Positions 1-64,000 of a stretch of DNA of 64,000 nt are shown here, piece after piece. The stretch is taken from NCBI GenBank assembly GCA_015978205.1, contig JADWMM010000029.1, positions 1-64,000 on the forward strand, read 5' to 3'. Under the pieces are notes generated by a model. It had not been told where the DNA came from. It saw nothing but the letters and a program-made list of their open reading frames with translations, and ran no database searches. Made by a program: the position numbers and the translations under genes. This DNA comes from Alkaliphilus sp. NP8. GTDB taxonomy: Bacteria > Bacillota > Clostridia > Peptostreptococcales > Natronincolaceae. Every line of letters starts with the position of its first letter. The stretch's first letter is position 1.

Positions 1-2
1 TA

Positions 3-35
3 TCGTCGGCAGCGTCAGATATGTATAAGATACAG
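3..35. other. Sequencing adapter contamination (Nextera read-1 adapter)
   Basis: Positions 3-16 match exactly the 14-base 5' part of the Illumina Nextera read-1 transposase adapter. Positions 17-35 match the 19-base Tn5 mosaic end with two substitutions, at 21 (G to A) and 31 (G to T). The stretch is much richer in G+C than its surroundings and breaks the thiN reading frame into residues that do not belong to that family. It is a library artefact at a contig end, not a genomic feature. Confidence 0.95.
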
Positions 36-173
36 GGCTTAGAATACCCTGTAATTGATCATAATATAGATATGGGTAGCTCTTTAGGTATTAGCAATAA
101 ATTTAAAGGAGAACGTGCAGTTATATCGGTTAAAGAAGGAACTATACTAGTTGTTAAAGTCCTTAATGAATAG
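36..173 (+). CDS. thiN: Thiamine pyrophosphokinase, C-terminal fragment
   Basis: The last 45 codons of a gene cut by the contig edge. The residues (GLEYPVIDHNIDMGSSLGIS, then a short beta-rich tail ending LVVKVLNE) resemble the C-terminal thiamine-binding domain of thiamine diphosphokinase, which transfers pyrophosphate from ATP to thiamine to make the cofactor TDP. The family usually runs to about 210 residues, so roughly four fifths is missing upstream. In Bacillus thiN (yloS) lies just before spoVM and rpmB, and rpmB follows here as well, which supports the call. The frame stays open through the adapter to its left, but those codons are artefactual. Confidence 0.8.
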   Translation, partial: GLEYPVIDHNIDMGSSLGISNKFKGERAVISVKEGTILVVKVLNE

Positions 174-190
174 AAAGATAAATAAAAAAA

Positions 191-230
191 TGTCACTAAA
201 AATTTGAAAACTTTTAGTGACAGTTTTTTA
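191..230 (+). terminator. Rho-independent terminator after thiN
   Basis: A perfect 11-bp stem (191-201 with 212-222) with a 10-base loop is followed by a run of T. It lies 17 bases after the thiN stop and probably ends the upstream rsgA-rpe-thiN type operon. Confidence 0.85.
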
Positions 231-281
231 TTGTTATGAATAGTATAGTATTATAATCTTATATTTAAGGTAGGTGGTGAT

Positions 282-443
282 ATGTTTAGAAGAAAAAGAA
301 AATCTCCATTTAAAATTATTGGATTAATAATAATGATTATTGGAATAATAATGTTTTTATATGTTATACCGCTACGAATATGGTATTTTGTTGTTGCATG
401 TTTATTTATTTTAATAGGTTTATTAATAGTTAAAACATATTAA
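282..443 (+). CDS. Small two-helix membrane protein of unknown function
   Basis: A 53-codon open frame with a good ribosome-binding site (AGGTGGTGA, 272-280) directly before ATG 282. The product has a basic start (MFRRKRK) and two hydrophobic segments, about residues 11-30 and 34-50, joined by a short turn containing RIW. That predicts a hairpin membrane protein with a cytosolic N-terminus by the positive-inside rule. It occupies the place that spoVM holds in Bacillus, between thiN and rpmB, but is twice as long and does not look like the amphipathic SpoVM peptide. It is flanked by terminators, so it is probably monocistronic. Function unknown. Confidence 0.65.
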   Translation: MFRRKRKSPFKIIGLIIMIIGIIMFLYVIPLRIWYFVVACLFILIGLLIVKTY

Positions 444-496
444 AAATATATTTTGTGTTACAGAATAACCTTTATAATTATATATTTAATTTAATA

Positions 497-540
497 AAAA
501 CCTCATCTTTTTTAGATAGAGGTTTTATTAAAAAATTTTT
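497..540 (+). terminator. Terminator after the small membrane protein
   Basis: An 8-bp stem (497-504 with 519-526) carries an A-run on the left arm and a T-run on the right, followed by an A/T tract. It sits between the plus-strand small gene and the convergent rpmB. Confidence 0.6.
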
Positions 541-543
541 ATA

Positions 544-574
544 AAAAGCCACCATATAACTAATGGAGGCTTTT
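544..574 (-). terminator. Terminator after rpmB
   Basis: Read on the minus strand, AAAAGCC pairs with GGCTTTT (568-574 with 544-550), with further inner pairing and one mismatch, and T residues follow. It begins about ten bases past the rpmB stop. Confidence 0.7.
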
Positions 575-584
575 ATATATAAAA

Positions 585-776
585 TTATAAAGCTCTTTCA
601 ACTTTACCAGAACGTAGGCATCTTGTACATACATTAACTCTTTTTACTGTACCACCAAATACTGCCTTAACTTTTCTTAAGTTAGGTTCCCAAGTTCTTT
701 TGTTATGACGGTTTGAGTGACTGACCTGATTACCTGAAACTCTACCTTTATTACATACTTCACATACTCTTGCCAC
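585..776 (-). CDS. rpmB: 50S ribosomal protein L28
   Basis: L28 is a small component of the large ribosomal subunit. The product is 63 residues, the usual size, starting MARVCEVCNKG. It keeps two CxxC pairs (Cys5/Cys8 and Cys50/Cys53), so this is the zinc-ribbon (C+) paralogue type. I chose GTG 776 as start because AAGGAGGTG lies eight bases upstream and L28 proteins begin MARVCE; a longer frame from 794 would begin inside that ribosome-binding site. It is transcribed alone, opposite to its neighbours, from its own promoter. Confidence 0.97.
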   Translation of the reverse strand: MARVCEVCNKGRVSGNQVSHSNRHNKRTWEPNLRKVKAVFGGTVKRVNVCTRCLRSGKVERAL

Positions 777-821
777 TACGAACACCTCCTTCAAGTCTAA
801 CTCATCCTCTAAAACATAGAT

Positions 822-850
822 ATAATATCATAAATAGCATATTTTTGCAA
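822..850 (-). promoter_or_regulatory. SigmaA-type promoter of rpmB
   Basis: On the minus strand TTGCAA (850-845) and TATTAT (827-822) are separated by 17 bases. Transcription would start near 815, giving a leader of about 40 bases before the rpmB GTG. Confidence 0.7.
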
Positions 851-890
851 TAACAATATTTTAAAACAAATAAAATCTGTTGTATTATTG

Positions 891-919
891 TTGAACTATT
901 TTGGGTATTAATATAGAAT
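891..919 (+). promoter_or_regulatory. Candidate sigmaA promoter for yloU-fakA
   Basis: TTGAAC (891-896), a 17-base spacer and TAGAAT (914-919). It would give a leader of about 155 bases before yloU. The 307-base gap between rpmB and yloU is extremely A+T rich; besides this and the rpmB promoter I see no gene or clear RNA structure in it. Confidence 0.5.
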
Positions 920-1083
920 ATATACTATAATCTAGCATTTTTACCTAAAATTATTTTAATATATTATTTATAATATGATATTATATATTATACTAATATA
1001 ATATTTCAATATTTGAAGTATATTATAATATTGTAAATAAAATATGTAAAATATAAAATTAGAAAAATAAAGGAGGGATTTTA

Positions 1084-1440
1084 ATGCCAGGTAAATTAGT
1101 TACTGAATTAGGTACAACTATAATTGATGATCATGTACTAACATCTATTTCAGGTGTTTCAACTATGGAATGTTATGGGGTAGTAGGTATGGCTGCAAAA
1201 TCAACTGCAGGAGGTCTTGTAGAACTATTAAAAAGAGAACAATCAGGTAAAGGTGTAAAAGTACATACTGAAGAAGATAAAATAATAATTGATATATTTG
1301 TAATTGTTCAGTTTGGAACTCGCATATCTGTAGTTGCAAATAATATTATAGAAAAGGTAAAATATAATATTGAGAATTTGACAGGACTGAATGTTAAAAA
1401 AGTAAATATTAATGTTCAAGGTGTCAGGGTACAAAAGTAA
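1084..1440 (+). CDS. yloU: Asp23/Gls24 family envelope stress protein
   Basis: A 118-residue protein of the Asp23/Gls24 (DUF322) family. Family features seen are the opening with GTTIIDDHVL, the central VVGMAAKS segment and the C-terminal VKKVNINVQGV strand. Family members are cytosolic and in staphylococci are anchored to the membrane through a partner; they are tied to envelope stress, though the biochemical role is unclear. The start is backed by AGGAGGG eight bases upstream. It sits 18 bases before fakA, an arrangement (yloU-yloV) conserved in Firmicutes. Confidence 0.9.
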   Translation: MPGKLVTELGTTIIDDHVLTSISGVSTMECYGVVGMAAKSTAGGLVELLKREQSGKGVKVHTEEDKIIIDIFVIVQFGTRISVVANNIIEKVKYNIENLTGLNVKKVNINVQGVRVQK

Positions 1441-1458
1441 TTTGAGGAGGTACTAGTT

Positions 1459-3111
1459 GTGAAAGTTGAATATATTGATGGACATATGTTAAAAAAAATG
1501 ATACTGTCGGGTGCGCAGTATTTAGAAGCAAATAAAGAAATTGTTAATGCACTTAATGTATTCCCTGTACCTGACGGTGATACTGGAACTAATATGTCTT
1601 TGACTATGCAGTCAGCAGCTAAAGAAGTAAAGGGAAGTAAATCAGATTTAATAGAAGATATAGGAAGCTCTATAGCCAATGGTTCGTTAATGGGTGCTAG
1701 GGGAAATTCAGGAGTAATTTTATCTCAGCTTTTTAGAGGATTTTCAAAAGCAGTTAAAGGAAAAACTACGATTAATACTATGGATTTAGCAGAAGCATTA
1801 AAGTCTGGAGCTGACACTGCTTATAAAGCAGTAATGAAACCTATAGAGGGTACTATATTGACTGTTGCTAGAGAGAGCGCAGAAGCAGCCTTAATAATCG
1901 CAGAAAGAGAAGCTGACGTAATAACGTTTATAGAAAAAGTAATTGAATATGCGGAAAAATCCTTAAGTAGAACACCTGAGTTACTTAAGGTATTAAAAGA
2001 AGCGAATGTTGTTGATTCAGGTGGAAAAGGACTAATATATATTTATTCTGGTGCTTTAGCTGCACTTACTGGTAATATGCCAGAAGTTGAAAATGAAGAT
2101 ATTATAGAAAACGATTACGTTCATACTATAGAAGAAAGTAATGAAGGTGAAATTGAATTTGGATATTGTACAGAATTTATTATTAATTCTAAGAATGCCA
2201 ATATAAATAAATTTAGAAAAAGTATAGAAACATACGGAGATTCTATGTTAGTAGTAGGTAATGATAATGTTGTAAAAGTACATATACATACTAATCACCC
2301 AGGTGAAGTTATAGAACATGCTTTAAAGCTAGGAGCATTAAATGATATTAAAATTGACAATATGAGGTTACAACATAGATACGAAGTATTTCATAAATCA
2401 GAATCAGAGGAATATAATGAATTGGTTTCTGAGACTTCAGGAAATATAGAAATGAAACAATATGGATTCATAACTGTTACCATAGGAGAAGGTTTAACTG
2501 AAATTTTCAAGGATTTTAATGTAGATCACGTGATTGAAGGTGGTCAAACTATGAATCCAAGTACTGAAGATTTTGTTAAAGCTATAGATAATATTGATGC
2601 GGAAACTATTATTATTTTACCTAATAACAGCAATATTTTTATGGCTGCTAATCAGGCTAAAGATATTTCAAGTAAAAATATAATAGTTATATCTTCAAAG
2701 ACAGTACCCCAAGGATTGTCAGCTTTATTATCGTTTAATGGGGAAGCTTCTCCAGAAGAAAATGAAGAAGCAATGATGGAAGCAATTAGTGTGGTTAAAA
2801 CAGGTCAAGTTACTTATGCTGTTAGAGATACTAGTTATAATGACTTGAATATAAATGAAGGTGACATATTAGGAATAAGTGATGGAGAAATAAAAGCTAC
2901 AGGCAAAAACATTGATAAAGTATCTGCAGAGCTTATTGATAATATGGTAAATGATGAAAGCGAAATAATAACTATTTTTTATGGATCAGATGTAGAAAAA
3001 GAAAAAGCAGATGAACTATTACATATTTTAACTGATAAATATGAGGATATAGATGTGGAAATGTATTATGGTGGTCAACCACTATATTATTATATTTTTT
3101 CTGTTGAATAA
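1459..3111 (+). CDS. fakA: Fatty acid kinase catalytic subunit FakA (DAK2 domain)
   Basis: 550 residues, the usual length for FakA/YloV. The N-terminal DhaL (DAK2) domain shows the ATP/Mg-binding motif PVPDGDTGTN at residues 36-45 and GARGNSGVILSQ near residue 80. A linker domain and a C-terminal DegV-like region follow. FakA phosphorylates exogenous fatty acids bound to a FakB (DegV family) partner; the acyl-phosphate feeds PlsX and PlsY. No fakB is seen in this window, but plsX lies at 12590. The GTG start at 1459 follows GAGGAGG with good spacing. Confidence 0.9.
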   Translation: MKVEYIDGHMLKKMILSGAQYLEANKEIVNALNVFPVPDGDTGTNMSLTMQSAAKEVKGSKSDLIEDIGSSIANGSLMGARGNSGVILSQLFRGFSKAVKGKTTINTMDLAEALKSGADTAYKAVMKPIEGTILTVARESAEAALIIAEREADVITFIEKVIEYAEKSLSRTPELLKVLKEANVVDSGGKGLIYIYSGALAALTGNMPEVENEDIIENDYVHTIEESNEGEIEFGYCTEFIINSKNANINKFRKSIETYGDSMLVVGNDNVVKVHIHTNHPGEVIEHALKLGALNDIKIDNMRLQHRYEVFHKSESEEYNELVSETSGNIEMKQYGFITVTIGEGLTEIFKDFNVDHVIEGGQTMNPSTEDFVKAIDNIDAETIIILPNNSNIFMAANQAKDISSKNIIVISSKTVPQGLSALLSFNGEASPEENEEAMMEAISVVKTGQVTYAVRDTSYNDLNINEGDILGISDGEIKATGKNIDKVSAELIDNMVNDESEIITIFYGSDVEKEKADELLHILTDKYEDIDVEMYYGGQPLYYYIFSVE

Positions 3112-3137
3112 TGAAGCAGCTTAAGCTGCTTCATTTT
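3111..3137 (+). terminator. Terminator after fakA
   Basis: A perfect inverted repeat covers 3111-3134 (ATGAAGCAGCTT and its complement), followed by T residues. The stop codon of fakA touches the stem. Confidence 0.75.
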
Positions 3138-3150
3138 ACATTACATTAAA

Positions 3151-3178
3151 TTGTTAAAATTAAAAATTATTCTATATT
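3151..3178 (+). promoter_or_regulatory. Candidate promoter for recG-rsmD-coaD
   Basis: TTGTTA (3151-3156) and TATATT (3173-3178) with a 16-base spacer, between the fakA terminator and recG. The sequence is A+T rich, so a chance match is possible. Confidence 0.4.
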
Positions 3179-3226
3179 TTTATTATGTATTATAATAATA
3201 AATAAAGATTGTTTGGAGTGTTCTAT

Positions 3227-5278
3227 ATGGATATTTTAAGGCAGGATATTCAATACATAAAAGGAGTTGGGCCTAAAAAAGGACATCTTTTAAGGCGCCT
3301 TAATATTAATACTGTAGAAGAAATGATATGGCATGTTCCAAGAGATTATGAAGATAGAGGGAATATAAAGAAGATTAGAAATTTAAAGCTAGGAGAAAAA
3401 ACTACTTTTTACGGGTATGTATATGGAGAAATTAAAACATCAAAACCTAGAAGAAATTTATCTATAACTAAATTTCTTGTTAAAGATGAATCTGGAAGTA
3501 TTGAAGTTGTATTTTTTAACAAAGCTTACTTAAAAAAGATATTGAAACCTAATCAAAAGGTAATGATAAATGGAGAAATAAAAAAAAATTTCAAAGGATT
3601 TCAAGTAGTTAATCCTATTTTTGACAAGGTTGATTCAGAAAATGAATATGATAAGCAAGGAATATTTCCAATCTATCCATTAACAGAGGGTTTAAGTCAA
3701 AATGAAATAATTTCGCTTCAAAAAAGATCTCTAGAAATAGCTCATAAACATATGGAAGAGTATTTACCAGAAGAAATATTAAATAAACATAAACTTTGTA
3801 ATATAAAATTTGCACTTCAAAATATTCACTTTCCTAGTTCTGTAAAGGCTCTAAAAATTGCAAAATATAGATTAGTATTTGAAGAATTTTTATTTTTACA
3901 ATTAGGACTTTTCTATACTAAAAAAAGTGTAATGCACGAGAAAAAAGGTATAGTTCTTAAAAACAATGATGGTATAAATAAATTTATTGAAAAGCTACCA
4001 TTTCAACTTACGAATGCCCAAGAAAAAGTTTTTAAGGAAATATCTTATGATTTAGAAAAAGATATACCCATGAATAGATTGGTACAAGGAGATGTAGGAT
4101 CTGGTAAAACGATTATTGCTATAATAGCTTTGTTGAAATCATTTATAAATGGATATCAAGGTGCATTTATGGCACCAACAGAGATATTAGCAGAGCAACA
4201 TTATTTATCTTTAACTGAGCTATTAGAACCTATGGGTGTTAAAATTGAACTTTTAGTAGGAAGTTTATCTAAAAGTAAGAAAGAAAATGTATTAAATAAA
4301 ATACAATCTGGAGAAATTAATATAGTAGTAGGTACTCATGCATTAATTCAAGAAAATGTAAATTTTAGAAATCTAGCTTTAGTAATTACAGATGAGCAGC
4401 ATAGGTTTGGTGTAAGACAAAGACAAATTTTATCTGATAAAGGACAGAATCCTCATGTATTAGTTATGTCTGCTACACCGATTCCTAGAACTTTAGCTTT
4501 GATATTATATGGAGATTTAGATATATCAGTTATAGATTCTTTACCACCAGGCAGAAAGATTATAAAAACTTATAGTCGTAATTCTAACAAAAGAGAGGAT
4601 ATTTATAACTTTGTAAAGAAAGAATTAGATAAAGGCAGACAAGCTTATGTTGTTTGTCCTTTAGTAGAAGAATCTGAATCTATAGAAGCTAGGTCAGCTA
4701 CAGATATTGCTAATGAACTTTCTTGTGATTTGTTACAGGATTATAAAGTTGGGCTTTTACATGGGAAAATGGTATCAAAAGAAAAAGAAGAAATAATGAG
4801 TAATTTTAAAAAAGGGAATATAGATGTTATAGTTTCAACTACTGTTATTGAAGTTGGAGTAAATGTTCCAAACTCAACTATCATGATAATAGAAAATGCA
4901 GAAAGATTTGGCTTAGCTCAACTCCACCAACTGAGAGGTAGAGTAGGAAGAGGGAATTATCAATCTTATTGTATATTAGTAAATAATAGTAAATCTGAAG
5001 TTGCAAAAGAGCGAATGAATATAATGGAGAAAACTACGGATGGTTTTTTAATATCTGAAAAAGATTTGGAATTAAGAGGACCTGGAGAGTTTTTTGGCAC
5101 TAGACAACATGGATTACCAGAACTTAAGGTTGCTAATTTATTTAAACATATGAAAGTTTTAACGACAGTTCAAAAAGAAATAAAACAAATAATTAATAAA
5201 GATCCTAATTTAACATTAAGTGAGTATCCACTACTTAAAAATAAATTAAAGCAAAAATTTTTAATTACTAAAAAATAG
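3227..5278 (+). CDS. recG: ATP-dependent DNA helicase RecG
   Basis: 683 residues, normal for RecG, which remodels stalled replication forks and Holliday junctions. The N-terminal wedge/OB domain (IKGVGPKKG near residue 12) is followed by superfamily 2 helicase motifs: Walker A GDVGSGKT near residue 288, TDEQHRFG (motif II), SATPIPRTLAL (motif III) and GRVGRG (motif VI). I prefer ATG 3227, preceded by GGAGTG, over an in-frame TTG at 3209 that has no ribosome-binding site. rsmD follows 66 bases on. Confidence 0.96.
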   Translation: MDILRQDIQYIKGVGPKKGHLLRRLNINTVEEMIWHVPRDYEDRGNIKKIRNLKLGEKTTFYGYVYGEIKTSKPRRNLSITKFLVKDESGSIEVVFFNKAYLKKILKPNQKVMINGEIKKNFKGFQVVNPIFDKVDSENEYDKQGIFPIYPLTEGLSQNEIISLQKRSLEIAHKHMEEYLPEEILNKHKLCNIKFALQNIHFPSSVKALKIAKYRLVFEEFLFLQLGLFYTKKSVMHEKKGIVLKNNDGINKFIEKLPFQLTNAQEKVFKEISYDLEKDIPMNRLVQGDVGSGKTIIAIIALLKSFINGYQGAFMAPTEILAEQHYLSLTELLEPMGVKIELLVGSLSKSKKENVLNKIQSGEINIVVGTHALIQENVNFRNLALVITDEQHRFGVRQRQILSDKGQNPHVLVMSATPIPRTLALILYGDLDISVIDSLPPGRKIIKTYSRNSNKREDIYNFVKKELDKGRQAYVVCPLVEESESIEARSATDIANELSCDLLQDYKVGLLHGKMVSKEKEEIMSNFKKGNIDVIVSTTVIEVGVNVPNSTIMIIENAERFGLAQLHQLRGRVGRGNYQSYCILVNNSKSEVAKERMNIMEKTTDGFLISEKDLELRGPGEFFGTRQHGLPELKVANLFKHMKVLTTVQKEIKQIINKDPNLTLSEYPLLKNKLKQKFLITKK

Positions 5279-5344
5279 AAAAATATTTTGTCTACTTATG
5301 TAGAATATGCTAAAATAGTGATAGGTTTAAACTGGGAGGTACGT

Positions 5345-5905
5345 ATGAGAATAATTTCAGGAAAAGCGAGAGGACATGCTTTAAAAGCCCCTAAAGGATT
5401 AAATACTAGGCCTACTACTGATAGAGTAAAAGAGTCTATATTTAATATTATTCAATCAAAATTAAATGAAAGTATTGTAATAGATTTATTTTCAGGAAGT
5501 GGCAATTTAGGAATAGAGTCCTTATCTAGAAATGCTAATAAAGCTTATTTTGTAGATAATAATATAAATAGTATAAATTCAATTAATGAAAATTTAAAAA
5601 GAACAAATTTGATTAGTAGTTCTGTAGTATATCAAATGGATGTAATTGCTGCAATAGAAAAAATGGCAAATCAAAATATAAAAGCAGATGTTATATTTTT
5701 AGATCCACCATATTCTAAAAATTTTGTTACACCTATATTAGAAAAAATATTTTATTCTAAAATATTACATTTAGATGGTATAATTATTGTAGAACATAGA
5801 AAAACTGATGAAGTACCAAGTAGTATAAATGATTTAAAAAAATATAGAACTAAAAAATATGGAGATATCGCAGTTTCTTTTTATGAGTTAAGAGAGGAGA
5901 TTTAA
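5345..5905 (+). CDS. rsmD: 16S rRNA (guanine(966)-N2)-methyltransferase RsmD
   Basis: 186 residues. RsmD methylates G966 of 16S rRNA using S-adenosylmethionine. Seen are the family opening MRIISGKARG, the SAM-binding motif DLFSGSGNLGIES and the catalytic DPPY in FLDPPYSK. ATG 5345 lies seven bases after GGGAGG; a longer frame from 5288 has no site. The stop codon directly abuts the ATG of coaD, the common rsmD-coaD pairing. Confidence 0.95.
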   Translation: MRIISGKARGHALKAPKGLNTRPTTDRVKESIFNIIQSKLNESIVIDLFSGSGNLGIESLSRNANKAYFVDNNINSINSINENLKRTNLISSSVVYQMDVIAAIEKMANQNIKADVIFLDPPYSKNFVTPILEKIFYSKILHLDGIIIVEHRKTDEVPSSINDLKKYRTKKYGDIAVSFYELREEI

Positions 5906-6379
5906 ATGAAAGTAGCAATTTATCCTGGAAGCTTTGATCCTATTACAAATGGACATTTAGATATAATTGATAGAGCTTCAAAGATGTGTGACACATTAGT
6001 TGTTTCTGTAATATATAATCCTAATAAGACGCCTTTGTTTGATTTAGAGGAAAGAAAAATATTGATACAAAATTCGCTAAAGGATTATTCCAATGTTGTT
6101 GTAGATTCTTTTTCTGGACTTTTAATGGACCATGCAAAGCAGAAAAATGCTACAGCTATTATTAAAGGGTTAAGAGCTGTATCTGATTTCGAATACGAAC
6201 TTCAGATGGCTTCTATGAACCAAAAGTTATGTCCAAATATTGAAACTGTATTTTTAATGACTAGCACTGAATATTCATTTTTAAGTTCTAGTTTAATTAA
6301 AGAAGTAGCTATGTTTGGTGGATGTATAAAAGGTTTAGTGCCTGAGCATGTTCGTAAAGCGGTTATTAGTAAGTTTTAA
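5906..6379 (+). CDS. coaD: Phosphopantetheine adenylyltransferase
   Basis: 157 residues, typical for CoaD, which joins AMP from ATP to 4'-phosphopantetheine to form dephospho-CoA. It opens with [12 protein letters not shown], containing the nucleotidyltransferase TxGH motif, and ends with the [12 protein letters not shown] segment in the place of the ISST(S/T)xxR motif. AGAGGAG in the end of rsmD serves as ribosome-binding site, so the two are translationally coupled. The product supplies CoA for the acyl carrier protein pathway encoded further on. Confidence 0.96.
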
Positions 6380-6412
6380 GTTAACTTAAAAAGTTAAAGG
6401 GGGATTAGGTTT

Positions 6413-6859
6413 ATGGATATATTATCTTTACTTGAGGAATTAGAAGATATTGTTGAGAGTGGTTCATCTATACCTTTTGCACAAAAGGTATTAGTTGATA
6501 GAAATGAAATATTAGAAATAATTAAGGATATTAGAATTCAATTACCGGATGAAGTTAAACAAGCTCAATGGATTAAAGAAGAAAGACAACGTATATTGGC
6601 AGAAGCTCAGCAAGAAGCAGACACCATCTTAGAAGAAGCTAATAATCATATTTCGTCAATGATAGATCAAAGTGAAATTACTAAAAAGGCTAATGACCAA
6701 GCAGAAGATATAATTATACAAGCACAAAATAGCGCAAAAGAGATGAGATTAGGTGCAAGAGACTATGCCGATAGTTTATTAGAGTCAACTCAAGAAAACT
6801 TAATGGATGTTATTAGTACAATAAAAGAAAATAGAGATGAATTAAAGGGTATGAAGTAA
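6413..6859 (+). CDS. Conserved coiled-coil protein following coaD
   Basis: 148 residues, mostly charged helix. After an N-terminal globular piece (LEELEDIVESG, then VDRNEILEII) comes a long predicted coiled coil rich in Ala, Glu and Gln from about residue 50 to the end. The pattern resembles ATP synthase subunit b/H stalks and clostridial proteins often labelled 'ATPase' for that reason, but I see no nucleotide-binding motif. DivIVA-like proteins also look like this. GGGGGAT before ATG 6413 supports the start. The C-terminus (GMK and stop) is encoded inside a bidirectional terminator. Role unknown. Confidence 0.8.
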   Translation: MDILSLLEELEDIVESGSSIPFAQKVLVDRNEILEIIKDIRIQLPDEVKQAQWIKEERQRILAEAQQEADTILEEANNHISSMIDQSEITKKANDQAEDIIIQAQNSAKEMRLGARDYADSLLESTQENLMDVISTIKENRDELKGMK

Positions 6860-6876
6860 TATATTACTTCATACCC
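6847..6876. terminator. Bidirectional terminator shared by convergent genes
   Basis: A perfect 15-bp inverted repeat with no spare loop, GGGTATGAAGTAATA and its complement. On the plus strand TTATTTTT follows; on the minus strand CTTTAATTC follows, a weaker tail. It contains the stop codons of both the coiled-coil gene and ylbJ. Confidence 0.8.
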
Positions 6877-8165
6877 TTATTTTTAAGAAAATACTTTTGA
6901 ATTTTCAAGAAAAATGCTGCTAATAATGAAATTAGAAGTAAGCTTATTAATATAGAAATAAATAGTTCAGCTGATAATTTAAAATTAAATAAAAACTTAT
7001 TTTGTAAATTCATTTTTTCGTAAGAGTTAAATACTGGTAATGAGGATATGAAAAAATCGCTAAAAAAAGGAAAAACATAATAAGTTATCAGTAATGAGAA
7101 AATTCCATGCAAAGCTTTAGAAAGAAGATATAAATTTGAGTTTATATCTGTATCTCCAATAAAGCTCAAAACTTGAGCATGTATAGAAAATCCACTCCAT
7201 CCTATTATAAAACTAGTTATTGCTACTTGAGTTCTTAAACCTATATAAGTGCTATCAGCAACCAGTTTTGCTCCCGTTGTTACTTCAAGTAGACCTGTTA
7301 AAAATGTTTTTATGACTAAAGGAGATACTTCTAAAGGGGTAAGTAATGTAGCAAGAATTGAAGTGCTAAAATCTATTATCTTTAAAATTTCTAACATTTG
7401 AATAACGACAGAAAATAAAATAATAAATCCTCCAACCAATAATATTGAATTAAAAGAATTTTTGACAGCTTCCCCAAGAACAACTCCTATAGGTAAATTG
7501 TTTGTATTTTCCCTGTTGATTTGTTTTAATGCTCTTTTAAATAAATTATTCTTTGATTTATAAAATCTTGAACTATCTATTGATGATTTATAAAAACTAA
7601 AAAGGATTCCTACCATAATTGCTGCAATATAATGTGAAGTTGCTATAAGTATGCCTATATTTGAAGATTTAAACATTCCTACAGCTACAGAACCAATCAT
7701 GAATAATGGGCCAGAAGTACTACAGAATGATATTAGCCTCTGTGCTTCTATTTTACTTAATATTTTATCAGAACGAAGTTTTGAAACAATTTTACTACCT
7801 ATAGGATATCCAGAGGTAATACTCATAGCAAATGCAAAAGACCCTTCACCTGGAACGTTGAATATAGGACGCATTATGGGTTCTAATAGTACACCTATAA
7901 ATTTAACTACACCTAAATTAATTAATAATTCTGTTCCAATAAAAAAAGGAAGTAAAGCAGGTATAACTAATGTAACCCATATAATTAATCCATCATATGC
8001 AGCACTTACTGATTGGCCAGGAAACAATACTATAACGCAAATTAGAAGTACTACAATAAATATTATAAAATAATAGAAAAAATTTTTATTTATATTTTTA
8101 CTAAAAAGAAATATAAACATTACTATTATGATAAAGATAATTATTGAAAATGAAATTTGAAGCAT
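6864..8165 (-). CDS. ylbJ: Sporulation integral membrane protein YlbJ
   Basis: 433 residues with many hydrophobic segments and the nucleoside recognition/Gate domain pattern, including SITSGYPIGSKIV and the later LTGLLEVTTGAK and SFIIGWSGFSIHAQ segments. YlbJ is needed for spore cortex or envelope formation in Bacillus and is made in the mother cell, so its presence implies a spore former. I chose ATG 8165, eight bases after AGGAGG; an upstream in-frame ATG at 8261 has no site and adds residues unlike the family. It lies downstream of tmcAL on the same strand. Confidence 0.9.
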   Translation of the reverse strand: MLQISFSIIIFIIIVMFIFLFSKNINKNFFYYFIIFIVVLLICVIVLFPGQSVSAAYDGLIIWVTLVIPALLPFFIGTELLINLGVVKFIGVLLEPIMRPIFNVPGEGSFAFAMSITSGYPIGSKIVSKLRSDKILSKIEAQRLISFCSTSGPLFMIGSVAVGMFKSSNIGILIATSHYIAAIMVGILFSFYKSSIDSSRFYKSKNNLFKRALKQINRENTNNLPIGVVLGEAVKNSFNSILLVGGFIILFSVVIQMLEILKIIDFSTSILATLLTPLEVSPLVIKTFLTGLLEVTTGAKLVADSTYIGLRTQVAITSFIIGWSGFSIHAQVLSFIGDTDINSNLYLLSKALHGIFSLLITYYVFPFFSDFFISSLPVFNSYEKMNLQNKFLFNFKLSAELFISILISLLLISLLAAFFLKIQKYFLKNKGMK

Positions 8166-8207
8166 GATTTTCCTCCTAGCTATAAATATATTCTGGTTTA
8201 ATATAGA

Positions 8208-8237
8208 AGAAATTCTGTTTGTTATGGTAGAATTTCT
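8208..8237. repeat. Inverted repeat upstream of ylbJ
   Basis: AGAAATTCT (8208-8216) and its exact complement (8229-8237) are separated by 12 bases, about 43 bases before the ylbJ start. It may be an operator or a transcript hairpin; there is no T-run that would make it a strong terminator. Confidence 0.4.
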
Positions 8238-8301
8238 GTAATATATTAATATATATTTCATAAATAGGAGGGTTATTCGTTATGAATAATTAACTCGATA
8301 C

Positions 8302-9570
8302 TTATTTTTCATAATGCGGAGTTATAATGTAATCTAGTTGACCTTTTAAATTCTCTTTACTTTTAAATGCTAAAGAATATATATTTGTTGCTCTTATATC
8401 TATTTCTATCATTTGTTTTGCAATTTCATCTTGAGGACGATAATGCTTCAAATTAGAAATTATAGGAATTGTTGAAGAAGATTTTAATATTCTAAGTATT
8501 TCACGTCCTTTACTATTGAAAGCTAAAATACGAGCATATTTTGGTCCGTTGTCTTTGTTAAAATTTATAATATCATCTTTATTTATATTTAATAAAGCAT
8601 GAATTAAAATCCGCTGTATTCTTGTTAAAGTGTACCTTTTGCTTTTAATACAATCGTATAGTTCTTGTAATGAGTTTGTTTTAGTAGAACAGCTTAAAAT
8701 TCTATTTTCTAAACCTTCTACCACATCAAAGATATTTTTTATTTCTTCGGGTGTACTTCTTCTTAATATAGATAAAATTGCTTTTTCAAAGTCTTTATCT
8801 ATAATTGGACTAGTTCCCTCATTCATACTATAAGATAATATATTTAATGAAGTTTTAGGAATAACCTTATCTACCCCTGTCAAAGAATTGTTACTTAAAA
8901 TTTGCTCTCTAATTGCAGTAGCACTAGCAATAGAAGCTTTGTTGGAAATATTTTTACTATGGTAATGAGCAGATTTTCTAAGAATGGTATAAGGAATAAT
9001 AGAACTTTTGATTTTTCTAATAGCTTTTAAATATTCTATTCCCAAAATGTTATTAGGATTTTTTATAATATCATTTATAGATTCTAATTTAGTTTTATTA
9101 TATTTTTTTACATTAGTAAAATATTCAATTATGGCCATAGATCTTGCTACTGGAAATGTAACTCCTAAATTAATATGTCTTTTCAAAATCTTAGTAAATT
9201 CTTTAGGTGAATCTGATAGTATATTAGCAATATCTACAAGTAAGTCTAGATCACCACTTTCGCTACCGAAACAAATATAATCAATACATCCTAAGCTATT
9301 AAGCAAGTTTATTGATCCACCTGCAAATATTTCAGCAGTTGAACAAGCATAAGCAGTAGGTAATTCTATAACTAAATCTACACCAGATTGGACTGCCATT
9401 TTAGCACGATTCCATTTATGGGTAACAGCAGGCACACCTCTTTGAAGAAAATTACCACTCATTATTGCAATAGAGTGAGTAGCTCCTGTAATGTTTTTTG
9501 ATTCGTTTAGATGATATAGATGTCCATTGTGAAACGGATTATATTCTGTAATTAAACCTAAAATTTTCAT
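8302..9570 (-). CDS. tmcAL: tRNA(Met) cytidine acetate ligase TmcAL
   Basis: 422 residues of the TmcAL (YlbM) family, which activates acetate with ATP and acetylates C34 of elongator tRNA-Met. The N-terminal nucleotidyltransferase motif is clear: [16 protein letters not shown], with HNGH at residues 14-17, followed by MSGNFLQRG and VIELPT. ATG 9570 is preceded by GGAGGT; a longer frame from 9603 has no site. ylbJ follows 136 bases downstream. ackA, which makes or uses acetate, diverges from this gene at 9777, though that link is only positional. Confidence 0.95.
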
Positions 9571-9685
9571 AGTACCTCCAAAAGTTTTATATTTATTATA
9601 CATATATTACTATTTTAATAAATATTGATGGATTTGGTAAGACTTAATATAAAATATAAAATTTTATAAAAATTCTTCATATAGC

Positions 9686-9714
9686 TTGATAATTTACTGA
9701 TAATTTATTATGAT
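9686..9714 (+). promoter_or_regulatory. SigmaA promoter of ackA
   Basis: TTGATA (9686-9691), 17-base spacer, TATGAT (9709-9714); start of transcription expected near 9721, about 55 bases before the ackA ATG. Confidence 0.75.
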
Positions 9715-9776
9715 TTATATGATGGAATTCTATGCTACAAAATTTACATAATATATATTAATGGGGAGGCTGTAAG

Positions 9777-10967
9777 ATGAAAATTTTAGTAATTAATTGT
9801 GGAAGTTCTTCATTGAAGTACCAACTAATTAATATGCAAAATGAAGAATTAATAGCAAAAGGCTTAGCAGAGAGAATCGGAATTGATGGTTCTGTAGTGA
9901 AACATGAAACTATAGGTAAAGATAAAGTTTCTATTGAAGAAAAAATGGACAACCATAAGGCTGCAATCCAAATAGTATTAAATGCGTTGACTGATGAAAA
10001 TTATGGTGCCATTAAGTCAATGGATGAAATATCAGCTATAGGCCATCGAGTTGTACATGGTGGAGAAGAATTTTCAGATTCTGTAGTTATAACTGATGCT
10101 GTTAAAAAAGCTTTAGAGAAGTGTTCTAGTTTAGCACCACTACATAACCCTCCGAATTTAATGGGAATCGATGCTTGTGAAGAAATACTTCCAAATGTTC
10201 CTATGGTTGGAGTATTTGATACAGCTTTTCATCAGACAATGCCTAAGGATTCTTTTATGTATGCACTACCATATGAATTGTACGAAAAGCATAAAATAAG
10301 AAGATATGGTTTTCATGGTACGTCTCATAAATATGTAGCTAATAAAGCTGCAGCACTTGTTGATCAGCCTATTGAGCATTTAAAGATTATTACTTGTCAT
10401 TTAGGAAATGGTGCAAGTATTACTGCTGTAGATGGTGGCAAATCAGTAGATACAAGTATGGGCTTTACTCCATTAGAAGGATTAGCGATGGGAACAAGAT
10501 GTGGTGATATGGATCCTGCTATAGTTACATTTTTAATGGAAAATGAAGGTTTATCAAGTCAAGAAGTAAATCAATTAATGAATAAAAAATCAGGTGTATT
10601 AGGAATTTCTGGAGTTAGTAGTGACTTTAGAGATATTGAAGAAGCAGCTGAAAAAGGTAATGAAAAAGCTCGATTAGCATTAGATTTATACTATAAAAGA
10701 GTTACAAAATATATAGGGGCTTATGCAGCTGAAATGGGTGGAGTAGATGCAATAGTATTTACAGCTGGATTAGGAGAAAACTCTGCAACTTCACGTAAAG
10801 AAATTTGCAAAAATTTAGAGTTCTTAGGATCAAAAATTGATGATGAGAAAAATAATGTAAGAGGAAAAGAAACAATAGTAAGTACAGATGATTCTAAAGT
10901 AAAAGTATTATTAATTCCTACAAATGAAGAACTTGCTATTGCACGTGAAACTAAAGCTTTAATATAA
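9777..10967 (+). CDS. ackA: Acetate kinase
   Basis: 396 residues, the usual size. AckA interconverts acetyl-phosphate plus ADP with acetate plus ATP, the main ATP-yielding step of clostridial fermentation. Family motifs seen are [10 protein letters not shown] (residues 7-16), the [10 protein letters not shown] loop, [10 protein letters not shown] with the catalytic His, HLGNGASI and AGLGENS near the end. GGGGAGG lies before ATG 9777. The usual partner pta is not in this window, so ackA appears to stand alone with its own promoter. Confidence 0.98.
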
Positions 10968-11047
10968 ATATTACAAAATATATAATTATATTAAGTTTAA
11001 GTAAGGTCTATTGCATAAGTATAATTGTAGGTATCAAGATAAAATAC

Positions 11048-11076
11048 TTGACAAATAAAAAAAACATTTGTATAAT
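11048..11076 (+). promoter_or_regulatory. Consensus sigmaA promoter of yceD-rpmF
   Basis: TTGACA (11048-11053), exactly 17 bases, TATAAT (11071-11076): a perfect match to both hexamers. The start of transcription would be near 11083, leaving a short leader before yceD. Confidence 0.9.
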
Positions 11077-11106
11077 CTATTTTAGCGATGTGTCGAGGTG
11101 ATAGCT

Positions 11107-11649
11107 ATGAAACTTGATATAGAGAATATAAAAAAGGGAAATAAAAGCACTGTAGATTTAGATTTTTCTTTGAATTTAAATACTATTGATTATGATGGTG
11201 ATATTATAAAAGTAAAAACACCAGTTGATATAAGTGGTAAATTATATATAATTGATTCTAGATTATATTTGAATTTAAAAATAAAAACCGACTTAGAAGC
11301 AACTTGTAGTAGGTGCTTAGAACTATTTAGTTATCCCTTTAAATCAAATATCAATGTAGAGCTTGTTCATGAAGATTTGTTACATCAACAAGAAGAAGAA
11401 GTTGATGAGGATATAATTTATTATCAAGAAAGCACTATTGATCTTGATGATTTAGTCAAAGAACATATCTTAATGAACATTCCAATGAAATTTATATGTG
11501 ATACAAGTTGCAAAGGGCTTTGCTATAACTGTGGTGTTAAAATAAAAGATGGATCATGTGATTGCGACAATGGATCCTTTCAATCAGATGATGATGAGTA
11601 TGTAGATCCACGGTTAGCTAAACTTAAGAACTTTTCACAACAAGATTAA
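11107..11649 (+). CDS. yceD: YceD/DUF177 family protein, large ribosomal RNA accumulation protein
   Basis: 180 residues of the YceD (DUF177) family, which is nearly always encoded just before rpmF and in plants and E. coli affects 23S rRNA accumulation. The family's cysteine pairs are visible: ATCSRCLE in the middle and [15 protein letters not shown] near the end, with a further CDC. An acidic loop ([10 protein letters not shown]) lies between. I chose ATG 11107, six bases after GAGGTG; the in-frame GTG at 11098 is part of that ribosome-binding site. Confidence 0.9.
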
Positions 11650-11662
11650 GGAGGTGTTAAAC

Positions 11663-11839
11663 ATGGCAGTACCAAAGCGAAAAACTGGAAAATCAAAAAG
11701 AAATATGAGAAGAGCTGCTAATTCAAAATATACTGCACCAGGATATGTAAAATGTCCACAGTGTCACGAACCAAAGCTTCCTCACAGAGTATGTCCTGAG
11801 TGTGGACATTATAAAAATAAAGAGGTTGTTGCTCAATAA
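11663..11839 (+). CDS. rpmF: 50S ribosomal protein L32
   Basis: 58 residues beginning [13 protein letters not shown], the standard L32 opening. Two CPxC pairs (CPQC and CPEC) form the zinc ribbon, so this is the zinc-binding form. ATG 11663 follows AAGGAGGTG; an in-frame upstream TTG (11654) is inside that site. It lies 13 bases after yceD and before a terminator. Confidence 0.97.
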
Positions 11840-11860
11840 TATGTTATGTAAAAATAGTCA

Positions 11861-11908
11861 AAATAGTAATGTGTTACATTTAAATATGTAATCATTACTA
11901 TTTTTTTT
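11861..11908 (+). terminator. Terminator after rpmF
   Basis: AAATAGTAATG (11861-11871) pairs with CATTACTATTT (11893-11903), with extra pairing inside, and runs into eight T residues. It separates rpmF from the fapR operon, which has its own promoter. Confidence 0.85.
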
Positions 11909-11929
11909 ATAAAATACTACATAATACAC

Positions 11930-11958
11930 TTGATTTTTTCACAAAGTAAATATATACT
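11930..11958 (+). promoter_or_regulatory. Promoter of the fapR-plsX-fab operon
   Basis: TTGATT (11930-11935), 17-base spacer, TATACT (11953-11958). The predicted start of transcription (about 11965) falls on the left edge of the FapR-like operator. Confidence 0.65.
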
Positions 11959-11963
11959 TTATA

Positions 11964-11993
11964 TTATAACCAGGTACTAATTTTTAGTACTAA
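11964..11993 (+). promoter_or_regulatory. Candidate FapR operator
   Basis: TTATAACC-A-GGTACTAA (11964-11980) is a 17-bp imperfect palindrome. Its right half equals the known FapR half-site (TTAGTACC read on the other strand) and six of eight positions agree in the left half. A further perfect palindrome TTAGTACTAA follows at 11984-11993. Placement over the transcription start of fapR fits the known autoregulation by FapR, which releases DNA on binding malonyl-CoA or malonyl-ACP. Confidence 0.75.
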
Positions 11994-12008
11994 ATTGAGG
12001 TGAAAGTT

Positions 12009-12578
12009 GTGAGTAAGACTCGTAAACTTAATAAATCTAAAAGACAAAATAAATTATTGGAATTATTGAAAGAAGACCCTTTCTTAACTGATGATGATTT
12101 ATCTGAATACTTTAATGTAAGTATACAAACTATTAGACTAGATAGATTAGAATTAGGCATTCCAGAATTAAGACAACGTATTAAAAATGTAGCAGAAAAA
12201 AACTATGAAAAAGTTCGTAGTATTGTTGGTGCTGAAATTGTAGGAGAATTAGTAGACTTGAATTTAGGCACTAGTGGAATATCAATTTTAGAAACTACAC
12301 CTGATATGGCTTTTAGTAAAACTAATATAGTTAGAGGACATAATATTTTTTCTCAAGCTGAATCTTTAGCTATGGCTGTAGTAGATGCAGAAGTAGCATT
12401 AACAGGAGTTTCTAATATTAAATATTTAAGCCCTGTTAGTGCGGGAGACAAGTTGATAGCAAAAGCTGAAGTAACTAGAGTAAGAGGAAATAATCATTTT
12501 GTTCATGTAAAGATATATGTTAATCAGACACAAGTGTTTAGGGGTAAGTTCATATTGGTAATAATAAAAGGTAAATAA
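12009..12578 (+). CDS. fapR: Fatty acid biosynthesis transcriptional repressor FapR
   Basis: 189 residues. An N-terminal helix-turn-helix ([20 protein letters not shown], about residues 27-46) is joined by a linker helix to a C-terminal hotdog effector domain ([20 protein letters not shown] near residue 143). FapR represses lipid synthesis genes and is released by malonyl-CoA. GTG 12009 is chosen because GAGGTGA lies six bases before it; the GTG at 12000 is within that site. It heads the operon it is expected to control, and the operator lies at 11964. Confidence 0.94.
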
Positions 12579-12589
12579 GGAGGCCAAAT

Positions 12590-13597
12590 ATGAAAATTGT
12601 TATAGATGCAATGGGAGGAGATAATGCTCCATTTGTTACTGTTGAAGGAGCAGTAGAGGCAGTTAATAGTTATGATGTTAATATTATTTTGACAGGTAAT
12701 CAGCCGCTTATAGAAGGTGAGCTGACAAAATATGAATATCCAAAAGAAAAGATCGAAATAATACATTGTAGTGAACAGATTACTAACGAAGATAAACCTG
12801 TAATTTCTATTAGAAGGAAAAAAGATTCTTCTATGGTTGTAGGTTTAAAGTTGGTTAAAGAAAAGAAAGCAGATGCAATTATATCTGCAGGGAATACAGG
12901 TGCGCTTTTAGCAGGAGGGCTTTTAATATTAGGTAGAATTAAAGGAATAGATCGACCAGCACTTGCTCCAGTATATCCTACAACAAAAGGAATGTCTGTA
13001 CTTGTAGATGGAGGAGCTAATGCTGATTGTAAACCAAGAAATTTTTTAGAGTTTGGTGTTATGGGAAGTGTTTATTCTGAAAAGGTACTAAGTATTAAAC
13101 AACCAAAGGTATGTACTGCCAATATAGGGATAGAAGAAGAAAAAGGTAATGATGTTGTAAAAGAAGCACATAAGCTTTGCAAAGAAGGTCCTTTTAATTT
13201 TCAAGGAAATGTGGAAGCTAGGGATATACCAAGTGGATATGCGGATGTTATAGTATGCGATGGGTTTACTGGAAATATTATATTAAAACTTACAGAAGGC
13301 TTGGCAACTTCTATTTTCAGTTTGTTAAAGCAGGAATTTGTTAAAAATACCTTTAGAAAAATAGGAGCATTGCTACTAAAATCCGGCCTTAAAGATTTTA
13401 AAGAAAGATTTGACTATACAGAGTATGGGGGTGCCCCATTCTTAGGAGTTAATGGTGTGCTAATTAAAGCTCATGGTAGTTCGGATGGGAAAGCTATAAA
13501 AAATGCAGTTAGACAAGCAACTAAATTTGTTGAAAATAAAGTGATTGAAAATATTGCTGAAGAAATAACTACTTTGGGAGCTGATACAATTGAATAA
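12590..13597 (+). CDS. plsX: Phosphate acyltransferase PlsX
   Basis: 335 residues. PlsX converts acyl-ACP and phosphate to acyl-phosphate, the acyl donor for PlsY in phospholipid synthesis. Family marks are the opening [12 protein letters not shown], the [12 protein letters not shown] segment and [10 protein letters not shown] near residue 225. AGGAGG precedes ATG 12590, 11 bases after fapR. The end overlaps the start of fabH by eight bases. Confidence 0.97.
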
Positions 13598-14585
13598 GTT
13601 TTTACCTGTAGGTATTATTGGAACTGGAAGTTATGTTCCAGAAAAAGAATTAACAAATCTTGAATTAGAAAAAATGGTAGATACAACAGATGAATGGATT
13701 AAAACTAGAACTGGGATATCTAAAAGGCGAATTGCAGATGCTGAAACTGCCACATCGGATTTAGCTACAAAAGCTGCGCAAATAGCTATTAAAGACGCTG
13801 GTTTATTACCTGAGGACATAGATTTAATTATAGTAGCTACTGTAACTCCAGATATGTCTTTTCCTTCAACTGCTTGTATCGTACAAAAAAATATTGGGGC
13901 TAAAAAAGCTGCAGCATTTGATTTGGAAGCAGCATGTTCAGGATTTATTTATGGTATAACTGTTGGAGAACAATTTATTAAATCAGGTATATATAAGAAT
14001 ATATTAGTTATTGGTGCAGAGACCTTAAGTAAAATTCTTAATTGGAAGGACCGTAATACTTGTGTCTTATTTGGCGATGGAGCAGGTGCTGCTGTATTAA
14101 GTCAGGTAGATGAAGGATATGGTATGCTTGCTAGTACTTTAGGAGCAGATGGTGCTAGTGGTGACTATTTAACACAACCAGCAGGTGGTTCTAGAATTCC
14201 AGCATCACTTGAAACTGTAGAAAACAACTTACATTATGTTCAGATGGATGGAAGTGAAGTTTTTAAGTTTGCTGTAAGAATTATGGCAAAGTCAGCACTG
14301 CAAGCTACAGAAAATAGTGGATTAAAAATAGAAGATATTGACTATATGATTCCTCATCAAGCGAACATTAGAATTATAGAATCTGCAGCAAAGAGACTTA
14401 ATATATCTATGGATAAAGTATATGTAAACTTAAACAATTATGGTAATATGTCTGCAGCTTCTGTACCTGTTGCTTTAGATGAAGCTGTTAGAAATGGAAA
14501 AATAAAACGTGATGATATAGTAAGCTTAGTTGCTTTTGGTGGAGGATTAACCTGGGGATCTTCTATTATTAAATGGGCTAAGTAA
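13590..14585 (+). CDS. fabH: 3-oxoacyl-ACP synthase III (KAS III)
   Basis: 331 residues. FabH condenses acetyl-CoA (or a branched acyl-CoA) with malonyl-ACP to start fatty acid synthesis. The triad is visible: Cys116 in EAACSGF, His256 in PHQANIR and Asn286 in NNYGNMS. The probable start is TTG 13590, overlapping plsX, with GGGAG about ten bases before; [15 protein letters not shown] aligns with the family opening and there is no nearby ATG in frame. Confidence 0.96.
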
Positions 14586-14665
14586 TTTATTTTTAAATAT
14601 CGTATTAAATTTTATTGGATATTTAAAGGTTCAACCATGTATATTTTATAGGAGGCAATCGGATA

Positions 14666-15604
14666 ATGAAAACTAGACTTTGTGAAATACTTAATATTAA
14701 ATATCCTATATTTCAGGGGGGAATGGCTTGGGTTGCAACAGCTGAACTAGCAGCAGCAGTTTCTGAAGCTGGAGGGCTAGGGATGATTGGTGCTGGCAAT
14801 GCCCCTGGAGAAGTTGTAGAAAAAGAAATTTTAAAAGCTAAAAATATGACTGATAAACCTTTTGGGGTAAATATTATGTTGCTTTCTCCATTCGTTGAAG
14901 AAGTAGTAGATGTTGTGTGTAAACACAATGTTCCTGTAGTTACTACTGGAGCAGGAAATCCTGGGAAATTCATGAGCAAGTTTAAAAGTGTAGGTACAAA
15001 AGTAATACCAGTTGTTCCTTCGGTAGCTCTTGCTAAAAGGATGGAAACCTTAGGTGCAGATGCAATTGTAGTTGAGGGAACTGAAGCAGGTGGACATGTA
15101 GGGGAACTTACTACAATGGCATTAGTTCCTCAAATAGTAGATTCAGTTAATATTCCTGTTATAGCAGCAGGTGGAATTGCAGATGGAAGAGGAGTATTAG
15201 CAGCGGTATCATTAGGTGCTGAAGGAGTACAAATAGGAACAAGGTTTATCTGTTCTGATGAATGTACAGCACACGGAAATTATAAGCAAAGAGTATTAAA
15301 AGCTAAAGATAGAGATGCTATAGTTACTGCAAGAGTTACAGGACATCCTGTGAGAGGACTAAAAAATAAATTAACAAGAGAATTTATTAAGTTAGAAAAG
15401 AATGGTGCTACTGCTGGAGAAATTGAAGAATTAGGAAAAGGAAAACTCAGAACTGCTGTAATTGAAGGTGATATAGAAAATGGATCTATAATGGCAGGAC
15501 AAATTGCAGGCATGGTCACCAAAATTCAACCTTGTAAAGAAATAATTGAAGAAATCATAGCAGAAGCAGAAAAACAATTAGATTATATAAATGGACTTAG
15601 ATAG
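14666..15604 (+). CDS. fabK: Enoyl-ACP reductase II (FabK, FMN-dependent)
   Basis: 312 residues of the nitronate monooxygenase-like TIM-barrel family. The opening LNIKYPIFQGGMAWVA, the VEGTEAGGHVG segment near residue 136 with the conserved His, AAGGIADGRG, and GVQIGTRFICSDE fit FabK, the flavin-dependent enoyl reductase of many Firmicutes. It performs the last reduction of each elongation cycle. FabI, the triclosan-sensitive form, is not seen here. Its place between fabH and fabD confirms the role over a nitronate monooxygenase. Confidence 0.95.
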   Translation: MKTRLCEILNIKYPIFQGGMAWVATAELAAAVSEAGGLGMIGAGNAPGEVVEKEILKAKNMTDKPFGVNIMLLSPFVEEVVDVVCKHNVPVVTTGAGNPGKFMSKFKSVGTKVIPVVPSVALAKRMETLGADAIVVEGTEAGGHVGELTTMALVPQIVDSVNIPVIAAGGIADGRGVLAAVSLGAEGVQIGTRFICSDECTAHGNYKQRVLKAKDRDAIVTARVTGHPVRGLKNKLTREFIKLEKNGATAGEIEELGKGKLRTAVIEGDIENGSIMAGQIAGMVTKIQPCKEIIEEIIAEAEKQLDYINGLR

Positions 15605-15615
15605 GAGGTATAATC

Positions 15616-16566
15616 ATGGGAAAAGTAGCGTTTGTTTTTCCAGGTCAGGGTGCTCAATATGTTGGAATGGGAAAAGATTTTGTTGAAAATTTTCCAATTG
15701 CAAAAAAAATTTTTGAAGAAGCTAGTAACGAATTGAACATAGATATGCAGAAGCTTTGTTTTGAAGGACCTGAAGATGAATTAATGAAAACTGAAAATAC
15801 TCAACCGGCTATTTTGACTACTTCTATTGCTATCTTAAGAGTTTTAGAGAATGAAGGTTTTAACTGTGATATAACTGCAGGATTAAGTTTAGGTGAGTAT
15901 TCTTCTTTAGTAAAGTCAAATGTACTTTCATTTAAAGATGCAGTTAAGTTAGTTAAAAAAAGAGGTAAATATATGCAAGAAGAAGTACCGGTAGGTGTAG
16001 GTGGTATGGCAGCTATTTTAGGTTTAGATAGAGATAGACTTCAATCATGCATAGATAGAACTAAAGAATTTGGAGTAGTAGAAGCAGCTAACTATAACAC
16101 CCCAGAGCAAATAGTAATTTCAGGAGAATTAAAGGCAATTGAAGCTTGTGTTAAAATAGCTAAAGAACTTGGTGCTAAAAAAGCAGTTATATTACCTGTT
16201 AGTGCTCCTTTTCATTGTAGCTTACTACAGGGTGCTGGAGAAAAATTTAAAAAAGATCTTGAATCATTGGAAATAAACGATCCCCAAATTCCGGTTGTAA
16301 ATAATGCTGATGCTTTGGTTTTATCATCAAAATCAGAAATTATTCCTTCATTAGTTAACCAGGTAAGTCATTCAGTATTATGGGAAGATTCTATTTCGTT
16401 AATGATAGATGAGGAAGTAGATACCTTTATAGAAATTGGGCCAGGTAAAACCTTGTCTTCATTTATTAAAAGAATATCTAAAGCTAAGAAAAAAACAGTT
16501 AATATTCATAATGTACAAGATATGGATACATTTAAACAATTACTAAAAGTAAAACAGGAGGTGTAG
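15616..16566 (+). CDS. fabD: Malonyl-CoA:ACP transacylase
   Basis: 316 residues. FabD moves malonyl from CoA to acyl carrier protein. Seen are the FPGQGAQYVGMG opening, the nucleophile Ser91 in GLSLGEYSS and the catalytic His200 in SAPFHCS. AGGAGG precedes ATG 15616, 11 bases after fabK. The end of the gene (AAACAGGAGGTG) carries the ribosome-binding site of fabG, so the two are coupled. Confidence 0.97.
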   Translation: MGKVAFVFPGQGAQYVGMGKDFVENFPIAKKIFEEASNELNIDMQKLCFEGPEDELMKTENTQPAILTTSIAILRVLENEGFNCDITAGLSLGEYSSLVKSNVLSFKDAVKLVKKRGKYMQEEVPVGVGGMAAILGLDRDRLQSCIDRTKEFGVVEAANYNTPEQIVISGELKAIEACVKIAKELGAKKAVILPVSAPFHCSLLQGAGEKFKKDLESLEINDPQIPVVNNADALVLSSKSEIIPSLVNQVSHSVLWEDSISLMIDEEVDTFIEIGPGKTLSSFIKRISKAKKKTVNIHNVQDMDTFKQLLKVKQEV

Positions 16567-16568
16567 TT

Positions 16569-17312
16569 TTGAATTTAAATGGAAAAACAGCTTTAGTTAC
16601 AGGAGGATCTAGAGGTATAGGTAGAGCTATTGCCTTAGCTCTTGCTAATCAAGGTGCTAATGTAATTATAAATTACAGTAGTAACGAAGAAAATGCAGCT
16701 AAAGTAGTAGAAGAAATTAAAGGTTTTAATGTTAAAGTCTTAGCAATAAAAGCGAATATTTCAAGCAATGAAGAAATAAAAGAAATGTTTAAGAAAATCG
16801 ATGAAGCATTTGATCGAATTGATATTCTGGTAAATAATGCTGGAATTACAAAAGATAATTTGTTTATGAGAATGAAAGAAGAAGACTGGGATAAAGTAAT
16901 GGATGTAAACCTAAAAGGAACATTTTTATGCACAAAAGCAGTTATTAGAAAAATGATGAAACAAAAACAAGGTAGAATCATTAACTTAGCCTCTGTAGTT
17001 GGGGTTGTAGGAAATCCAGGACAGGCAAACTACTGTGCATCTAAAGCTGGAGTTATAGGCTTTACAAAGTCAATAGCAAAAGAAATAGCAGGGAAAAACA
17101 TTACTGTAAATGCCATAGCTCCAGGGTTTATTGAAACCGATATGACAAAAGTTTTATCTGAAAGTGTAAAAGAAAGTATGCTAGAAGTAATTCCTATGAA
17201 GAAATATGGTAAGCCTGAGGATATAGCAAACTTAGTAGTGTTTTTAAGTAGTGACAATTCTAGTTATATTACTGGTCAAGTAATTCATGTTGATGGTGGC
17301 ATGGCAATGTGA
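16569..17312 (+). CDS. fabG: 3-oxoacyl-ACP reductase
   Basis: 247 residues, a short-chain dehydrogenase/reductase using NADPH to reduce beta-ketoacyl-ACP. The Rossmann motif TGGSRGIG (residues 11-18), NNAG (89-92) and the catalytic Ser142, Tyr155 and Lys159 (YCASK) are all present. The start is TTG 16569, six bases after AGGAGGTG; MNLNGKTALVTGG fits the family. Confidence 0.97.
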   Translation: MNLNGKTALVTGGSRGIGRAIALALANQGANVIINYSSNEENAAKVVEEIKGFNVKVLAIKANISSNEEIKEMFKKIDEAFDRIDILVNNAGITKDNLFMRMKEEDWDKVMDVNLKGTFLCTKAVIRKMMKQKQGRIINLASVVGVVGNPGQANYCASKAGVIGFTKSIAKEIAGKNITVNAIAPGFIETDMTKVLSESVKESMLEVIPMKKYGKPEDIANLVVFLSSDNSSYITGQVIHVDGGMAM

Positions 17313-17350
17313 TTTTTAATATAAAATATAATAATTAGGAGGAAATATAT

Positions 17351-17581
17351 ATGTTATTTGAAAAAGTTGTTAATATTATTGCAGATCAATTAGGTGTAGA
17401 TGATGTAAGTGAAATTACTAAGGAAACTTCTTTAATGAATGATTTAGAAGCAGATTCATTAGATGCAGTTGAAATAATTATGGGTATCGAAGATGAGTTT
17501 GGTATTGAAGTTCCAGATGATGAAGCGGAAAAGTTTAAAAACATTGGAGATATTGTGACTTACGTAGAAGCTAATAAATAA
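17351..17581 (+). CDS. acpP: Acyl carrier protein
   Basis: 76 residues, acidic, with the phosphopantetheine attachment site Ser36 in EADSLDAVE. It carries the growing acyl chain for all Fab enzymes around it. AGGAGG precedes ATG 17351. The stop codon is followed at once by a 15-bp hairpin, which may hold acpP mRNA at a higher level than fabF. Confidence 0.98.
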
Positions 17582-17582
17582 T

Positions 17583-17617
17583 ATTATAAAATCCCGATAT
17601 ATTCGGGATTTTATAAT
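17583..17617 (+). terminator. Strong hairpin between acpP and fabF
   Basis: A perfect 15-bp stem (17583-17597 with 17603-17617) and 5-base loop starts one base after the acpP stop. T residues lie in the right arm but no T-run follows; instead the fabF ribosome-binding site begins. It may be a leaky terminator or an mRNA-stabilising or processing structure. Confidence 0.6.
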
Positions 17618-17632
17618 GAAGGAGGGAAAATA

Positions 17633-18871
17633 ATGAATAGAAGGGTAGTAGTAACAGGAATTGGATGTGTTACACCTATTGGTATTGGAAAAAACAAGTT
17701 TTGGGAATCATTAAAAACTGGTGTTTCAGGTATAGATTATATAACAAAATTTGATACAGAAGGTTATGCTACAAAAATTGCAGCTGAAGTAAAGGACTTT
17801 AATGTGGAAGATTATATTGACAAAAGAGAAGCTAAAAGAATGGATAGATTTTCTCACTTTGCAGTAGCTGCTTCTAAAATGGCGGTAGAAGATGGAAAAT
17901 TAAATGTAGAAGAAATAAATAGTGAACGTTTTGGAGTAATTTTAGGATCTGGAATAGGTGGTATGGAAACTTTAGAAGATCAGAGTAGAAAGCTATTTAA
18001 TAAAGGACCTAAAAGAATTAGTCCATTCTTTATTCCTATGATGATATCTAATATGGGATCAGGTCAAGTATCAATTGCTTTAGGAGCAAAAGGTCCAAAT
18101 ACAACAGTGGTTACAGCATGTGCATCTGCTACAAATGCCATTGGAGAAGCCTTTCGAACAATTCAAAATGGTGATGCAGATATTATGGTAACTGGCGGTT
18201 CAGAAGCTTCTGTTACTCCTTTATCTATAGCAGGCTTTTGCTCTATGAAAGCTATGTCAACTAATAATGATGATCCTAAAAAGGCAAGTAGGCCTTTCGA
18301 TGTTAATAGAGATGGTTTTGTAATGGGTGAAGGTGCAGGAATCCTTTTAATAGAAGAATTAGACCATGCTATAAAAAGAGGAGCATCTATTTATGGAGAG
18401 GTTGTAGGATATGGTGCAAATGCTGATGCACACCATATTACTACTCCAGCACCAGATGGTGAAGGTGCAGCTAGAACTATGTCTATTGCATTAAAAGATG
18501 CTAATATTAATTATGATGATATAGATTATATAAATGCTCATGGAACAAGTACTCTTTATAATGATAAATTTGAGACAGCAGCTATTAAAACTGTATTTAA
18601 AGATCATGCTTATGAATTGTCTGTAAGTTCAACTAAATCTATGACAGGACATCTTTTAGGTGCAGCTGGTGGAATAGAAAGTATTGCTTGTATTATGTGT
18701 ATTAAGCAAGGTATTGTGCCTCCTACTATTAATTATGAAACACCTGATCCGGAGTGTGACTTAGATTATACTCCAAATGTAGCTAAAACAAGAGAAGTTA
18801 ATTATGCACTTTCGAATTCTTTAGGTTTTGGTGGACACAATGCAACTGTTATTTTTAAAAAATACGAATAG
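17633..18871 (+). CDS. fabF: 3-oxoacyl-ACP synthase II (KAS II)
   Basis: 412 residues, the usual size. FabF condenses malonyl-ACP with acyl-ACP in each elongation round. The active-site Cys163 ([11 protein letters not shown]) and two histidine motifs, NAHGTST and [12 protein letters not shown], are clear. AAGGAGGG lies before ATG 17633. It is the last gene of the fapR operon, closed by a terminator. Confidence 0.97.
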
Positions 18872-18890
18872 TTTAATATAAATATACTTA

Positions 18891-18927
18891 TTATAGGAAG
18901 AAGGATAAACTTCTTCCTATAATTTTT
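18891..18927 (+). terminator. Terminator after fabF
   Basis: TTATAGGAAGAAG (18891-18903) pairs fully with CTTCTTCCTATAA (18910-18922) and is followed by TTTTTG. Confidence 0.85.
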
Positions 18928-18937
18928 GTGTTTTTAA

Positions 18938-18946
18938 TGATATAAT
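18938..18946 (+). promoter_or_regulatory. Extended -10 promoter for rnc
   Basis: TGATATAAT, an extended -10 element (TGN-TATAAT), 56 bases before the rnc start. No good -35 hexamer is seen at the right spacing. Confidence 0.5.
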
Positions 18947-19002
18947 AATGAAATGTAGAAAACGATGCGCTTATAGACATATTGATGCTGGGGGGAAATA
19001 AA

Positions 19003-19722
19003 ATGAAATCAGATAAGAACCGTATGGAAATAATAAAAAAACTTGAAAATATAATTAAATATAAATTTAACGACTTAAATGTCATTAACGAAGCATTGAC
19101 TCACAGTTCATATACTAATGAATTTAGAAATAAACGTGCTAATAATAATGAAAGACTAGAATTCTTAGGTGATTCAGTCTTAAGCATTGTAGTTAGTGAA
19201 TATATTTATTTGAAATATAATAAATTACCTGAAGGTGAGCTTACAAAAGTAAGGGCAAATGTTGTATGTGAGCCATCTTTAGCAAATCAAGCTAAAAAAA
19301 TAAATTTAGGCAGTTTCTTACTTCTAGGAAAAGGTGAGGAAGTTACAGGAGGAAGAGAAAGAGTTTCTATATTAGCAGATGCATTTGAAGCAATTATAGG
19401 ATCGCTTTATTTAGATGGAGGAATGGAGGTCGCTCGAAAATTCATTTTAGCTATGTTAGCAGATAGCATAGAATTAGCAAGTAAAGGAAAGTTATTTAGG
19501 GATTACAAAACAGATCTACAAGAGCTACTTCAAAGTAAATTTGACGATAAAATTAGCTATAATATAATAAATGAACTAGGACCAGATCATAATAAAACTT
19601 TTGAGGTAGAAGTAACATTAGGAAATAAACCTCTTGGGTTTGGGCAAGGCAAAAGTAAAAAAGAAGCGGAGCAAAATGCTGCTAAAAAAGCATTGCATAA
19701 GGTGGATTCCCAACATGATTAA
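19003..19722 (+). CDS. rnc: Ribonuclease III
   Basis: 239 residues. RNase III cuts double-stranded RNA, including the rRNA precursor. The signature NNERLEFLGDSVLS sits near residue 46, a second acidic cluster LADAFEAIIGSLYLDGG follows, and the C-terminal double-stranded-RNA-binding domain ends in KSKKEAEQNAAKKAL. ATG 19003 is preceded by GGGGGG with seven bases of spacing; an upstream frame from 18982 lacks a site. The end overlaps the next gene by eight bases. Confidence 0.96.
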   Translation: MKSDKNRMEIIKKLENIIKYKFNDLNVINEALTHSSYTNEFRNKRANNNERLEFLGDSVLSIVVSEYIYLKYNKLPEGELTKVRANVVCEPSLANQAKKINLGSFLLLGKGEEVTGGRERVSILADAFEAIIGSLYLDGGMEVARKFILAMLADSIELASKGKLFRDYKTDLQELLQSKFDDKISYNIINELGPDHNKTFEVEVTLGNKPLGFGQGKSKKEAEQNAAKKALHKVDSQHD

Positions 19723-20749
19723 CGGAAAAATTATTATACCTATATTCATACCTCATAGAGGATGTCCACATGATTGTAGTTTTTGTAATCAAAAGAAAAT
19801 AGCATATGAAGGAACAGATGTAAATTCAGATGAAGTATCACAAATAATAAACACTCAATTGAAAAATTTAAAACATACAAAAAAATCTAAAGAAGTTGCA
19901 TTCTATGGAGGCAGTTTTACAGGATTGCCTAAGGATCAACAAGCTGAATTTCTAAACGTTGCTTATGAAAAGAAAGAACAAGGACTAATTGATGATATAC
20001 GTATTTCAACTAGACCTGATTATATTGATGATGAAATTTTAGATTTGTTGATAAGCTATGGAGTGTCGATAATTGAACTAGGTGTACAGTCTACAGACTA
20101 TGATGTATTAAAGCTAAATAATAGAGGCCACACAAAAGAAGATTTAAATAAGGCTGTATCATTAATAAAAGGAAGAGATTTTAAACTTGGACTTCAAATG
20201 ATGGTAGGACTATATGGAGATACTGAAGAAAAACTTTTAAATACTGCAGATGATATTATAGATTGTAAGCCAGATTTTGTTAGAATTTATCCAACAATAG
20301 TTATAAAAGATACTTTGCTAGAAAAATTATATTTAGATAAAATATATAAATCAATCAGCCTAGAAGAGGCTGTTTATTTGTGTAAACAGTTAGTTTTAAA
20401 ATTTAATAAATTTAATATACCTATTATAAGGTTAGGGCTTCAAGCTACAGAAGAAATATCTATAGGAAAGAGTATAGTTACAGGTCCATATCACCCTGCT
20501 TTTCGAGAACTTGTAGAAACTGAAATTTATAAAGATATAATAGAAAAGAAGATAGTTGACCACCAAGATATTAAAGGATCTATCTTAAATATATATTGTA
20601 ATCCTAAAGACTGTTCAAAGGTTGCAGGTTATAATAAAACTAATAAAAACTACTTTAAAAACAAATATAATTTTAATAAAATTAAAATACAGCCGTTAGG
20701 TAACATTTCTATAGGAGACATGAACATAGAGATATTGCCACGTTTATGA
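19715..20749 (+). CDS. Radical SAM protein, Elp3-like
   Basis: 344 residues. The radical SAM iron-sulfur motif is CPHDCSFC (Cys17, Cys21, Cys24), followed by FYGGSFTG and STRPDYID, and ELGVQSTDYDVL. The pattern resembles the radical SAM half of Elp3 (COG1243), but the C-terminal acetyltransferase domain is absent. The gene commonly sits between rnc and smc in Clostridia; its substrate is not known to me. ATG 19715 overlaps the end of rnc and follows AAGGTGG, so the two are coupled. Confidence 0.85.
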   Translation: MINGKIIIPIFIPHRGCPHDCSFCNQKKIAYEGTDVNSDEVSQIINTQLKNLKHTKKSKEVAFYGGSFTGLPKDQQAEFLNVAYEKKEQGLIDDIRISTRPDYIDDEILDLLISYGVSIIELGVQSTDYDVLKLNNRGHTKEDLNKAVSLIKGRDFKLGLQMMVGLYGDTEEKLLNTADDIIDCKPDFVRIYPTIVIKDTLLEKLYLDKIYKSISLEEAVYLCKQLVLKFNKFNIPIIRLGLQATEEISIGKSIVTGPYHPAFRELVETEIYKDIIEKKIVDHQDIKGSILNIYCNPKDCSKVAGYNKTNKNYFKNKYNFNKIKIQPLGNISIGDMNIEILPRL

Positions 20750-20794
20750 TAATATATTTTAGTACCTATTAGTATAGTAATTGGGGGGATAGGT

Positions 20795-23700
20795 TTGAAC
20801 CTTAAAAAATTAGAAATACAAGGATTTAAATCCTTTGCAAATAAAATTGAAATTAATTTTGAAGATGGAATTACAGGTATAGTAGGACCTAATGGTAGTG
20901 GAAAAAGTAATATTTCAGACTCTATACGTTGGGTTTTGGGGGAACAAAGTGCTAAGACTCTTAGAGGAAGTAAGATGGAAGATATTATTTTTTCTGGAAC
21001 CACTAGCAGAAAACCTTTAGGTATGGCAGAAGTTTCTATTACATTAGATAATAGTTCAAAGACTTTACCTATTGATTATGATGAAGTAAGAATAACAAGA
21101 CGTGTTTATAGATCTGGAGAGAGTGAATATTATATAAACAAATCTTCTTGTAGACTTAAAGATGTTAGGGAATTATTGATGGATACAGGAATAGGAAAAG
21201 AAGGCTACTCAATAATTGGACAAGGTAAGATTGATGAAATATTAAGCAATAAATCTGAAGATAGAAGACAAATTTTTGAAGAGGCAGCAGGTATAGTTAA
21301 ATATAAAACTAGAAAATATGAAGCTGAGAAAAAGCTATCATCTACACAGGAAAATTTATTAAGAGTTTTAGATATATTAAAGGAGTTAGAGAGTCAACTT
21401 GGTCCATTACAAAAGCAGAGTGATAAAGCAAATAAATTTAAAATTTTAAAAGAGAAACTACTTAAATTAGAAGTAAGTCTTTTTATTAAAGAAATAGATA
21501 AAATCGATGAAGAACTAAAACATATATATGATCAAATTAATGTTTTAAAAAAGTCAATTGAAGAACAAAAAAAAGAAAAAGATAATCATGTCAATAATTT
21601 GGAGAAATTAGAGAATTTAATTGGTCAGTATAATATAAAAATATCTAATAAGCAAGATGAATACTATAATATTCAAAAAAATATTGAAAATATAGAAGGA
21701 AAAATCAACTTAAAGAGAGAAAAAGCCAATAATAATGAATCAAATATAGAAAGAATTAAACAAGAAATAGAACAAATTCAAAATATTCAACGAAATATGT
21801 CCACAAAGTTAGAGACAAAGATATTAGATTTTGAAAGTATATCTCATAAATTAAATGATATTAAAAGTAATATTCAAAGTGAAAATAAAATGTACAATGA
21901 ATTATATATTATAAATTCTAAAAAAGAAAAAGAGATAGAAGATTGTAAAAGTCTTATTATAGATATTTTTAATAAAATATCAGAAAAAAAGAGTGAAAGT
22001 AAAAGTTTAAATACTTTGTTAGATACTATGAAAGAACGATTAAAGCAAGTGGAATCAGAACATAATGAGCGTAAAGAAGCAATATTAAACAAAAAAGATG
22101 AACTTAAAATTTTAAAAAACAATTTACAAGAATTGAAAATTCAAATGTCAGATATGGAGAATACTATTAAGGAAAAAAATAACAATAAAGAAAGATTATT
22201 AAACAAACTGAATGAAGTTTCTAGTGAAATAAATAAGTTTCAAAATCAACTTGCAAATAAAAGAACTAGAAAAAGTATTATAGAAGACATGGAGAAGGAA
22301 CATGAAGGTTTTAGCCGTAGTGTAAAAAATATATTAAAAGCTTGTAATGATAACAGGGAATTAGGAAAAGGTGTATTTGGAGCAATTGCAGACTTAATTC
22401 AAGTACCAAAAGGTTATGAAATATCAATAGAAACCGCATTAGGACCATCACTACAGTATATTGTAAGCAAAGAAGAAAAGGATGGAAAGAGATTAATAGA
22501 ATACTTAAAAAAGAACAATTTAGGGAGGATAACAGTTCTCCCATTAACAACTATAAAGGAAAGGTATATTAATAATAAGGAATTAGATATTATTAAAAAA
22601 TTTAAAGATGTAAAAATAGCTTTTAATATTATTAAATTTGATGATAAATTTAAAAATATCTTTTCTAGTTTATTATCAAGAGTTCTAATAGTTCCTAACT
22701 TAGATGAAGGAATTAAAATAGCTAAGCTACTTAATCATAAATTTAAAATTGTAACTTTAGATGGAGATGTTTTAAATATAGGAGGTTCTTTAACAGGTGG
22801 AAGTAATTCTAAGAAAAATAATAGTATTTTAGGTAGGAAAAGGGAATTAGATGATTTAATTTCGGAAATAAAAATTATTAAAAAAGAGTTAGATATAAAA
22901 ACAGAAATATATACTGATTTAGATGAAAAAATAAAAATTCTAACAAATTATATTGAAAAAACAAATGTAGATATACAAGAGAATAGGATTAAATTAGCTA
23001 CTTTAAATAGTAATGTTGATCAATGTGAAAAAGAAAAAAAGCAACTTGAAATAGTATGTATACATACTAAAAATGAAATAGAACAAATTGAAAGTACAAA
23101 AATAGAAACTATAAATAGATATGAAGTTATTCAAAAAGAAATAAATAATTTAGAAGAAGAAGTTAATGAAACTAAGATTAAAATAAGAAATAACCAAGGT
23201 GAATTAGAAGAAAAAAAGGGAGAGTTAAATAATTTAAACAATATTCTTACTGATCATAAAGTAAAATTAGCAGCTGTAGAAGAACAGAAAAAAGCATTTT
23301 CAAATGATATTGAAGGATTACAACAAAATATTAAAGATAATAAAGATTCCTTAAAAAGTAAAGAGAAGCAATTACAAGAAATTAATGACATGGATACATT
23401 AAATAAAGATGAAGCTAATGTTTTAACTGTTAAATTGAATGAACTTACATTGAAACTAAAAACATATGAAAATGAATTAAAAGAGTTTAAATCTAACAAA
23501 GAGTTGAAAGAAAAACAAGAGTTAGAAATTAAAAAACTATTAGAACAAGTAGAATCAGTTTTATCAGAACTACAAGATAGTACTCATAAATTAGATGTTA
23601 AGCGTACTAGGTTAGAGATTCAACAACAAAGTTATTATACTAAGCTATCGGAAGAGTATGAACTCACTTATAATTTAGCACTCGATATAAAAGAAGAAAT

Positions 23701-24379
23701 TTCAGATATTACTAGTACAAATAAGGAAATAAAGAAAATTAAAAATGAAATTAAAGGTTTAGGTAGTGTGAATTTAGATTCTATAGAAGAGTATAGAAAA
23801 GTAAATGAGAGATATAACTTTTTGAAGAATCAACAAGAAGATCTTAATCAAGCAAAACAGTCTCTAGTTAAAGTAATTGATGATATGGATCACACTATGA
23901 AAAAACAATTTATTGATCAGTTTAATATTATTAAAAAAAATTTTAATAAGGTATTTGCTAAATTATTCGGTGGTGGTAAAGCCGATTTAATTTTAGTTGA
24001 TGAAGATAATTTGTTAGAATGTGGTATTGATATAATAGCTCAGCCTCCAGGGAAAAAACTTCAAACATTGTCTCTTTTATCTGGTGGAGAAAGGGCTTTA
24101 ACAGCAATATCTTTATTGTTTGCAATATTGTTAGTAAAACCAAGTCCATTTTGTATATTAGATGAAATAGAAGCAGCATTAGACGATGCTAATGTATACA
24201 GATATGCAGCATTCTTAGAAGAATTATCTAAAAATACCCAATTTATAGTTGTTACTCATAGAAAAGGAACTATGGAAAGTACTGATGCTATTTATGGGGT
24301 TACTATGCAGAATAATGGGATATCAAGTTTAGTTTCTGTTAAATTATCCGATTACAAAGAAAATGAAGTAGCGAGTTAA
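20795..24379 (+). CDS. smc: Chromosome segregation protein SMC
   Basis: 1194 residues, full length. Walker A GPNGSGKSN lies near residue 32, two long coiled-coil arms flank a hinge at about residues 500-670 (GSLTGGSNS near its end), and the C-terminal head has the ABC signature LSGGERAL and Walker B FCILDEIEAALD. SMC condenses and resolves the chromosome together with ScpA and ScpB, which are not in this window. The start is TTG 20795 after GGGGGGAT. ftsY follows 12 bases later. Confidence 0.97.
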   Translation: MNLKKLEIQGFKSFANKIEINFEDGITGIVGPNGSGKSNISDSIRWVLGEQSAKTLRGSKMEDIIFSGTTSRKPLGMAEVSITLDNSSKTLPIDYDEVRITRRVYRSGESEYYINKSSCRLKDVRELLMDTGIGKEGYSIIGQGKIDEILSNKSEDRRQIFEEAAGIVKYKTRKYEAEKKLSSTQENLLRVLDILKELESQLGPLQKQSDKANKFKILKEKLLKLEVSLFIKEIDKIDEELKHIYDQINVLKKSIEEQKKEKDNHVNNLEKLENLIGQYNIKISNKQDEYYNIQKNIENIEGKINLKREKANNNESNIERIKQEIEQIQNIQRNMSTKLETKILDFESISHKLNDIKSNIQSENKMYNELYIINSKKEKEIEDCKSLIIDIFNKISEKKSESKSLNTLLDTMKERLKQVESEHNERKEAILNKKDELKILKNNLQELKIQMSDMENTIKEKNNNKERLLNKLNEVSSEINKFQNQLANKRTRKSIIEDMEKEHEGFSRSVKNILKACNDNRELGKGVFGAIADLIQVPKGYEISIETALGPSLQYIVSKEEKDGKRLIEYLKKNNLGRITVLPLTTIKERYINNKELDIIKKFKDVKIAFNIIKFDDKFKNIFSSLLSRVLIVPNLDEGIKIAKLLNHKFKIVTLDGDVLNIGGSLTGGSNSKKNNSILGRKRELDDLISEIKIIKKELDIKTEIYTDLDEKIKILTNYIEKTNVDIQENRIKLATLNSNVDQCEKEKKQLEIVCIHTKNEIEQIESTKIETINRYEVIQKEINNLEEEVNETKIKIRNNQGELEEKKGELNNLNNILTDHKVKLAAVEEQKKAFSNDIEGLQQNIKDNKDSLKSKEKQLQEINDMDTLNKDEANVLTVKLNELTLKLKTYENELKEFKSNKELKEKQELEIKKLLEQVESVLSELQDSTHKLDVKRTRLEIQQQSYYTKLSEEYELTYNLALDIKEEISDITSTNKEIKKIKNEIKGLGSVNLDSIEEYRKVNERYNFLKNQQEDLNQAKQSLVKVIDDMDHTMKKQFIDQFNIIKKNFNKVFAKLFGGGKADLILVDEDNLLECGIDIIAQPPGKKLQTLSLLSGGERALTAISLLFAILLVKPSPFCILDEIEAALDDANVYRYAAFLEELSKNTQFIVVTHRKGTMESTDAIYGVTMQNNGISSLVSVKLSDYKENEVAS

Positions 24380-24391
24380 AGGAGGATTATA

Positions 24392-25765
24392 ATGTTTAAA
24401 AAAATTATAAATAAGTTTACAGGAAAAAAGAAAGAAAAAGAAGAAGTGGTTAATCCTGAAGAAGAATTAAATGAAGCAAATGAAAATGATAGTAAAAGTA
24501 ATGATGACTTTATACAAGAGGTAATTGTTAATGAAGATGAAAAGCTCCAAAATATTGAAAAAGAAAATATGGAAGTTGAACCAGAAAAAGAAAATAGTTA
24601 TCAAGAAGATATAAAAAAAGAAGAAGAAATTGAAAAGGAAGAATTGAAAGATTCTCAAGAACCTACTGAAGAAATAGAAGAATCAGTTGAAAAATTAAAA
24701 GAGAATAATGAAGAATTGGAAATAGAAGAATTTGATGAAAATAAGCTAGAAGAAAAAACAGAGGAAACTAAAGAATTATCAGAACAAAAAGCAGATGAAA
24801 TGGAAGATCTTGAAGAAATAGAAAAACGAGAAGAAAAGTCAAAGTTCAATTTATTTAAAAGATTAAAAGAAGGTCTTTCTAAAACTAAAAATGGAATTAC
24901 AGGTAAAGTAGATGATCTACTTAAGTCATATAAAAAAATAGATGAAGATTTATTTGAAGAACTAGAAGAAATCTTAATCACTTCCGATATGGGTGTTCAA
25001 ACTACTATGGAAATAATAGATGATTTAAGAGATAGAGTTAAGAAGGAAAAAGTATCTGATCCAGCTGATGTAAAACAGCTACTTATGGATAAACTAACGG
25101 AAATATTACAGGATCTTCCAGATTCTGAAATTAATATTGATCCATCGCCAGCAATTATTCTTGTAGTCGGAGTGAACGGTGTTGGTAAAACAACTTCTAT
25201 TGGAAAAATGGCATATCGATTTAAAAATGAAGGAAAAAAAGTTTTATTAGCAGCTGGGGATACATTTAGAGCAGCTGCTATAGATCAATTAAAAATTTGG
25301 GGTGATAGAGTAGGGGTAGATGTAATACGACATCAAGAAGAGTCAGATCCTGCAGCTGTTATATATGATGCTGTTCAAGCAGCTAAGGCTAGAGGGACGG
25401 ATGTTCTTATATGCGATACTGCTGGGAGACTTCACAATAAAAAGAATTTAATGAATGAGCTTGGTAAAATATTTAAAGTTGTAGATCGAGAGTATGAAGG
25501 TGCTACTAAAGAAGTATTATTAGTATTAGATGCAACTACAGGTCAAAATGCTGTGCAACAGGCAAAAACTTTTAAAGAGGTTGCAAATATTACAGGGTTA
25601 GTGTTAACTAAGCTTGATGGTACAGCAAAAGGTGGAGTGGTAGTTGGAATAAGCAGAGAGCTAAATGTTCCTGTTAAGCTTATAGGTGTAGGTGAACAAA
25701 TGGAGGATTTACAAAAATTTGACTCTAATACTTTTGTTAAAGCTATTTTTGGAGAAGAAGAATAA
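24392..25765 (+). CDS. ftsY: Signal recognition particle receptor FtsY
   Basis: 457 residues, longer than the roughly 310-330 of many Firmicute FtsY proteins because of an acidic, Glu/Lys-rich region from about residue 16 to 148. A short basic amphipathic start (MFKKIINKFTGKKK) and a second one before the NG domain (FNLFKRLKEGLSK) may bind membrane. The GTPase shows GVNGVGKTTS, DTAGRLHN and TKLDGTAKGG. FtsY docks the Ffh-ribosome complex at the membrane; ffh lies just downstream at 26243. AAAGGAGG precedes ATG 24392. Confidence 0.95.
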   Translation: MFKKIINKFTGKKKEKEEVVNPEEELNEANENDSKSNDDFIQEVIVNEDEKLQNIEKENMEVEPEKENSYQEDIKKEEEIEKEELKDSQEPTEEIEESVEKLKENNEELEIEEFDENKLEEKTEETKELSEQKADEMEDLEEIEKREEKSKFNLFKRLKEGLSKTKNGITGKVDDLLKSYKKIDEDLFEELEEILITSDMGVQTTMEIIDDLRDRVKKEKVSDPADVKQLLMDKLTEILQDLPDSEINIDPSPAIILVVGVNGVGKTTSIGKMAYRFKNEGKKVLLAAGDTFRAAAIDQLKIWGDRVGVDVIRHQEESDPAAVIYDAVQAAKARGTDVLICDTAGRLHNKKNLMNELGKIFKVVDREYEGATKEVLLVLDATTGQNAVQQAKTFKEVANITGLVLTKLDGTAKGGVVVGISRELNVPVKLIGVGEQMEDLQKFDSNTFVKAIFGEEE

Positions 25766-25770
25766 AATAC

Positions 25771-25799
25771 TTGACATTAAACTATTTTTAATATAATAT
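25771..25799 (+). promoter_or_regulatory. Promoter for ylxM-ffh
   Basis: A consensus TTGACA (25771-25776) just after the ftsY stop. TATAAT is present at 25792-25797 but the spacer is only 15; TAATAT at 25794 gives 17. One or the other likely acts as -10. Confidence 0.6.
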
Positions 25800-25802
25800 T
25801 AC

Positions 25803-25830
25803 TACTGTAAAGTGAATATGCTTTACAGTA
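25803..25830 (+). repeat. 5' leader hairpin before ylxM
   Basis: TACTGTAAAG (25803-25812) and its exact complement (25821-25830) with an 8-base loop. It would lie at the very 5' end of the transcript from the promoter just upstream, a position typical of stabilising hairpins. No T-run follows, so termination is unlikely. Confidence 0.5.
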
Positions 25831-25850
25831 GATTAATAGGAAGTGCTGAT

Positions 25851-26219
25851 ATGTTACAAAAAACACTTGAAATTTCAATTTTATATGATTTTTATAGTGA
25901 AATGCTAACTGAAAAGCAAAGAGATATAGTAGATTTATATTATAATCAAGACTTATCATTAGGAGAAATAGCAGAAGGATTTAATATATCTAGACAAGCT
26001 GTTTATGATATGGTAAAAAGAACAGAAAAGTTATTATATCAGTATGAAGAAAAACTTGGTTTTATGAAATTATTAAAAAATAAAAATAAAAAAATTGTAG
26101 AAATATTAGATAAAGTAATAGATTTAGAAAGTAATTTAAACTCAGGTTCTTCTTTAGATAAATCACAAAAGGAAATTAATGTAATTAAATGTGAATTAAA
26201 TAATTTTCTAAATAATTAA
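25851..26219 (+). CDS. ylxM: YlxM/p13 family putative DNA-binding protein
   Basis: 122 residues. The N-terminal half is a sigma-70 region 4-like helix-turn-helix (LTEKQRDIVDLYYNQDLSLG, then NISRQAVYDMVKR). The C-terminal half is charged helix. YlxM is encoded directly before ffh throughout Firmicutes and has been linked to the signal recognition particle in streptococci. ATG 25851 is chosen for AGGAAGTG upstream and the family opening MLQKTLE; the frame extends to 25812 but through the leader hairpin. Confidence 0.88.
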   Translation: MLQKTLEISILYDFYSEMLTEKQRDIVDLYYNQDLSLGEIAEGFNISRQAVYDMVKRTEKLLYQYEEKLGFMKLLKNKNKKIVEILDKVIDLESNLNSGSSLDKSQKEINVIKCELNNFLNN

Positions 26220-26242
26220 ACCCTGTGAAGGGAGGTATATGT

Positions 26243-27589
26243 ATGGTTTTTGAAGGTTTATCTGAAAAGCTTCAAGATACTTTTAAGAAGTTAAAGGGCA
26301 AGGGAAAACTAACAGAGAAAGATGTTAAAGAAGCAATGCGAGAAGTAAAGCTTGCTTTGTTAGAAGCAGACGTTAACTTTAAAGTAGTTAAAGACTTTAT
26401 AAACAAAGTTAAAGAGAGAGCAGTTGGTTCAGAAGTATTAGAAAGCTTAACCCCAGGACAACATGTAATTAAGATAGTTAATGAGGAATTAACTGACTTA
26501 ATGGGAAAAGAACAAGTTAAAATTAATTTTGCGTCTAAGCCTCCTACTATTATAATGCTTGTAGGGTTGCAAGGAGCTGGTAAGACAACTACTACTGGTA
26601 AATTAGCTGGAATGTTAAAAAAACAAGGTAAAAGACCTTTGTTAATAGCTGGGGATATTTATAGACCAGCTGCTATTAAACAGTTACAAGTTGTTGGGGA
26701 AAAGGTTGAAGTTCCAGTATTCACTATGGGAGATAAACAAAGTCCTGTAGATATTGCAAAAGCTGGTATAGATCATGGTGTGAATCAAGGTAATGATGTT
26801 ATTTTAATAGATACAGCTGGTAGACTTCATATTGATGAAAACCTTATGGATGAGCTTCAAGACATAAAATCCACAGTAAATCCACATGAAATTCTTTTAG
26901 TAGTAGACTCTATGACTGGGCAAGATGCAGTAAGTGTAGCTGAAAGTTTTAACGGAAAATTGGGCATAGATGGAGTTGTTTTAACAAAATTAGATGGAGA
27001 TACTCGTGGTGGTGCTGCTTTATCTGTTAGAGCTGTTACTAATAAACCAATTAAATTTATTGGGCTTGGAGAAAAACTAGATGATTTAGAACCATTTTAC
27101 CCGGATAGAATGTCCTCTAGAATTTTAGGTATGGGAGATGTACTTAGTTTAATAGAAAAGGCAGAACAAAATTTTGACGCTAAAAAAGCTAAGGAACTTG
27201 AAAGTAAAATTAGAACTCAACAATTTACTTTTGATGATTTTCTTGACCAATTAGAACAAGTTCAACAGATGGGTTCTATAACCCAACTCTTAGAAATGAT
27301 TCCTGGCATGGGAGGCAAACAGCTAAAAAATTTAGATGTAGATGAAAAAGAGTTGGTATATGTTAAAGCTATTATTCAATCTATGACTAAAGAAGAAAGA
27401 AATAATCCGAGCATAATTAATGGAAGTAGAAGGAAGAGAATTGCACAAGGTAGTGGAACTTCTGTTCAAAAAGTAAATAAATTACTTAAACAATTTGAAC
27501 AGACCAGAAAAATGATGAAGCAATTTTCAGATATGGGTAAGGCTACAAAAAAAGGTGGAAGATTTAAAATGCCTTTTTTAGGTAGGTAA
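26243..27589 (+). CDS. ffh: Signal recognition particle protein Ffh
   Basis: 448 residues. Ffh binds signal sequences and the 4.5S/6S-like SRP RNA. The N and GTPase domains show GLQGAGKTTTTGKLA near residue 102, DTAGRLH and TKLDGDTRGGA. The Met-rich M domain has IPGMGGKQ and GSGTSVQKVNKLLKQF. ATG 26243 follows GAAGGGAGG; the frame upstream to 26225 runs through that site. rpsP follows, the usual ylxM-ffh-rpsP order. Confidence 0.97.
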   Translation: MVFEGLSEKLQDTFKKLKGKGKLTEKDVKEAMREVKLALLEADVNFKVVKDFINKVKERAVGSEVLESLTPGQHVIKIVNEELTDLMGKEQVKINFASKPPTIIMLVGLQGAGKTTTTGKLAGMLKKQGKRPLLIAGDIYRPAAIKQLQVVGEKVEVPVFTMGDKQSPVDIAKAGIDHGVNQGNDVILIDTAGRLHIDENLMDELQDIKSTVNPHEILLVVDSMTGQDAVSVAESFNGKLGIDGVVLTKLDGDTRGGAALSVRAVTNKPIKFIGLGEKLDDLEPFYPDRMSSRILGMGDVLSLIEKAEQNFDAKKAKELESKIRTQQFTFDDFLDQLEQVQQMGSITQLLEMIPGMGGKQLKNLDVDEKELVYVKAIIQSMTKEERNNPSIINGSRRKRIAQGSGTSVQKVNKLLKQFEQTRKMMKQFSDMGKATKKGGRFKMPFLGR

Positions 27590-27613
27590 TATATTTTAAA
27601 GGAGGTGAAAAGA

Positions 27614-27859
27614 ATGGCAGTTAAAATTAGATTAAAAAGAATGGGTGCACATAAAAAACCTTTTTATAGAGTAGTTGTTGCAGATGCAAGATCTCCGAGA
27701 GATGGAAAATTTATTGAAGAGATTGGATACTACAATCCTATTTCTGAACCAAAAGAGGTTAAAATTGATAGCGAAAAGGCACAAAAGTGGTTAAAAGATG
27801 GTGCGCAGCCAACAGACACAGTAAAAGACTTATTTAAAAAGAATGGCATCATTGAGTAA
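27614..27859 (+). CDS. rpsP: 30S ribosomal protein S16
   Basis: 81 residues starting [19 protein letters not shown], standard S16. ATG 27614 follows AAAGGAGGTG by about six bases. Part of the ffh-rpsP-khpA-rimM-trmD-rplS ribosome maturation cluster. Confidence 0.97.
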
Positions 27860-27881
27860 TTCCTTACTAGGAGGTATATAG

Positions 27882-28112
27882 ATGGGTCATTTAGTAGAAG
27901 TTATTGCTAAAGGATTAGTAGATAATCCAGATGAAGTGACTGTTAATGAGATAGAAGGAAATCAATCTCTTATAATAGAACTTAAAGTTGCTCAGGAAGA
28001 TATGGGCAAGGTAATTGGCAAGCAGGGAAGAATCGCTAAAGCAATTCGAACGGTTGTTAAAGCTGCTGCTACAAAACAGAATAAAAGAGTAGTTGTAGAA
28101 ATTATTCAATAA
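27882..28112 (+). CDS. khpA: KH-domain RNA-binding protein KhpA (YlqC)
   Basis: 76 residues forming a single KH domain, with the GKVIGKQGRIAKAIRT loop (GxxG motif) that contacts RNA. KhpA pairs with KhpB/Jag in streptococci to bind small RNAs and affect cell elongation. AGGAGG precedes ATG 27882, 22 bases after rpsP. Confidence 0.93.
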   Translation: MGHLVEVIAKGLVDNPDEVTVNEIEGNQSLIIELKVAQEDMGKVIGKQGRIAKAIRTVVKAAATKQNKRVVVEIIQ

Positions 28113-28140
28113 GGATTAGGGAAACCTAGTCCTTATTATA
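28111..28140 (+). terminator. Hairpin after khpA
   Basis: AAGGATTAGG (28111-28120) pairs with CCTAGTCCTT (28125-28134) through a GAAA tetraloop with one G-U pair, followed by ATTATATAT. The tail is not a full T-run, so termination may be partial; rimM lies 80 bases beyond. Confidence 0.6.
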
Positions 28141-28216
28141 TATACAAGTTTAATTATTTATATAATGTTAATAATAAATTTTATAAATAATTTAATAAGA
28201 AAAGAAGGGTGTATCT

Positions 28217-28720
28217 ATGAAGAAGATGCTACGTGTAGGTAAAATAGCTAATACTCATGGTATAAAAGGGGATATAAAAGTTATTCCTCTTACTGATTAT
28301 ATGGAGCGGTTTGAAGAGTTAGAATGGGTTTATATGGATGACTATGAAGAGAAGTTTTATATACAAAATGTAAAATATAAAAAAAATACAGTTATATTAT
28401 CCTTTAAGGGATATGATGATATAAATTTAGTTGAAAAATTTAAAAATAAATATATATTGATTGATGATACTCAACGTCAAAAATTACCAGCAGATACTTA
28501 TTACATTGCTGATATTATTGGACTCGATGTATATAATATAAAAAATGAATATATTGGTAAGGTAAAGGATATAATCCAAACAGGGCCAAATGAAGTTTAT
28601 GTTATTAAAGGTGATAACAATAAGGAATTTATGATACCATCTGTTAAAGAGTTTATTCCAGAAATTTCTTTAAAAGAAGGAAAAATTGTTATTAATCCTA
28701 TTGAAGGAATGATAGAATGA
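28217..28720 (+). CDS. rimM: Ribosome maturation factor RimM
   Basis: 167 residues. RimM helps fold the 30S head, binding S19. The opening MLRVGKIANTHGIKGDIKV and the PRC-barrel segment YIADIIGLDVYN are typical. GAAGGG precedes ATG 28217. Its stop overlaps the trmD start in an ATGA, giving tight coupling. Confidence 0.95.
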   Translation: MKKMLRVGKIANTHGIKGDIKVIPLTDYMERFEELEWVYMDDYEEKFYIQNVKYKKNTVILSFKGYDDINLVEKFKNKYILIDDTQRQKLPADTYYIADIIGLDVYNIKNEYIGKVKDIIQTGPNEVYVIKGDNNKEFMIPSVKEFIPEISLKEGKIVINPIEGMIE

Positions 28721-29457
28721 ATATAAAAGTAATGACTTTATTTCCTGAAATGTTTTCTGGTCCTTTAAACAATAGCATAATACAAAGGGCAAGAGATAAT
28801 AAACTTATAGATATGGAATTTGTTAATATTAGAGACTATGCAGATAATAAACATAAAAAAGTAGATGATTATCCGTATGGTGGAGGGCCTGGAATGGTTA
28901 TGACTCCTCAACCGATATTTGATTGTTATAATAATATAATTAATATGATGAACATGGAGGATGGTGAAAAACCAAGAGTAATTTACTTGTCTCCGAAAGG
29001 TAGAACATTTAATCAAAATATGGCAGTAGAACTTTCAAAAGAAAAAAATATAATAATGATTTGTGGACATTATGAAGGAATTGACCAAAGAGTAATTGAT
29101 GAAATTGTAACGGATGAAATCTCTATAGGTGATTACGTACTTACCGGAGGAGAAATACCAGCAATGGCTATTATAGATTCTGTAGCTAGATTAATTCCAG
29201 GTGTATTATCTCAAAATCAATCTTTTGAAGAAGAAAGTTTTTATTTGGGGTTATTAGAATATCCACAATATACTAGACCTAGAGAATTTAGAGGTTTTAA
29301 TGTTCCTTCTGTACTTACTTCTGGAGATCATAAAAAGATTGAAGAATGGAGAAGAGAGCAATCTTTAAAAACAACTTTTGAAAGACGAGCAGATTTACTA
29401 GATGATATGGAATTAAGCAAAAAAGATAAAGGATTTTTGAAAAAAATAAGAAAATAA
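28717..29457 (+). CDS. trmD: tRNA (guanine(37)-N1)-methyltransferase TrmD
   Basis: 246 residues. TrmD makes m1G37 in tRNAs reading CNN codons, preventing frameshifts. SPOUT knot motifs are clear: [24 protein letters not shown] and LIPGVLSQ. The start ATG 28717 overlaps rimM by four bases. Confidence 0.97.
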
Positions 29458-29485
29458 AATAAATATACTTTTATTTAATAATATA

Positions 29486-29514
29486 TTGTTATATTTTTAT
29501 AATTATGATATAAT
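29486..29514 (+). promoter_or_regulatory. SigmaA promoter of rplS
   Basis: TTGTTA (29486-29491), 17-base spacer, TATAAT (29509-29514) with an extended TGA upstream. It gives L19 its own transcript beginning near 29521. Confidence 0.8.
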
Positions 29515-29520
29515 CAACAA

Positions 29521-29584
29521 GGTAGAACGGGCGGTCCTCTATATTATTAGTATAAGAACGTCTATGAAGGAAGGAGGTACGACC
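29521..29584 (+). promoter_or_regulatory. Possible L19 leader
   Basis: The 64 bases between the rplS promoter and start include a G/C-richer patch (ACGGGCGGTCCTC) unusual for this A+T-rich sequence, and the hexamer AGAACG twice. A short autoregulatory L19 leader RNA is known before rplS in low-G+C Gram-positives. I cannot confirm the fold by eye. Confidence 0.4.
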
Positions 29585-29935
29585 ATGGATATATTAAATA
29601 CAATTGCAAACGAACAATTAAAGCAAGATGTTGCTGATTTTAGTAATGGAGATACTGTTAAAGTACACGTTAAAATCAAAGAAGGTACTAGAGAAAGAAT
29701 CCAGATATTTGAAGGTATTGTAATTAAAAGACAAGGCGGTGGAGTTGGAGAAACTTTTACTGTTAGAAGAATAGCTTCAGGTGTAGGAGTTGAAAGAACA
29801 TTCCCTGTACATTCACCTAAAATCGACAAGATTGAAGTAACAAGAAAAGGTCAAGTTAGAAGAGCTAAACTTTATTATTTACGTGATAGAGTTGGTAAGG
29901 CTGCATTCAAAATCAAAGAAAAGAAAAAATATTAA
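29585..29935 (+). CDS. rplS: 50S ribosomal protein L19
   Basis: 116 residues starting [12 protein letters not shown], with [19 protein letters not shown] and FPVHSPKI typical of L19, which sits at the 30S-50S interface. ATG 29585 follows AAGGAGG; the in-frame extension back to 29486 crosses the promoter and is not coding. Confidence 0.97.
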
Positions 29936-29938
29936 TGA

Positions 29939-29970
29939 TAAGGGGCTGATATTCAGTCCCTTTATTATTT
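29939..29970 (+). terminator. Terminator after rplS
   Basis: AAGGGGCTGA (29940-29949) pairs with TCAGTCCCTT (29953-29962), one G-U pair, followed by TATTATTT. Confidence 0.7.
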
Positions 29971-30015
29971 ACAATAAAAGTACATACTAATATATATATG
30001 AAAGGAGTGGATTAA

Positions 30016-30858
30016 ATGAATATTAACTGGTACCCAGGACATATGAAAAAAACTAAAGAACTAATAAGAGAACAATTAAAACTTGTAGATGTAGTTTATG
30101 AACTATTAGATGCACGTATACCTATGAGTAGTAAAAATCCTGATATAGATAAAATTATTGGTAATAAGCCTAAAGTTATTGTGCTAAATAAAATTGACTT
30201 AGCAGATGCTAAAACTACAGTTAAATGGGTTGAATATTTTAAACAAAATGGAACTACAGTAATACCTGTAAATACCATCACTGGTGAAGGTGTAAAAAAA
30301 TTAATACAAGAAAGTCAAAATGTAATAAAAGAAAAGATGGATGCTTTAATTAAAAAAGGTAGAAAGCCAAGACCAGCTAGAATAATGATTGCAGGAGTTC
30401 CAAACGTAGGAAAATCATCATTGATCAATAAACTTTCAGGAAGAAAAAGCACTCAAATTGGTGATAGACCAGGAGTAACTAAGGGTAAACAATGGATAAG
30501 ACTAAAAGGTAATATGGAGTTATTAGATACACCAGGTATATTATGGCCTAAATTTGAAGATCCAGAAGTTGCTCTTAGCCTAGCATTTACAGGAGCTATT
30601 AAAGATGAAATAATGGATACAGAAACACTTGCATATAAACTTCTAGAAATATTATGGAAAGATCATAGAGAAGATATAATTGAAAGATATAAAATCAATG
30701 AAGAGTATGATGAAACTATAGAGATTATGGATCATATCGGAAGAAATAGAGGGTGCATTTTAAAAGGAAATGAAATAGACTACTCAAGAATATCTAATAT
30801 TATATTAGATGAGTTTAGATCTGGAAAAATTGGACGTATTTCTTTAGAGCATCCGTAA
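30016..30858 (+). CDS. rbgA: Ribosome biogenesis GTPase RbgA (YlqF)
   Basis: 280 residues. RbgA is needed for late 50S assembly (L16 incorporation). It is a circularly permuted GTPase: the G4 motif NKIDLAD (residues 56-62) precedes G1 GVPNVGKSS (near 128) and G3 DTPGI. The N-terminal INWYPGHMKKT is the family mark. GAAAGGAG precedes ATG 30016. Confidence 0.96.
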   Translation: MNINWYPGHMKKTKELIREQLKLVDVVYELLDARIPMSSKNPDIDKIIGNKPKVIVLNKIDLADAKTTVKWVEYFKQNGTTVIPVNTITGEGVKKLIQESQNVIKEKMDALIKKGRKPRPARIMIAGVPNVGKSSLINKLSGRKSTQIGDRPGVTKGKQWIRLKGNMELLDTPGILWPKFEDPEVALSLAFTGAIKDEIMDTETLAYKLLEILWKDHREDIIERYKINEEYDETIEIMDHIGRNRGCILKGNEIDYSRISNIILDEFRSGKIGRISLEHP

Positions 30859-30882
30859 TTACTTTAGTAAGGGAGGGACTAT

Positions 30883-31497
30883 ATGCCAACATTAGATATT
30901 GAAAATACTATATGGGATAAAGGTCATAATTACATAGCATTTTGTGATGAAGTCGGTCGAGGTTGTTTATTCGGTTCAGTATTAGCAGCGGCAGTTATAA
31001 TGCCTAAAGGTTTAGTTATAGAAGGTATTAAGGACTCAAAAAAACTATCGCCTAAAAAGCGAGAACAACTATATGAACTTATAAAAGAGAAATCTGTAGC
31101 TATGGGCGTAGGAACAGTTTCAGCTCAGGTAATAGATGAAATTAATATAAAAAATGCTACCAGATTGGCTATGAAAAAAGCTATTTTGTCTATTAAAGAT
31201 AAAGAAGAAAACAGTATTAAGCCAGATTATATATTAATAGATGCAGAAAAAGTAGATATATCTATTCCTCAACAAGCTATTATTAAAGGAGATGATCTTA
31301 GCCATGGTATAGCCTCAGCTTCTATAGTAGCTAAAGTTATAAGGGATAGACTTTGTCAAAAATGGCATGAAGAGCATCCAGAATACAATATAAAACAAAA
31401 CAAAGGTTATGGAACAAAGGAACACAGAGAAGCGTTAAAAACATATGGAATAAGTGCTATGCATCGAAAATCATTTTTAACTAAGATATTGAAGTAG
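30883..31497 (+). CDS. rnhB: Ribonuclease HII
   Basis: 204 residues. RNase HII removes ribonucleotides from DNA. The DE pair at residues 22-23 (CDEVGRG, where the family has DEAGRG) and the later DAEKVDI and ASIVAKVIRDR motifs supply the acidic active site. GGGAGG precedes ATG 30883. Confidence 0.94.
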   Translation: MPTLDIENTIWDKGHNYIAFCDEVGRGCLFGSVLAAAVIMPKGLVIEGIKDSKKLSPKKREQLYELIKEKSVAMGVGTVSAQVIDEINIKNATRLAMKKAILSIKDKEENSIKPDYILIDAEKVDISIPQQAIIKGDDLSHGIASASIVAKVIRDRLCQKWHEEHPEYNIKQNKGYGTKEHREALKTYGISAMHRKSFLTKILK

Positions 31498-31552
31498 ATA
31501 ATATTGTTTAATGTATTTATTTAATTTGTTTTTTAATATGGAGGATATTACT

Positions 31553-31903
31553 GTGAATATAAAATTAGGTCTAATAGGAGAAAAGTTAGCTGCAAATCAT
31601 ATGAAAAATAAAGGGTATTGTATTTTAGATCAGAATTATAGAACTAAAATTGGAGAATTAGATATTATCGCAAAGAAAGATAATAGTATTGTATTCATAG
31701 AGGTTAAAACTAGAACTTCTAACACATATGGAAGACCTGGTGAAGCAGTAAATACCAAAAAACAAAAAAAGATACGAACATTATCTCAGCAGTATATAGT
31801 ATGTAAAAATCTTAAAGAAAATTGGATATATAGATTTGATGTTATAGAAGTACATATAATGGGAAAAAAATATAAAATAGAACATATTGAAAATGCATTT
31901 TAG
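31553..31903 (+). CDS. yraN: UPF0102 family endonuclease-like protein YraN
   Basis: 116 residues of the YraN (UPF0102) family, a Holliday junction resolvase-like fold. The nuclease core GELDIIA and FIEVKTR gives the D...ExK triad. I chose GTG 31553, eight bases after TGGAGG; an in-frame ATG at 31538 is part of that site. Cellular role is not established. It commonly pairs with rnhB, as here. Confidence 0.9.
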   Translation: MNIKLGLIGEKLAANHMKNKGYCILDQNYRTKIGELDIIAKKDNSIVFIEVKTRTSNTYGRPGEAVNTKKQKKIRTLSQQYIVCKNLKENWIYRFDVIEVHIMGKKYKIEHIENAF

Positions 31904-31924
31904 CAGCTAAGCTGCTATTTTTTT
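31901..31924 (+). terminator. Terminator after yraN
   Basis: TAGCAGC and GCTGCTA (31901-31907 with 31911-31917) form a tight hairpin followed by seven T. The yraN stop codon is the first three bases of the stem. Confidence 0.8.
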
Positions 31925-32025
31925 GTAAAAATTTACATAAAATTAAGAAAATTAAAGGAGAAAAGATTTTAATATAGAACTTGTTTATATAATTTACTGT
32001 AGAATACATGATGGGAAGTGAAATT

Positions 32026-33549
32026 ATGTTATCAAAAGTAAGAACTTGTTCTATAACAGGATTAGAAGTTACTAGAATAGAAGTAGAAGTAGACATAAGC
32101 AATGGGCTACCTAATATAAATGTTGTAGGACTTCCAGATACATCTATAAAAGAATCTAAAGAAAGAGTTAGAGCTGCAATAAAAAATAGCGACTTAGATT
32201 TTCCTATGAAAAGAATAACGATTAATTTGTCACCAGCAGATACTAAAAAAGAAGGTAGTCATTTTGATTTACCTATTGCATTAGGTATACTAGGTGCTTC
32301 AAACCAAGTTCCATTAGATAATTTGAAAGAAACATTGATCTTAGGAGAGTTATCATTAGATGGTAGAACAAATAAAGTGAACGGTGTGCTGCCTATGTTG
32401 TTAGAAATGTATAATCAAGGTATTAAAAAAGTAATAATTCCTTATGAAAATCTAGAAGAAGCAAAAATTGTGGAAGGTATAGAAGCAATTCCTGTAAAAA
32501 ATTTAAAAGAGATAGCACTTCATCTTATAGGAGAAGAAAAAATACCTAATTATATTGGAGAATCTAATTATAATAATAAGGAAGGAATTAGTACTGAGGA
32601 TTTTAAAAATATACGTGGCCAAGAAAATTTAAAAAGAGGGTTAGAGATAGCTGCATCTGGAAATCATAATTTACTAATGGTAGGGCCTCCAGGATCTGGA
32701 AAAACCATGGCTGCTAGAAGTATTCCTTCTATACTTCCTAAATTAACATTTTATGAGGCTTTGGAGATTACTAAGATATATAGTGTAGCTGGACTAATTA
32801 ATTCTAATGAAGGACTTGTTAAAAACAGACCATTTCGCTCGCCACATCATACTAGTTCGGTAGTTGCTTTAACTGGTGGGGGAAGGGTTCCTAAACCTGG
32901 TGAAGTTTCTTTAAGTCATTATGGAGTACTATTTTTAGATGAACTACCAGAATTCAATAAACAAGCTTTAGAAGTTTTGAGACAGCCATTAGAAGATAGA
33001 AGTATAAACATATCTAGAGTAAATGGATCTTATCGGTATCCTGCTGATTTTATGCTAATAGCATCGATGAACCCTTGTCCTTGTGGTCACTATGGTACTG
33101 ACTCAGGACATGAATGTACTTGTACTCCATATGAAATTAGGCGATATTCTAATAAAATTTCAGGGCCTTTAATGGATCGTATAGATATTATTGTTGAAAC
33201 ATCTTCTGTAGAATATAAGGACTTGATTAGTAATAATAGGGCAGAATCGTCTAATGAAATAAGATATCGAGTAGAAAGAGCTAGAGATATCCAATTAGAT
33301 AGATATAAAAATACTAATTATATATTTAACTCTCAATTGAGTGGAGAAAGTATAAAAAAATATTGTTTATTAACTTCTTCTGCTAAAAAATTAATGGATT
33401 TAGCTTTTGATAAAATGAAATTAAGTGCAAGAGGATATAGCAGGATTTTGAAGGTAGCTAGAACAATAGCTGATTTAGATGAAAGAAATGTCATTACAGA
33501 CAACCATTTGGCAGAAGCCTTACAATATAGGAATATAAACAAATCTTGA
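32026..33549 (+). CDS. YifB/ComM family Mg-chelatase-like AAA+ ATPase
   Basis: 507 residues. An N-terminal Lon-protease-like domain (NVVGLPDTSIKESKERVRAA) is followed by an AAA+ domain with Walker A GPPGSGKT near residue 224, Walker B LFLDELPEF and a zinc-like cluster NPCPCGHYG...CTC. In Gram-negatives ComM drives branch migration in natural transformation; in Clostridia the role is inferred. ATG 32026 follows GGGAAGTG. dprA is next, which suits a transformation or recombination role. Confidence 0.92.
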   Translation: MLSKVRTCSITGLEVTRIEVEVDISNGLPNINVVGLPDTSIKESKERVRAAIKNSDLDFPMKRITINLSPADTKKEGSHFDLPIALGILGASNQVPLDNLKETLILGELSLDGRTNKVNGVLPMLLEMYNQGIKKVIIPYENLEEAKIVEGIEAIPVKNLKEIALHLIGEEKIPNYIGESNYNNKEGISTEDFKNIRGQENLKRGLEIAASGNHNLLMVGPPGSGKTMAARSIPSILPKLTFYEALEITKIYSVAGLINSNEGLVKNRPFRSPHHTSSVVALTGGGRVPKPGEVSLSHYGVLFLDELPEFNKQALEVLRQPLEDRSINISRVNGSYRYPADFMLIASMNPCPCGHYGTDSGHECTCTPYEIRRYSNKISGPLMDRIDIIVETSSVEYKDLISNNRAESSNEIRYRVERARDIQLDRYKNTNYIFNSQLSGESIKKYCLLTSSAKKLMDLAFDKMKLSARGYSRILKVARTIADLDERNVITDNHLAEALQYRNINKS

Positions 33550-33596
33550 TGTTTAAATTTTTTCTTATATTAAGTAATAAATGGGAGGAAATTATT

Positions 33597-34697
33597 ATGC
33601 AAATAGATAAAAAAGAAGTTCTTGTATGGCTAAGTCATATAGAAGGAATTAAAAATAGAGATATTGATAACTTAGTAAATTACTTTGGTGATATTAATGA
33701 AATTTTAAATGTAGATGAAAAACATATAAAAAGGACTTTGAATAAACGAAGAATAATTGCTAATAGAATTATAGAAAATAGAAATGAGGAGTTTATCAAT
33801 AAAATTTTCAAAAACCTATATGATAATAATATAAGTCCATTAACTATATTTGATAATGACTATCCATCTAAACTCAAAAATATATATGATCCACCTTATA
33901 TAATATATACAAAAGGTAAAAAAATAAGGTTGGATATTCCACTAATAGCTATAGTGGGATCTAGAAAAGCAACACCTTATGGAAATTGGGCTGCTTATCA
34001 ATTTGCAAGAGAATTAGCAAAATGGAATATAGGAATTATAAGTGGGTTAGCTTTAGGAGTTGATGCATCAAGTCACAAGGGCGTATTAGATGAAGAAGGT
34101 GGATATACCATAGGAGTCTTAGGCTGTGGCTTAGATCAATATTATCCCGCTTCAAATCGAAATTTAATGGATAAAATTATTATAAATGGTTGTATTATTT
34201 CGGAATACTGTTTAGGAATGCCACCATTAAAGTATAATTTTCCAGCTAGAAATAGAATTATTAGTGCGCTATCTGATGGTGTAATAGTAATTGAAGCTTC
34301 TGAAAAAAGTGGTGCTTTAATAACTGTAGATTACGCATTAGATCATGGAAAAGATATTTATGCTTTGCCTGGTAATATAAATAGTACTCAGAGTAAGGGA
34401 ACGAATAAATTGATTAGAGACGGGGCTAAAATATTACTTAGTATTGATGATATAATTGAAAATTTGCAGTATAAATATACTATAGAAAAAAAGAGTTTAG
34501 AAAAAACTATAAAGGAAGATTTAAGTAAAATAGAAGCTATGGTATATGAAGTAATAAAAGGAAGCCCTATAAACATAGATTTAATTGTAAATAAAACTGG
34601 AATTAAAGCATCTGAATTAAATTCTATATTAACTGTATTAGAAATTAAAGGTTATATAAATCAAATGCCAGGTAAAATATTTACAGTATCTAAATAA
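33597..34697 (+). CDS. dprA: DNA processing protein DprA
   Basis: 366 residues. DprA protects incoming single-stranded DNA and loads RecA during transformation. The Rossmann fold core shows IVGSRKATPYG, SGLALGVDASSHKG, LGCGLDQYYPASN and EASEKSGALITVD, with a C-terminal winged-helix (DLIVNKTGIKASELNSILT). ATG 33597 follows GGGAGG; the in-frame extension back to 33546 has no site. Confidence 0.95.
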   Translation: MQIDKKEVLVWLSHIEGIKNRDIDNLVNYFGDINEILNVDEKHIKRTLNKRRIIANRIIENRNEEFINKIFKNLYDNNISPLTIFDNDYPSKLKNIYDPPYIIYTKGKKIRLDIPLIAIVGSRKATPYGNWAAYQFARELAKWNIGIISGLALGVDASSHKGVLDEEGGYTIGVLGCGLDQYYPASNRNLMDKIIINGCIISEYCLGMPPLKYNFPARNRIISALSDGVIVIEASEKSGALITVDYALDHGKDIYALPGNINSTQSKGTNKLIRDGAKILLSIDDIIENLQYKYTIEKKSLEKTIKEDLSKIEAMVYEVIKGSPINIDLIVNKTGIKASELNSILTVLEIKGYINQMPGKIFTVSK

Positions 34698-34771
34698 ATT
34701 GATATAATGTAAAGAATTGATTTTATCTGATAATTCTAGAGTTAAGTTACAGCATAATGGAGGTGTACAAA

Positions 34772-36847
34772 TTGGCAAAATCTCTAGTAATAGTTGAATC
34801 ACCAGCAAAAGCAAAGACTATAGAAAAATTTCTAGGAAAAAGTCATTATACTGTAAAAGCTTCTGTAGGGCATGTCATTGATTTGCCTAAAAGTAAACTT
34901 GGAGTTGATATAGACAATGACTTTGAACCTCAATATATTACTATACGTGGTAAGGGACCAGTTTTAAAAGAAATAAAAAAGCTGGCTAAGAAATCAAAGA
35001 AAATCTACTTAGCAACTGACCCGGACCGGGAAGGGGAAGCAATTTCATGGCACTTAGCAAAAGCTTTAGGAATTGAAGAGGATACTCCATGTAGAATCGA
35101 GTTTAATGAAATAACAAAGAACACTATAAAAAGTGCTATTAAAAACCCTAGAAAAATTAACTATGAATTAGTGAATGCTCAACAGGCAAGGAGAGTTTTA
35201 GATAGATTAGTAGGATATAAAATAAGTCCTTTGCTATGGAAAAATGTAAGGAAAGGATTAAGTGCAGGAAGAGTACAATCTGTAGCTACTAAGCTCATTA
35301 TAGATAAAGAAGAAGAAATAAAAAAATTTAAGCCTGAAGAGTATTGGAGTTTAAATTTAGATGCAGAAAATAGTAAAAAAGAAAAATTAGAAGTTAAGTT
35401 TAAAGCTGATAGTTTAGGGAATAAAGAAATAAAGACAGAAGAAGAAGTAAATAGAATTTTAAATAGTTTAGGTAAAACACTAACAGTTACGAAAATAAAA
35501 AAAGGTGAAAAAAAGAGGAATCCAAGTAAGCCTTTTACTACCAGCACGCTACAACAAGAAGCAGCAAATAAATTAGGATTTTCCACTAAAAAAACCATGT
35601 CTTTAGCTCAACAGCTATATGAAGGAATCGATTTAGGGAAAGAAGGAACTGTCGGCTTAATTACATATATGAGAACAGACTCTACTAGAATATCAAATGA
35701 AGCCATTAAATCGTTAAAAGGATATATGGATGAGTTTATAGGAAATGAATATTTGAAGAAAACTCACAAAAAATCTAAGGAAGATAAAAACAAAAAAAGT
35801 GTTCAAGATGCTCATGAAGCTGTAAGGCCGACAGATGTTTATAAACATCCTGATAATATTAAAAATTCATTGAAAAAAGATCAATATTTAATTTATAAAC
35901 TAATTTGGGAAAGATATGTTGCAAGTCAAATGGTACCAGCTGTATATAACACATTAGCTATTGAATTGGAATCAAATGAAATAGTTTTTAAAGCTACAGG
36001 ATCTCAATTAAAATTCGATGGTTTCTTAAAAATATATAGCTTTGCTAATATATCAGAAGATACAGAATTACCTAACCTAACTGAGGGTGAAAAAATCAAT
36101 ATAGTTAAAGAAATTCACAAGCAACATTTTACTCAACCACCTGCTAGATACACAGAAGCATCTTTGGTTAAAACTATGGAAGAATTAGGTATAGGTAGAC
36201 CAAGTACTTATTCCCCAACTATATCTACTATACTTTCAAGGGGTTATGTTGAAAAAGATGGAAAAAATCTGGTTGCTACAGAGTTAGGATATATTATAAA
36301 TGAAATTTTAGTTGAATACTTTTCCAAAATTGTAGATATTAATTTCACAGCAGAATTAGAGAAAGAATTAGATTATATAGAAGAAGGACATGATTGGAAG
36401 AAGCTAATATCAGAGTTTTATAAAGAGTTCCGTGAGATGTTAACTTATGCTGAAGAGCATATAGAACAAGTTGACTTAGTGGAAGAAAGTGATGAAGAGT
36501 GTGAAAAATGCGGTTCTATAATGTTAATTAAACATGGTAGGTATGGTAAGTTTTTAGCTTGCTCGAATTATCCAGACTGCGAACAGACTAAACCTTTTCT
36601 TTATAAAATTGGAGTGAATTGTCCAAATTGTGAAGATGGAGATATAATTCAAAGAAGATCAAAAAAAGGTAGACTTTTTTACGGATGTAGTAACTTTCCA
36701 AAATGCAGATTTGTATCTTGGGGTAAGCCTGTAGATAAAAAATGTCCCGAATGTAATAGTATATTAATATACAAGAAAACTAAGAAAAGTGAAAAAAATA
36801 AATGTAGTAATAAAGATTGTGGATATGAAGAAGAAGTTGAAAATTAA
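34772..36847 (+). CDS. topA: DNA topoisomerase I
   Basis: 691 residues, type IA topoisomerase relaxing negative supercoils. The N-terminal Toprim domain has VIVESPAKAKTIEKFLG and TDPDREGEAISWH; the catalytic Tyr299 is in GLITYMRTDSTR. Three C-terminal four-cysteine zinc ribbons begin at CEKCGSIM, CPNCEDGD and CPECNS. The start is TTG 34772, preceded by GGAGGTG; the ATG at 34757 forms part of that site. In Bacillus trmFO, xerC and hslVU lie between topA and codY; here codY follows directly. Confidence 0.96.
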   Translation: MAKSLVIVESPAKAKTIEKFLGKSHYTVKASVGHVIDLPKSKLGVDIDNDFEPQYITIRGKGPVLKEIKKLAKKSKKIYLATDPDREGEAISWHLAKALGIEEDTPCRIEFNEITKNTIKSAIKNPRKINYELVNAQQARRVLDRLVGYKISPLLWKNVRKGLSAGRVQSVATKLIIDKEEEIKKFKPEEYWSLNLDAENSKKEKLEVKFKADSLGNKEIKTEEEVNRILNSLGKTLTVTKIKKGEKKRNPSKPFTTSTLQQEAANKLGFSTKKTMSLAQQLYEGIDLGKEGTVGLITYMRTDSTRISNEAIKSLKGYMDEFIGNEYLKKTHKKSKEDKNKKSVQDAHEAVRPTDVYKHPDNIKNSLKKDQYLIYKLIWERYVASQMVPAVYNTLAIELESNEIVFKATGSQLKFDGFLKIYSFANISEDTELPNLTEGEKINIVKEIHKQHFTQPPARYTEASLVKTMEELGIGRPSTYSPTISTILSRGYVEKDGKNLVATELGYIINEILVEYFSKIVDINFTAELEKELDYIEEGHDWKKLISEFYKEFREMLTYAEEHIEQVDLVEESDEECEKCGSIMLIKHGRYGKFLACSNYPDCEQTKPFLYKIGVNCPNCEDGDIIQRRSKKGRLFYGCSNFPKCRFVSWGKPVDKKCPECNSILIYKKTKKSEKNKCSNKDCGYEEEVEN

Positions 36848-36870
36848 GAATATTATTTGTTGAAAATATG

Positions 36871-36899
36871 TTGAAATAAGTCTAAATATGTGGTATTAT
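36871..36899 (+). promoter_or_regulatory. Upstream codY promoter (P1)
   Basis: TTGAAA (36871-36876), 17-base spacer, TATTAT (36894-36899) with extended TGG. It would give a leader of about 225 bases. I see no gene in the 285-base gap between topA and codY apart from regulatory signals. Confidence 0.65.
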
Positions 36900-36981
36900 T
36901 TCTGTTGGGCCTATTGTAAAATTATTTTGAAAAATGATTAACATATTAGTAGAAGTTAGTAAATTCAATGAGTATATAAAC

Positions 36982-37009
36982 TTGAATTTTAGAAAATACT
37001 ATATATAAT
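36982..37009 (+). promoter_or_regulatory. Downstream codY promoter (P2) with CodY-like box
   Basis: TTGAAT (36982-36987), 16-base spacer, TATAAT (37004-37009). A 15-mer at 36984-36998 matches the CodY consensus AATTTTCWGAAAATT at 11 of 15 positions and overlaps the -35 and spacer, which would suit autorepression. TAGAAAATA at 36990 and its complement at 37023-37031 form a dyad around the -10. Confidence 0.5.
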
Positions 37010-37132
37010 ACATAAAGTATAATATTTTCTATCAAAGGGATACATAACATATTAAACTATTGTCTATATAAAGTTAGACATAAGTAAACTCAAGATTATA
37101 ATATTAAATTAGTATTTTAAGGAGGAGCAGTA

Positions 37133-37912
37133 ATGCAAGGAACATTATTAGAAAAAACAAGAAGGATTAATAAAATTTTACAGCAATCAGGAGAAAATAA
37201 TATTTCCTTTAATGAAGTTTGTAGAATTTTAAGTGAGATTTTAGAAGCGAATGCTTATGTAGCTAGCGCAAAAGGAAAGGTTTTAGGAGTAAGTTTAACG
37301 GATACTTCAGACTGTCCTATTATTACAGATGAAAAGACAGGAGAAAAAAGATTCCCTGAAGAATATAATCAAAGATTGTTAGCTGTAAATGAAACAGAAT
37401 CAAATATTACAAGAGATAGACTTTTATCATATTTCAAATATGATATTGATAGCTATGAAAAACTAGTTACTATTGTTCCTATAAATGGAAGCGGGCAACG
37501 TCTTGGAACTCTTGTACTAGCAAGGTTTGATAAAGAGTTTAATGAAGAAGATTTAGTTATGGTTGAATATAGCTCTACAGTAGTAGGATTAGAAATTTTA
37601 AGATCAGAATCAGAAGCTATAGAAGAAGAAGCTAGAAAAAAAGCGGTAGTTCAAATGGCTATAGGAACATTATCTTATTCAGAGTTAGAAGCAGTTGAAC
37701 ATATATTTAACGAACTAGATGGTGAAGAAGGTTTGCTAGTAGCAAGTAAAATAGCAGATCGTGTTGGAATTACTCGTTCAGTTATTGTAAATGCTCTAAG
37801 AAAATTTGAAAGTGCTGGGGTTATTGAATCAAGATCGTTAGGTATGAAAGGTACACATATTAGAATTCTAAATGACAACCTTTTAGATGAACTAAGAAAG
37901 TTAAAAAGGTAA
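37133..37912 (+). CDS. codY: GTP- and branched-chain-amino-acid-sensing repressor CodY
   Basis: 259 residues, full length. The N-terminal GAF domain ([16 protein letters not shown], then [11 protein letters not shown]) senses isoleucine, leucine and valine; the C-terminal winged helix ([20 protein letters not shown] near residue 204) binds DNA. CodY represses nutrient-scavenging and, in Bacillus, motility genes when amino acids and GTP are plentiful. AAGGAGGAG precedes ATG 37133. It lies directly upstream of the flagellar operon, as in Bacillus, but a terminator separates them. Confidence 0.97.
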
Positions 37913-37940
37913 TATCCTTGGCTAATTAAATATAAAGAAA

Positions 37941-37980
37941 AAATACTAGTTATTCTATTTTGAACAACTAGTATTTTTTA
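37941..37980 (+). terminator. Terminator after codY
   Basis: AATACTAGTT (37942-37951) pairs with AACTAGTATT (37966-37975), followed by TTTTTA. Confidence 0.8.
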
Positions 37981-38041
37981 TGTTCATATTTTATTAATAA
38001 TAACATTGTATGCTTCAGAATAAAAATAGAATTCAGTAAAT

Positions 38042-38079
38042 TAGCATTAGTGCTAGAGACCTAAATGTAGAAATTTAGG
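38042..38079. repeat. Two small dyads upstream of the flagellar promoter
   Basis: TAGCA and TGCTA (38042-38046, 38051-38055), then CCTAAAT and ATTTAGG (38060-38066, 38073-38079). They lie 26-63 bases before the candidate -35 and could be activator or repressor sites. The rest of the 318-base codY-flgB gap is A+T-rich with no gene. Confidence 0.35.
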
Positions 38080-38104
38080 AAAAAAAGAAGGAAATTAGAT
38101 GAAA

Positions 38105-38133
38105 TTGTCAAATAAATCATGTATAATCATAAT
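38105..38133 (+). promoter_or_regulatory. SigmaA-type promoter of the fla/che operon
   Basis: TTGTCA (38105-38110), 17-base spacer, CATAAT (38128-38133), each five of six matches. I saw no sigmaD-type promoter (TAAA-N15-GCCGATAA) in this gap. Confidence 0.65.
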
Positions 38134-38191
38134 ATAACAAAATGTTCATTATTACTTTTTTAGGATTTTTTTGGATAACAAATATAGTTAA

Positions 38192-38206
38192 AATTTTATT
38201 AAATTT
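38192..38206 (+). promoter_or_regulatory. Candidate CodY box before flgB
   Basis: AATTTTATTAAATTT matches the 15-base CodY consensus at 12 positions. It lies about 50 bases after the predicted transcription start and 25 before the flgB ATG, so it would act as a roadblock. In such A+T-rich DNA a chance match is quite possible. Confidence 0.35.
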
Positions 38207-38230
38207 TATAAAAAGGAAATGGAGGTAAAT

Positions 38231-38626
38231 ATGTACAATAATATTAATATTTTATCTAAGGCTTTAAATGCTTCATGGAAGCGCAATGAAGTTATTAATA
38301 ATAATATTGCAAATGCAGATACTCCTGATTTTAAAAGAAGTGATGTAGCATTTGAGAATATTTTAAAGGAAAAATTATCAAATAAAAACATAGAAGGTTT
38401 CACTACACATTCAAATCATATATCTATTAACAATAAAAGTCTTAATGATTTAGATTATAAAGTGGTGAAGAAAGATGGATTTAGTACTAGAATAGATAAA
38501 AATAATGTAGATATTGATGTTGAGATGGCAGAAAGAGCTAAAAATGAGATTTATTATAATGCTGTAACAAGTAGAATTCAAAGTAATTTCCAGAAAATAA
38601 AGCTTGTTATTAATGAAGGGAGGTAA
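38231..38626 (+). CDS. flgB: Flagellar basal body rod protein FlgB
   Basis: 131 residues. FlgB is the proximal rod subunit. It has the rod-protein N-terminal pattern (NEVINNNIANADTPDFKRSDV) and a C-terminal helix with the conserved ending seen in axial proteins. ATG 38231 follows GGAGG; the in-frame ATG at 38219 is part of that site. First gene of the fla/che operon; flgC follows five bases later. Confidence 0.94.
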   Translation: MYNNINILSKALNASWKRNEVINNNIANADTPDFKRSDVAFENILKEKLSNKNIEGFTTHSNHISINNKSLNDLDYKVVKKDGFSTRIDKNNVDIDVEMAERAKNEIYYNAVTSRIQSNFQKIKLVINEGR

Positions 38627-38631
38627 TATAA

Positions 38632-39075
38632 GTGTCAATGTTTAACTCGATCAACGTAAGTGCTTCTGGATTGACAGCTCAAAGACTTAGGATGGATATA
38701 GTTACAAAAAACATAGCAAATGTTAATACTACTAGAACTCCAGATGGTACTCCTTATAGAAGACAAGTAGTTGAATTTCAAACTAAAGATAATAATGTAT
38801 CTTTTTCAGAGTATTTAACAAGAAACAGTGAAGGATCCGCAAATTCTACTGGGGTAGAAGTATCTTCAATAAAAAATGACACTTCTCCATATAAAAAAGT
38901 ATATGAACCAGGTCACCCAGATGCAGATGAAAGTGGATATGTGTTAATGCCAAATGTGGATATAGCAACTGAAATGGCGAATATGATTTCAGCCACTAGA
39001 GCATATGAAGCCAATGTAACTGCTTTAAATGGAACTAAAAGTATGGCTCTAAAGGCTTTGGAAATTGGTAAATAA
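38632..39075 (+). CDS. flgC: Flagellar basal body rod protein FlgC
   Basis: 147 residues. Rod subunit with the typical opening MFNSINVSASGLTAQRLRMD and NIANVNTTRTPDG, and a C-terminal helix ATEMANMISATRAYEANVTA. The start is GTG 38632, seven bases after GGGAGG; ATG 38638 two codons on is possible. Confidence 0.96.
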   Translation: MSMFNSINVSASGLTAQRLRMDIVTKNIANVNTTRTPDGTPYRRQVVEFQTKDNNVSFSEYLTRNSEGSANSTGVEVSSIKNDTSPYKKVYEPGHPDADESGYVLMPNVDIATEMANMISATRAYEANVTALNGTKSMALKALEIGK

Positions 39076-39089
39076 AGGAGATTTGTATA

Positions 39090-39392
39090 ATGAAGGTTAG
39101 TGGTTTAACTCAAATTAATAATATTGCTTTTGATTTAAAGGATACTTCTACAAATAAAATATCGAAGAGCACAGAATCTTTTTCTGATTTTTTAAAAGAT
39201 TCATTGGCCAAAGTAAGTTCTCTTGAGAAAGAATCTGAAGAACATACTTTAAAATTAGTAACTGGTGAATCAGAAAATATACATGAAGCTATGATTGCAG
39301 CGCAGAAAGCCGATATAGCTCTTCAATTTACTATGCAGATAAGAAACAAAGTATTAGATGCATATAATGAAATTATGAGGATGCAGATTTAA
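39090..39392 (+). CDS. fliE: Flagellar hook-basal body complex protein FliE
   Basis: 100 residues. FliE joins the MS-ring to the rod. The C-terminal half carries the family pattern SENIHEAMIAAQKADIALQF and RNKVLDAYNEIMRMQI. AAAGGAG precedes ATG 39090. fliF overlaps closely downstream. Confidence 0.94.
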   Translation: MKVSGLTQINNIAFDLKDTSTNKISKSTESFSDFLKDSLAKVSSLEKESEEHTLKLVTGESENIHEAMIAAQKADIALQFTMQIRNKVLDAYNEIMRMQI

Positions 39393-39416
39393 TTGCAGCA
39401 AGAGAGAGGTGAGTTA

Positions 39417-40955
39417 ATGTCGGATTTCTTAATTCAGATAAAAAATCAACTTGATGAGTACTTTCAAAAGTTTGAAAAAAAACAGAAAATTATATTTATA
39501 TCAAGTACTGTTTTTACAATATTAGCTTTAACAGGAATAATTTATTATTTTACAAGGCCAGAGTATATAGAAATATATAAAAATTTAGAACCTAAGCAAA
39601 CAGGTGAAATATTAGAAACGTTGAAAGAAAATAATATACAAGCAAAAATTGGGCAGACGAGTGGAAGTATATTGGTTTCCAAAAATGATGAAAAAAGAGC
39701 TCAAATAGTGGTTGCAACCAAAGAACTTCCAACAGCTAAGTTTTCCTTTGATGATGCTTTTTCAGGAAACTCTTTTATGATGACAAGTGAGGAAAGATCT
39801 CAACGGTATATATATGCCCTTCAAAATCATTTATCTAGCATAATTGAAGAACTAGATGGAGTAAAAAGAGCTTCAGTAACATTAGTTGTGCCAGAAAGTT
39901 CAGGATTTGTTATTAATGATAATCAAAATGACCCTAAGGCATCTGTAATGCTAGATTTATCAGGGAACACTATTTTAAATGAAAACGCTATAAATGGAAT
40001 TGCCATTTTAGTTTCTAATGCTGTAGAAGGACTTATGCCTGAAAATGTTACAATACATGGAAGTGATGGAAGTGTATTAAATCAAAGTTTAGAAAGTGAT
40101 TCGAATATTTTTAGTTCAAATAATAATATGGTATTGCAACAAACTGTAAAACAAGATTTAGAGAAAAGTATAACGGATTTTTTATCTAGTGTTTATGGAT
40201 ATGGAAATGTTTCAGTTATGGCTAATGTTAAATTGAATTTTAATAGTGAAGTAACTGAAATAAGAGAATTTACACCGCCCATTGAAGGTGAGACTACCGG
40301 AATACCTAGAAGCTTACAAGAGCTGAAAAAAACAATACCAGAAGGAATTCAAGGTGGAATACCTGGTACGGATACTAATGCAGAAGATATTCCTCAAAAT
40401 GTAGAAGGTGATGAACAGTATACAGCATATTCAGAAGCTAGTAGAACTATTAATTATGAAATTAATGAATTACATAAGAAAATTGTTGAAGCACAAGGAC
40501 AAGTTGAAGATGTTACTGTAGCAGTTTTTCTTAATAGAGTAGCTTTAGAGGAAGGTGATTTAAGTGAAGATGAGAAAGAAGAACTGATCGATATAATATC
40601 AGCAGCTGCAGGTTTAGATACAAAAGTAGTTCAAGTGGGAGTTCAAGAATTTAATAATACACCTGATAGTAATGATGAATATGCATCTACTGATGGCTCA
40701 TTTAACAACATTCCACTATGGATGATAGGAATTTTATTAGCAGGTATTTTAGGAACTACATATTTTGTTCTTCGTAGAAAGAAAAAAGATGTAGAACTAG
40801 AAGATTTAGAAGGTGAAATGATTATTCCTGATCCTATTGAAGAAATTAATTTAGATTCATCTGGATCTCAAACAAAACAGCAAATTGAAAAATTAGCAAG
40901 CAAAAACCCTGAAGGTGTAGCACATCTTTTAAAAAATTGGTTGAATGAAGATTAG
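39417..40955 (+). CDS. fliF: Flagellar MS-ring protein FliF
   Basis: 512 residues. FliF forms the membrane MS-ring on which export apparatus and C-ring assemble. Two membrane segments are seen, near residues 22-42 (IIFISSTVFTILALTGIIYY) and 438-456 (PLWMIGILLAGILGTTYFV). The periplasmic ring-building domains lie between, and the C-terminal tail (NPEGVAHLLKNWL) binds FliG. ATG 39417 is supported by GAGAGGTGAG; a TTG at 39393 is less likely. Confidence 0.96.
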   Translation: MSDFLIQIKNQLDEYFQKFEKKQKIIFISSTVFTILALTGIIYYFTRPEYIEIYKNLEPKQTGEILETLKENNIQAKIGQTSGSILVSKNDEKRAQIVVATKELPTAKFSFDDAFSGNSFMMTSEERSQRYIYALQNHLSSIIEELDGVKRASVTLVVPESSGFVINDNQNDPKASVMLDLSGNTILNENAINGIAILVSNAVEGLMPENVTIHGSDGSVLNQSLESDSNIFSSNNNMVLQQTVKQDLEKSITDFLSSVYGYGNVSVMANVKLNFNSEVTEIREFTPPIEGETTGIPRSLQELKKTIPEGIQGGIPGTDTNAEDIPQNVEGDEQYTAYSEASRTINYEINELHKKIVEAQGQVEDVTVAVFLNRVALEEGDLSEDEKEELIDIISAAAGLDTKVVQVGVQEFNNTPDSNDEYASTDGSFNNIPLWMIGILLAGILGTTYFVLRRKKKDVELEDLEGEMIIPDPIEEINLDSSGSQTKQQIEKLASKNPEGVAHLLKNWLNED

Positions 40956-40965
40956 AGGTGAACAT

Positions 40966-41985
40966 ATGGCAAAGAAAGTGTCTAAAAGTGATATTACAGG
41001 AAAACAAAAAGCTGCTATATTACTTATTAGTTTAGGACCAGAATATTCTGCTCAAATTTTTAAACATTTGAGCAATGAAGAAATCGAAGAACTTACTTTA
41101 GAAATAGCAAATATGCGAAAGGTATCTCCTGAAGAGAAGGAAAAAGTGTTAGAAGAATTTCATGATGTATGCTTAGCTCAAGAATATATTTCTGAAGGTG
41201 GCATTAATTATGCTAAAGATGTACTTGAGAAGGCATTAGGATCTCAAAAAGCCATGGATATTATAAATAAGTTAACAGCTTCTCTTCAGGTTAAACCTTT
41301 TGATTTTGCTAGAAAAGCTGATCCAAAGCAACTGTTGAATTTCATTCAAAATGAACATCCGCAAACAATTGCATTAATATTAGCTTATTTATCTGATTCT
41401 CAATCAGCACAGATATTATCTGCTTTACCTCAAGAGAAACAATCTGAGGTAGCACAAAGAATAGCTATTATGGAAAGAACTTCTCCTGAAGTTATCAGGG
41501 AGGTTGAGTTGGTATTAGAACAAAAACTTTCTTCTTTGGTTAATCAAGATTATACAAGTGCAGGTGGAATACAATCTATTGTAGACATACTGAACTCCGT
41601 TGATAGAGGTACAGAAAAAAACATTATGGATACGTTAGAAATTCAAGATGTAGAGTTAGCAGAAGAAATTAAAAAGAGAATGTTTGTATTTGAGGATATT
41701 ATTACTCTGGACAGTACTTCTATTCAAAGGTTTATTAGAGATATTGATAATAAAGAGTTGGCAGTAGCATTAAAAGGTGCAACTGATGAAGTTGCTGATA
41801 TTATTTATGCTAACATGTCTAAACGTATGGCAGAAATGATTAAAGAAGATATGGACTTTATGGGACCAGTTAGATTGAAAGATGTAGAAGAATCTCAACA
41901 AAAAATAGTTAATATTATTAGGAAATTAGAGGAAGCAGGAGAAATTATTATTTCTCGTGGTGGAGGAGATGAAATAATTGTCTAA
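40966..41985 (+). CDS. fliG: Flagellar motor switch protein FliG
   Basis: 339 residues. FliG couples the C-ring to FliF and the stator. The middle domain EHPQTIALILAYL and the C-terminal torque helix (RFIRDIDNKELAVALKGA) with charged residues that face MotA are present. ATG 40966 follows AGAGGTGA. Its end overlaps fliH by eight bases. Confidence 0.97.
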   Translation: MAKKVSKSDITGKQKAAILLISLGPEYSAQIFKHLSNEEIEELTLEIANMRKVSPEEKEKVLEEFHDVCLAQEYISEGGINYAKDVLEKALGSQKAMDIINKLTASLQVKPFDFARKADPKQLLNFIQNEHPQTIALILAYLSDSQSAQILSALPQEKQSEVAQRIAIMERTSPEVIREVELVLEQKLSSLVNQDYTSAGGIQSIVDILNSVDRGTEKNIMDTLEIQDVELAEEIKKRMFVFEDIITLDSTSIQRFIRDIDNKELAVALKGATDEVADIIYANMSKRMAEMIKEDMDFMGPVRLKDVEESQQKIVNIIRKLEEAGEIIISRGGGDEIIV

Positions 41986-42778
41986 GGTATATAAGAGGAA
42001 TGAAATTGTTTTAGGCCAAGGGAAATTAGTTGATCTTCAAATTAATCCAATAATAAAACTGAATAATGATAAAAGAGAACAAAGAATTACAGACGATATT
42101 ATGGACGATTATGATAAAGATTTAAGTGAAAATGTTGAAACAATTATAAATAAAGCCAAAGAAGAAGCAAAACAAATATTAGAAGATGCAGAATTAGAAT
42201 TTAATAAAATTATAAATAAAGCAAAAGAAGAAAAAAATGATATTATTTCCCAAGCTTATACAGAAGCTAACAAAATATTAGAAAGTGCAAGAGAAAAAGG
42301 TTATAATAAAGGTCTAAAAACAGGTAAAGATAAAGGTTTTAAAGAAGTAGAGTCTTTAATTGAAGAAACTAAAACAATAAAGCAGGATATATTAATAGAA
42401 AAGAGATCTACTATTCAATCTTTAGAAAATGAAATAATAAATTTAATTATTACATCTATAGATAAAATATTAGATTATGAATTAGAAAAAGATCACTCTT
42501 TACTACTGAACCTTGTTGAAAAAGGGATAGAAAAATGCACATATACTGAAAGTCTAATAATACGTGTTAACCCAAATGATTATGAAGTAGTTGATTCATC
42601 AAAAAATAGAATATATCTGATGACTGAAGGTATAAGTGGTATAGAAATAAAAAAAGATCCTGGTTTAGAAAATGGTAGTATTATAATTGAAACAGAATCT
42701 GGAACAGTAAATGCAAGTTTAAAAACACAGATAGCCCAAATTGAGAATGCATTCTATAATGTTTTAAAAGGCGAGTGA
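41978..42778 (+). CDS. fliH: Flagellar assembly protein FliH
   Basis: 266 residues. FliH is the stator-like regulator of the export ATPase FliI. A long Lys/Glu/Ala helix (about residues 40-130, with repeated NKAKEEA/NKAKEEK segments) precedes the C-terminal domain (LIIRVNPNDYEVV). The probable start is TTG 41978, with GGAGGAG about ten bases before and no good ATG in frame. Confidence 0.9.
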   Translation: MSKVYKRNEIVLGQGKLVDLQINPIIKLNNDKREQRITDDIMDDYDKDLSENVETIINKAKEEAKQILEDAELEFNKIINKAKEEKNDIISQAYTEANKILESAREKGYNKGLKTGKDKGFKEVESLIEETKTIKQDILIEKRSTIQSLENEIINLIITSIDKILDYELEKDHSLLLNLVEKGIEKCTYTESLIIRVNPNDYEVVDSSKNRIYLMTEGISGIEIKKDPGLENGSIIIETESGTVNASLKTQIAQIENAFYNVLKGE

Positions 42779-42784
42779 TGTTAT

Positions 42785-44107
42785 ATGAACACTATTTCAT
42801 TAGAAAAGTATAGAACAGAATTGGAAAAATTAGATTTGATTAAATATACAGGTTATGTTTCACAAGTTATAGGTCTAACAATTGAATCTGTAGGTCCAGC
42901 TGTAAAAATTGGTGAAATATGCAGAATCTATACTTTAAAAGGACAGACACCTATATTAGCAGAAGTTGTTGGATTTAAAGAAAAAAAAGTTTTATTAATG
43001 CCTTTAGGGGAAATGGAAGGAATTGGGCCTGGAAGTAAAGTAGAGGCATTAGGTAGCACTTTGGAAGTAAAAGTAGGGGAACAACTATTAGGTAGAGTTT
43101 TAGATGGTTTAGGAAATCCAATAGATGGAAAAGGACCTTTAGATACTAATAAAGCTTATCCTGTTGTAGCATCACCACCTAATCCTTTACTTCGTGCTAA
43201 AATAGAAGAACCATTAAGCCTTGGTGTTAAAGCAATAGATGGACTTCTTACTTGTGGTAATGGTCAAAGAATAGGTATTTTTGCAGGTAGTGGAGTTGGT
43301 AAAAGCACATTACTTGGAATGATAGCTAGAAATACTCAAGCAGATATAAACGTAATAGCTTTAATTGGTGAGAGGGGAAGAGAGGTTAGAGAATTTATAG
43401 AAAATGATCTGCAAGAAGATGGACTTAAACGATCAGTACTTATTGTGGCAACATCTGACCAACCAGCTTTAATTAGAAATAAAGGGGCACTCCTTGCTAC
43501 ATCAATAGCTGAATACTTTAGAGACCAAGGAAAAAATGTAATTCTTATGATGGATTCATTAACAAGATTTTCTATGGCGCAAAGGGAAGTTGGACTGGCT
43601 ATTGGAGAGCCGCCTGTAACAAGGGGATATACTCCTTCAGTTTTTGCCTCTTTACCTAAATTATTAGAAAGATCCGGTACATCAGATAAAGGGTCTATAA
43701 CAGGATTATATACAGTACTTGTAGATGGTGATGATATGAATGAACCTATAGCAGATACTGTACGTGGTATATTAGATGGACATATTGTTTTATCTAGAAA
43801 AATAGCTAATAAAAATCATTATCCTGCTATCGATGTTTCTGCTAGTGTTAGTAGGGTAATGCCTAATATTGTAAGTAAAGAACATGTAGAAAAATCTAAT
43901 ACAATTAAGGAACTATTATCTACGTATAATAGTTCGGAGGATTTAATTAATATAGGGGCCTATGTTAAAGGAACAAATAAAAAAATAGATGAAGCTATTA
44001 ATAAAATAGATGATATAAATGAGTTTCTTAAACAAGATCAACAAGAAAAAACTGAATTTAGTGATGTATTTGATGCTATGGAACAAATTGTATTTCAGGA
44101 GGGATAA
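42785..44107 (+). CDS. fliI: Flagellum-specific ATP synthase FliI
   Basis: 440 residues. FliI is the export ATPase, related to F1-beta. GRVLDGLGNPIDGKGP, Walker A GSGVGKST near residue 170 and Walker B VILMMDSLTRF are present, then the GEPPVTRGYTPS segment. It starts six bases after fliH and is followed by fliJ two bases on, the usual FliHIJ unit. Confidence 0.97.
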   Translation: MNTISLEKYRTELEKLDLIKYTGYVSQVIGLTIESVGPAVKIGEICRIYTLKGQTPILAEVVGFKEKKVLLMPLGEMEGIGPGSKVEALGSTLEVKVGEQLLGRVLDGLGNPIDGKGPLDTNKAYPVVASPPNPLLRAKIEEPLSLGVKAIDGLLTCGNGQRIGIFAGSGVGKSTLLGMIARNTQADINVIALIGERGREVREFIENDLQEDGLKRSVLIVATSDQPALIRNKGALLATSIAEYFRDQGKNVILMMDSLTRFSMAQREVGLAIGEPPVTRGYTPSVFASLPKLLERSGTSDKGSITGLYTVLVDGDDMNEPIADTVRGILDGHIVLSRKIANKNHYPAIDVSASVSRVMPNIVSKEHVEKSNTIKELLSTYNSSEDLINIGAYVKGTNKKIDEAINKIDDINEFLKQDQQEKTEFSDVFDAMEQIVFQEG

Positions 44108-44109
44108 TA

Positions 44110-44550
44110 ATGGACAAGTTTAACTTTCGATTTGATACTATTTTAACCACTAAAGAGAAAATCGAAGATGATAAAAAGAATAAACTTGGAGTTTCAATGA
44201 AGAAGCTTGCAATTCAGCGGGAGCATCTTGACAAACTGTTTCAGAAAAAAAACGATATAATTGTTCAAATAGACCACAAATCACAGAACAAAGTAAAAGT
44301 AAAAGAACTTAGAAATTTATATACTAATTTAGATAGAATACAGACAATAATAAATAACCAAACAAATGTAGTAATGGAACAAGAGTCAGAAACTCAAAAT
44401 AGAAGAAAAGATTTAGTAGAAGCTTCAAAACAAAAGAAAGTATTTGAAAAATTAAAAGAAAAAGATTTTGAAGAATTTAAATATAGCCAGTTTAAAAATG
44501 AAATTGCTTTAACAGATGAGATAATTTCTTATAAAGCTGCAAACAGATAA
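44110..44550 (+). CDS. fliJ: Flagellar export chaperone FliJ
   Basis: 146 residues, almost entirely predicted coiled coil, rich in Lys, Glu and Gln (FNFRFDTILTTKEKIEDDKK at the start). FliJ fits the FliI hexamer core as gamma does in F1. Sequence is poorly conserved, so the call rests on size, coiled coil, opening motif and position after fliI. AGGAGGG precedes ATG 44110. Confidence 0.9.
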   Translation: MDKFNFRFDTILTTKEKIEDDKKNKLGVSMKKLAIQREHLDKLFQKKNDIIVQIDHKSQNKVKVKELRNLYTNLDRIQTIINNQTNVVMEQESETQNRRKDLVEASKQKKVFEKLKEKDFEEFKYSQFKNEIALTDEIISYKAANR

Positions 44551-44560
44551 AGGTGATTAA

Positions 44561-45796
44561 ATGAGCATAAAGAAAGAGAAAAATAAAAACAAGTCTATTA
44601 TTAAAACTTTATCAATTATACTAATATCTTTCATTACTTTACCTATTTTAGTCATTAGCATTATGTATTTTAGTAATAAAAATTTTAAAGATAATGCTAA
44701 TCAATTTTTAGCCACATTACCTGGAGGTATAGGAGGGTACTTTGAGTCTATTCCTACCAAAAATGAGAGGGCACAAATAAAGAAAAATATTGCACATCAT
44801 TATATAAACTTAGACGTGGAAAGAATTGTTGACAAATTACTTATTGTAGAGGGAGAAGATGAAGAATTATATAATGAGCTAATAATTTTAATGAGTAAAG
44901 AAAACAGTAGAAAAATGGCTAAAGTAAATGAGAAATTAAGATTGTCGAATTTAAAAAATGATCCTTTAAATAGAATTCTAAACCAGATAGACGAGGAAAA
45001 CAAAGAGAAAATTAGTGAACTGCAAAAATATTATACATCTTTAAATCTTGCTGAAAGTATTAAAGAAATAGAAAGAACCTATTCTACAAATGAAATAACA
45101 ACTGAAGAGGTAACAGGTTTATTTAAAAACTTAGATTCTAGTGAAGCAGCAGAAATTTTATTTTATTTGGATAAAGAGTTGACTAGAAAAATAAAATTTA
45201 ATTTATCTAATAGATCTTTAAAAAATATTGAAAAAGAATTAGAAAAAATAGAATCAAACAATCAGAAGCTACAGAATTTAGCGCTAGTATATGAGAATAA
45301 AAATATAGAAGAAGCAGTAACTGAAATTGGTAATTTAGAAACATACAACATTAATGAACTTGCATTTATATTTAAAAATTTATCTTTACCTAAATCTTCT
45401 AAAATATTATCTAAAGTTAACGATAATGAATTTATGTTAACTTTATTAGAAGAAATAAATCATCTACAAAAGCTTTCAGATGAAGATAAACTTACTTCGC
45501 CTGCTATTACAAAAGGTATATCTATATATAAAGAATATGATAAAAAAATAATGGAATTAGCGTCTATATATGAAAAAACTTCTACTGATGATTTAGTTTT
45601 AATGCTAGAAAGCATGTTAAATAGAAATGAAGTATATCAAAGACATAGCTTAAGCGAAACTGAAGAGATTATATTTACTGAAGAAGAACTAGTTATTGAT
45701 GTTTTGAATCAACTTAAAATTAATAAAGTGTCGGAGATATTAGAAAAAATGGATGAAGACAACAAGTCGACTTTGTCTAAGAAATTGTTAACTTAA
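44561..45796 (+). CDS. YlxF/MotE-like flagellar protein with four internal repeats
   Basis: 411 residues at the ylxF position between fliJ and fliK. An N-terminal membrane segment (about residues 14-36) is followed by an extracytoplasmic part. I see four related units, about 77-126, 154-207, 240-290 and 333-401. Each has an aromatic Y near its start and a later segment such as GLFKNLDSSEAAEILFYLD or AFIFKNLSLPKSSKILSKVN, like MgtE N-domain or FliG superhelix repeats. MotE proteins, with one such domain, chaperone the stator MotB. This one is roughly twice the usual length. AAAGGTG precedes ATG 44561. Confidence 0.75.
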   Translation: MSIKKEKNKNKSIIKTLSIILISFITLPILVISIMYFSNKNFKDNANQFLATLPGGIGGYFESIPTKNERAQIKKNIAHHYINLDVERIVDKLLIVEGEDEELYNELIILMSKENSRKMAKVNEKLRLSNLKNDPLNRILNQIDEENKEKISELQKYYTSLNLAESIKEIERTYSTNEITTEEVTGLFKNLDSSEAAEILFYLDKELTRKIKFNLSNRSLKNIEKELEKIESNNQKLQNLALVYENKNIEEAVTEIGNLETYNINELAFIFKNLSLPKSSKILSKVNDNEFMLTLLEEINHLQKLSDEDKLTSPAITKGISIYKEYDKKIMELASIYEKTSTDDLVLMLESMLNRNEVYQRHSLSETEEIIFTEEELVIDVLNQLKINKVSEILEKMDEDNKSTLSKKLLT

Positions 45797-45842
45797 TATT
45801 TAAATTTTAATATATTTTATATATAGAAAGGGGGTGAAAAAT

Positions 45843-47306
45843 ATGAATACGATGAACATACATAATTCCTTTAATTCAAATAAAAATTTCACATCTAAAA
45901 ACACTGCTTTTTCAAGAAAAGATAATAAGTTGTTTTCTGATATTTTTAGAAATGAAAACAAAACTTTGAATTTTAAAAATGATACCAGGAATGAATTTAA
46001 GAGCATAAGTGAAGATAATAAACAAAATATACATAGTTCCAATAAATCAAAAAATAGCTTTAAATCTGTTTTGAATAAGAAAAATGTTGATGAACACCAA
46101 ACAATAAATGAAGAAAAAAACATTTCAAATTCTGAAAACACTGATGAAAAAAAATATAATAAAAAAGTAGACAAACTTGATAATATACAAGCAGATGAAA
46201 CTATTGAGAAAAGTGAAAGTAATCTATCAAACGAGATTATAGCCTTGATTGAAAGCTTGATGAAAACTGATTTAATAGATTTATCTCAGTTGCAAAAGGA
46301 TATTAATGTTGAAATTAAGTTAGATGAAACTCAAATTGAAGCATTAAACAACTTAAAAGAAAAGCTAAGTGTTTTATTAGAAACAGTAGATTTAGAATTA
46401 AATCAAGTGTTTAAAGAAAATATTAAAAAAGCTATAGAACTTTTAAATGAGATTACTGGTCAATCATCTGTAGATGTGGAAAGTAATAAATTAGTATCTA
46501 GTAAAGATGTTGAAGAAATATTAAGTATTATAGAAGATATAAAAACAAATATGAATCTTAATTCAAACAAACCCATTTCTAATCAAAAAAATAACTTTAA
46601 TGAGTTGATTAGTAACAACAAAGATCAATTACAAAATACAGAAATTGAAAAAAACAATGGTGATGAGGAAAATGTGCAAGTATCTGAGGATATAGTAGAT
46701 GAAGATTCTGTAGAAAATTTTAAAAAACTCTTAAGTAATGATAATAGTACAAAACCAAATTTTCTAAAACAACATTCTAATAATAATAGTATAATACAAA
46801 ATCAAAATGCGTTAGAGATAAAGGCAGAACTTCAAAGTCAAAAAACAGATGTATCTATTCTTGAAAATGAAACAATTGATCACAAGCAATTTATCAATGA
46901 AGTTGCACAAAAAGCCAGTGTTTTTATATCTGAAAATAAAAATGAAATGAGTATACAATTAACCCCTGAAAAACTTGGAAAATTATCTATTAAGATAGGA
47001 TTAAACGATGGGACAATGACAGGAAAAATATATGCAGAAAACTACTCTGTTAAAGAAATAATAGAAGCAAACTTAAGTCAACTTAAAGACGCTTTAGAAG
47101 AAAAAGGGGTAAATATTGGAGGCTTAGAAGTAAATGTAGGACATGATTCACAAAGTTCTGACAGAAATTTATATCATTCAAGTTTTAATAGTAGGAAAAA
47201 GCATAAAGGAATTCCAATATCTAATAATGTGATTGGAACATTCGAAGAAAAATCAGAAATAATAAATCCATATTTAACTACTAATAAGTTTGATGGATTA
47301 GTTTAG
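45843..47306 (+). CDS. fliK: Flagellar hook-length control protein FliK
   Basis: 487 residues. The N-terminal 300 residues are Asn/Lys/Ser/Glu-rich and of low complexity, as expected of the molecular ruler part. The C-terminal hook-length domain is clear near residue 370: [19 protein letters not shown], then [17 protein letters not shown]. FliK measures the hook and switches export specificity through FlhB. ATG 45843 follows AAAGGGGGTG; the GTG at 45834 is in that site. Confidence 0.92.
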
Positions 47307-47317
47307 GAGGTAATAAA

Positions 47318-47758
47318 ATGCCAAATGTTTCAGGAGTAAATGAAACTCAGCAGTATTCTAATAATAATGAGCAAATAAAACAGACAAAAGGTAATTTAGA
47401 TAAAGATGCTTTCTTACAACTTTTAGTTACACAATTGCAAAACCAAGATCCATTAAATCCAATGGAAGATAGAGAGTTTATTTCTCAAATGGCACAATTT
47501 AGCTCATTAGAGCAAATGCAAAATTTAAATGATACTTTTATGGTAACCCAAACTACTATAATGGACCATATTTTAAAAATGAATAATAATTTAGTAGAAA
47601 GTCAAACGAATATAGTAGAGCAATTAGAGAAATTGAACGAGGCTTTAGATAATACAAATGTGCAAGAGCCAAATAATGATCTAGAGGAATTTAAGTTAGC
47701 ATTAAATGATGTGAATAAAAGAAAAGCTCTAAATTATTATGATAGCTTTAATGCTTAA
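47318..47758 (+). CDS. flgD: Flagellar hook capping protein FlgD
   Basis: 146 residues. FlgD caps the growing hook. The conserved N-terminal region [22 protein letters not shown] and [18 protein letters not shown] are complete. The protein is short, as in Bacillus, lacking the Ig/tudor C-terminal domains of enterobacterial FlgD. TTAGGAGG precedes ATG 47318. Confidence 0.95.
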
Positions 47759-47820
47759 TGATTTGGTAAACGTTGAAATAGAGTTAAAGAAAAACAATAA
47801 TACTATAATTGGAGGTAAGA

Positions 47821-47844
47821 ATGGCGTTTCAGTATAGTATATAA
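47821..47844 (+). CDS. Possible 7-codon leader peptide
   Basis: ATG GCG TTT CAG TAT AGT ATA TAA, preceded by GGAGGTAAGA with tight spacing, lies 20 bases before the next gene. It may be a translated leader, a decayed gene start or chance. No family recognisable. Confidence 0.3.
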   Translation: MAFQYSI

Positions 47845-47864
47845 GCTCTAAAGGAGGAACTTAT

Positions 47865-48245
47865 ATGTACTCAATTAAAGCCAATCAACTTTCTATTGCT
47901 CAAAATAGGAATCAAAATACTAATATAAACAGACTTAAAAATCAAAATTCTAACTTCGAAGCATTGTTAAAAAACGAAATACAAAATAACCAAAAAATTA
48001 AATTTTCTAAACATGCAATGGATAGATTGAAAGAAAGAAATATAAAGTTGTCTGATGTTGAAATAAATAAATTAAATAATGCTGTTAATAAAGCTGCAAA
48101 AAAAGGCATTAAAGAAACTTTAATAATAATGGATAATAAAGCTTTCATAACGAGTGTAAAAAATAAAACAGTTATTACAGCAGCAACGGAAAAACAATTA
48201 AAAGAAAATGTGTTTACAAATATAGACGGTGCTATATTTGTATAG
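47865..48245 (+). CDS. Flagellar operon protein, TIGR02530 family
   Basis: 126 residues. The middle segment KFSKHAMDRLKERNIKLSD and the later ITAATEKQLKENVFTNIDGA match the small family always found between flgD and flgE in Clostridia and Bacilli. The family's function is not established; an export chaperone-like role has been guessed from position. AAAGGAGGA precedes ATG 47865. Confidence 0.85.
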   Translation: MYSIKANQLSIAQNRNQNTNINRLKNQNSNFEALLKNEIQNNQKIKFSKHAMDRLKERNIKLSDVEINKLNNAVNKAAKKGIKETLIIMDNKAFITSVKNKTVITAATEKQLKENVFTNIDGAIFV

Positions 48246-48297
48246 GCTGGACCCTTAAAGGGAAGCTTTTTGTTTCCGACCGAAAGAAGAAACAAAA
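48246..48297 (+). promoter_or_regulatory. Structured flgE leader
   Basis: A small CCCTT-A-AAGGG stem (48252-48262) is followed by a 9-bp stem TTTTGTTTC/GAAACAAAA (48268-48276, 48289-48297) with a loop rich in GACCGAAAG. The G+C content of the loops stands out from the flanks. It ends 28 bases before the flgE start. No known riboswitch recognised. Confidence 0.45.
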
Positions 48298-48325
48298 CAC
48301 CAAAATTTAAAGGAGGTAATTTATT

Positions 48326-49621
48326 ATGATGCGTTCAATGTTTTCAGCAGTATCTAGTTTAAAGGCACATCAATTAAGAATGGATGTAATAGGTAATAAT
48401 ATAGCAAATGTTAATACAGTAGGATTTAAATCATCAAGGGTAACATTTCAAGAAGTTTTTAACCAGACATTAAAGGGTGCTGGAAGACCACAAGAAGGTG
48501 GCCGTGGAGGAACAAATCCACAACAAGTAGGACTTGGTATAAGTGTAAGTTCTATGGATACTTTTCATACAAGAGGATCTGCAGAACGAACAGATAAAAA
48601 CACAGATGTAATGATAAATGGAGACGGATTTTTCATGGTTTCCGACTCAAAAGACGGAGCAAATAAGAACTATACTAGAGCAGGTAATTTTTATGTTGAT
48701 ACAACTGGAAATTTAGTAACAGCAAATGGATACCATGTACTTGGTTATAATATGGATGAAGACGGAAAATTTACAGATGAATTAGGTGGAATTCAAATTT
48801 CTAAATCTGTATCTAGTGAGCCTAAAGCAACAGATAAAGTTGCATTTGATGGAAATATAAACAGTGACATAGATCCAGCAACAACAGCGGGAGCAGGAAA
48901 TGATGGAGGTACTTTTAATAGTACTATGAAAGTGTTTGATAGTTTAGGAAATGAGCATGACATTGAATTGCAGTTTGAAAGAATAGATGATGGAAGCAGT
49001 AGTACTAGAAGCTTTGAAGTTAGTGTAGCTTCAGTAAATGGGGAAACTACTGCTACAATAGGAGGTGGACCAATTACATTAGATTTTGATGAAGCAGGGA
49101 AATTAACTGCTACCAGCGATGATGAACTAAATTTAAAAATCGACGATGGAGCAGGTTCGTTTGAGGGTGCAGCTGCATTAGATATAAACATAGATTTATC
49201 AGACATTACTAATTACGCTGCGGAATCTGATGCAACAGCTTCAGTAATAAATGGTTATTCAAGTGGTAAATTAGAAGAATATGCAATATCTCCGGTAGGA
49301 GAAGTAGAAGCAGTGTTTAGTAATGGTGATGTGAAGATTATTGGGAAAATTGCTCTAGCTAACTTTAATAATCCTGCTGGATTAGAAAAAACAGGTTCTA
49401 ATATGTACAGACAAACATCTAACTCAGGACAACCACAGTTTGGACATGCAGGTATGGGTGGATTTGGAGAGTTAAACCCAGGAAACCTGGAAATGTCTAA
49501 TGTGGATTTATCTAGAGAGTTTACTGACATGATTACTACACAAAGAGGTTTCCAGGCTAATTCGAGAGTCATAACAACAAGTGATGAAATGTTGCAAGAA
49601 CTAGTTAACATGAAAAGATAA
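48326..49621 (+). CDS. flgE: Flagellar hook protein FlgE
   Basis: 431 residues. FlgE builds the hook. The N-terminal axial motif (MDVIGNNIANVNTVGFKSSR) and C-terminal EMSNVDLSREFTDMITTQRG and NSRVITTSDEMLQELVNMKR are complete; the centre is the surface-exposed D2 region, rich in Asp, Gly and Ser. AAAGGAGG precedes ATG 48326; the next codon is also ATG. Confidence 0.96.
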   Translation: MMRSMFSAVSSLKAHQLRMDVIGNNIANVNTVGFKSSRVTFQEVFNQTLKGAGRPQEGGRGGTNPQQVGLGISVSSMDTFHTRGSAERTDKNTDVMINGDGFFMVSDSKDGANKNYTRAGNFYVDTTGNLVTANGYHVLGYNMDEDGKFTDELGGIQISKSVSSEPKATDKVAFDGNINSDIDPATTAGAGNDGGTFNSTMKVFDSLGNEHDIELQFERIDDGSSSTRSFEVSVASVNGETTATIGGGPITLDFDEAGKLTATSDDELNLKIDDGAGSFEGAAALDINIDLSDITNYAAESDATASVINGYSSGKLEEYAISPVGEVEAVFSNGDVKIIGKIALANFNNPAGLEKTGSNMYRQTSNSGQPQFGHAGMGGFGELNPGNLEMSNVDLSREFTDMITTQRGFQANSRVITTSDEMLQELVNMKR

Positions 49622-49635
49622 ATAAAACAATCCTT

Positions 49636-49662
49636 CCTCACTGGTAGTTTTAACCAGTGAGG
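49636..49662 (+). promoter_or_regulatory. Hairpin covering the swrD ribosome-binding region
   Basis: CCTCACTGGT (49636-49645) pairs perfectly with ACCAGTGAGG (49653-49662), with outer pairing TCCTT/AAGGA beyond an internal loop. The right arm and its extension (GGGGAAAGGA) hold the ribosome-binding site of swrD. It can hide that site; no T-run follows, so it is not a plain terminator. Confidence 0.6.
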
Positions 49663-49677
49663 GGAAAGGATGATAGT

Positions 49678-49878
49678 ATGATATATTTAACAAAAATTAA
49701 TAGGAAGCAATTTGTTTTAAATGTGGATTTAATTGAAATTATTGAAGAAACTCCAGATACAATTATTACATTAACTAATGGTCATAAAATAGTAGTGATT
49801 GAAACACTACAGGATGTTATAAATAAAGTTATAAATTATAAAAGAAAAATATACATAAAAGATATATTAAAAACTTAA
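49678..49878 (+). CDS. swrD: Flagellar protein SwrD (FlbD family)
   Basis: 66 residues with MIYLTKINRKQFVLNVDLIE and PDTIITLTNGHKIVV, typical of the FlbD/SwrD family. In Bacillus SwrD raises flagellar motor torque and is needed for swarming. Here it is followed directly by motA and motB. ATG 49678 lies seven bases after AAAGGA, which is inside a hairpin. A longer frame from 49657 crosses that hairpin. Confidence 0.9.
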   Translation: MIYLTKINRKQFVLNVDLIEIIEETPDTIITLTNGHKIVVIETLQDVINKVINYKRKIYIKDILKT

Positions 49879-49969
49879 TATATAAATATTTTTAAAAGTT
49901 TAAACTCATAGTTTCAAACATATATTAGTTAAATTTTGGCAAAATTCTTATAGGAATAGAGGTGTAAAA

Positions 49970-50755
49970 GTGGATATATCAACAATAATAGGTATAATAG
50001 TAGGAATAGGGTTTGTTATAGGAGGAATTTTGATAGATGGATCATTATTTAATTTCCTTGATCCAGCAGGAGGTTTGATAGTTATTGGTGGCACAATTGC
50101 TGCTACTTTTGTGGCATATCCTTTAAAAAATGTTCTAGAAGCATTTAAAGTCGCGACAAAGGCCTTTACTAATAAAGTAGAAGATCCAAATGAAATTATA
50201 GTGACTATTAATAAGCTTGCAAACACTGCTAGAAAAGAGGGATTATTAGCATTAGAAGAAGCATCAGAAGAAATAAACGAACCATTTTTAAAAAAAGGAT
50301 CAATGTTAATAGTTGATGGAACAGATCCAGAACTTGTAAGAAACTTATTAGAAACAGAATTATCATTTATTGAAGAGAGACATAAAAATGGTCAAAGTAT
50401 ATTTGAAATTATGGGAACCTTTGCTCCAGCTTTCGGTATGGTTGGTACATTAATAGGACTTATAAATATGCTAACAAAATTAGATGATCCTAGTGTAATT
50501 GGACCAAGTATGTCTGTTGCTTTAGTTACTACTTTTTATGGTACTTTATTAGCGAATTTAGTATTTATTCCAATTTCGAATAAGCTTAAACTACGTAGTA
50601 GGGAAGAAATATTAAAAAAGGAAATTATGGTAGAAGGCTTATTATCAATTCAAGCTGGAGAAAACCCAAGAATAATTGAAGAAAAACTCAAAGCATTTTT
50701 ACCACCTAAATCTAGACAAGGAATTAGTAGTAATAAGGAGGGTGTTGAGGCGTAA
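49970..50755 (+). CDS. motA: Flagellar motor stator protein MotA
   Basis: 261 residues, four membrane segments. The opening IGIIVGIGFVIGGILIDG, PAGGLIVIGGTIAATFVAYP and the later FAPAFGMVGTLIGLINML and VALVTTFYGTLLANLVF fit MotA, the proton-type stator subunit surrounding MotB. Ion type cannot be proved from sequence. GTG 49970 follows AGAGGTG. The stop overlaps motB by one base. Confidence 0.96.
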   Translation: MDISTIIGIIVGIGFVIGGILIDGSLFNFLDPAGGLIVIGGTIAATFVAYPLKNVLEAFKVATKAFTNKVEDPNEIIVTINKLANTARKEGLLALEEASEEINEPFLKKGSMLIVDGTDPELVRNLLETELSFIEERHKNGQSIFEIMGTFAPAFGMVGTLIGLINMLTKLDDPSVIGPSMSVALVTTFYGTLLANLVFIPISNKLKLRSREEILKKEIMVEGLLSIQAGENPRIIEEKLKAFLPPKSRQGISSNKEGVEA

Positions 50756-51507
50756 TGGCAAGAAAAAGAGGATCAAATAATGAGGAACCAAAACAAGGAT
50801 CTCCTGCATGGATGAATACATACGGAGATATGGTAACACTACTACTTTGCTTTTTCGTTTTGTTATTTTCTTTTTCAGAAGTAAATGCCAAAAAATTTGA
50901 TGCACTTATTGAATCTTTTCAAGGTTCGTTAGGTATATTAGATTCAGGTACAGCGATTGAAAGTGATGACCTTATAACTGAAGCTATGAAAAACGATTTA
51001 ACTACTAACCAGAAACAAGAATTGGAAGATTTTAGAAATCTACAAGAATCATTAGAAGATTACCTGAAAAATTCCGGTCTAGAATCTGACATTTTAGTTA
51101 CTCACGAAAATGCAGGCCTTGTTTTAAGATTTAAAGATAATGTTTTATTTGATCCAGGACAAGCTATATTAAAACAACGTTCAAAAAAAATTTTAACTGA
51201 CATTGTCACTTTTTTAGAGGCCCCAGAATTCATTGATAAATCTATAAGAGTGGAAGGTCATACAGATACTGTGAGATCAGATCCTACATCATTATATCCT
51301 ACAAACTGGGAGCTATCGGCAGGGAGAGCTTCTAATGTAGTTAGATACCTAGTAGAAGAGTCAGACTTGGAACCAAAGAGACTTGCAATAGCAGGTTATG
51401 GGGAATATCATCCTATTGCTCCAAATGATACTGCAGAAAACAGATCTAAAAATCGAAGGGTTGATATTGTAATATTAAGATCAGAATATATTATTTCTGA
51501 GTCTTAA
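50755..51507 (+). CDS. motB: Flagellar motor stator protein MotB
   Basis: 250 residues. One membrane helix after PAWMNTYGDMVTLLL, in which the Asp25 is the ion-binding residue, then a C-terminal OmpA-like peptidoglycan-binding domain (VEGHTDTVRSDP, SAGRASNVVRYL, GYGEYHPIAPND, RSKNRRVDI). AGGAGGGTG precedes ATG 50755, coupled to motA. Confidence 0.96.
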   Translation: MARKRGSNNEEPKQGSPAWMNTYGDMVTLLLCFFVLLFSFSEVNAKKFDALIESFQGSLGILDSGTAIESDDLITEAMKNDLTTNQKQELEDFRNLQESLEDYLKNSGLESDILVTHENAGLVLRFKDNVLFDPGQAILKQRSKKILTDIVTFLEAPEFIDKSIRVEGHTDTVRSDPTSLYPTNWELSAGRASNVVRYLVEESDLEPKRLAIAGYGEYHPIAPNDTAENRSKNRRVDIVILRSEYIISES

Positions 51508-51539
51508 GAAACTTAAAATTAAAAGACAGGAGTGAAATT

Positions 51540-51956
51540 ATGGACCTTAAAAAAACATTTATTTATATATCAATTGGCTTTTTACTATCTGCATTATTCT
51601 TCGGGATATTCTTTGCTTTTATGAACAACAATCAGTCTGCTGCTAATTCAAAAGCAATTAAAACCTATGAATATAATCTAGGAGAATTTTCTACTAATTT
51701 AGGAAATACAAGAAGCTACTTTAAAGGGAGTATAATATTAGAAGTTACTAATGAAAGTTTAATATCTATAATTGAAGAAAAAAACGTTCAAATTAGAGAT
51801 GGAATTATTTCGATTTTGATTGAAAAGAATTCAGAAGAAATACTAGATGTAAAAGGACAAAGTAAATTAAAGAATGAAATTTTAGAAACAGTATCAAGTA
51901 TAATAGATTCAGATGGAATTAATAATATATATTTTGCTGACTATATTGTTCAATAA
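51540..51956 (+). CDS. fliL: Flagellar basal body-associated protein FliL
   Basis: 138 residues. An N-terminal membrane helix (about 6-28, TFIYISIGFLLSALFFGIFF) and a periplasmic domain containing EYNLGEFSTNLGN and YFKGSIILEVTNE. FliL associates with the stator and affects torque. The call rests on size, topology and position between motB and fliM. GGAGTG precedes ATG 51540. Confidence 0.88.
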   Translation: MDLKKTFIYISIGFLLSALFFGIFFAFMNNNQSAANSKAIKTYEYNLGEFSTNLGNTRSYFKGSIILEVTNESLISIIEEKNVQIRDGIISILIEKNSEEILDVKGQSKLKNEILETVSSIIDSDGINNIYFADYIVQ

Positions 51957-51979
51957 GCAGAAAAATAGGAGGTGAAGAA

Positions 51980-52975
51980 ATGTCAGATATTTTATCCCAA
52001 ACTGAAATAGATGACCTTCTTAATGCATTAAATACTGGTGAGGTTGATGTTGAAGAAATATCAGACGATAAGCCTGAAAAACGAATAAAAAAATATGACT
52101 TTAAAAGTCCTAAAAAGTTAGCTAAAGATCAGTTAAAAACATTACAAATAATACATGAAAACTTCACAAGAACTTTGAATACTTTTTTATCTGGCTATCT
52201 TCGTACCTATGTAAAAACCGAAGTTGTAAGTGTGGAAGAGCTTTCTTATTATGAATTTAACAATTCAATTGTAAACCCAGCTGTTCTTTCAGTTGTTGAC
52301 TTTTATCCTTTGGAGGGTCAAATAATTTTAGACATGTCTTCGACTATAGCCTTTGTACTAATCGATAGAATATTAGGAGGGCAAGGGAAGGCAATAGAAG
52401 AAAATCGTTCATTTACAGAAATAGAATTAACTTTAATTAAAAAATTCATAAAAGAAATAACTTCTTTAATGATAGATCCTTGGGAGAATGTAATAGAACT
52501 TGAGCCTAAACTGGATAAAATTGAAACTAACTCTCAGTTTGCTCAAATAGTATCGCCTAATGAAACTACAGCACTTATCACATTGAATTTGAAGATAGGC
52601 GAGGTTCAAGGTTATTTAAATATATGTATTCCCCATATTGTAATAGAACCTATTCTTTCAAAATTAAGCACTCAATATTGGTTTTCTAGTATAAACAAAA
52701 AATCTAACGAAGAAAGCAAGGGAATTTTAGAAAAAAGAATTACAAATAGTTCCGTAGAAGTAGCAGTAGAACTTGGACATACTCAAATAACTGTTAAAGA
52801 CTTTTTAGAATTACAATTAGGTGATGTAATTCCACTAGATAATACTACAAATGGAGAATTAGAAATTAAAGTTGGAAATAAACATAAATATTTTGGAGCT
52901 CCTGGTACTATGAAAAACAAAACAGCTGTTAAAATTACAAAAATAGAAAAGAAAGGAGATGAAACATATGAGTGA
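51980..52975 (+). CDS. fliM: Flagellar motor switch protein FliM
   Basis: 331 residues. The N-terminal CheY-P binding peptide (MSDILSQTEIDDLLNAL) is followed by the CheC-like middle domain (VDFYPLEGQIILDMSS, IDRILGGQGK, EIELTLIKKFIKEIT) and a C-terminal SpoA domain (VELGHTQITVKDFLELQLGD). AATAGGAGG precedes ATG 51980. The end overlaps fliY by eight bases. Confidence 0.97.
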   Translation: MSDILSQTEIDDLLNALNTGEVDVEEISDDKPEKRIKKYDFKSPKKLAKDQLKTLQIIHENFTRTLNTFLSGYLRTYVKTEVVSVEELSYYEFNNSIVNPAVLSVVDFYPLEGQIILDMSSTIAFVLIDRILGGQGKAIEENRSFTEIELTLIKKFIKEITSLMIDPWENVIELEPKLDKIETNSQFAQIVSPNETTALITLNLKIGEVQGYLNICIPHIVIEPILSKLSTQYWFSSINKKSNEESKGILEKRITNSSVEVAVELGHTQITVKDFLELQLGDVIPLDNTTNGELEIKVGNKHKYFGAPGTMKNKTAVKITKIEKKGDETYE

Positions 52976-54113
52976 TATGTTATCTCAAAAAGAAATAGAT
53001 ACTCTGTTAAAAGGTACAGATAATGTGGATACAAATGAAGGATCTTCTGAATTTACAGAAGAAGAAAAAGATGCTATAGGAGAAGTAGGTAATATAAGCA
53101 TGGGAACTGCCGCTACTACTTTATCTACACTTTTAGGACAAAAAGTAAATATTACTACTCCTAAAGTAGAAATTTTAAGTATTGATGAAATTTCTGAAAA
53201 ATATCCTTTGCCTTTTGTAGCTGTTGATGTTAGGTATAAGGAAGGATTAGAGGGAACCAATCTTCTAATATTAAAGGATAAAGATGTAAAAATAATTACT
53301 GACTTAATGATGGGAGGTAATGGTAGTGCTGCTGAGGGTCAAATATCAGATATGCACCTAAGTGCTATAGGAGAAGCTATGAATCAGATGGTAGGATCTT
53401 CTTCAACCTCTTTATCTGATATGTTAAACAAGAAAATAGATATAGATCCACCTGATACTTTTATTTTGCAATTATCTACTGATAATTTGTTAAATCATTT
53501 TTCAAGTTACGAAAATAAGTTAATTAAAATTTCATTTAGAATGGAAATAGGTGAACTTATAGATAGTGAGATTATGCAACTTATGCCTATTCAATTTGCT
53601 AAAGAAATTGTTGAACAACTCTTTAATGACGTAAGTGGTATAGCATCTAATTCAATTAATGCTGAACTAGAGGAAATATTATCTAAATCAGATTCTTATA
53701 ATTTAAGTGAAACAGAAGCAATCAAAAAACCGAATTCAGCAAGTAACAGTAACTCTATACATTCAAAGAAAAATGATATTAACGAAGATAAAAAAGTTAA
53801 TATCAGCCCAGTGCAATTTCAATCTTTTGACGAATCATCAACTAAGAACGAAATACCAGAAAATATTTCGCTAATCCAAGACGTTCCATTAAAAGTAACT
53901 GTTGAATTAGGGAGAACCGTTAAGAAAATAAGTGAAATCTTAGAATTTTCCCCGGGAACTATTATAGAGTTAGATAAACTAGTTGGAGAACCGTTGGATA
54001 TATTAGTTAATGGTCAATATGTGGCTAAGGGTGAAGTGGTAGTAATAGATGAAAATTACGGAGTGAGAGTTACAGATATAGTTAGTCCTGCAAAGCGAAT
54101 TTCTAAAGTATAA
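52968..54113 (+). CDS. fliY: Flagellar motor switch phosphatase FliY (FliN-containing)
   Basis: 381 residues. FliY dephosphorylates CheY-P and forms the lower C-ring. The N-terminal peptide MSDMLSQKEIDTLLKG resembles that of FliM; two CheC/FliY phosphatase repeats show EEKDAIGEVGNISMGTAATT and LSAIGEAMNQMVGSSSTSL; the C-terminal SpoA/FliN domain is VELGRTVKKISEILEFSPGT. An Asn/Ser-rich linker lies near residue 255. ATG 52968 follows AAAGGAGATG. Confidence 0.96.
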   Translation: MSDMLSQKEIDTLLKGTDNVDTNEGSSEFTEEEKDAIGEVGNISMGTAATTLSTLLGQKVNITTPKVEILSIDEISEKYPLPFVAVDVRYKEGLEGTNLLILKDKDVKIITDLMMGGNGSAAEGQISDMHLSAIGEAMNQMVGSSSTSLSDMLNKKIDIDPPDTFILQLSTDNLLNHFSSYENKLIKISFRMEIGELIDSEIMQLMPIQFAKEIVEQLFNDVSGIASNSINAELEEILSKSDSYNLSETEAIKKPNSASNSNSIHSKKNDINEDKKVNISPVQFQSFDESSTKNEIPENISLIQDVPLKVTVELGRTVKKISEILEFSPGTIIELDKLVGEPLDILVNGQYVAKGEVVVIDENYGVRVTDIVSPAKRISKV

Positions 54114-54151
54114 AGGATATAAATTATTTACATGAATTTTAATTTTATAAA

Positions 54152-54181
54152 TTGACGAATTATGCAATATACTGTTAATAT
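54152..54181 (+). promoter_or_regulatory. Internal promoter before cheY
   Basis: TTGACG (54152-54157), 18-base spacer, TAATAT (54176-54181) with an extended TGT. It lies in the 122-base gap before cheY, one of the longest gaps in the operon, and could give extra transcription of the export and chemotaxis half. Confidence 0.5.
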
Positions 54182-54235
54182 ATATTTATCATTTAATATT
54201 ATTTATTAGATATATATATAAGGGAGGAAAAATTA

Positions 54236-54598
54236 ATGGCTAATAAAATTTTAATTGTTGATGATGCATCTTTTATGAGAATGATGATTAAAGATGTTTT
54301 AACTAAAAACGGATTTGAGGTAATAGGAGAAGCTGAGAATGGTGCTAAGGCAATAGAAAAGCATAAAGAATTACAACCTGATTTAACTATTATGGATATA
54401 ACTATGCCGGAAGTGGATGGTATACAAGCTGTAAAGGAAATAAAAAAAGTAGATCCTAATGCTAAGATCATTATGTGTTCAGCTATGGGACAACAAGCAA
54501 TGGTTATTGAAGCTATTCAAGCTGGAGCAAAAGATTTTATAGTTAAACCTTTTCAAGCTGATCGTGTAATAGAAGCTGTACAAAAAGTGATTGGATAA
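54236..54598 (+). CDS. cheY: Chemotaxis response regulator CheY
   Basis: 120 residues, a single receiver domain. Acidic pair Asp9-Asp10, phosphorylation site Asp54 (LTIMDITMPEVDG), Ser82 (IIMCSAMG) and Lys104 (FIVKPF). CheA phosphorylates it; CheY-P binds FliM/FliY to set rotation. GGGAGG precedes ATG 54236. Confidence 0.97.
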   Translation: MANKILIVDDASFMRMMIKDVLTKNGFEVIGEAENGAKAIEKHKELQPDLTIMDITMPEVDGIQAVKEIKKVDPNAKIIMCSAMGQQAMVIEAIQAGAKDFIVKPFQADRVIEAVQKVIG

Positions 54599-54599
54599 A

Positions 54600-54944
54600 A
54601 TGGACAGTATTTTATCAGGACTTTTTTTATTATTTATAACTATTTTAATTATTTTTTTTGCCTATTATATAACTACTATAATAGGCAAAAAAACAAGTAT
54701 TCTTATGGAAAATAGGTATGTGAAAGTTTTAGAAAAGACATCATTAGGTTTAAATGTAAATATTGAAATTATAAAGATAAATAAAAAAATATACATTGTA
54801 GCTATACAAGGTAAAACTATTGAGCTTTTAGATACTATAAATGAATCTGAATGGGAATACATATATGCTCAAAATGGCAATTTATTTACCATTAAAAAGA
54901 AGATGCCTAATATTTTAAAAAACAAAGAAAATAAAAAGCTATAA
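54600..54944 (+). CDS. fliO: Flagellar biosynthetic protein FliO
   Basis: 114 residues with one N-terminal membrane helix (about 5-27, LSGLFLLFITILIIFFAYYI) and a small cytosolic domain, KTSLGLNVNIEIIKINKKIY and LLDTI. FliO helps FliP assembly in the export gate. Conservation is weak; position between cheY and fliP decides the call. ATG 54600 has only a weak ribosome-binding site and lies one base after the cheY stop, so coupling is likely; TTG 54591 is an alternative. Confidence 0.85.
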   Translation: MDSILSGLFLLFITILIIFFAYYITTIIGKKTSILMENRYVKVLEKTSLGLNVNIEIIKINKKIYIVAIQGKTIELLDTINESEWEYIYAQNGNLFTIKKKMPNILKNKENKKL

Positions 54945-54964
54945 TCAGAATGGTAGTGAAATAA

Positions 54965-55777
54965 ATGAACAAAGCAAAATATAAATTCAAAAAAAGATTT
55001 AATATAAAGAGGAAAAATGTGATATTGTTTTTTTTTATTGCAATCTCTTTTTTACTATTAAGTACAACTAATAATGTATATGCTCAAACTAATATTAATA
55101 TACCTAATATGCAGTTAAGTATTGATGGAACTAATACTGTTGAAGGAACTTCTAGCTCTCTTCAGCTATTAGGATTGTTAACCATATTATCATTAGCACC
55201 AGCTATTTTAATTATGGTTACAAGTTTTACTAGAATAATAATTGTTTTATCTTTTTTAAGAAACGCAATTGCAACCCAGCAAACACCACCAACTCAGGTG
55301 CTAATAGGATTAGCTTTATTTTTAACTTTTTTTATTATGAGTCCTGTTGCTTCAGAAATCAATCAAAATGCTCTTCAACCATATTTAAATGAAGAAATTA
55401 CTCAATCTCAGGCTATAGAAGAAACATTGAATCCCTTAAGAGAATTTATGTTTAAACAGACTAGAGAAAAAGATTTAGCTTTATTTATGGAAGCAAGTGG
55501 CACTGAAATATCAGATGATATTCAGTTATCTGATATATCAACTACTTCACTTATTCCAGCATTTATTATTAGTGAGCTTAAAACGGCTTTTCAGATGGGA
55601 TTCGTTTTGTTTATTCCATTTATAATCTTAGATATGGTTGTTTCAAGTACATTAATGTCTATGGGAATGATGATGTTGCCGCCTGTTATGATTTCTTTAC
55701 CTTTTAAAATTCTTTTATTTATAATGGTAGATGGTTGGAATGTTTTAATTAAATCGTTAATTTTAAGCTTTGGATAG
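54965..55777 (+). CDS. fliP: Flagellar biosynthetic protein FliP
   Basis: 270 residues. A signal peptide (hydrophobic about 19-37, ending YAQ) is followed by the four FliP membrane helices. SLAPAILIMVTSFTRIIIVL and ATQQTPPTQVLIGLALFLTF are diagnostic, with MGMMMLPPVMISLPFKILLF at the end. FliP is the main gate subunit of type III flagellar export. Confidence 0.97.
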   Translation: MNKAKYKFKKRFNIKRKNVILFFFIAISFLLLSTTNNVYAQTNINIPNMQLSIDGTNTVEGTSSSLQLLGLLTILSLAPAILIMVTSFTRIIIVLSFLRNAIATQQTPPTQVLIGLALFLTFFIMSPVASEINQNALQPYLNEEITQSQAIEETLNPLREFMFKQTREKDLALFMEASGTEISDDIQLSDISTTSLIPAFIISELKTAFQMGFVLFIPFIILDMVVSSTLMSMGMMMLPPVMISLPFKILLFIMVDGWNVLIKSLILSFG

Positions 55778-55787
55778 AGGTGTAAAT

Positions 55788-56057
55788 ATGAGTGAATCTA
55801 TGGTTATAGAATTAGGCCAAGAAGCTATGTTTAATATATTGATTTTATCAGCCCCTATGCTGGTAATCGGTTTATTAGTTGGATTAGCTGTAAGTATATT
55901 TCAAGCTACTACTCAAATACAAGAAGCAACTTTAGCTTTTATTCCTAAAATTATAGCTATTTTAGGATCTGTAGTTATTTTTGGCCCTTGGCTACTAAAT
56001 ATTATTATAGACTATACATTAAAATTATATACAAATTTACATAATTATATTAGGTAA
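55788..56057 (+). CDS. fliQ: Flagellar biosynthetic protein FliQ
   Basis: 89 residues, two membrane helices, with LILSAPMLVIGLLVGLAVSI and FQATTQIQEATLAFIPKI, diagnostic of FliQ. ATG 55788 follows AGAGGTG; the in-frame extension to 55770 overlaps fliP and crosses that site. Confidence 0.95.
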   Translation: MSESMVIELGQEAMFNILILSAPMLVIGLLVGLAVSIFQATTQIQEATLAFIPKIIAILGSVVIFGPWLLNIIIDYTLKLYTNLHNYIR

Positions 56058-56070
56058 AGAGTGATTAAAC

Positions 56071-56865
56071 ATGACAGTTGATTTGGTAAGTTATTTACTT
56101 ATAAATTTTCAATTATTTATTTTAATATTAGTTAGAGTAACTGGATTTTTTGTTATAACACCTATATTTAACAGAAGAGATGTTCCTGCAATAACAAAAG
56201 TGGGTTTATCGTTTATGTTGACATTAATATTACTTTCTTTAAAAATTAATAATTTTTATTTGGAAATTGATAATATAAGAACATTGCTGTCTTGGTCAAT
56301 ATCTGAATTTTTAGTAGGTATTATTATAGGATTTATTGCATTTATCTATTTTACTCTTGTTTACCTAGCTGGTATGCTTAGTGATATTCAAATGGGATTC
56401 GGTATGGTTAATATAATGGATCCGGCAACAAATGCACAAATGCCTTTAATGGGAGGATTCTACAATATACTATTCACTTTGATTTTTTTATCAGTGAATG
56501 GACATCATCAATTAATCAAAGGATTAATGTATAGTTATGAAATAATTCCAATAGGATTTAATATTTCAATAAATGAAGCTACAATTGAGTATTTAATAAA
56601 AATATTTTCAGAGATTTTCATATTAGCTTTTCAATTAAGTACACCAATTGTTGTTGCAATTTTATTAACACATGTTGTCTTAGGAATATTAGCTCGTACA
56701 ATGCCTCAAATGAATATTTTCGTTGTAGGATTGCCACTTAAAATTTTTATAGGAATTATAATATTGTTAATATCCTTACCTTTACTTATACCTTTTTCTG
56801 AAACTTTATTTGATAAAATGTTTCAATCGATATATGAGGTAATTCAGATTATATCTAGAGGATGA
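56071..56865 (+). CDS. fliR: Flagellar biosynthetic protein FliR
   Basis: 264 residues, about six membrane helices. LVRVTGFFVITPIFNRRDVP and GMLSDIQMGFGMVNIMDPAT fit FliR, the remaining export gate subunit, along with PQMNIFVVGLPLKIFIGI. ATG 56071, 13 bases after fliQ. Confidence 0.95.
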   Translation: MTVDLVSYLLINFQLFILILVRVTGFFVITPIFNRRDVPAITKVGLSFMLTLILLSLKINNFYLEIDNIRTLLSWSISEFLVGIIIGFIAFIYFTLVYLAGMLSDIQMGFGMVNIMDPATNAQMPLMGGFYNILFTLIFLSVNGHHQLIKGLMYSYEIIPIGFNISINEATIEYLIKIFSEIFILAFQLSTPIVVAILLTHVVLGILARTMPQMNIFVVGLPLKIFIGIIILLISLPLLIPFSETLFDKMFQSIYEVIQIISRG

Positions 56866-56869
56866 TTAT

Positions 56870-57961
56870 ATGGAGTATAAATTTTTAATTGATTTACAAC
56901 TTTTTACTGAAGAAAAAACAGAAGATGCAACTCCTAAGAAGAAAAAAGAAGCGAGAGAAAAAGGTAATGTAATGCAAAGTAAAGAAGTGAATTCTGCCTT
57001 TGTTCTTTTAGCAGTATTTATAATGATAAACTTCTTTGCATCATTTATAGGGATAAGATTTTTAAATATTACTAGGTACATATATCAAGAATATTTAACT
57101 CAAGATTTTATGTTTACTGTTAAAAATCTTCAACCACTTTTAATTAATGGAATAATTGTTTCTCTTATAGTTGTAGCACCAATTGCTATAACTAGTTTAA
57201 TTGTGGGAATAGGATCGAGCTATCTACAGATTGGTTTTTTGTTTACTGTTAAACCTTTAGCTATGGATATAAAAAAATTAAATCCAATCGAAGGATTTAA
57301 ACGTTTGTTTTCTTTAAGATCTGTAGTAGAACTTTTAAAATCCTTATTAAGGCTAATAGCTATAGGCTTTTTATCTTATATTTATATAAAAGAAAATATA
57401 TATACTATTTTTCAAGCTGTTGGAATGGATATGGATATGATATTGAAATTAACTTTAAAAATGTCAGTTAATATAGGGATTCGTGCAGGAGTAGTGCTTA
57501 TAGTTCTTGCTGTTTTAGATTATTTCTATCAAAGGTATGATTATAATAAAAAGCAAAAAATGTCTAAACAAGAAGTTAAAGAGGAGCATAAACAAACTGA
57601 AGGGAATCCTCAAATAAAATCTAAAATTAAAGAAAAACAACGACAAATGTCAATGCAAAGAATGATGCAAGATGTTCCTAAGGCAGATGTAATTATTACA
57701 AACCCTACTCATTTTGCTATTGGAATTAAATATGATCCAAAGGAGTTAGATGCTCCAAAAGTTATAGCTAAAGGACAAGACCTTATAGCTCAAAATATAA
57801 AAAAAGTTGCAAAAGAAAACCATGTTCCAATCGTTGAAAATAAACCATTGGCAAGAACTTTATACGATAGAGTAGAAGTGGGACAGTTTGTACCAGTAGA
57901 GCTTTATCAAGCTGTTGCAGAAGTATTAGCATATGTATATCGTATTAATAATAACATTTAG
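56870..57961 (+). CDS. flhB: Flagellar biosynthesis protein FlhB
   Basis: 363 residues. Four membrane helices then a cytosolic domain with the autocleavage site NPTH (ITNPTHFAIGIKYDP) near residue 280. FlhB switches export from rod/hook to filament substrates after FliK signals. The opening DLQLFTEEKTEDATPKKKKE is typical. ATG 56870 follows GAGGATG, four bases past fliR. Confidence 0.97.
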   Translation: MEYKFLIDLQLFTEEKTEDATPKKKKEAREKGNVMQSKEVNSAFVLLAVFIMINFFASFIGIRFLNITRYIYQEYLTQDFMFTVKNLQPLLINGIIVSLIVVAPIAITSLIVGIGSSYLQIGFLFTVKPLAMDIKKLNPIEGFKRLFSLRSVVELLKSLLRLIAIGFLSYIYIKENIYTIFQAVGMDMDMILKLTLKMSVNIGIRAGVVLIVLAVLDYFYQRYDYNKKQKMSKQEVKEEHKQTEGNPQIKSKIKEKQRQMSMQRMMQDVPKADVIITNPTHFAIGIKYDPKELDAPKVIAKGQDLIAQNIKKVAKENHVPIVENKPLARTLYDRVEVGQFVPVELYQAVAEVLAYVYRINNNI

Positions 57962-57975
57962 AGAGGAGGTATAAT

Positions 57976-60003
57976 ATGAAACATGGAGATATTATAGTAA
58001 CACTTGCGGTAATTGCTATTGTAGTAATTATTATTATACCAATTCCGTTAGGTCTTTTAGATATTTTATTAAGTTTGAATATATCTTTAGCTTTACTAAT
58101 TTTACTTAAGACTATGTATACAGAAGAAGCTCTAGAATTTTCAATTTTTCCTTCTATTTTATTAATAACGACTTTATTCAGGTTGGCTCTTAACATTACA
58201 ACTACTAGATATATACTTTCAGAAGGGAATGCTGGAGGGTTAATTGATACTTTTGGTAGTTTTGTTATGCAAGGTAATGCGATTATCGGATTTATAATAT
58301 TCTTGATAATTTTAGTTGTGCAATTCATGGTAATAACTAAAGGGTCGGAGAGAGTTTCTGAAGTTGCAGCTAGATTCGCTTTAGATGCTATGCCTGGAAA
58401 ACAAATGGCTATAGATGCAGATTTAAATGCAGGGCTTATAAACGAGCAGGAAGCCAAAGAAAGAAGAAATAAAATACAAGGTGAAGCTGATTTTTATGGT
58501 TCTATGGATGGTGCAAGTAAATTTGTTAAGGGAGATGCCATTGCTGGTATTATTATTACTATTATTAATATAATCGCAGGCTTTGCTATGGGTATGATGA
58601 CGGGTGAATTAGATTTTGTTTCTACTATTCAAAAGTATACGATTTTAACAGTAGGAGATGGATTAGTTAGTCAAGTCCCAGCTTTGTTAATTTCAACAGC
58701 AACTGGAATTATTGTAACTAGATCGGCTTCAGAAGGAAGCTTAGGTACTGATGTAATTAAACAACTTTTCAATAATTACAAAACAATGTTTATAATTTCA
58801 GGAGTGCTATTTATATTTGCTCTTGTAGGATTACCACGTGTTCCATTCACTTTATTGTCAATATTATTTTTAATTCTAGGTATGAACTTAAGAAAATATA
58901 TTGATAAAGCAGAAAAAGAAGTAATTCCAGATGAAATTACCGAAACTGCAGAGGAAAAAAGAAAGCCTGAAAACGTTATACCTTTACTTAATGTAGATCC
59001 TATTGAATTAGAATTCGGATATGGAATTATACCTTTAGCAGATGCAAGTCAAGGTGGAGATTTATTTGATAGATTAGTTATGATTAGAAGACAATGTGCA
59101 TTAGAGATGGGTATAATAGTTCCAATGTTTAGACTTAGAGATAATATTCAATTAGAACCAAATCATTACATAATAAAAATTAAAGGTGTAGAAATTACAT
59201 CCGGTGAGATAATGTTTGATCATTATTTAGCTATGAATCCTGGAACTGCTGAAGGTGAACTAGAAGGTATTGACACAGTTGAACCAGCTTTTGGATTGCC
59301 AGCTAAGTGGATAAATGATGAAGAACGTGAAAAAGCTGAAGTACTAGGATATACAGTAGTAGATCCACCGTCAATTATAGCAACTCATTTAACTGAAGTA
59401 GTTAAAAAACATGCTCATGAGTTATTAGGAAGACAAGATGTAAAGAAATTAATTGACAATGTTAAAGAAAATCAACCAGCATTAGTGGAAGAATTAATTC
59501 CAAATAAAATGAATTTAGGAGAAATACAAAAGATTTTATATAATTTACTGAAAGAAGGAGTTTCAATAAGAGATATGGTTACAATACTTGAAACATTAGC
59601 AGATTATTCAGATATGACTAGAGATACAGATATGCTTACGGAATATGCAAGACAAGCTTTAAGTAGAGCAATTACTAAGCAATTTATATCAAGTCAACCT
59701 GCTAAAGTAATAACTATAGATCAACAATTAGAGCAAAAAATTATGGAATCTATTCAGCAAACTGATAGAGGATCATATGTTTCAATGGAACCAGATCTTA
59801 TTCAACTAATTTTAAATAATCTATCTCATCAATTGCAAAAACTAATTAATTTAGGGGAACAACCTATTGTCATTACTGCTCCAATTGTTAGGTTATATTT
59901 AAAAAGGTTAACAGAGCAGCTTACTTCTGAATTAATAGTTTTATCATATAATGAAGTTGATCCATCTGTAGAAATAGAATCTGTTGGGATGGTGAGAATA
60001 TAG
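57976..60003 (+). CDS. flhA: Flagellar biosynthesis protein FlhA
   Basis: 675 residues. About eight N-terminal membrane helices with SIFPSILLITTLFRLALNI and the FHIPEP region VAARFALDAMPGKQMAIDAD, then a large cytosolic domain (from about 325) that docks substrate-chaperone pairs. AGAGGAGG precedes ATG 57976. The stop directly abuts flhF. Confidence 0.97.
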   Translation: MKHGDIIVTLAVIAIVVIIIIPIPLGLLDILLSLNISLALLILLKTMYTEEALEFSIFPSILLITTLFRLALNITTTRYILSEGNAGGLIDTFGSFVMQGNAIIGFIIFLIILVVQFMVITKGSERVSEVAARFALDAMPGKQMAIDADLNAGLINEQEAKERRNKIQGEADFYGSMDGASKFVKGDAIAGIIITIINIIAGFAMGMMTGELDFVSTIQKYTILTVGDGLVSQVPALLISTATGIIVTRSASEGSLGTDVIKQLFNNYKTMFIISGVLFIFALVGLPRVPFTLLSILFLILGMNLRKYIDKAEKEVIPDEITETAEEKRKPENVIPLLNVDPIELEFGYGIIPLADASQGGDLFDRLVMIRRQCALEMGIIVPMFRLRDNIQLEPNHYIIKIKGVEITSGEIMFDHYLAMNPGTAEGELEGIDTVEPAFGLPAKWINDEEREKAEVLGYTVVDPPSIIATHLTEVVKKHAHELLGRQDVKKLIDNVKENQPALVEELIPNKMNLGEIQKILYNLLKEGVSIRDMVTILETLADYSDMTRDTDMLTEYARQALSRAITKQFISSQPAKVITIDQQLEQKIMESIQQTDRGSYVSMEPDLIQLILNNLSHQLQKLINLGEQPIVITAPIVRLYLKRLTEQLTSELIVLSYNEVDPSVEIESVGMVRI

Positions 60004-61140
60004 ATGAAAGTTAAAAAATTTTATGGTGCTAATAATCATGAAGTTATGTCTAAAGTAAAGAGAGAATTAGGGTTAAATGCAGTGATTTTACATCAACGTA
60101 AAATTAAGCCTAAAGGAATGTTTGGTTTTATGAAAAAATCAATGATTGAAGTTGTAGCTGCAATAGAAGAAGTTGAAAAAAATGTTGAAAAACCTAATGT
60201 TAGAGATAAAAGCATTAATATGGCTAAAATACAAGAATACAAGTTAAGAGAAAAAACCGAATTAAAATCTAAAGATACAGAGTTAAAAAAAGAAATTGAT
60301 GATATCAAATTTATGTTAGGTAATGTGACTAATCAAATTCAAAATATTAATTTACCTACTAAAGATACAGATATGGACAATAAAAAAGACAGCTATATAT
60401 ATAATATTTTACTTAAAAATGAAGTAGATGAGGAACTAATATCAGAGATTTTAAGTAATAATGAATCTTTATATAGTAAAGATATAGAGGAAATTAAAGG
60501 TTTTTTAACTAAAGCCATTCCAGATTCAATTGACAATAAAAATATAAATTCTTCTTCCAAAATTATGTTTTTTGTAGGACCTACTGGAGTAGGTAAAACA
60601 ACAACGATTGCTAAAATAGCTGCAAAGTATAGTCTTGAAAAAGGATTAGATGTAGGCTTAATAAGTTCAGATACATATAGAATAGCTGCTGTTGAACAAC
60701 TAAAAGTGTACAGTGATATTTTGAATATTCCTCTGGAAGTTATTTATTCTCCTAAGGAAATTCATAATGCTCTAGACAATCTTAATAATAAAGATGTAAT
60801 TATGATAGACACTGCGGGTAGAAGTCATAAGAATAATAAACATGTAGAAGAATTGAATTCATTATTAAATGAAGTGGGAGAAAAAAGTGTGTACTTAGTA
60901 GTTAGCTCTACTACAAAATTCAGTGATCTAAAAGATATTTTAAGTGTATATAGTTTTATAGATAATTATAAAATAATATTTACTAAAGTAGATGAAGTGA
61001 GCACTTATGGCCCTATATTAAATATTGCTATTAAATACCCAGAATATATTTCTTATATTACCAATGGTCAAAGTGTACCTGATGATATAGAGGTATTAAC
61101 TTCAAATATAATATTAGATATGTTATTAAAGGAGATTTAG
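60004..61140 (+). CDS. flhF: Flagellar assembly GTPase FlhF
   Basis: 378 residues. SRP-type GTPase that sets flagellar position and number. A short B domain (GLNAVILHQRKIKPKGMFGF) and linker precede the NG domain: GPTGVGKTTTIAK near residue 193, SSDTYRIAAVEQL and DTAGRSH. The GTPase is completed by FTKVDEVSTYG. ATG 60004 follows the flhA stop with no gap. Confidence 0.96.
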   Translation: MKVKKFYGANNHEVMSKVKRELGLNAVILHQRKIKPKGMFGFMKKSMIEVVAAIEEVEKNVEKPNVRDKSINMAKIQEYKLREKTELKSKDTELKKEIDDIKFMLGNVTNQIQNINLPTKDTDMDNKKDSYIYNILLKNEVDEELISEILSNNESLYSKDIEEIKGFLTKAIPDSIDNKNINSSSKIMFFVGPTGVGKTTTIAKIAAKYSLEKGLDVGLISSDTYRIAAVEQLKVYSDILNIPLEVIYSPKEIHNALDNLNNKDVIMIDTAGRSHKNNKHVEELNSLLNEVGEKSVYLVVSSTTKFSDLKDILSVYSFIDNYKIIFTKVDEVSTYGPILNIAIKYPEYISYITNGQSVPDDIEVLTSNIILDMLLKEI

Positions 61141-61144
61141 TATT

Positions 61145-62035
61145 ATGGATCAAGCTTCTAAACTACGAGAATTAATTAATAATAGAAAATCAATTTTAAA
61201 GGAAATTAGCTCTGATGATGATAATAATACTAAAACTGCTAGGGTTATATGTGTTACTAGTGGAAAAGGCGGGGTTGGTAAAACAAACTTTACTATTAAT
61301 TTAGGAGTAGAACTTTCTAAGTTAGACAATCGGGTAACTATAATAGATGCAGATTTAGGGCTTGCAAATATTGATGTATTATTAGGTACAGTACCTAAAT
61401 ATACTTTATATGATGTTATCCATAAAGACAAATCAATTGATGAAGTTATTATGAATGGACCTAATAATATGAAAGTTATATCTGGGGGTTCTGGGGTTCT
61501 GGAACTAGTGGATATGGATTCTGAATATATAAAACAGTTAATTGAAAAACTCAATGATATAAATAAGTATACTGATATTATTTTAATTGATACTGGAGCA
61601 GGTCTATCTAATTCAATTTTATCTTTTGTACTCTCGGCAGAAGAGGTTATACTGGTAACTACCCCTGAACCTACTTCTATAACTGATGCATATGCTATGA
61701 TAAAGACAATTAACTTTAAAAGCAAAGATAAAAAGATAAAAGTTATAATTAATAGAGTAGAAAGTACAAAAGAAGGACATATAGCTTTTGAAAAATTAAA
61801 CAATGCTTCAAATCGCTTTTTATCTATGAATTTAGAAAAACTAGGGTATGTTTTCGATGATAGTAATGTTGTTAAATCTGTAAAAAAACAACAACCATTT
61901 ACTATTGAATACCCTAATAGTATTGCCAGCAAAAACATTAAACAAATGGCTTTGAAAATATTAAATGATAACGATTTTACTATTTCCAGTGCATCAGATG
62001 GATTTTTTAATAGATTAGTACGTTTCTTTAGATAG
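61145..62035 (+). CDS. flhG: MinD/ParA-like ATPase FlhG (YlxH)
   Basis: 296 residues. Deviant Walker A GKGGVGKTNFTINLG near residue 41, then DADLGLANIDVLLG and IDTGAGLS. The N-terminal MDQASKLRELINNRK is the FlhF-activating helix, including the conserved Gln. FlhG stimulates FlhF GTPase and limits flagellar number. The C-terminal amphipathic FFNRLVRFFR probably binds membrane. Confidence 0.96.
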   Translation: MDQASKLRELINNRKSILKEISSDDDNNTKTARVICVTSGKGGVGKTNFTINLGVELSKLDNRVTIIDADLGLANIDVLLGTVPKYTLYDVIHKDKSIDEVIMNGPNNMKVISGGSGVLELVDMDSEYIKQLIEKLNDINKYTDIILIDTGAGLSNSILSFVLSAEEVILVTTPEPTSITDAYAMIKTINFKSKDKKIKVIINRVESTKEGHIAFEKLNNASNRFLSMNLEKLGYVFDDSNVVKSVKKQQPFTIEYPNSIASKNIKQMALKILNDNDFTISSASDGFFNRLVRFFR

Positions 62036-62045
62036 GAGGGTTAAT

Positions 62046-62702
62046 ATGGAAGTATTCTCTAAAATAGAAATTGGTGATAAGTTGAGTATAGAGATTAATT
62101 ATGACGATTTAGAATCAAAAGAAAATAATATGCTTAATACACAACTTGTTGATAAAAGTGATAAATGTCTATATATATCGCCTCCAATTTACAGTGGAAA
62201 AAAGTATTTCCTTAGAAAACGACAAAAAATCACTATATTTTTTTATCGTAAAAGAGGAATATATGAATTTAATGCCGAAGTAATTAAACAGGTAAGTGAG
62301 AATCTACAAACTTTTGAAATTAAACCAATAGGAAAACTAAACAAAATTCAAAGAAGAGATCATTACAGACTACCTATTACTCTTAATGCTGTGCTAAAAT
62401 CAAATAAAAAGAACAATATGATTGAAACAAAATGCATTACTGTCGATTTAAGTGCAGGTGGAATTAAACTAGTCTGTAAAGAAGAAGTTGAAAGATCAGA
62501 AAAAGTTATTGTAGATATAGATCTAGATAATTCTAAAATAACAAGCGTGGAAGGTCAGGTAGTTCGTTCAGTTAAAAATCCTGAAACTAATAAATATGAA
62601 TTAGGAATTAAATTTTCAGAAATCAGTGAAAATGATAGAGATAAAATTTTCGCTTTTATATTTGAAAAGCAAAGGTTACTGCGTAAAAAAGGATTGATGT
62701 AA
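62046..62702 (+). CDS. PilZ-domain c-di-GMP-binding flagellar brake-like protein
   Basis: 218 residues. An N-terminal YcgR-like barrel precedes a PilZ domain with RRDHYRLPI and DLSAGGIKLVC, the RxxxR and D/NxSxxG c-di-GMP ligands. YcgR/FlgZ proteins bind c-di-GMP and slow the motor. In Bacillus flhG is followed by cheB, so this gene is an insertion relative to that order. GGAGGG precedes ATG 62046; cheB starts one base after its stop. Confidence 0.88.
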   Translation: MEVFSKIEIGDKLSIEINYDDLESKENNMLNTQLVDKSDKCLYISPPIYSGKKYFLRKRQKITIFFYRKRGIYEFNAEVIKQVSENLQTFEIKPIGKLNKIQRRDHYRLPITLNAVLKSNKKNNMIETKCITVDLSAGGIKLVCKEEVERSEKVIVDIDLDNSKITSVEGQVVRSVKNPETNKYELGIKFSEISENDRDKIFAFIFEKQRLLRKKGLM

Positions 62703-62703
62703 A

Positions 62704-63792
62704 ATGAACTCAAATAATAATATTAAAGTACTTATTGTAGATGACTCTGCTTTTATGAGGAAAATTTTAACTGATATGCTAAATAGTAATGAAAGAATAA
62801 CAGTTACTGGTACAGCTAAAAATGGATTAGAAGCTATAAAACTTGTAAAACTTTTAAAACCAGACGTAGTAACTATGGATGTAGAAATGCCTACATTAAA
62901 TGGGATAGAAGCATTAGCAGAAATTATGAAGTCTACTCCAATACCAGTAATAATGCTAAGTAGTTTAACAGGAGATGGTGCAGAATCAACTCTAAAGTGT
63001 TTGGATATAGGAGCTGTTGACTTTATTCAAAAACCATCTAGTATTTTTAAAATTAATGTAGATGATTTGAAAAATGAATTAATTAATAAAATTAATATTG
63101 CAGTTAGTGTAAATTCTACTTTTAAAACCAAAAACACCAAACTGGAAATTAACAGGAAAAAAGATGTTGTAAAAAAAACATACAATAATGTAGTTAAAAA
63201 CAATAACAACGATACACATTACTATGTTTTGATAGGTACATCTACTGGAGGACCTAAAGCTCTGCAACAAGTTATTCCTTTAATACCAAATGATATTAAA
63301 ACTAGCATTTTAATTGTTCAGCACATGCCTGCAGGTTTTACCAAATCTTTAGCTACAAGACTAAATAAAATATCAGACATAACGGTAAAGGAAGCAGAAC
63401 ATTCTGAGAGAATACTTCCAGGATATGCTTATATAGCCCCAGGAAATTATCACCTAGGTGTTAAAAAAATGGCTAATAATCAATTCTGTATCAATTTATC
63501 TCAAGACGAACTAGTTTCAGGTCATAGACCTTCAGTAACTAAACTATTTAAATCTATTGCTGATAATATAGACAAAAACATAATAGCTGTAGTTATGACA
63601 GGTATGGGAGCAGATGGTTCAGACGGTGTAAAGGAATTAAAAAACAATACAAATTGTTACATTATTGCTCAAGATGAAAAAACTAGTGTAGTTCATGGAA
63701 TGCCTAAAAGTGCTATAAATACAGGTACAGTGGATGACATTGTTCCATTAGATGAAATTACAAACTATATATTAAAAAAGTTAGGAGTGTAA
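62704..63792 (+). CDS. cheB: Chemotaxis protein-glutamate methylesterase CheB
   Basis: 362 residues. Receiver domain with Asp13-Asp14 and phosphorylation site Asp59 (TMDVEMPTLNG), a Lys/Asn linker (about 140-172), and a methylesterase domain with catalytic Ser in GTSTGGPKAL, His in VQHMPAGFT and Asp in TGMGADGSDG. CheB removes methyl groups from chemoreceptors for adaptation. Confidence 0.96.
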   Translation: MNSNNNIKVLIVDDSAFMRKILTDMLNSNERITVTGTAKNGLEAIKLVKLLKPDVVTMDVEMPTLNGIEALAEIMKSTPIPVIMLSSLTGDGAESTLKCLDIGAVDFIQKPSSIFKINVDDLKNELINKINIAVSVNSTFKTKNTKLEINRKKDVVKKTYNNVVKNNNNDTHYYVLIGTSTGGPKALQQVIPLIPNDIKTSILIVQHMPAGFTKSLATRLNKISDITVKEAEHSERILPGYAYIAPGNYHLGVKKMANNQFCINLSQDELVSGHRPSVTKLFKSIADNIDKNIIAVVMTGMGADGSDGVKELKNNTNCYIIAQDEKTSVVHGMPKSAINTGTVDDIVPLDEITNYILKKLGV

Positions 63793-63796
63793 TTCA

Positions 63797-64000
63797 ATGG
63801 ATATGAATCAGTATATAGAAATATTTATCGAAGAATCAAAAGAACATTTGCAAAATATGAACTCTAAATTATTATATTTAGAGGACAACCCAGATGACAT
63901 AAGTACTTTAAATGAAATTTTTAGAGTGGCTCATACTTTAAAAGGTATGTCTGCGACTATGGGCTTTAATAACACTTCACATTTAACTCATGAAATGGAA
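63797..64000 (+). CDS. cheA: Chemotaxis histidine kinase CheA, N-terminal fragment
   Basis: The first 68 codons, cut by the window edge. This is the Hpt (P1) domain with phosphorylated His46 in RVAHTLKGMSATMGF. The opening MNQYIEIFIEESKEHLQ is typical. AGGAGTG precedes ATG 63797. The full protein of about 670-700 residues should continue to the right. Confidence 0.96.
   Translation, partial: MDMNQYIEIFIEESKEHLQNMNSKLLYLEDNPDDISTLNEIFRVAHTLKGMSATMGFNNTSHLTHEME

Follow-up and report, generated by a model that had tools for sequence, protein, structure and literature searches.

The E-ring of the bacterial flagellar motor is built from FlgY or its homologues, which include FlbB and probably MotE, with YlxF as an apparent homologue in B. 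subtilis, according to a 2026 review (PMC13023049). There, the C-terminal head of the FlgY family is assigned to MgtE_N, and the listed proteins are 172-264 residues long. The review also describes 34 heads from 17 dimers around the MS-ring β-collar of C. jejuni, reports that flgY adjoins fliJ or fliK in many lineages, and names the stacking of dimeric ARM-like heads into a ring of variable symmetry as a point for study (PMC13023049). In FlgY, a long helix (residues 15-116) precedes a four-membered head of 56 residues (PMC11870540), and FlbB and FliF interact in pull-downs (PMC11750108). The title of PDB entry 9a67, 'Integrative model of FLIF-YLXF by crosslinking MS and deep learning', points by its wording to FliF as a partner of YlxF. 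PMC10090944 was considered as the source of that model and discarded, as its main text mentions neither YlxF nor FliF.

Here, we analysed a window of 64,000 nucleotides (positions 1 to 64,000 of contig JADWMM010000029.1) from Alkaliphilus sp. NP8, which encodes within a flagellar gene cluster a putative E-ring-type protein with four head-like units (44561-45796, + strand). The open reading frame (ORF) is intact, with 411 codons, an ATG at 44561, an AAGGTG motif just 5' of it and a stop codon ending at 45796. It lies 10 bases downstream of fliJ (44110-44550, + strand; Pfam FliJ, 4.9e-12) and upstream of fliK (45834-47306, + strand; Pfam Flg_hook, 5.2e-20), and it thus occupies the position beside fliJ and fliK in which E-ring family genes are often found. 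Pfam analyses of the 20 proteins encoded from 37133 to 54941 identified CodY, two rod proteins, FliE, FliF, FliG, FliH, FliI and FliJ upstream of the gene, and FliK, FlgD, a putative flagellar protein, FlgE, MotA, MotB, FliL, FliM, a CheC/FliN-type protein, a response regulator and FliO downstream. The MS-ring protein FliF, which we propose below as the binding partner, is encoded at 39393-40955 (+ strand; Pfam YscJ_FliF and YscJ_FliF_C), and the Pfam scan located the genuine FliG at 40945-41985. The putative flagellar protein, of 126 residues (47865-48245; Pfam Flagellar_put, PF12611), is coded between flgD and flgE.

The location of the gene between fliJ and fliK, an order also found at three other loci (L086-L088), could be read as a sign that its product belongs to the export or hook-length apparatus. 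We give this reading hardly any credence, since E-ring genes of other lineages often share those neighbours (PMC13023049), and the fold and homology of the protein are those of an E-ring head. YlxF-type genes similarly follow FliI- and FliJ-like ORFs by visual inspection (L064, L065).

The initial annotation, made by eye, had proposed four diverged copies of one unit, at about residues 77-126, 154-207, 240-290 and 333-401. We built a family profile from 40 full-length homologues, including the protein of the window, collected from 60 genomes, and compared it with itself using HH-suite. Residues 67-289 aligned with residues 144-400 with a probability of 97.4%, over 220 columns at 21% identity. 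This alignment shifts three units onto the next three, and hence denotes four units. After removal of the membrane part the self-alignment scored 92.4 over 219 columns; the reversed profile gave 31.5 (probability 13%), and none of 60 column shuffles exceeded 26.7. The stretches paired by the profile alignment are 67-127, 144-206, 227-289 and 320-400, whose ends agree within one residue with those seen by eye. In pairwise hhalign comparisons, units 2 and 3 (96.1%), 2 and 4 (91.1%), 3 and 4 (92.6%) and 1 and 2 (89.8%) matched one another, none of these scores being reached in 100 shuffles. The matches of unit 1 with unit 3 (11.0%, 0 of 100 shuffles) and with unit 4 (6.9%, 1 of 100 shuffles) are weak, and unit 1 therefore rests mainly on its link to unit 2. 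The proposed motif F-x-N-L-x4-(A/S)-(A/S)-x-I-L held in part. It is exact in unit 2 (FKNLDSSEAAEIL) and unit 3 (FKNLSLPKSSKIL) and approximate in unit 4 (LNQLKINKVSEIL), and it is absent from unit 1. Altogether, these analyses confirm that the 411-residue protein contains four diverged tandem units. Divergence is greatest in unit 1, which is also the least certain head-like one.

A relation of these units to the YlxF/MotE head had also been suggested, together with the existence of single-head relatives, and both ideas found support. We generated a single-head profile, A4, from six sequences (L064-L069) of three kinds with near-duplicates, with no four-unit protein among them. They are 185-196 residues long and come from other families of the class, and each combines a single head with a membrane helix and a stretch resembling a coiled coil. 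A4 matched unit 4 at 98.0% (residues 328-409, in register), unit 3 at 97.2% (263-301) and unit 2 at 95.5% (167-223), and unit 1 at only 53.3% (68-126), with 0 of 100 shuffles in each case. With a profile of 44 single-head sequences, the values were 97.7%, 95.7% and 92.7% for units 4, 3 and 2, respectively, while a match at 104-153, overlapping unit 1, reached 5.8%. The best matches of units 2 and 3 to the canonical head are offset by roughly half a unit, as would arise if that head were itself composed of two similar helix pairs, and consequently the head boundaries in these units are unsettled. When 148 genomes of the host order were searched with A4, the four-unit protein was found, with E values of 6.7e-6 (205-301) and 5.8e-4 (373-409).

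The anticipated MgtE_N/FliG-like nature of the units was borne out as well. Pfam MgtE_N scores 27.7 bits on the whole protein against a cut-off of 25.9; the match is spread over the protein, no single stretch passing E 0.01. This domain was detected at E ≤ 0.01 in 20 of 25 members. When the organism's own genome was scanned with MgtE_N, two different ORFs, of 471 and 458 residues, appeared in the list and the four-unit protein did not. FliG_M reaches 16.6 bits, below its cut-off of 25, and Pfam revealed neither FliG_N nor FliG_C in the protein, which thus lacks the domain set of FliG. Against the PDB, the family profile matched FliG best (E 3.4e-5), and two unrelated entries more weakly. In the order, the four-unit profile gave second matches in ORFs of 340-351 residues in 6 genomes, which we take for FliG because of their length and place. 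The protein had no match in PHROGs and nothing above noise in NCBIfam, and a scan of the genome contigs with the single protein sequence yielded no relative. In MgtE channels, CBS domains and a membrane domain of several helices follow the N domain. The four-unit protein harbours only MgtE_N in Pfam and one membrane helix, and it therefore does not qualify as such a channel. Judging from profile comparisons, it is probably a divergent homologue of the E-ring family (YlxF/MotE/FlgY/FlbB), with weak homology for unit 1.

An AlphaFold2 model built with 18 sequences (mean pLDDT 87.7, pTM 0.62) is an all-helical array of heads with no single long coiled coil in its 411 residues, as opposed to the one coiled coil that would have spoken against repeats. 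The membrane helix is followed by a short conserved linker (residues 39-66; 44675-44758, + strand) with the family pattern N..L..LPG..G.YF...PT..E and predicted short helices at 40-50 and 56-62. Unit 1 (residues 67-131; 44759-44953, + strand) comprises helices 67-82, 86-99, 101-114 and 116-131. Unit 2 (135-214; 44963-45202, + strand), which overlaps the best MgtE_N stretch (177-227), comprises helices 135-160, 163-175, 181-190, 193-202 and 205-214, and unit 3 (217-305; 45209-45475, + strand) helices 217-246, 249-256, 264-272, 276-284 and 289-305. Unit 4 (312-410; 45494-45790, + strand) comprises helices 312-339, 342-355, 374-384, 387-396 and 399-410, with a predicted β hairpin inserted at residues 358-373 (45632-45679, + strand; DSSP strands 358-363 and 369-373). 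Units 2 to 4 each open with a helix of 26-30 residues, the longest outside the membrane helix.

Foldseek yielded no match at E ≤ 0.001 for the whole model. Alignment of the Foldseek candidates with VIA-align ranked MgtE 2zy9 first (Z 10.2, rmsd 1.8 over 76 residues, 150-231), followed by FliG and further MgtE chains, although Z scores under about 13 may be due to chance for helical repeats. Chain B of 9a67 is also listed (Z 7.8 over 112 residues), but its rmsd of 23.4 indicates a piecewise match. Folded alone, unit 1 is helical (pLDDT 84.4), and its model is closest to a designed protein (Z 6.6), with FliG at 6.1 over 41 residues and MgtE at about 5. Helical repeats easily give such middling structural matches, and together with the weakness of unit 1 this could mean that the protein is a generic helical solenoid resembling E-ring heads by composition only. 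That reading is already disfavoured and seems extremely improbable to us: column shuffles and reversed profiles stay below the observed scores, except for 1 of 100 shuffles for units 1 and 4, and the independent single-head profile A4 picks out the four-unit protein.

As anticipated, there is one membrane helix. Hydropathy and charge in the 40 members place it at residues 17-37 (44609-44671, + strand), within AlphaFold2 helix 8-38. All 40 members have this single hydrophobic helix, with a mean hydropathy of at least 2.09, and no later 19-residue stretch exceeds 1.59. The number of Lys and Arg residues is higher before than after the helix in 35 of the 40, equal in 4 and lower in 1, and net charge agrees with an N-in orientation in 29, is equal in 2 and opposes it in 9. 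By the charge rule, therefore, the four-unit protein is probably N-in with its repeats outside the membrane, the arrangement of the E-ring family. The same Lys and Arg count gave 54 of 86 for single-head and longer relatives, among which the rule is less clear. This topology bears on the proposal that the repeats form a cytoplasmic switch scaffold that co-stacks with FliG or FliM. The reach of the family profile to FliG (in the PDB and in the presumed FliG ORFs of the 6 genomes) and the FliG structures among the top structural matches speak for it. Set against them are the positive-inside rule and the review's placement of single-head relatives as functioning outside the inner membrane (PMC13023049). 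The repeats probably face outside, making cytoplasmic switch proteins unlikely partners, and we find such a scaffold very improbable.

Compared with the described systems, the four-unit protein combines familiar and distinct traits. YlxF-type single-head proteins (188-196 residues; L064, L066, L068) share with it the N-terminal membrane helix and the MgtE_N/ARM-like C-terminal head, here unit 4. They have one head after a long coiled-coil-like region, whereas it has four units after a short linker (about 39-66). C. jejuni FlgY and B. burgdorferi FlbB share the ARM-like head, and the membrane anchor is as in FlbB. However, FlgY (172 residues) and FlbB (205 residues) have one head and a long helix and their ring is seen by cryo-electron tomography, while the four-headed form is known from its sequence. 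In place of the roughly 100-residue dimeric coiled-coil helix between anchor and head, and of one head per chain of about 170-265 residues, we found four units in 411 residues. Alpha-proteobacterial MotE shares the head fold and the extracytoplasmic location but is 179-264 residues long with one C-terminal head, and two of the three listed MotE proteins were studied as partners of MotC or MotK. The MgtE N domain and the FliG middle domain have the fold of each unit (2zy9 compared with unit 2); as MgtE is a magnesium channel and FliG a cytoplasmic switch protein, this likeness is one of domain only.

The proposed survey of repeat number showed that the architecture is not confined to a single genome. 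Of 148 genomes of the host order, 73 have the four-unit form at full length (best match from profile position ≤11 to ≥401 of 413), with an in-frame TAG in one of the 73 genes. FliF was found in 97 of the 148 genomes, 72 with both genes and 25 with FliF only; the one genome with a four-unit gene and no FliF match is 68% complete. In 70 of the 73, the four-unit match begins 4.3-4.9 kb beyond the point where that of the FliF C-domain begins, both on one strand, and in the other three there is no FliF match on the contig of the four-unit gene. A4 matched in 50 of the 148 genomes, and none of these matches lies in an ORF of single-head size (170-250 residues).

Of 291 genomes in a class-wide sample, 12 gave matches to the four-unit profile, with four-unit proteins in four cases (one of them, L062, from outside the order), single-head proteins in six and matches judged to be due to chance in two. 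The latter (L063, L070) were dismissed, as only the N-terminal membrane segment matched and the ORFs appear unrelated by eye. The phylum sample of 299 genomes contained 31 with matches, of which only that of the window is full length, and single-head proteins are common in both samples. Class proteins of about 241-312 residues often gave two HMM pieces per ORF. A profile built from 39 of 42 such proteins, leaving out L125, L165 and L169, yielded one clear head (99.3%) and a second match of only 1.4%, and we thus rejected the idea that they are two-headed. Most of the proteins at L146-L164 and L166-L185, from other families of the class, are in this size range and have one clear head, preceded by a stretch with only weak head-like pieces. 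L165 (748-1632, genome G623), a 294-residue protein from the same phylum, also has tandem heads but only two, which match the single-head profile at 96.5% and 96.2%; a stretch resembling a coiled coil is visible by eye. It is a separate case, possibly an intermediate or a parallel one.

We examined descent with a FliI tree built on 309 columns and 69 rows, 67 of them different. A branch (SH-aLRT 92; FastTree 0.938) sets the 29 four-unit rows of the order apart, with the sampled genomes devoid of the gene (14 rows, two changes) outside it. L062 stood apart from the other four-unit rows in a first tree, with weak support (0.283), and joining it to their clade was not rejected (p-AU 0.513). The distribution in FliI phylogeny thus fits a single origin of the four-unit form. 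We fetched the gene slots of 15 of the 25 FliF-only genomes, one of which (L079) is cut by its contig. The other 14 harbour one FliK-sized ORF between the FliJ position and FlgD and otherwise only small overlapping ORFs of 71-101 residues. This FliK-sized ORF was confirmed as FliK in 13 of them (5 by phmmer, 8 by Pfam; L085 left out). The FliF-positive genomes without the gene (L071-L078, L080-L085) belong, in the FliI tree, to flagellar lineages apart from the four-unit lineage. Simple recent loss of the gene was rejected since the FliI tree places these genomes outside the four-unit branch, so its absence may be old instead.

FliF collar sequences differ between genomes with and without the gene (91 FliF rows; among the 18 pieces from L071-L088, 6 are not represented). 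In all 25 FliF-positive genomes without the gene, the C-domain match of FliF extends to model position 147, an end point shared by only 5 of the 72 with it; in most gene-bearing genomes this match stops earlier. We did not retain co-evolution of FliF with the four-unit gene as an explanation, because the gene-less rows fall outside the four-unit branch, and the contrast is therefore confounded by descent. FliF of gene-bearing genomes (39393-40955 and L186-L263) often has, by eye, a collar motif around PPIEGE. With the same confounding, this part of the collar is a candidate contact region.

We favour the view that this protein is a four-headed E-ring homologue that has dispensed with the long spoke and docks on the FliF MS-ring collar, to which as a whole we assign a probability of roughly 0.6. 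The N-terminal helix would anchor the chain, and the short conserved linker would lead to four heads located between membrane and cell wall, with the head array docking on the outer face of the MS-ring. Unit 4, being the closest to the single head of the relatives, would be the likeliest to contact FliF or the ring. Units 1 to 3 would occupy the place of the relatives' coiled-coil spoke. By stacking beside unit 4 they might allow a single chain to reach across several ring positions; alternatively, they might form a rigid radial arm that replaces the spoke and extends to the membrane anchor and the stators. The dimerization and spoke geometry of FlgY and FlbB cannot be transferred to this protein, as the long dimeric coiled coil is missing from the AlphaFold2 model. 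The protein may in this way form a ring in contact with FliF and act as a bearing or a stator scaffold.

The initial annotation had envisaged a scaffold for several stator or switch partners. Of this, the switch part is unlikely given the charge distribution, and the first partner to expect is FliF, not the stator alone, because the review places the family in the E-ring around the MS-ring (PMC13023049). The four heads could nevertheless serve as a stator chaperone or adaptor, holding MotB, FliL or another partner to recruit or stabilize stators with no ring being formed. The genes motA, motB and fliL are in the same cluster, and the review reports that S. meliloti MotE binds and stabilizes MotC and that C. 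sphaeroides MotE interacts with MotB2 (PMC13023049). The same review leans to a structural part, as MotE-sfGFP localizes at flagella in the absence of MotK, MotA2 or MotB2 (PMC13023049), and no TPR partner of the PflA/MotC/MotK kind is encoded among the 20 neighbours scanned with Pfam (37133-54941). We thus consider a pure adaptor role unlikely, and docking on FliF remains our preferred reading. In the whole genome, OmpA-domain matches number one, MotB.

The four-unit architecture is real and conserved; it belongs to a known family and is undescribed within the literature searched. The suspicion that it was new is in keeping with the absence of any multi-headed E-ring protein from the portions of open-licence papers covered, supplementary tables excluded, and some may already figure, unremarked, in lists of FlgY homologues. 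Evidently, the number of heads per chain can differ, from one in the single-head relatives to two in L165 and four in the protein of the window. It is conceivable, though we would hesitate to put it at even odds, that some E-rings are made of concatenated subunits, with four linked heads per chain or with heads replacing the spoke. If so, their stoichiometry and the geometry of the rotor bearing would be unlike those of the one-head dimers known so far. The E-ring is newly recognized and its role is open. As four linked heads hold neighbours in cis, one structure could directly show how heads stack on one another, and the absence of the spoke helix from a protein that has kept the heads raises the question of which part is essential.
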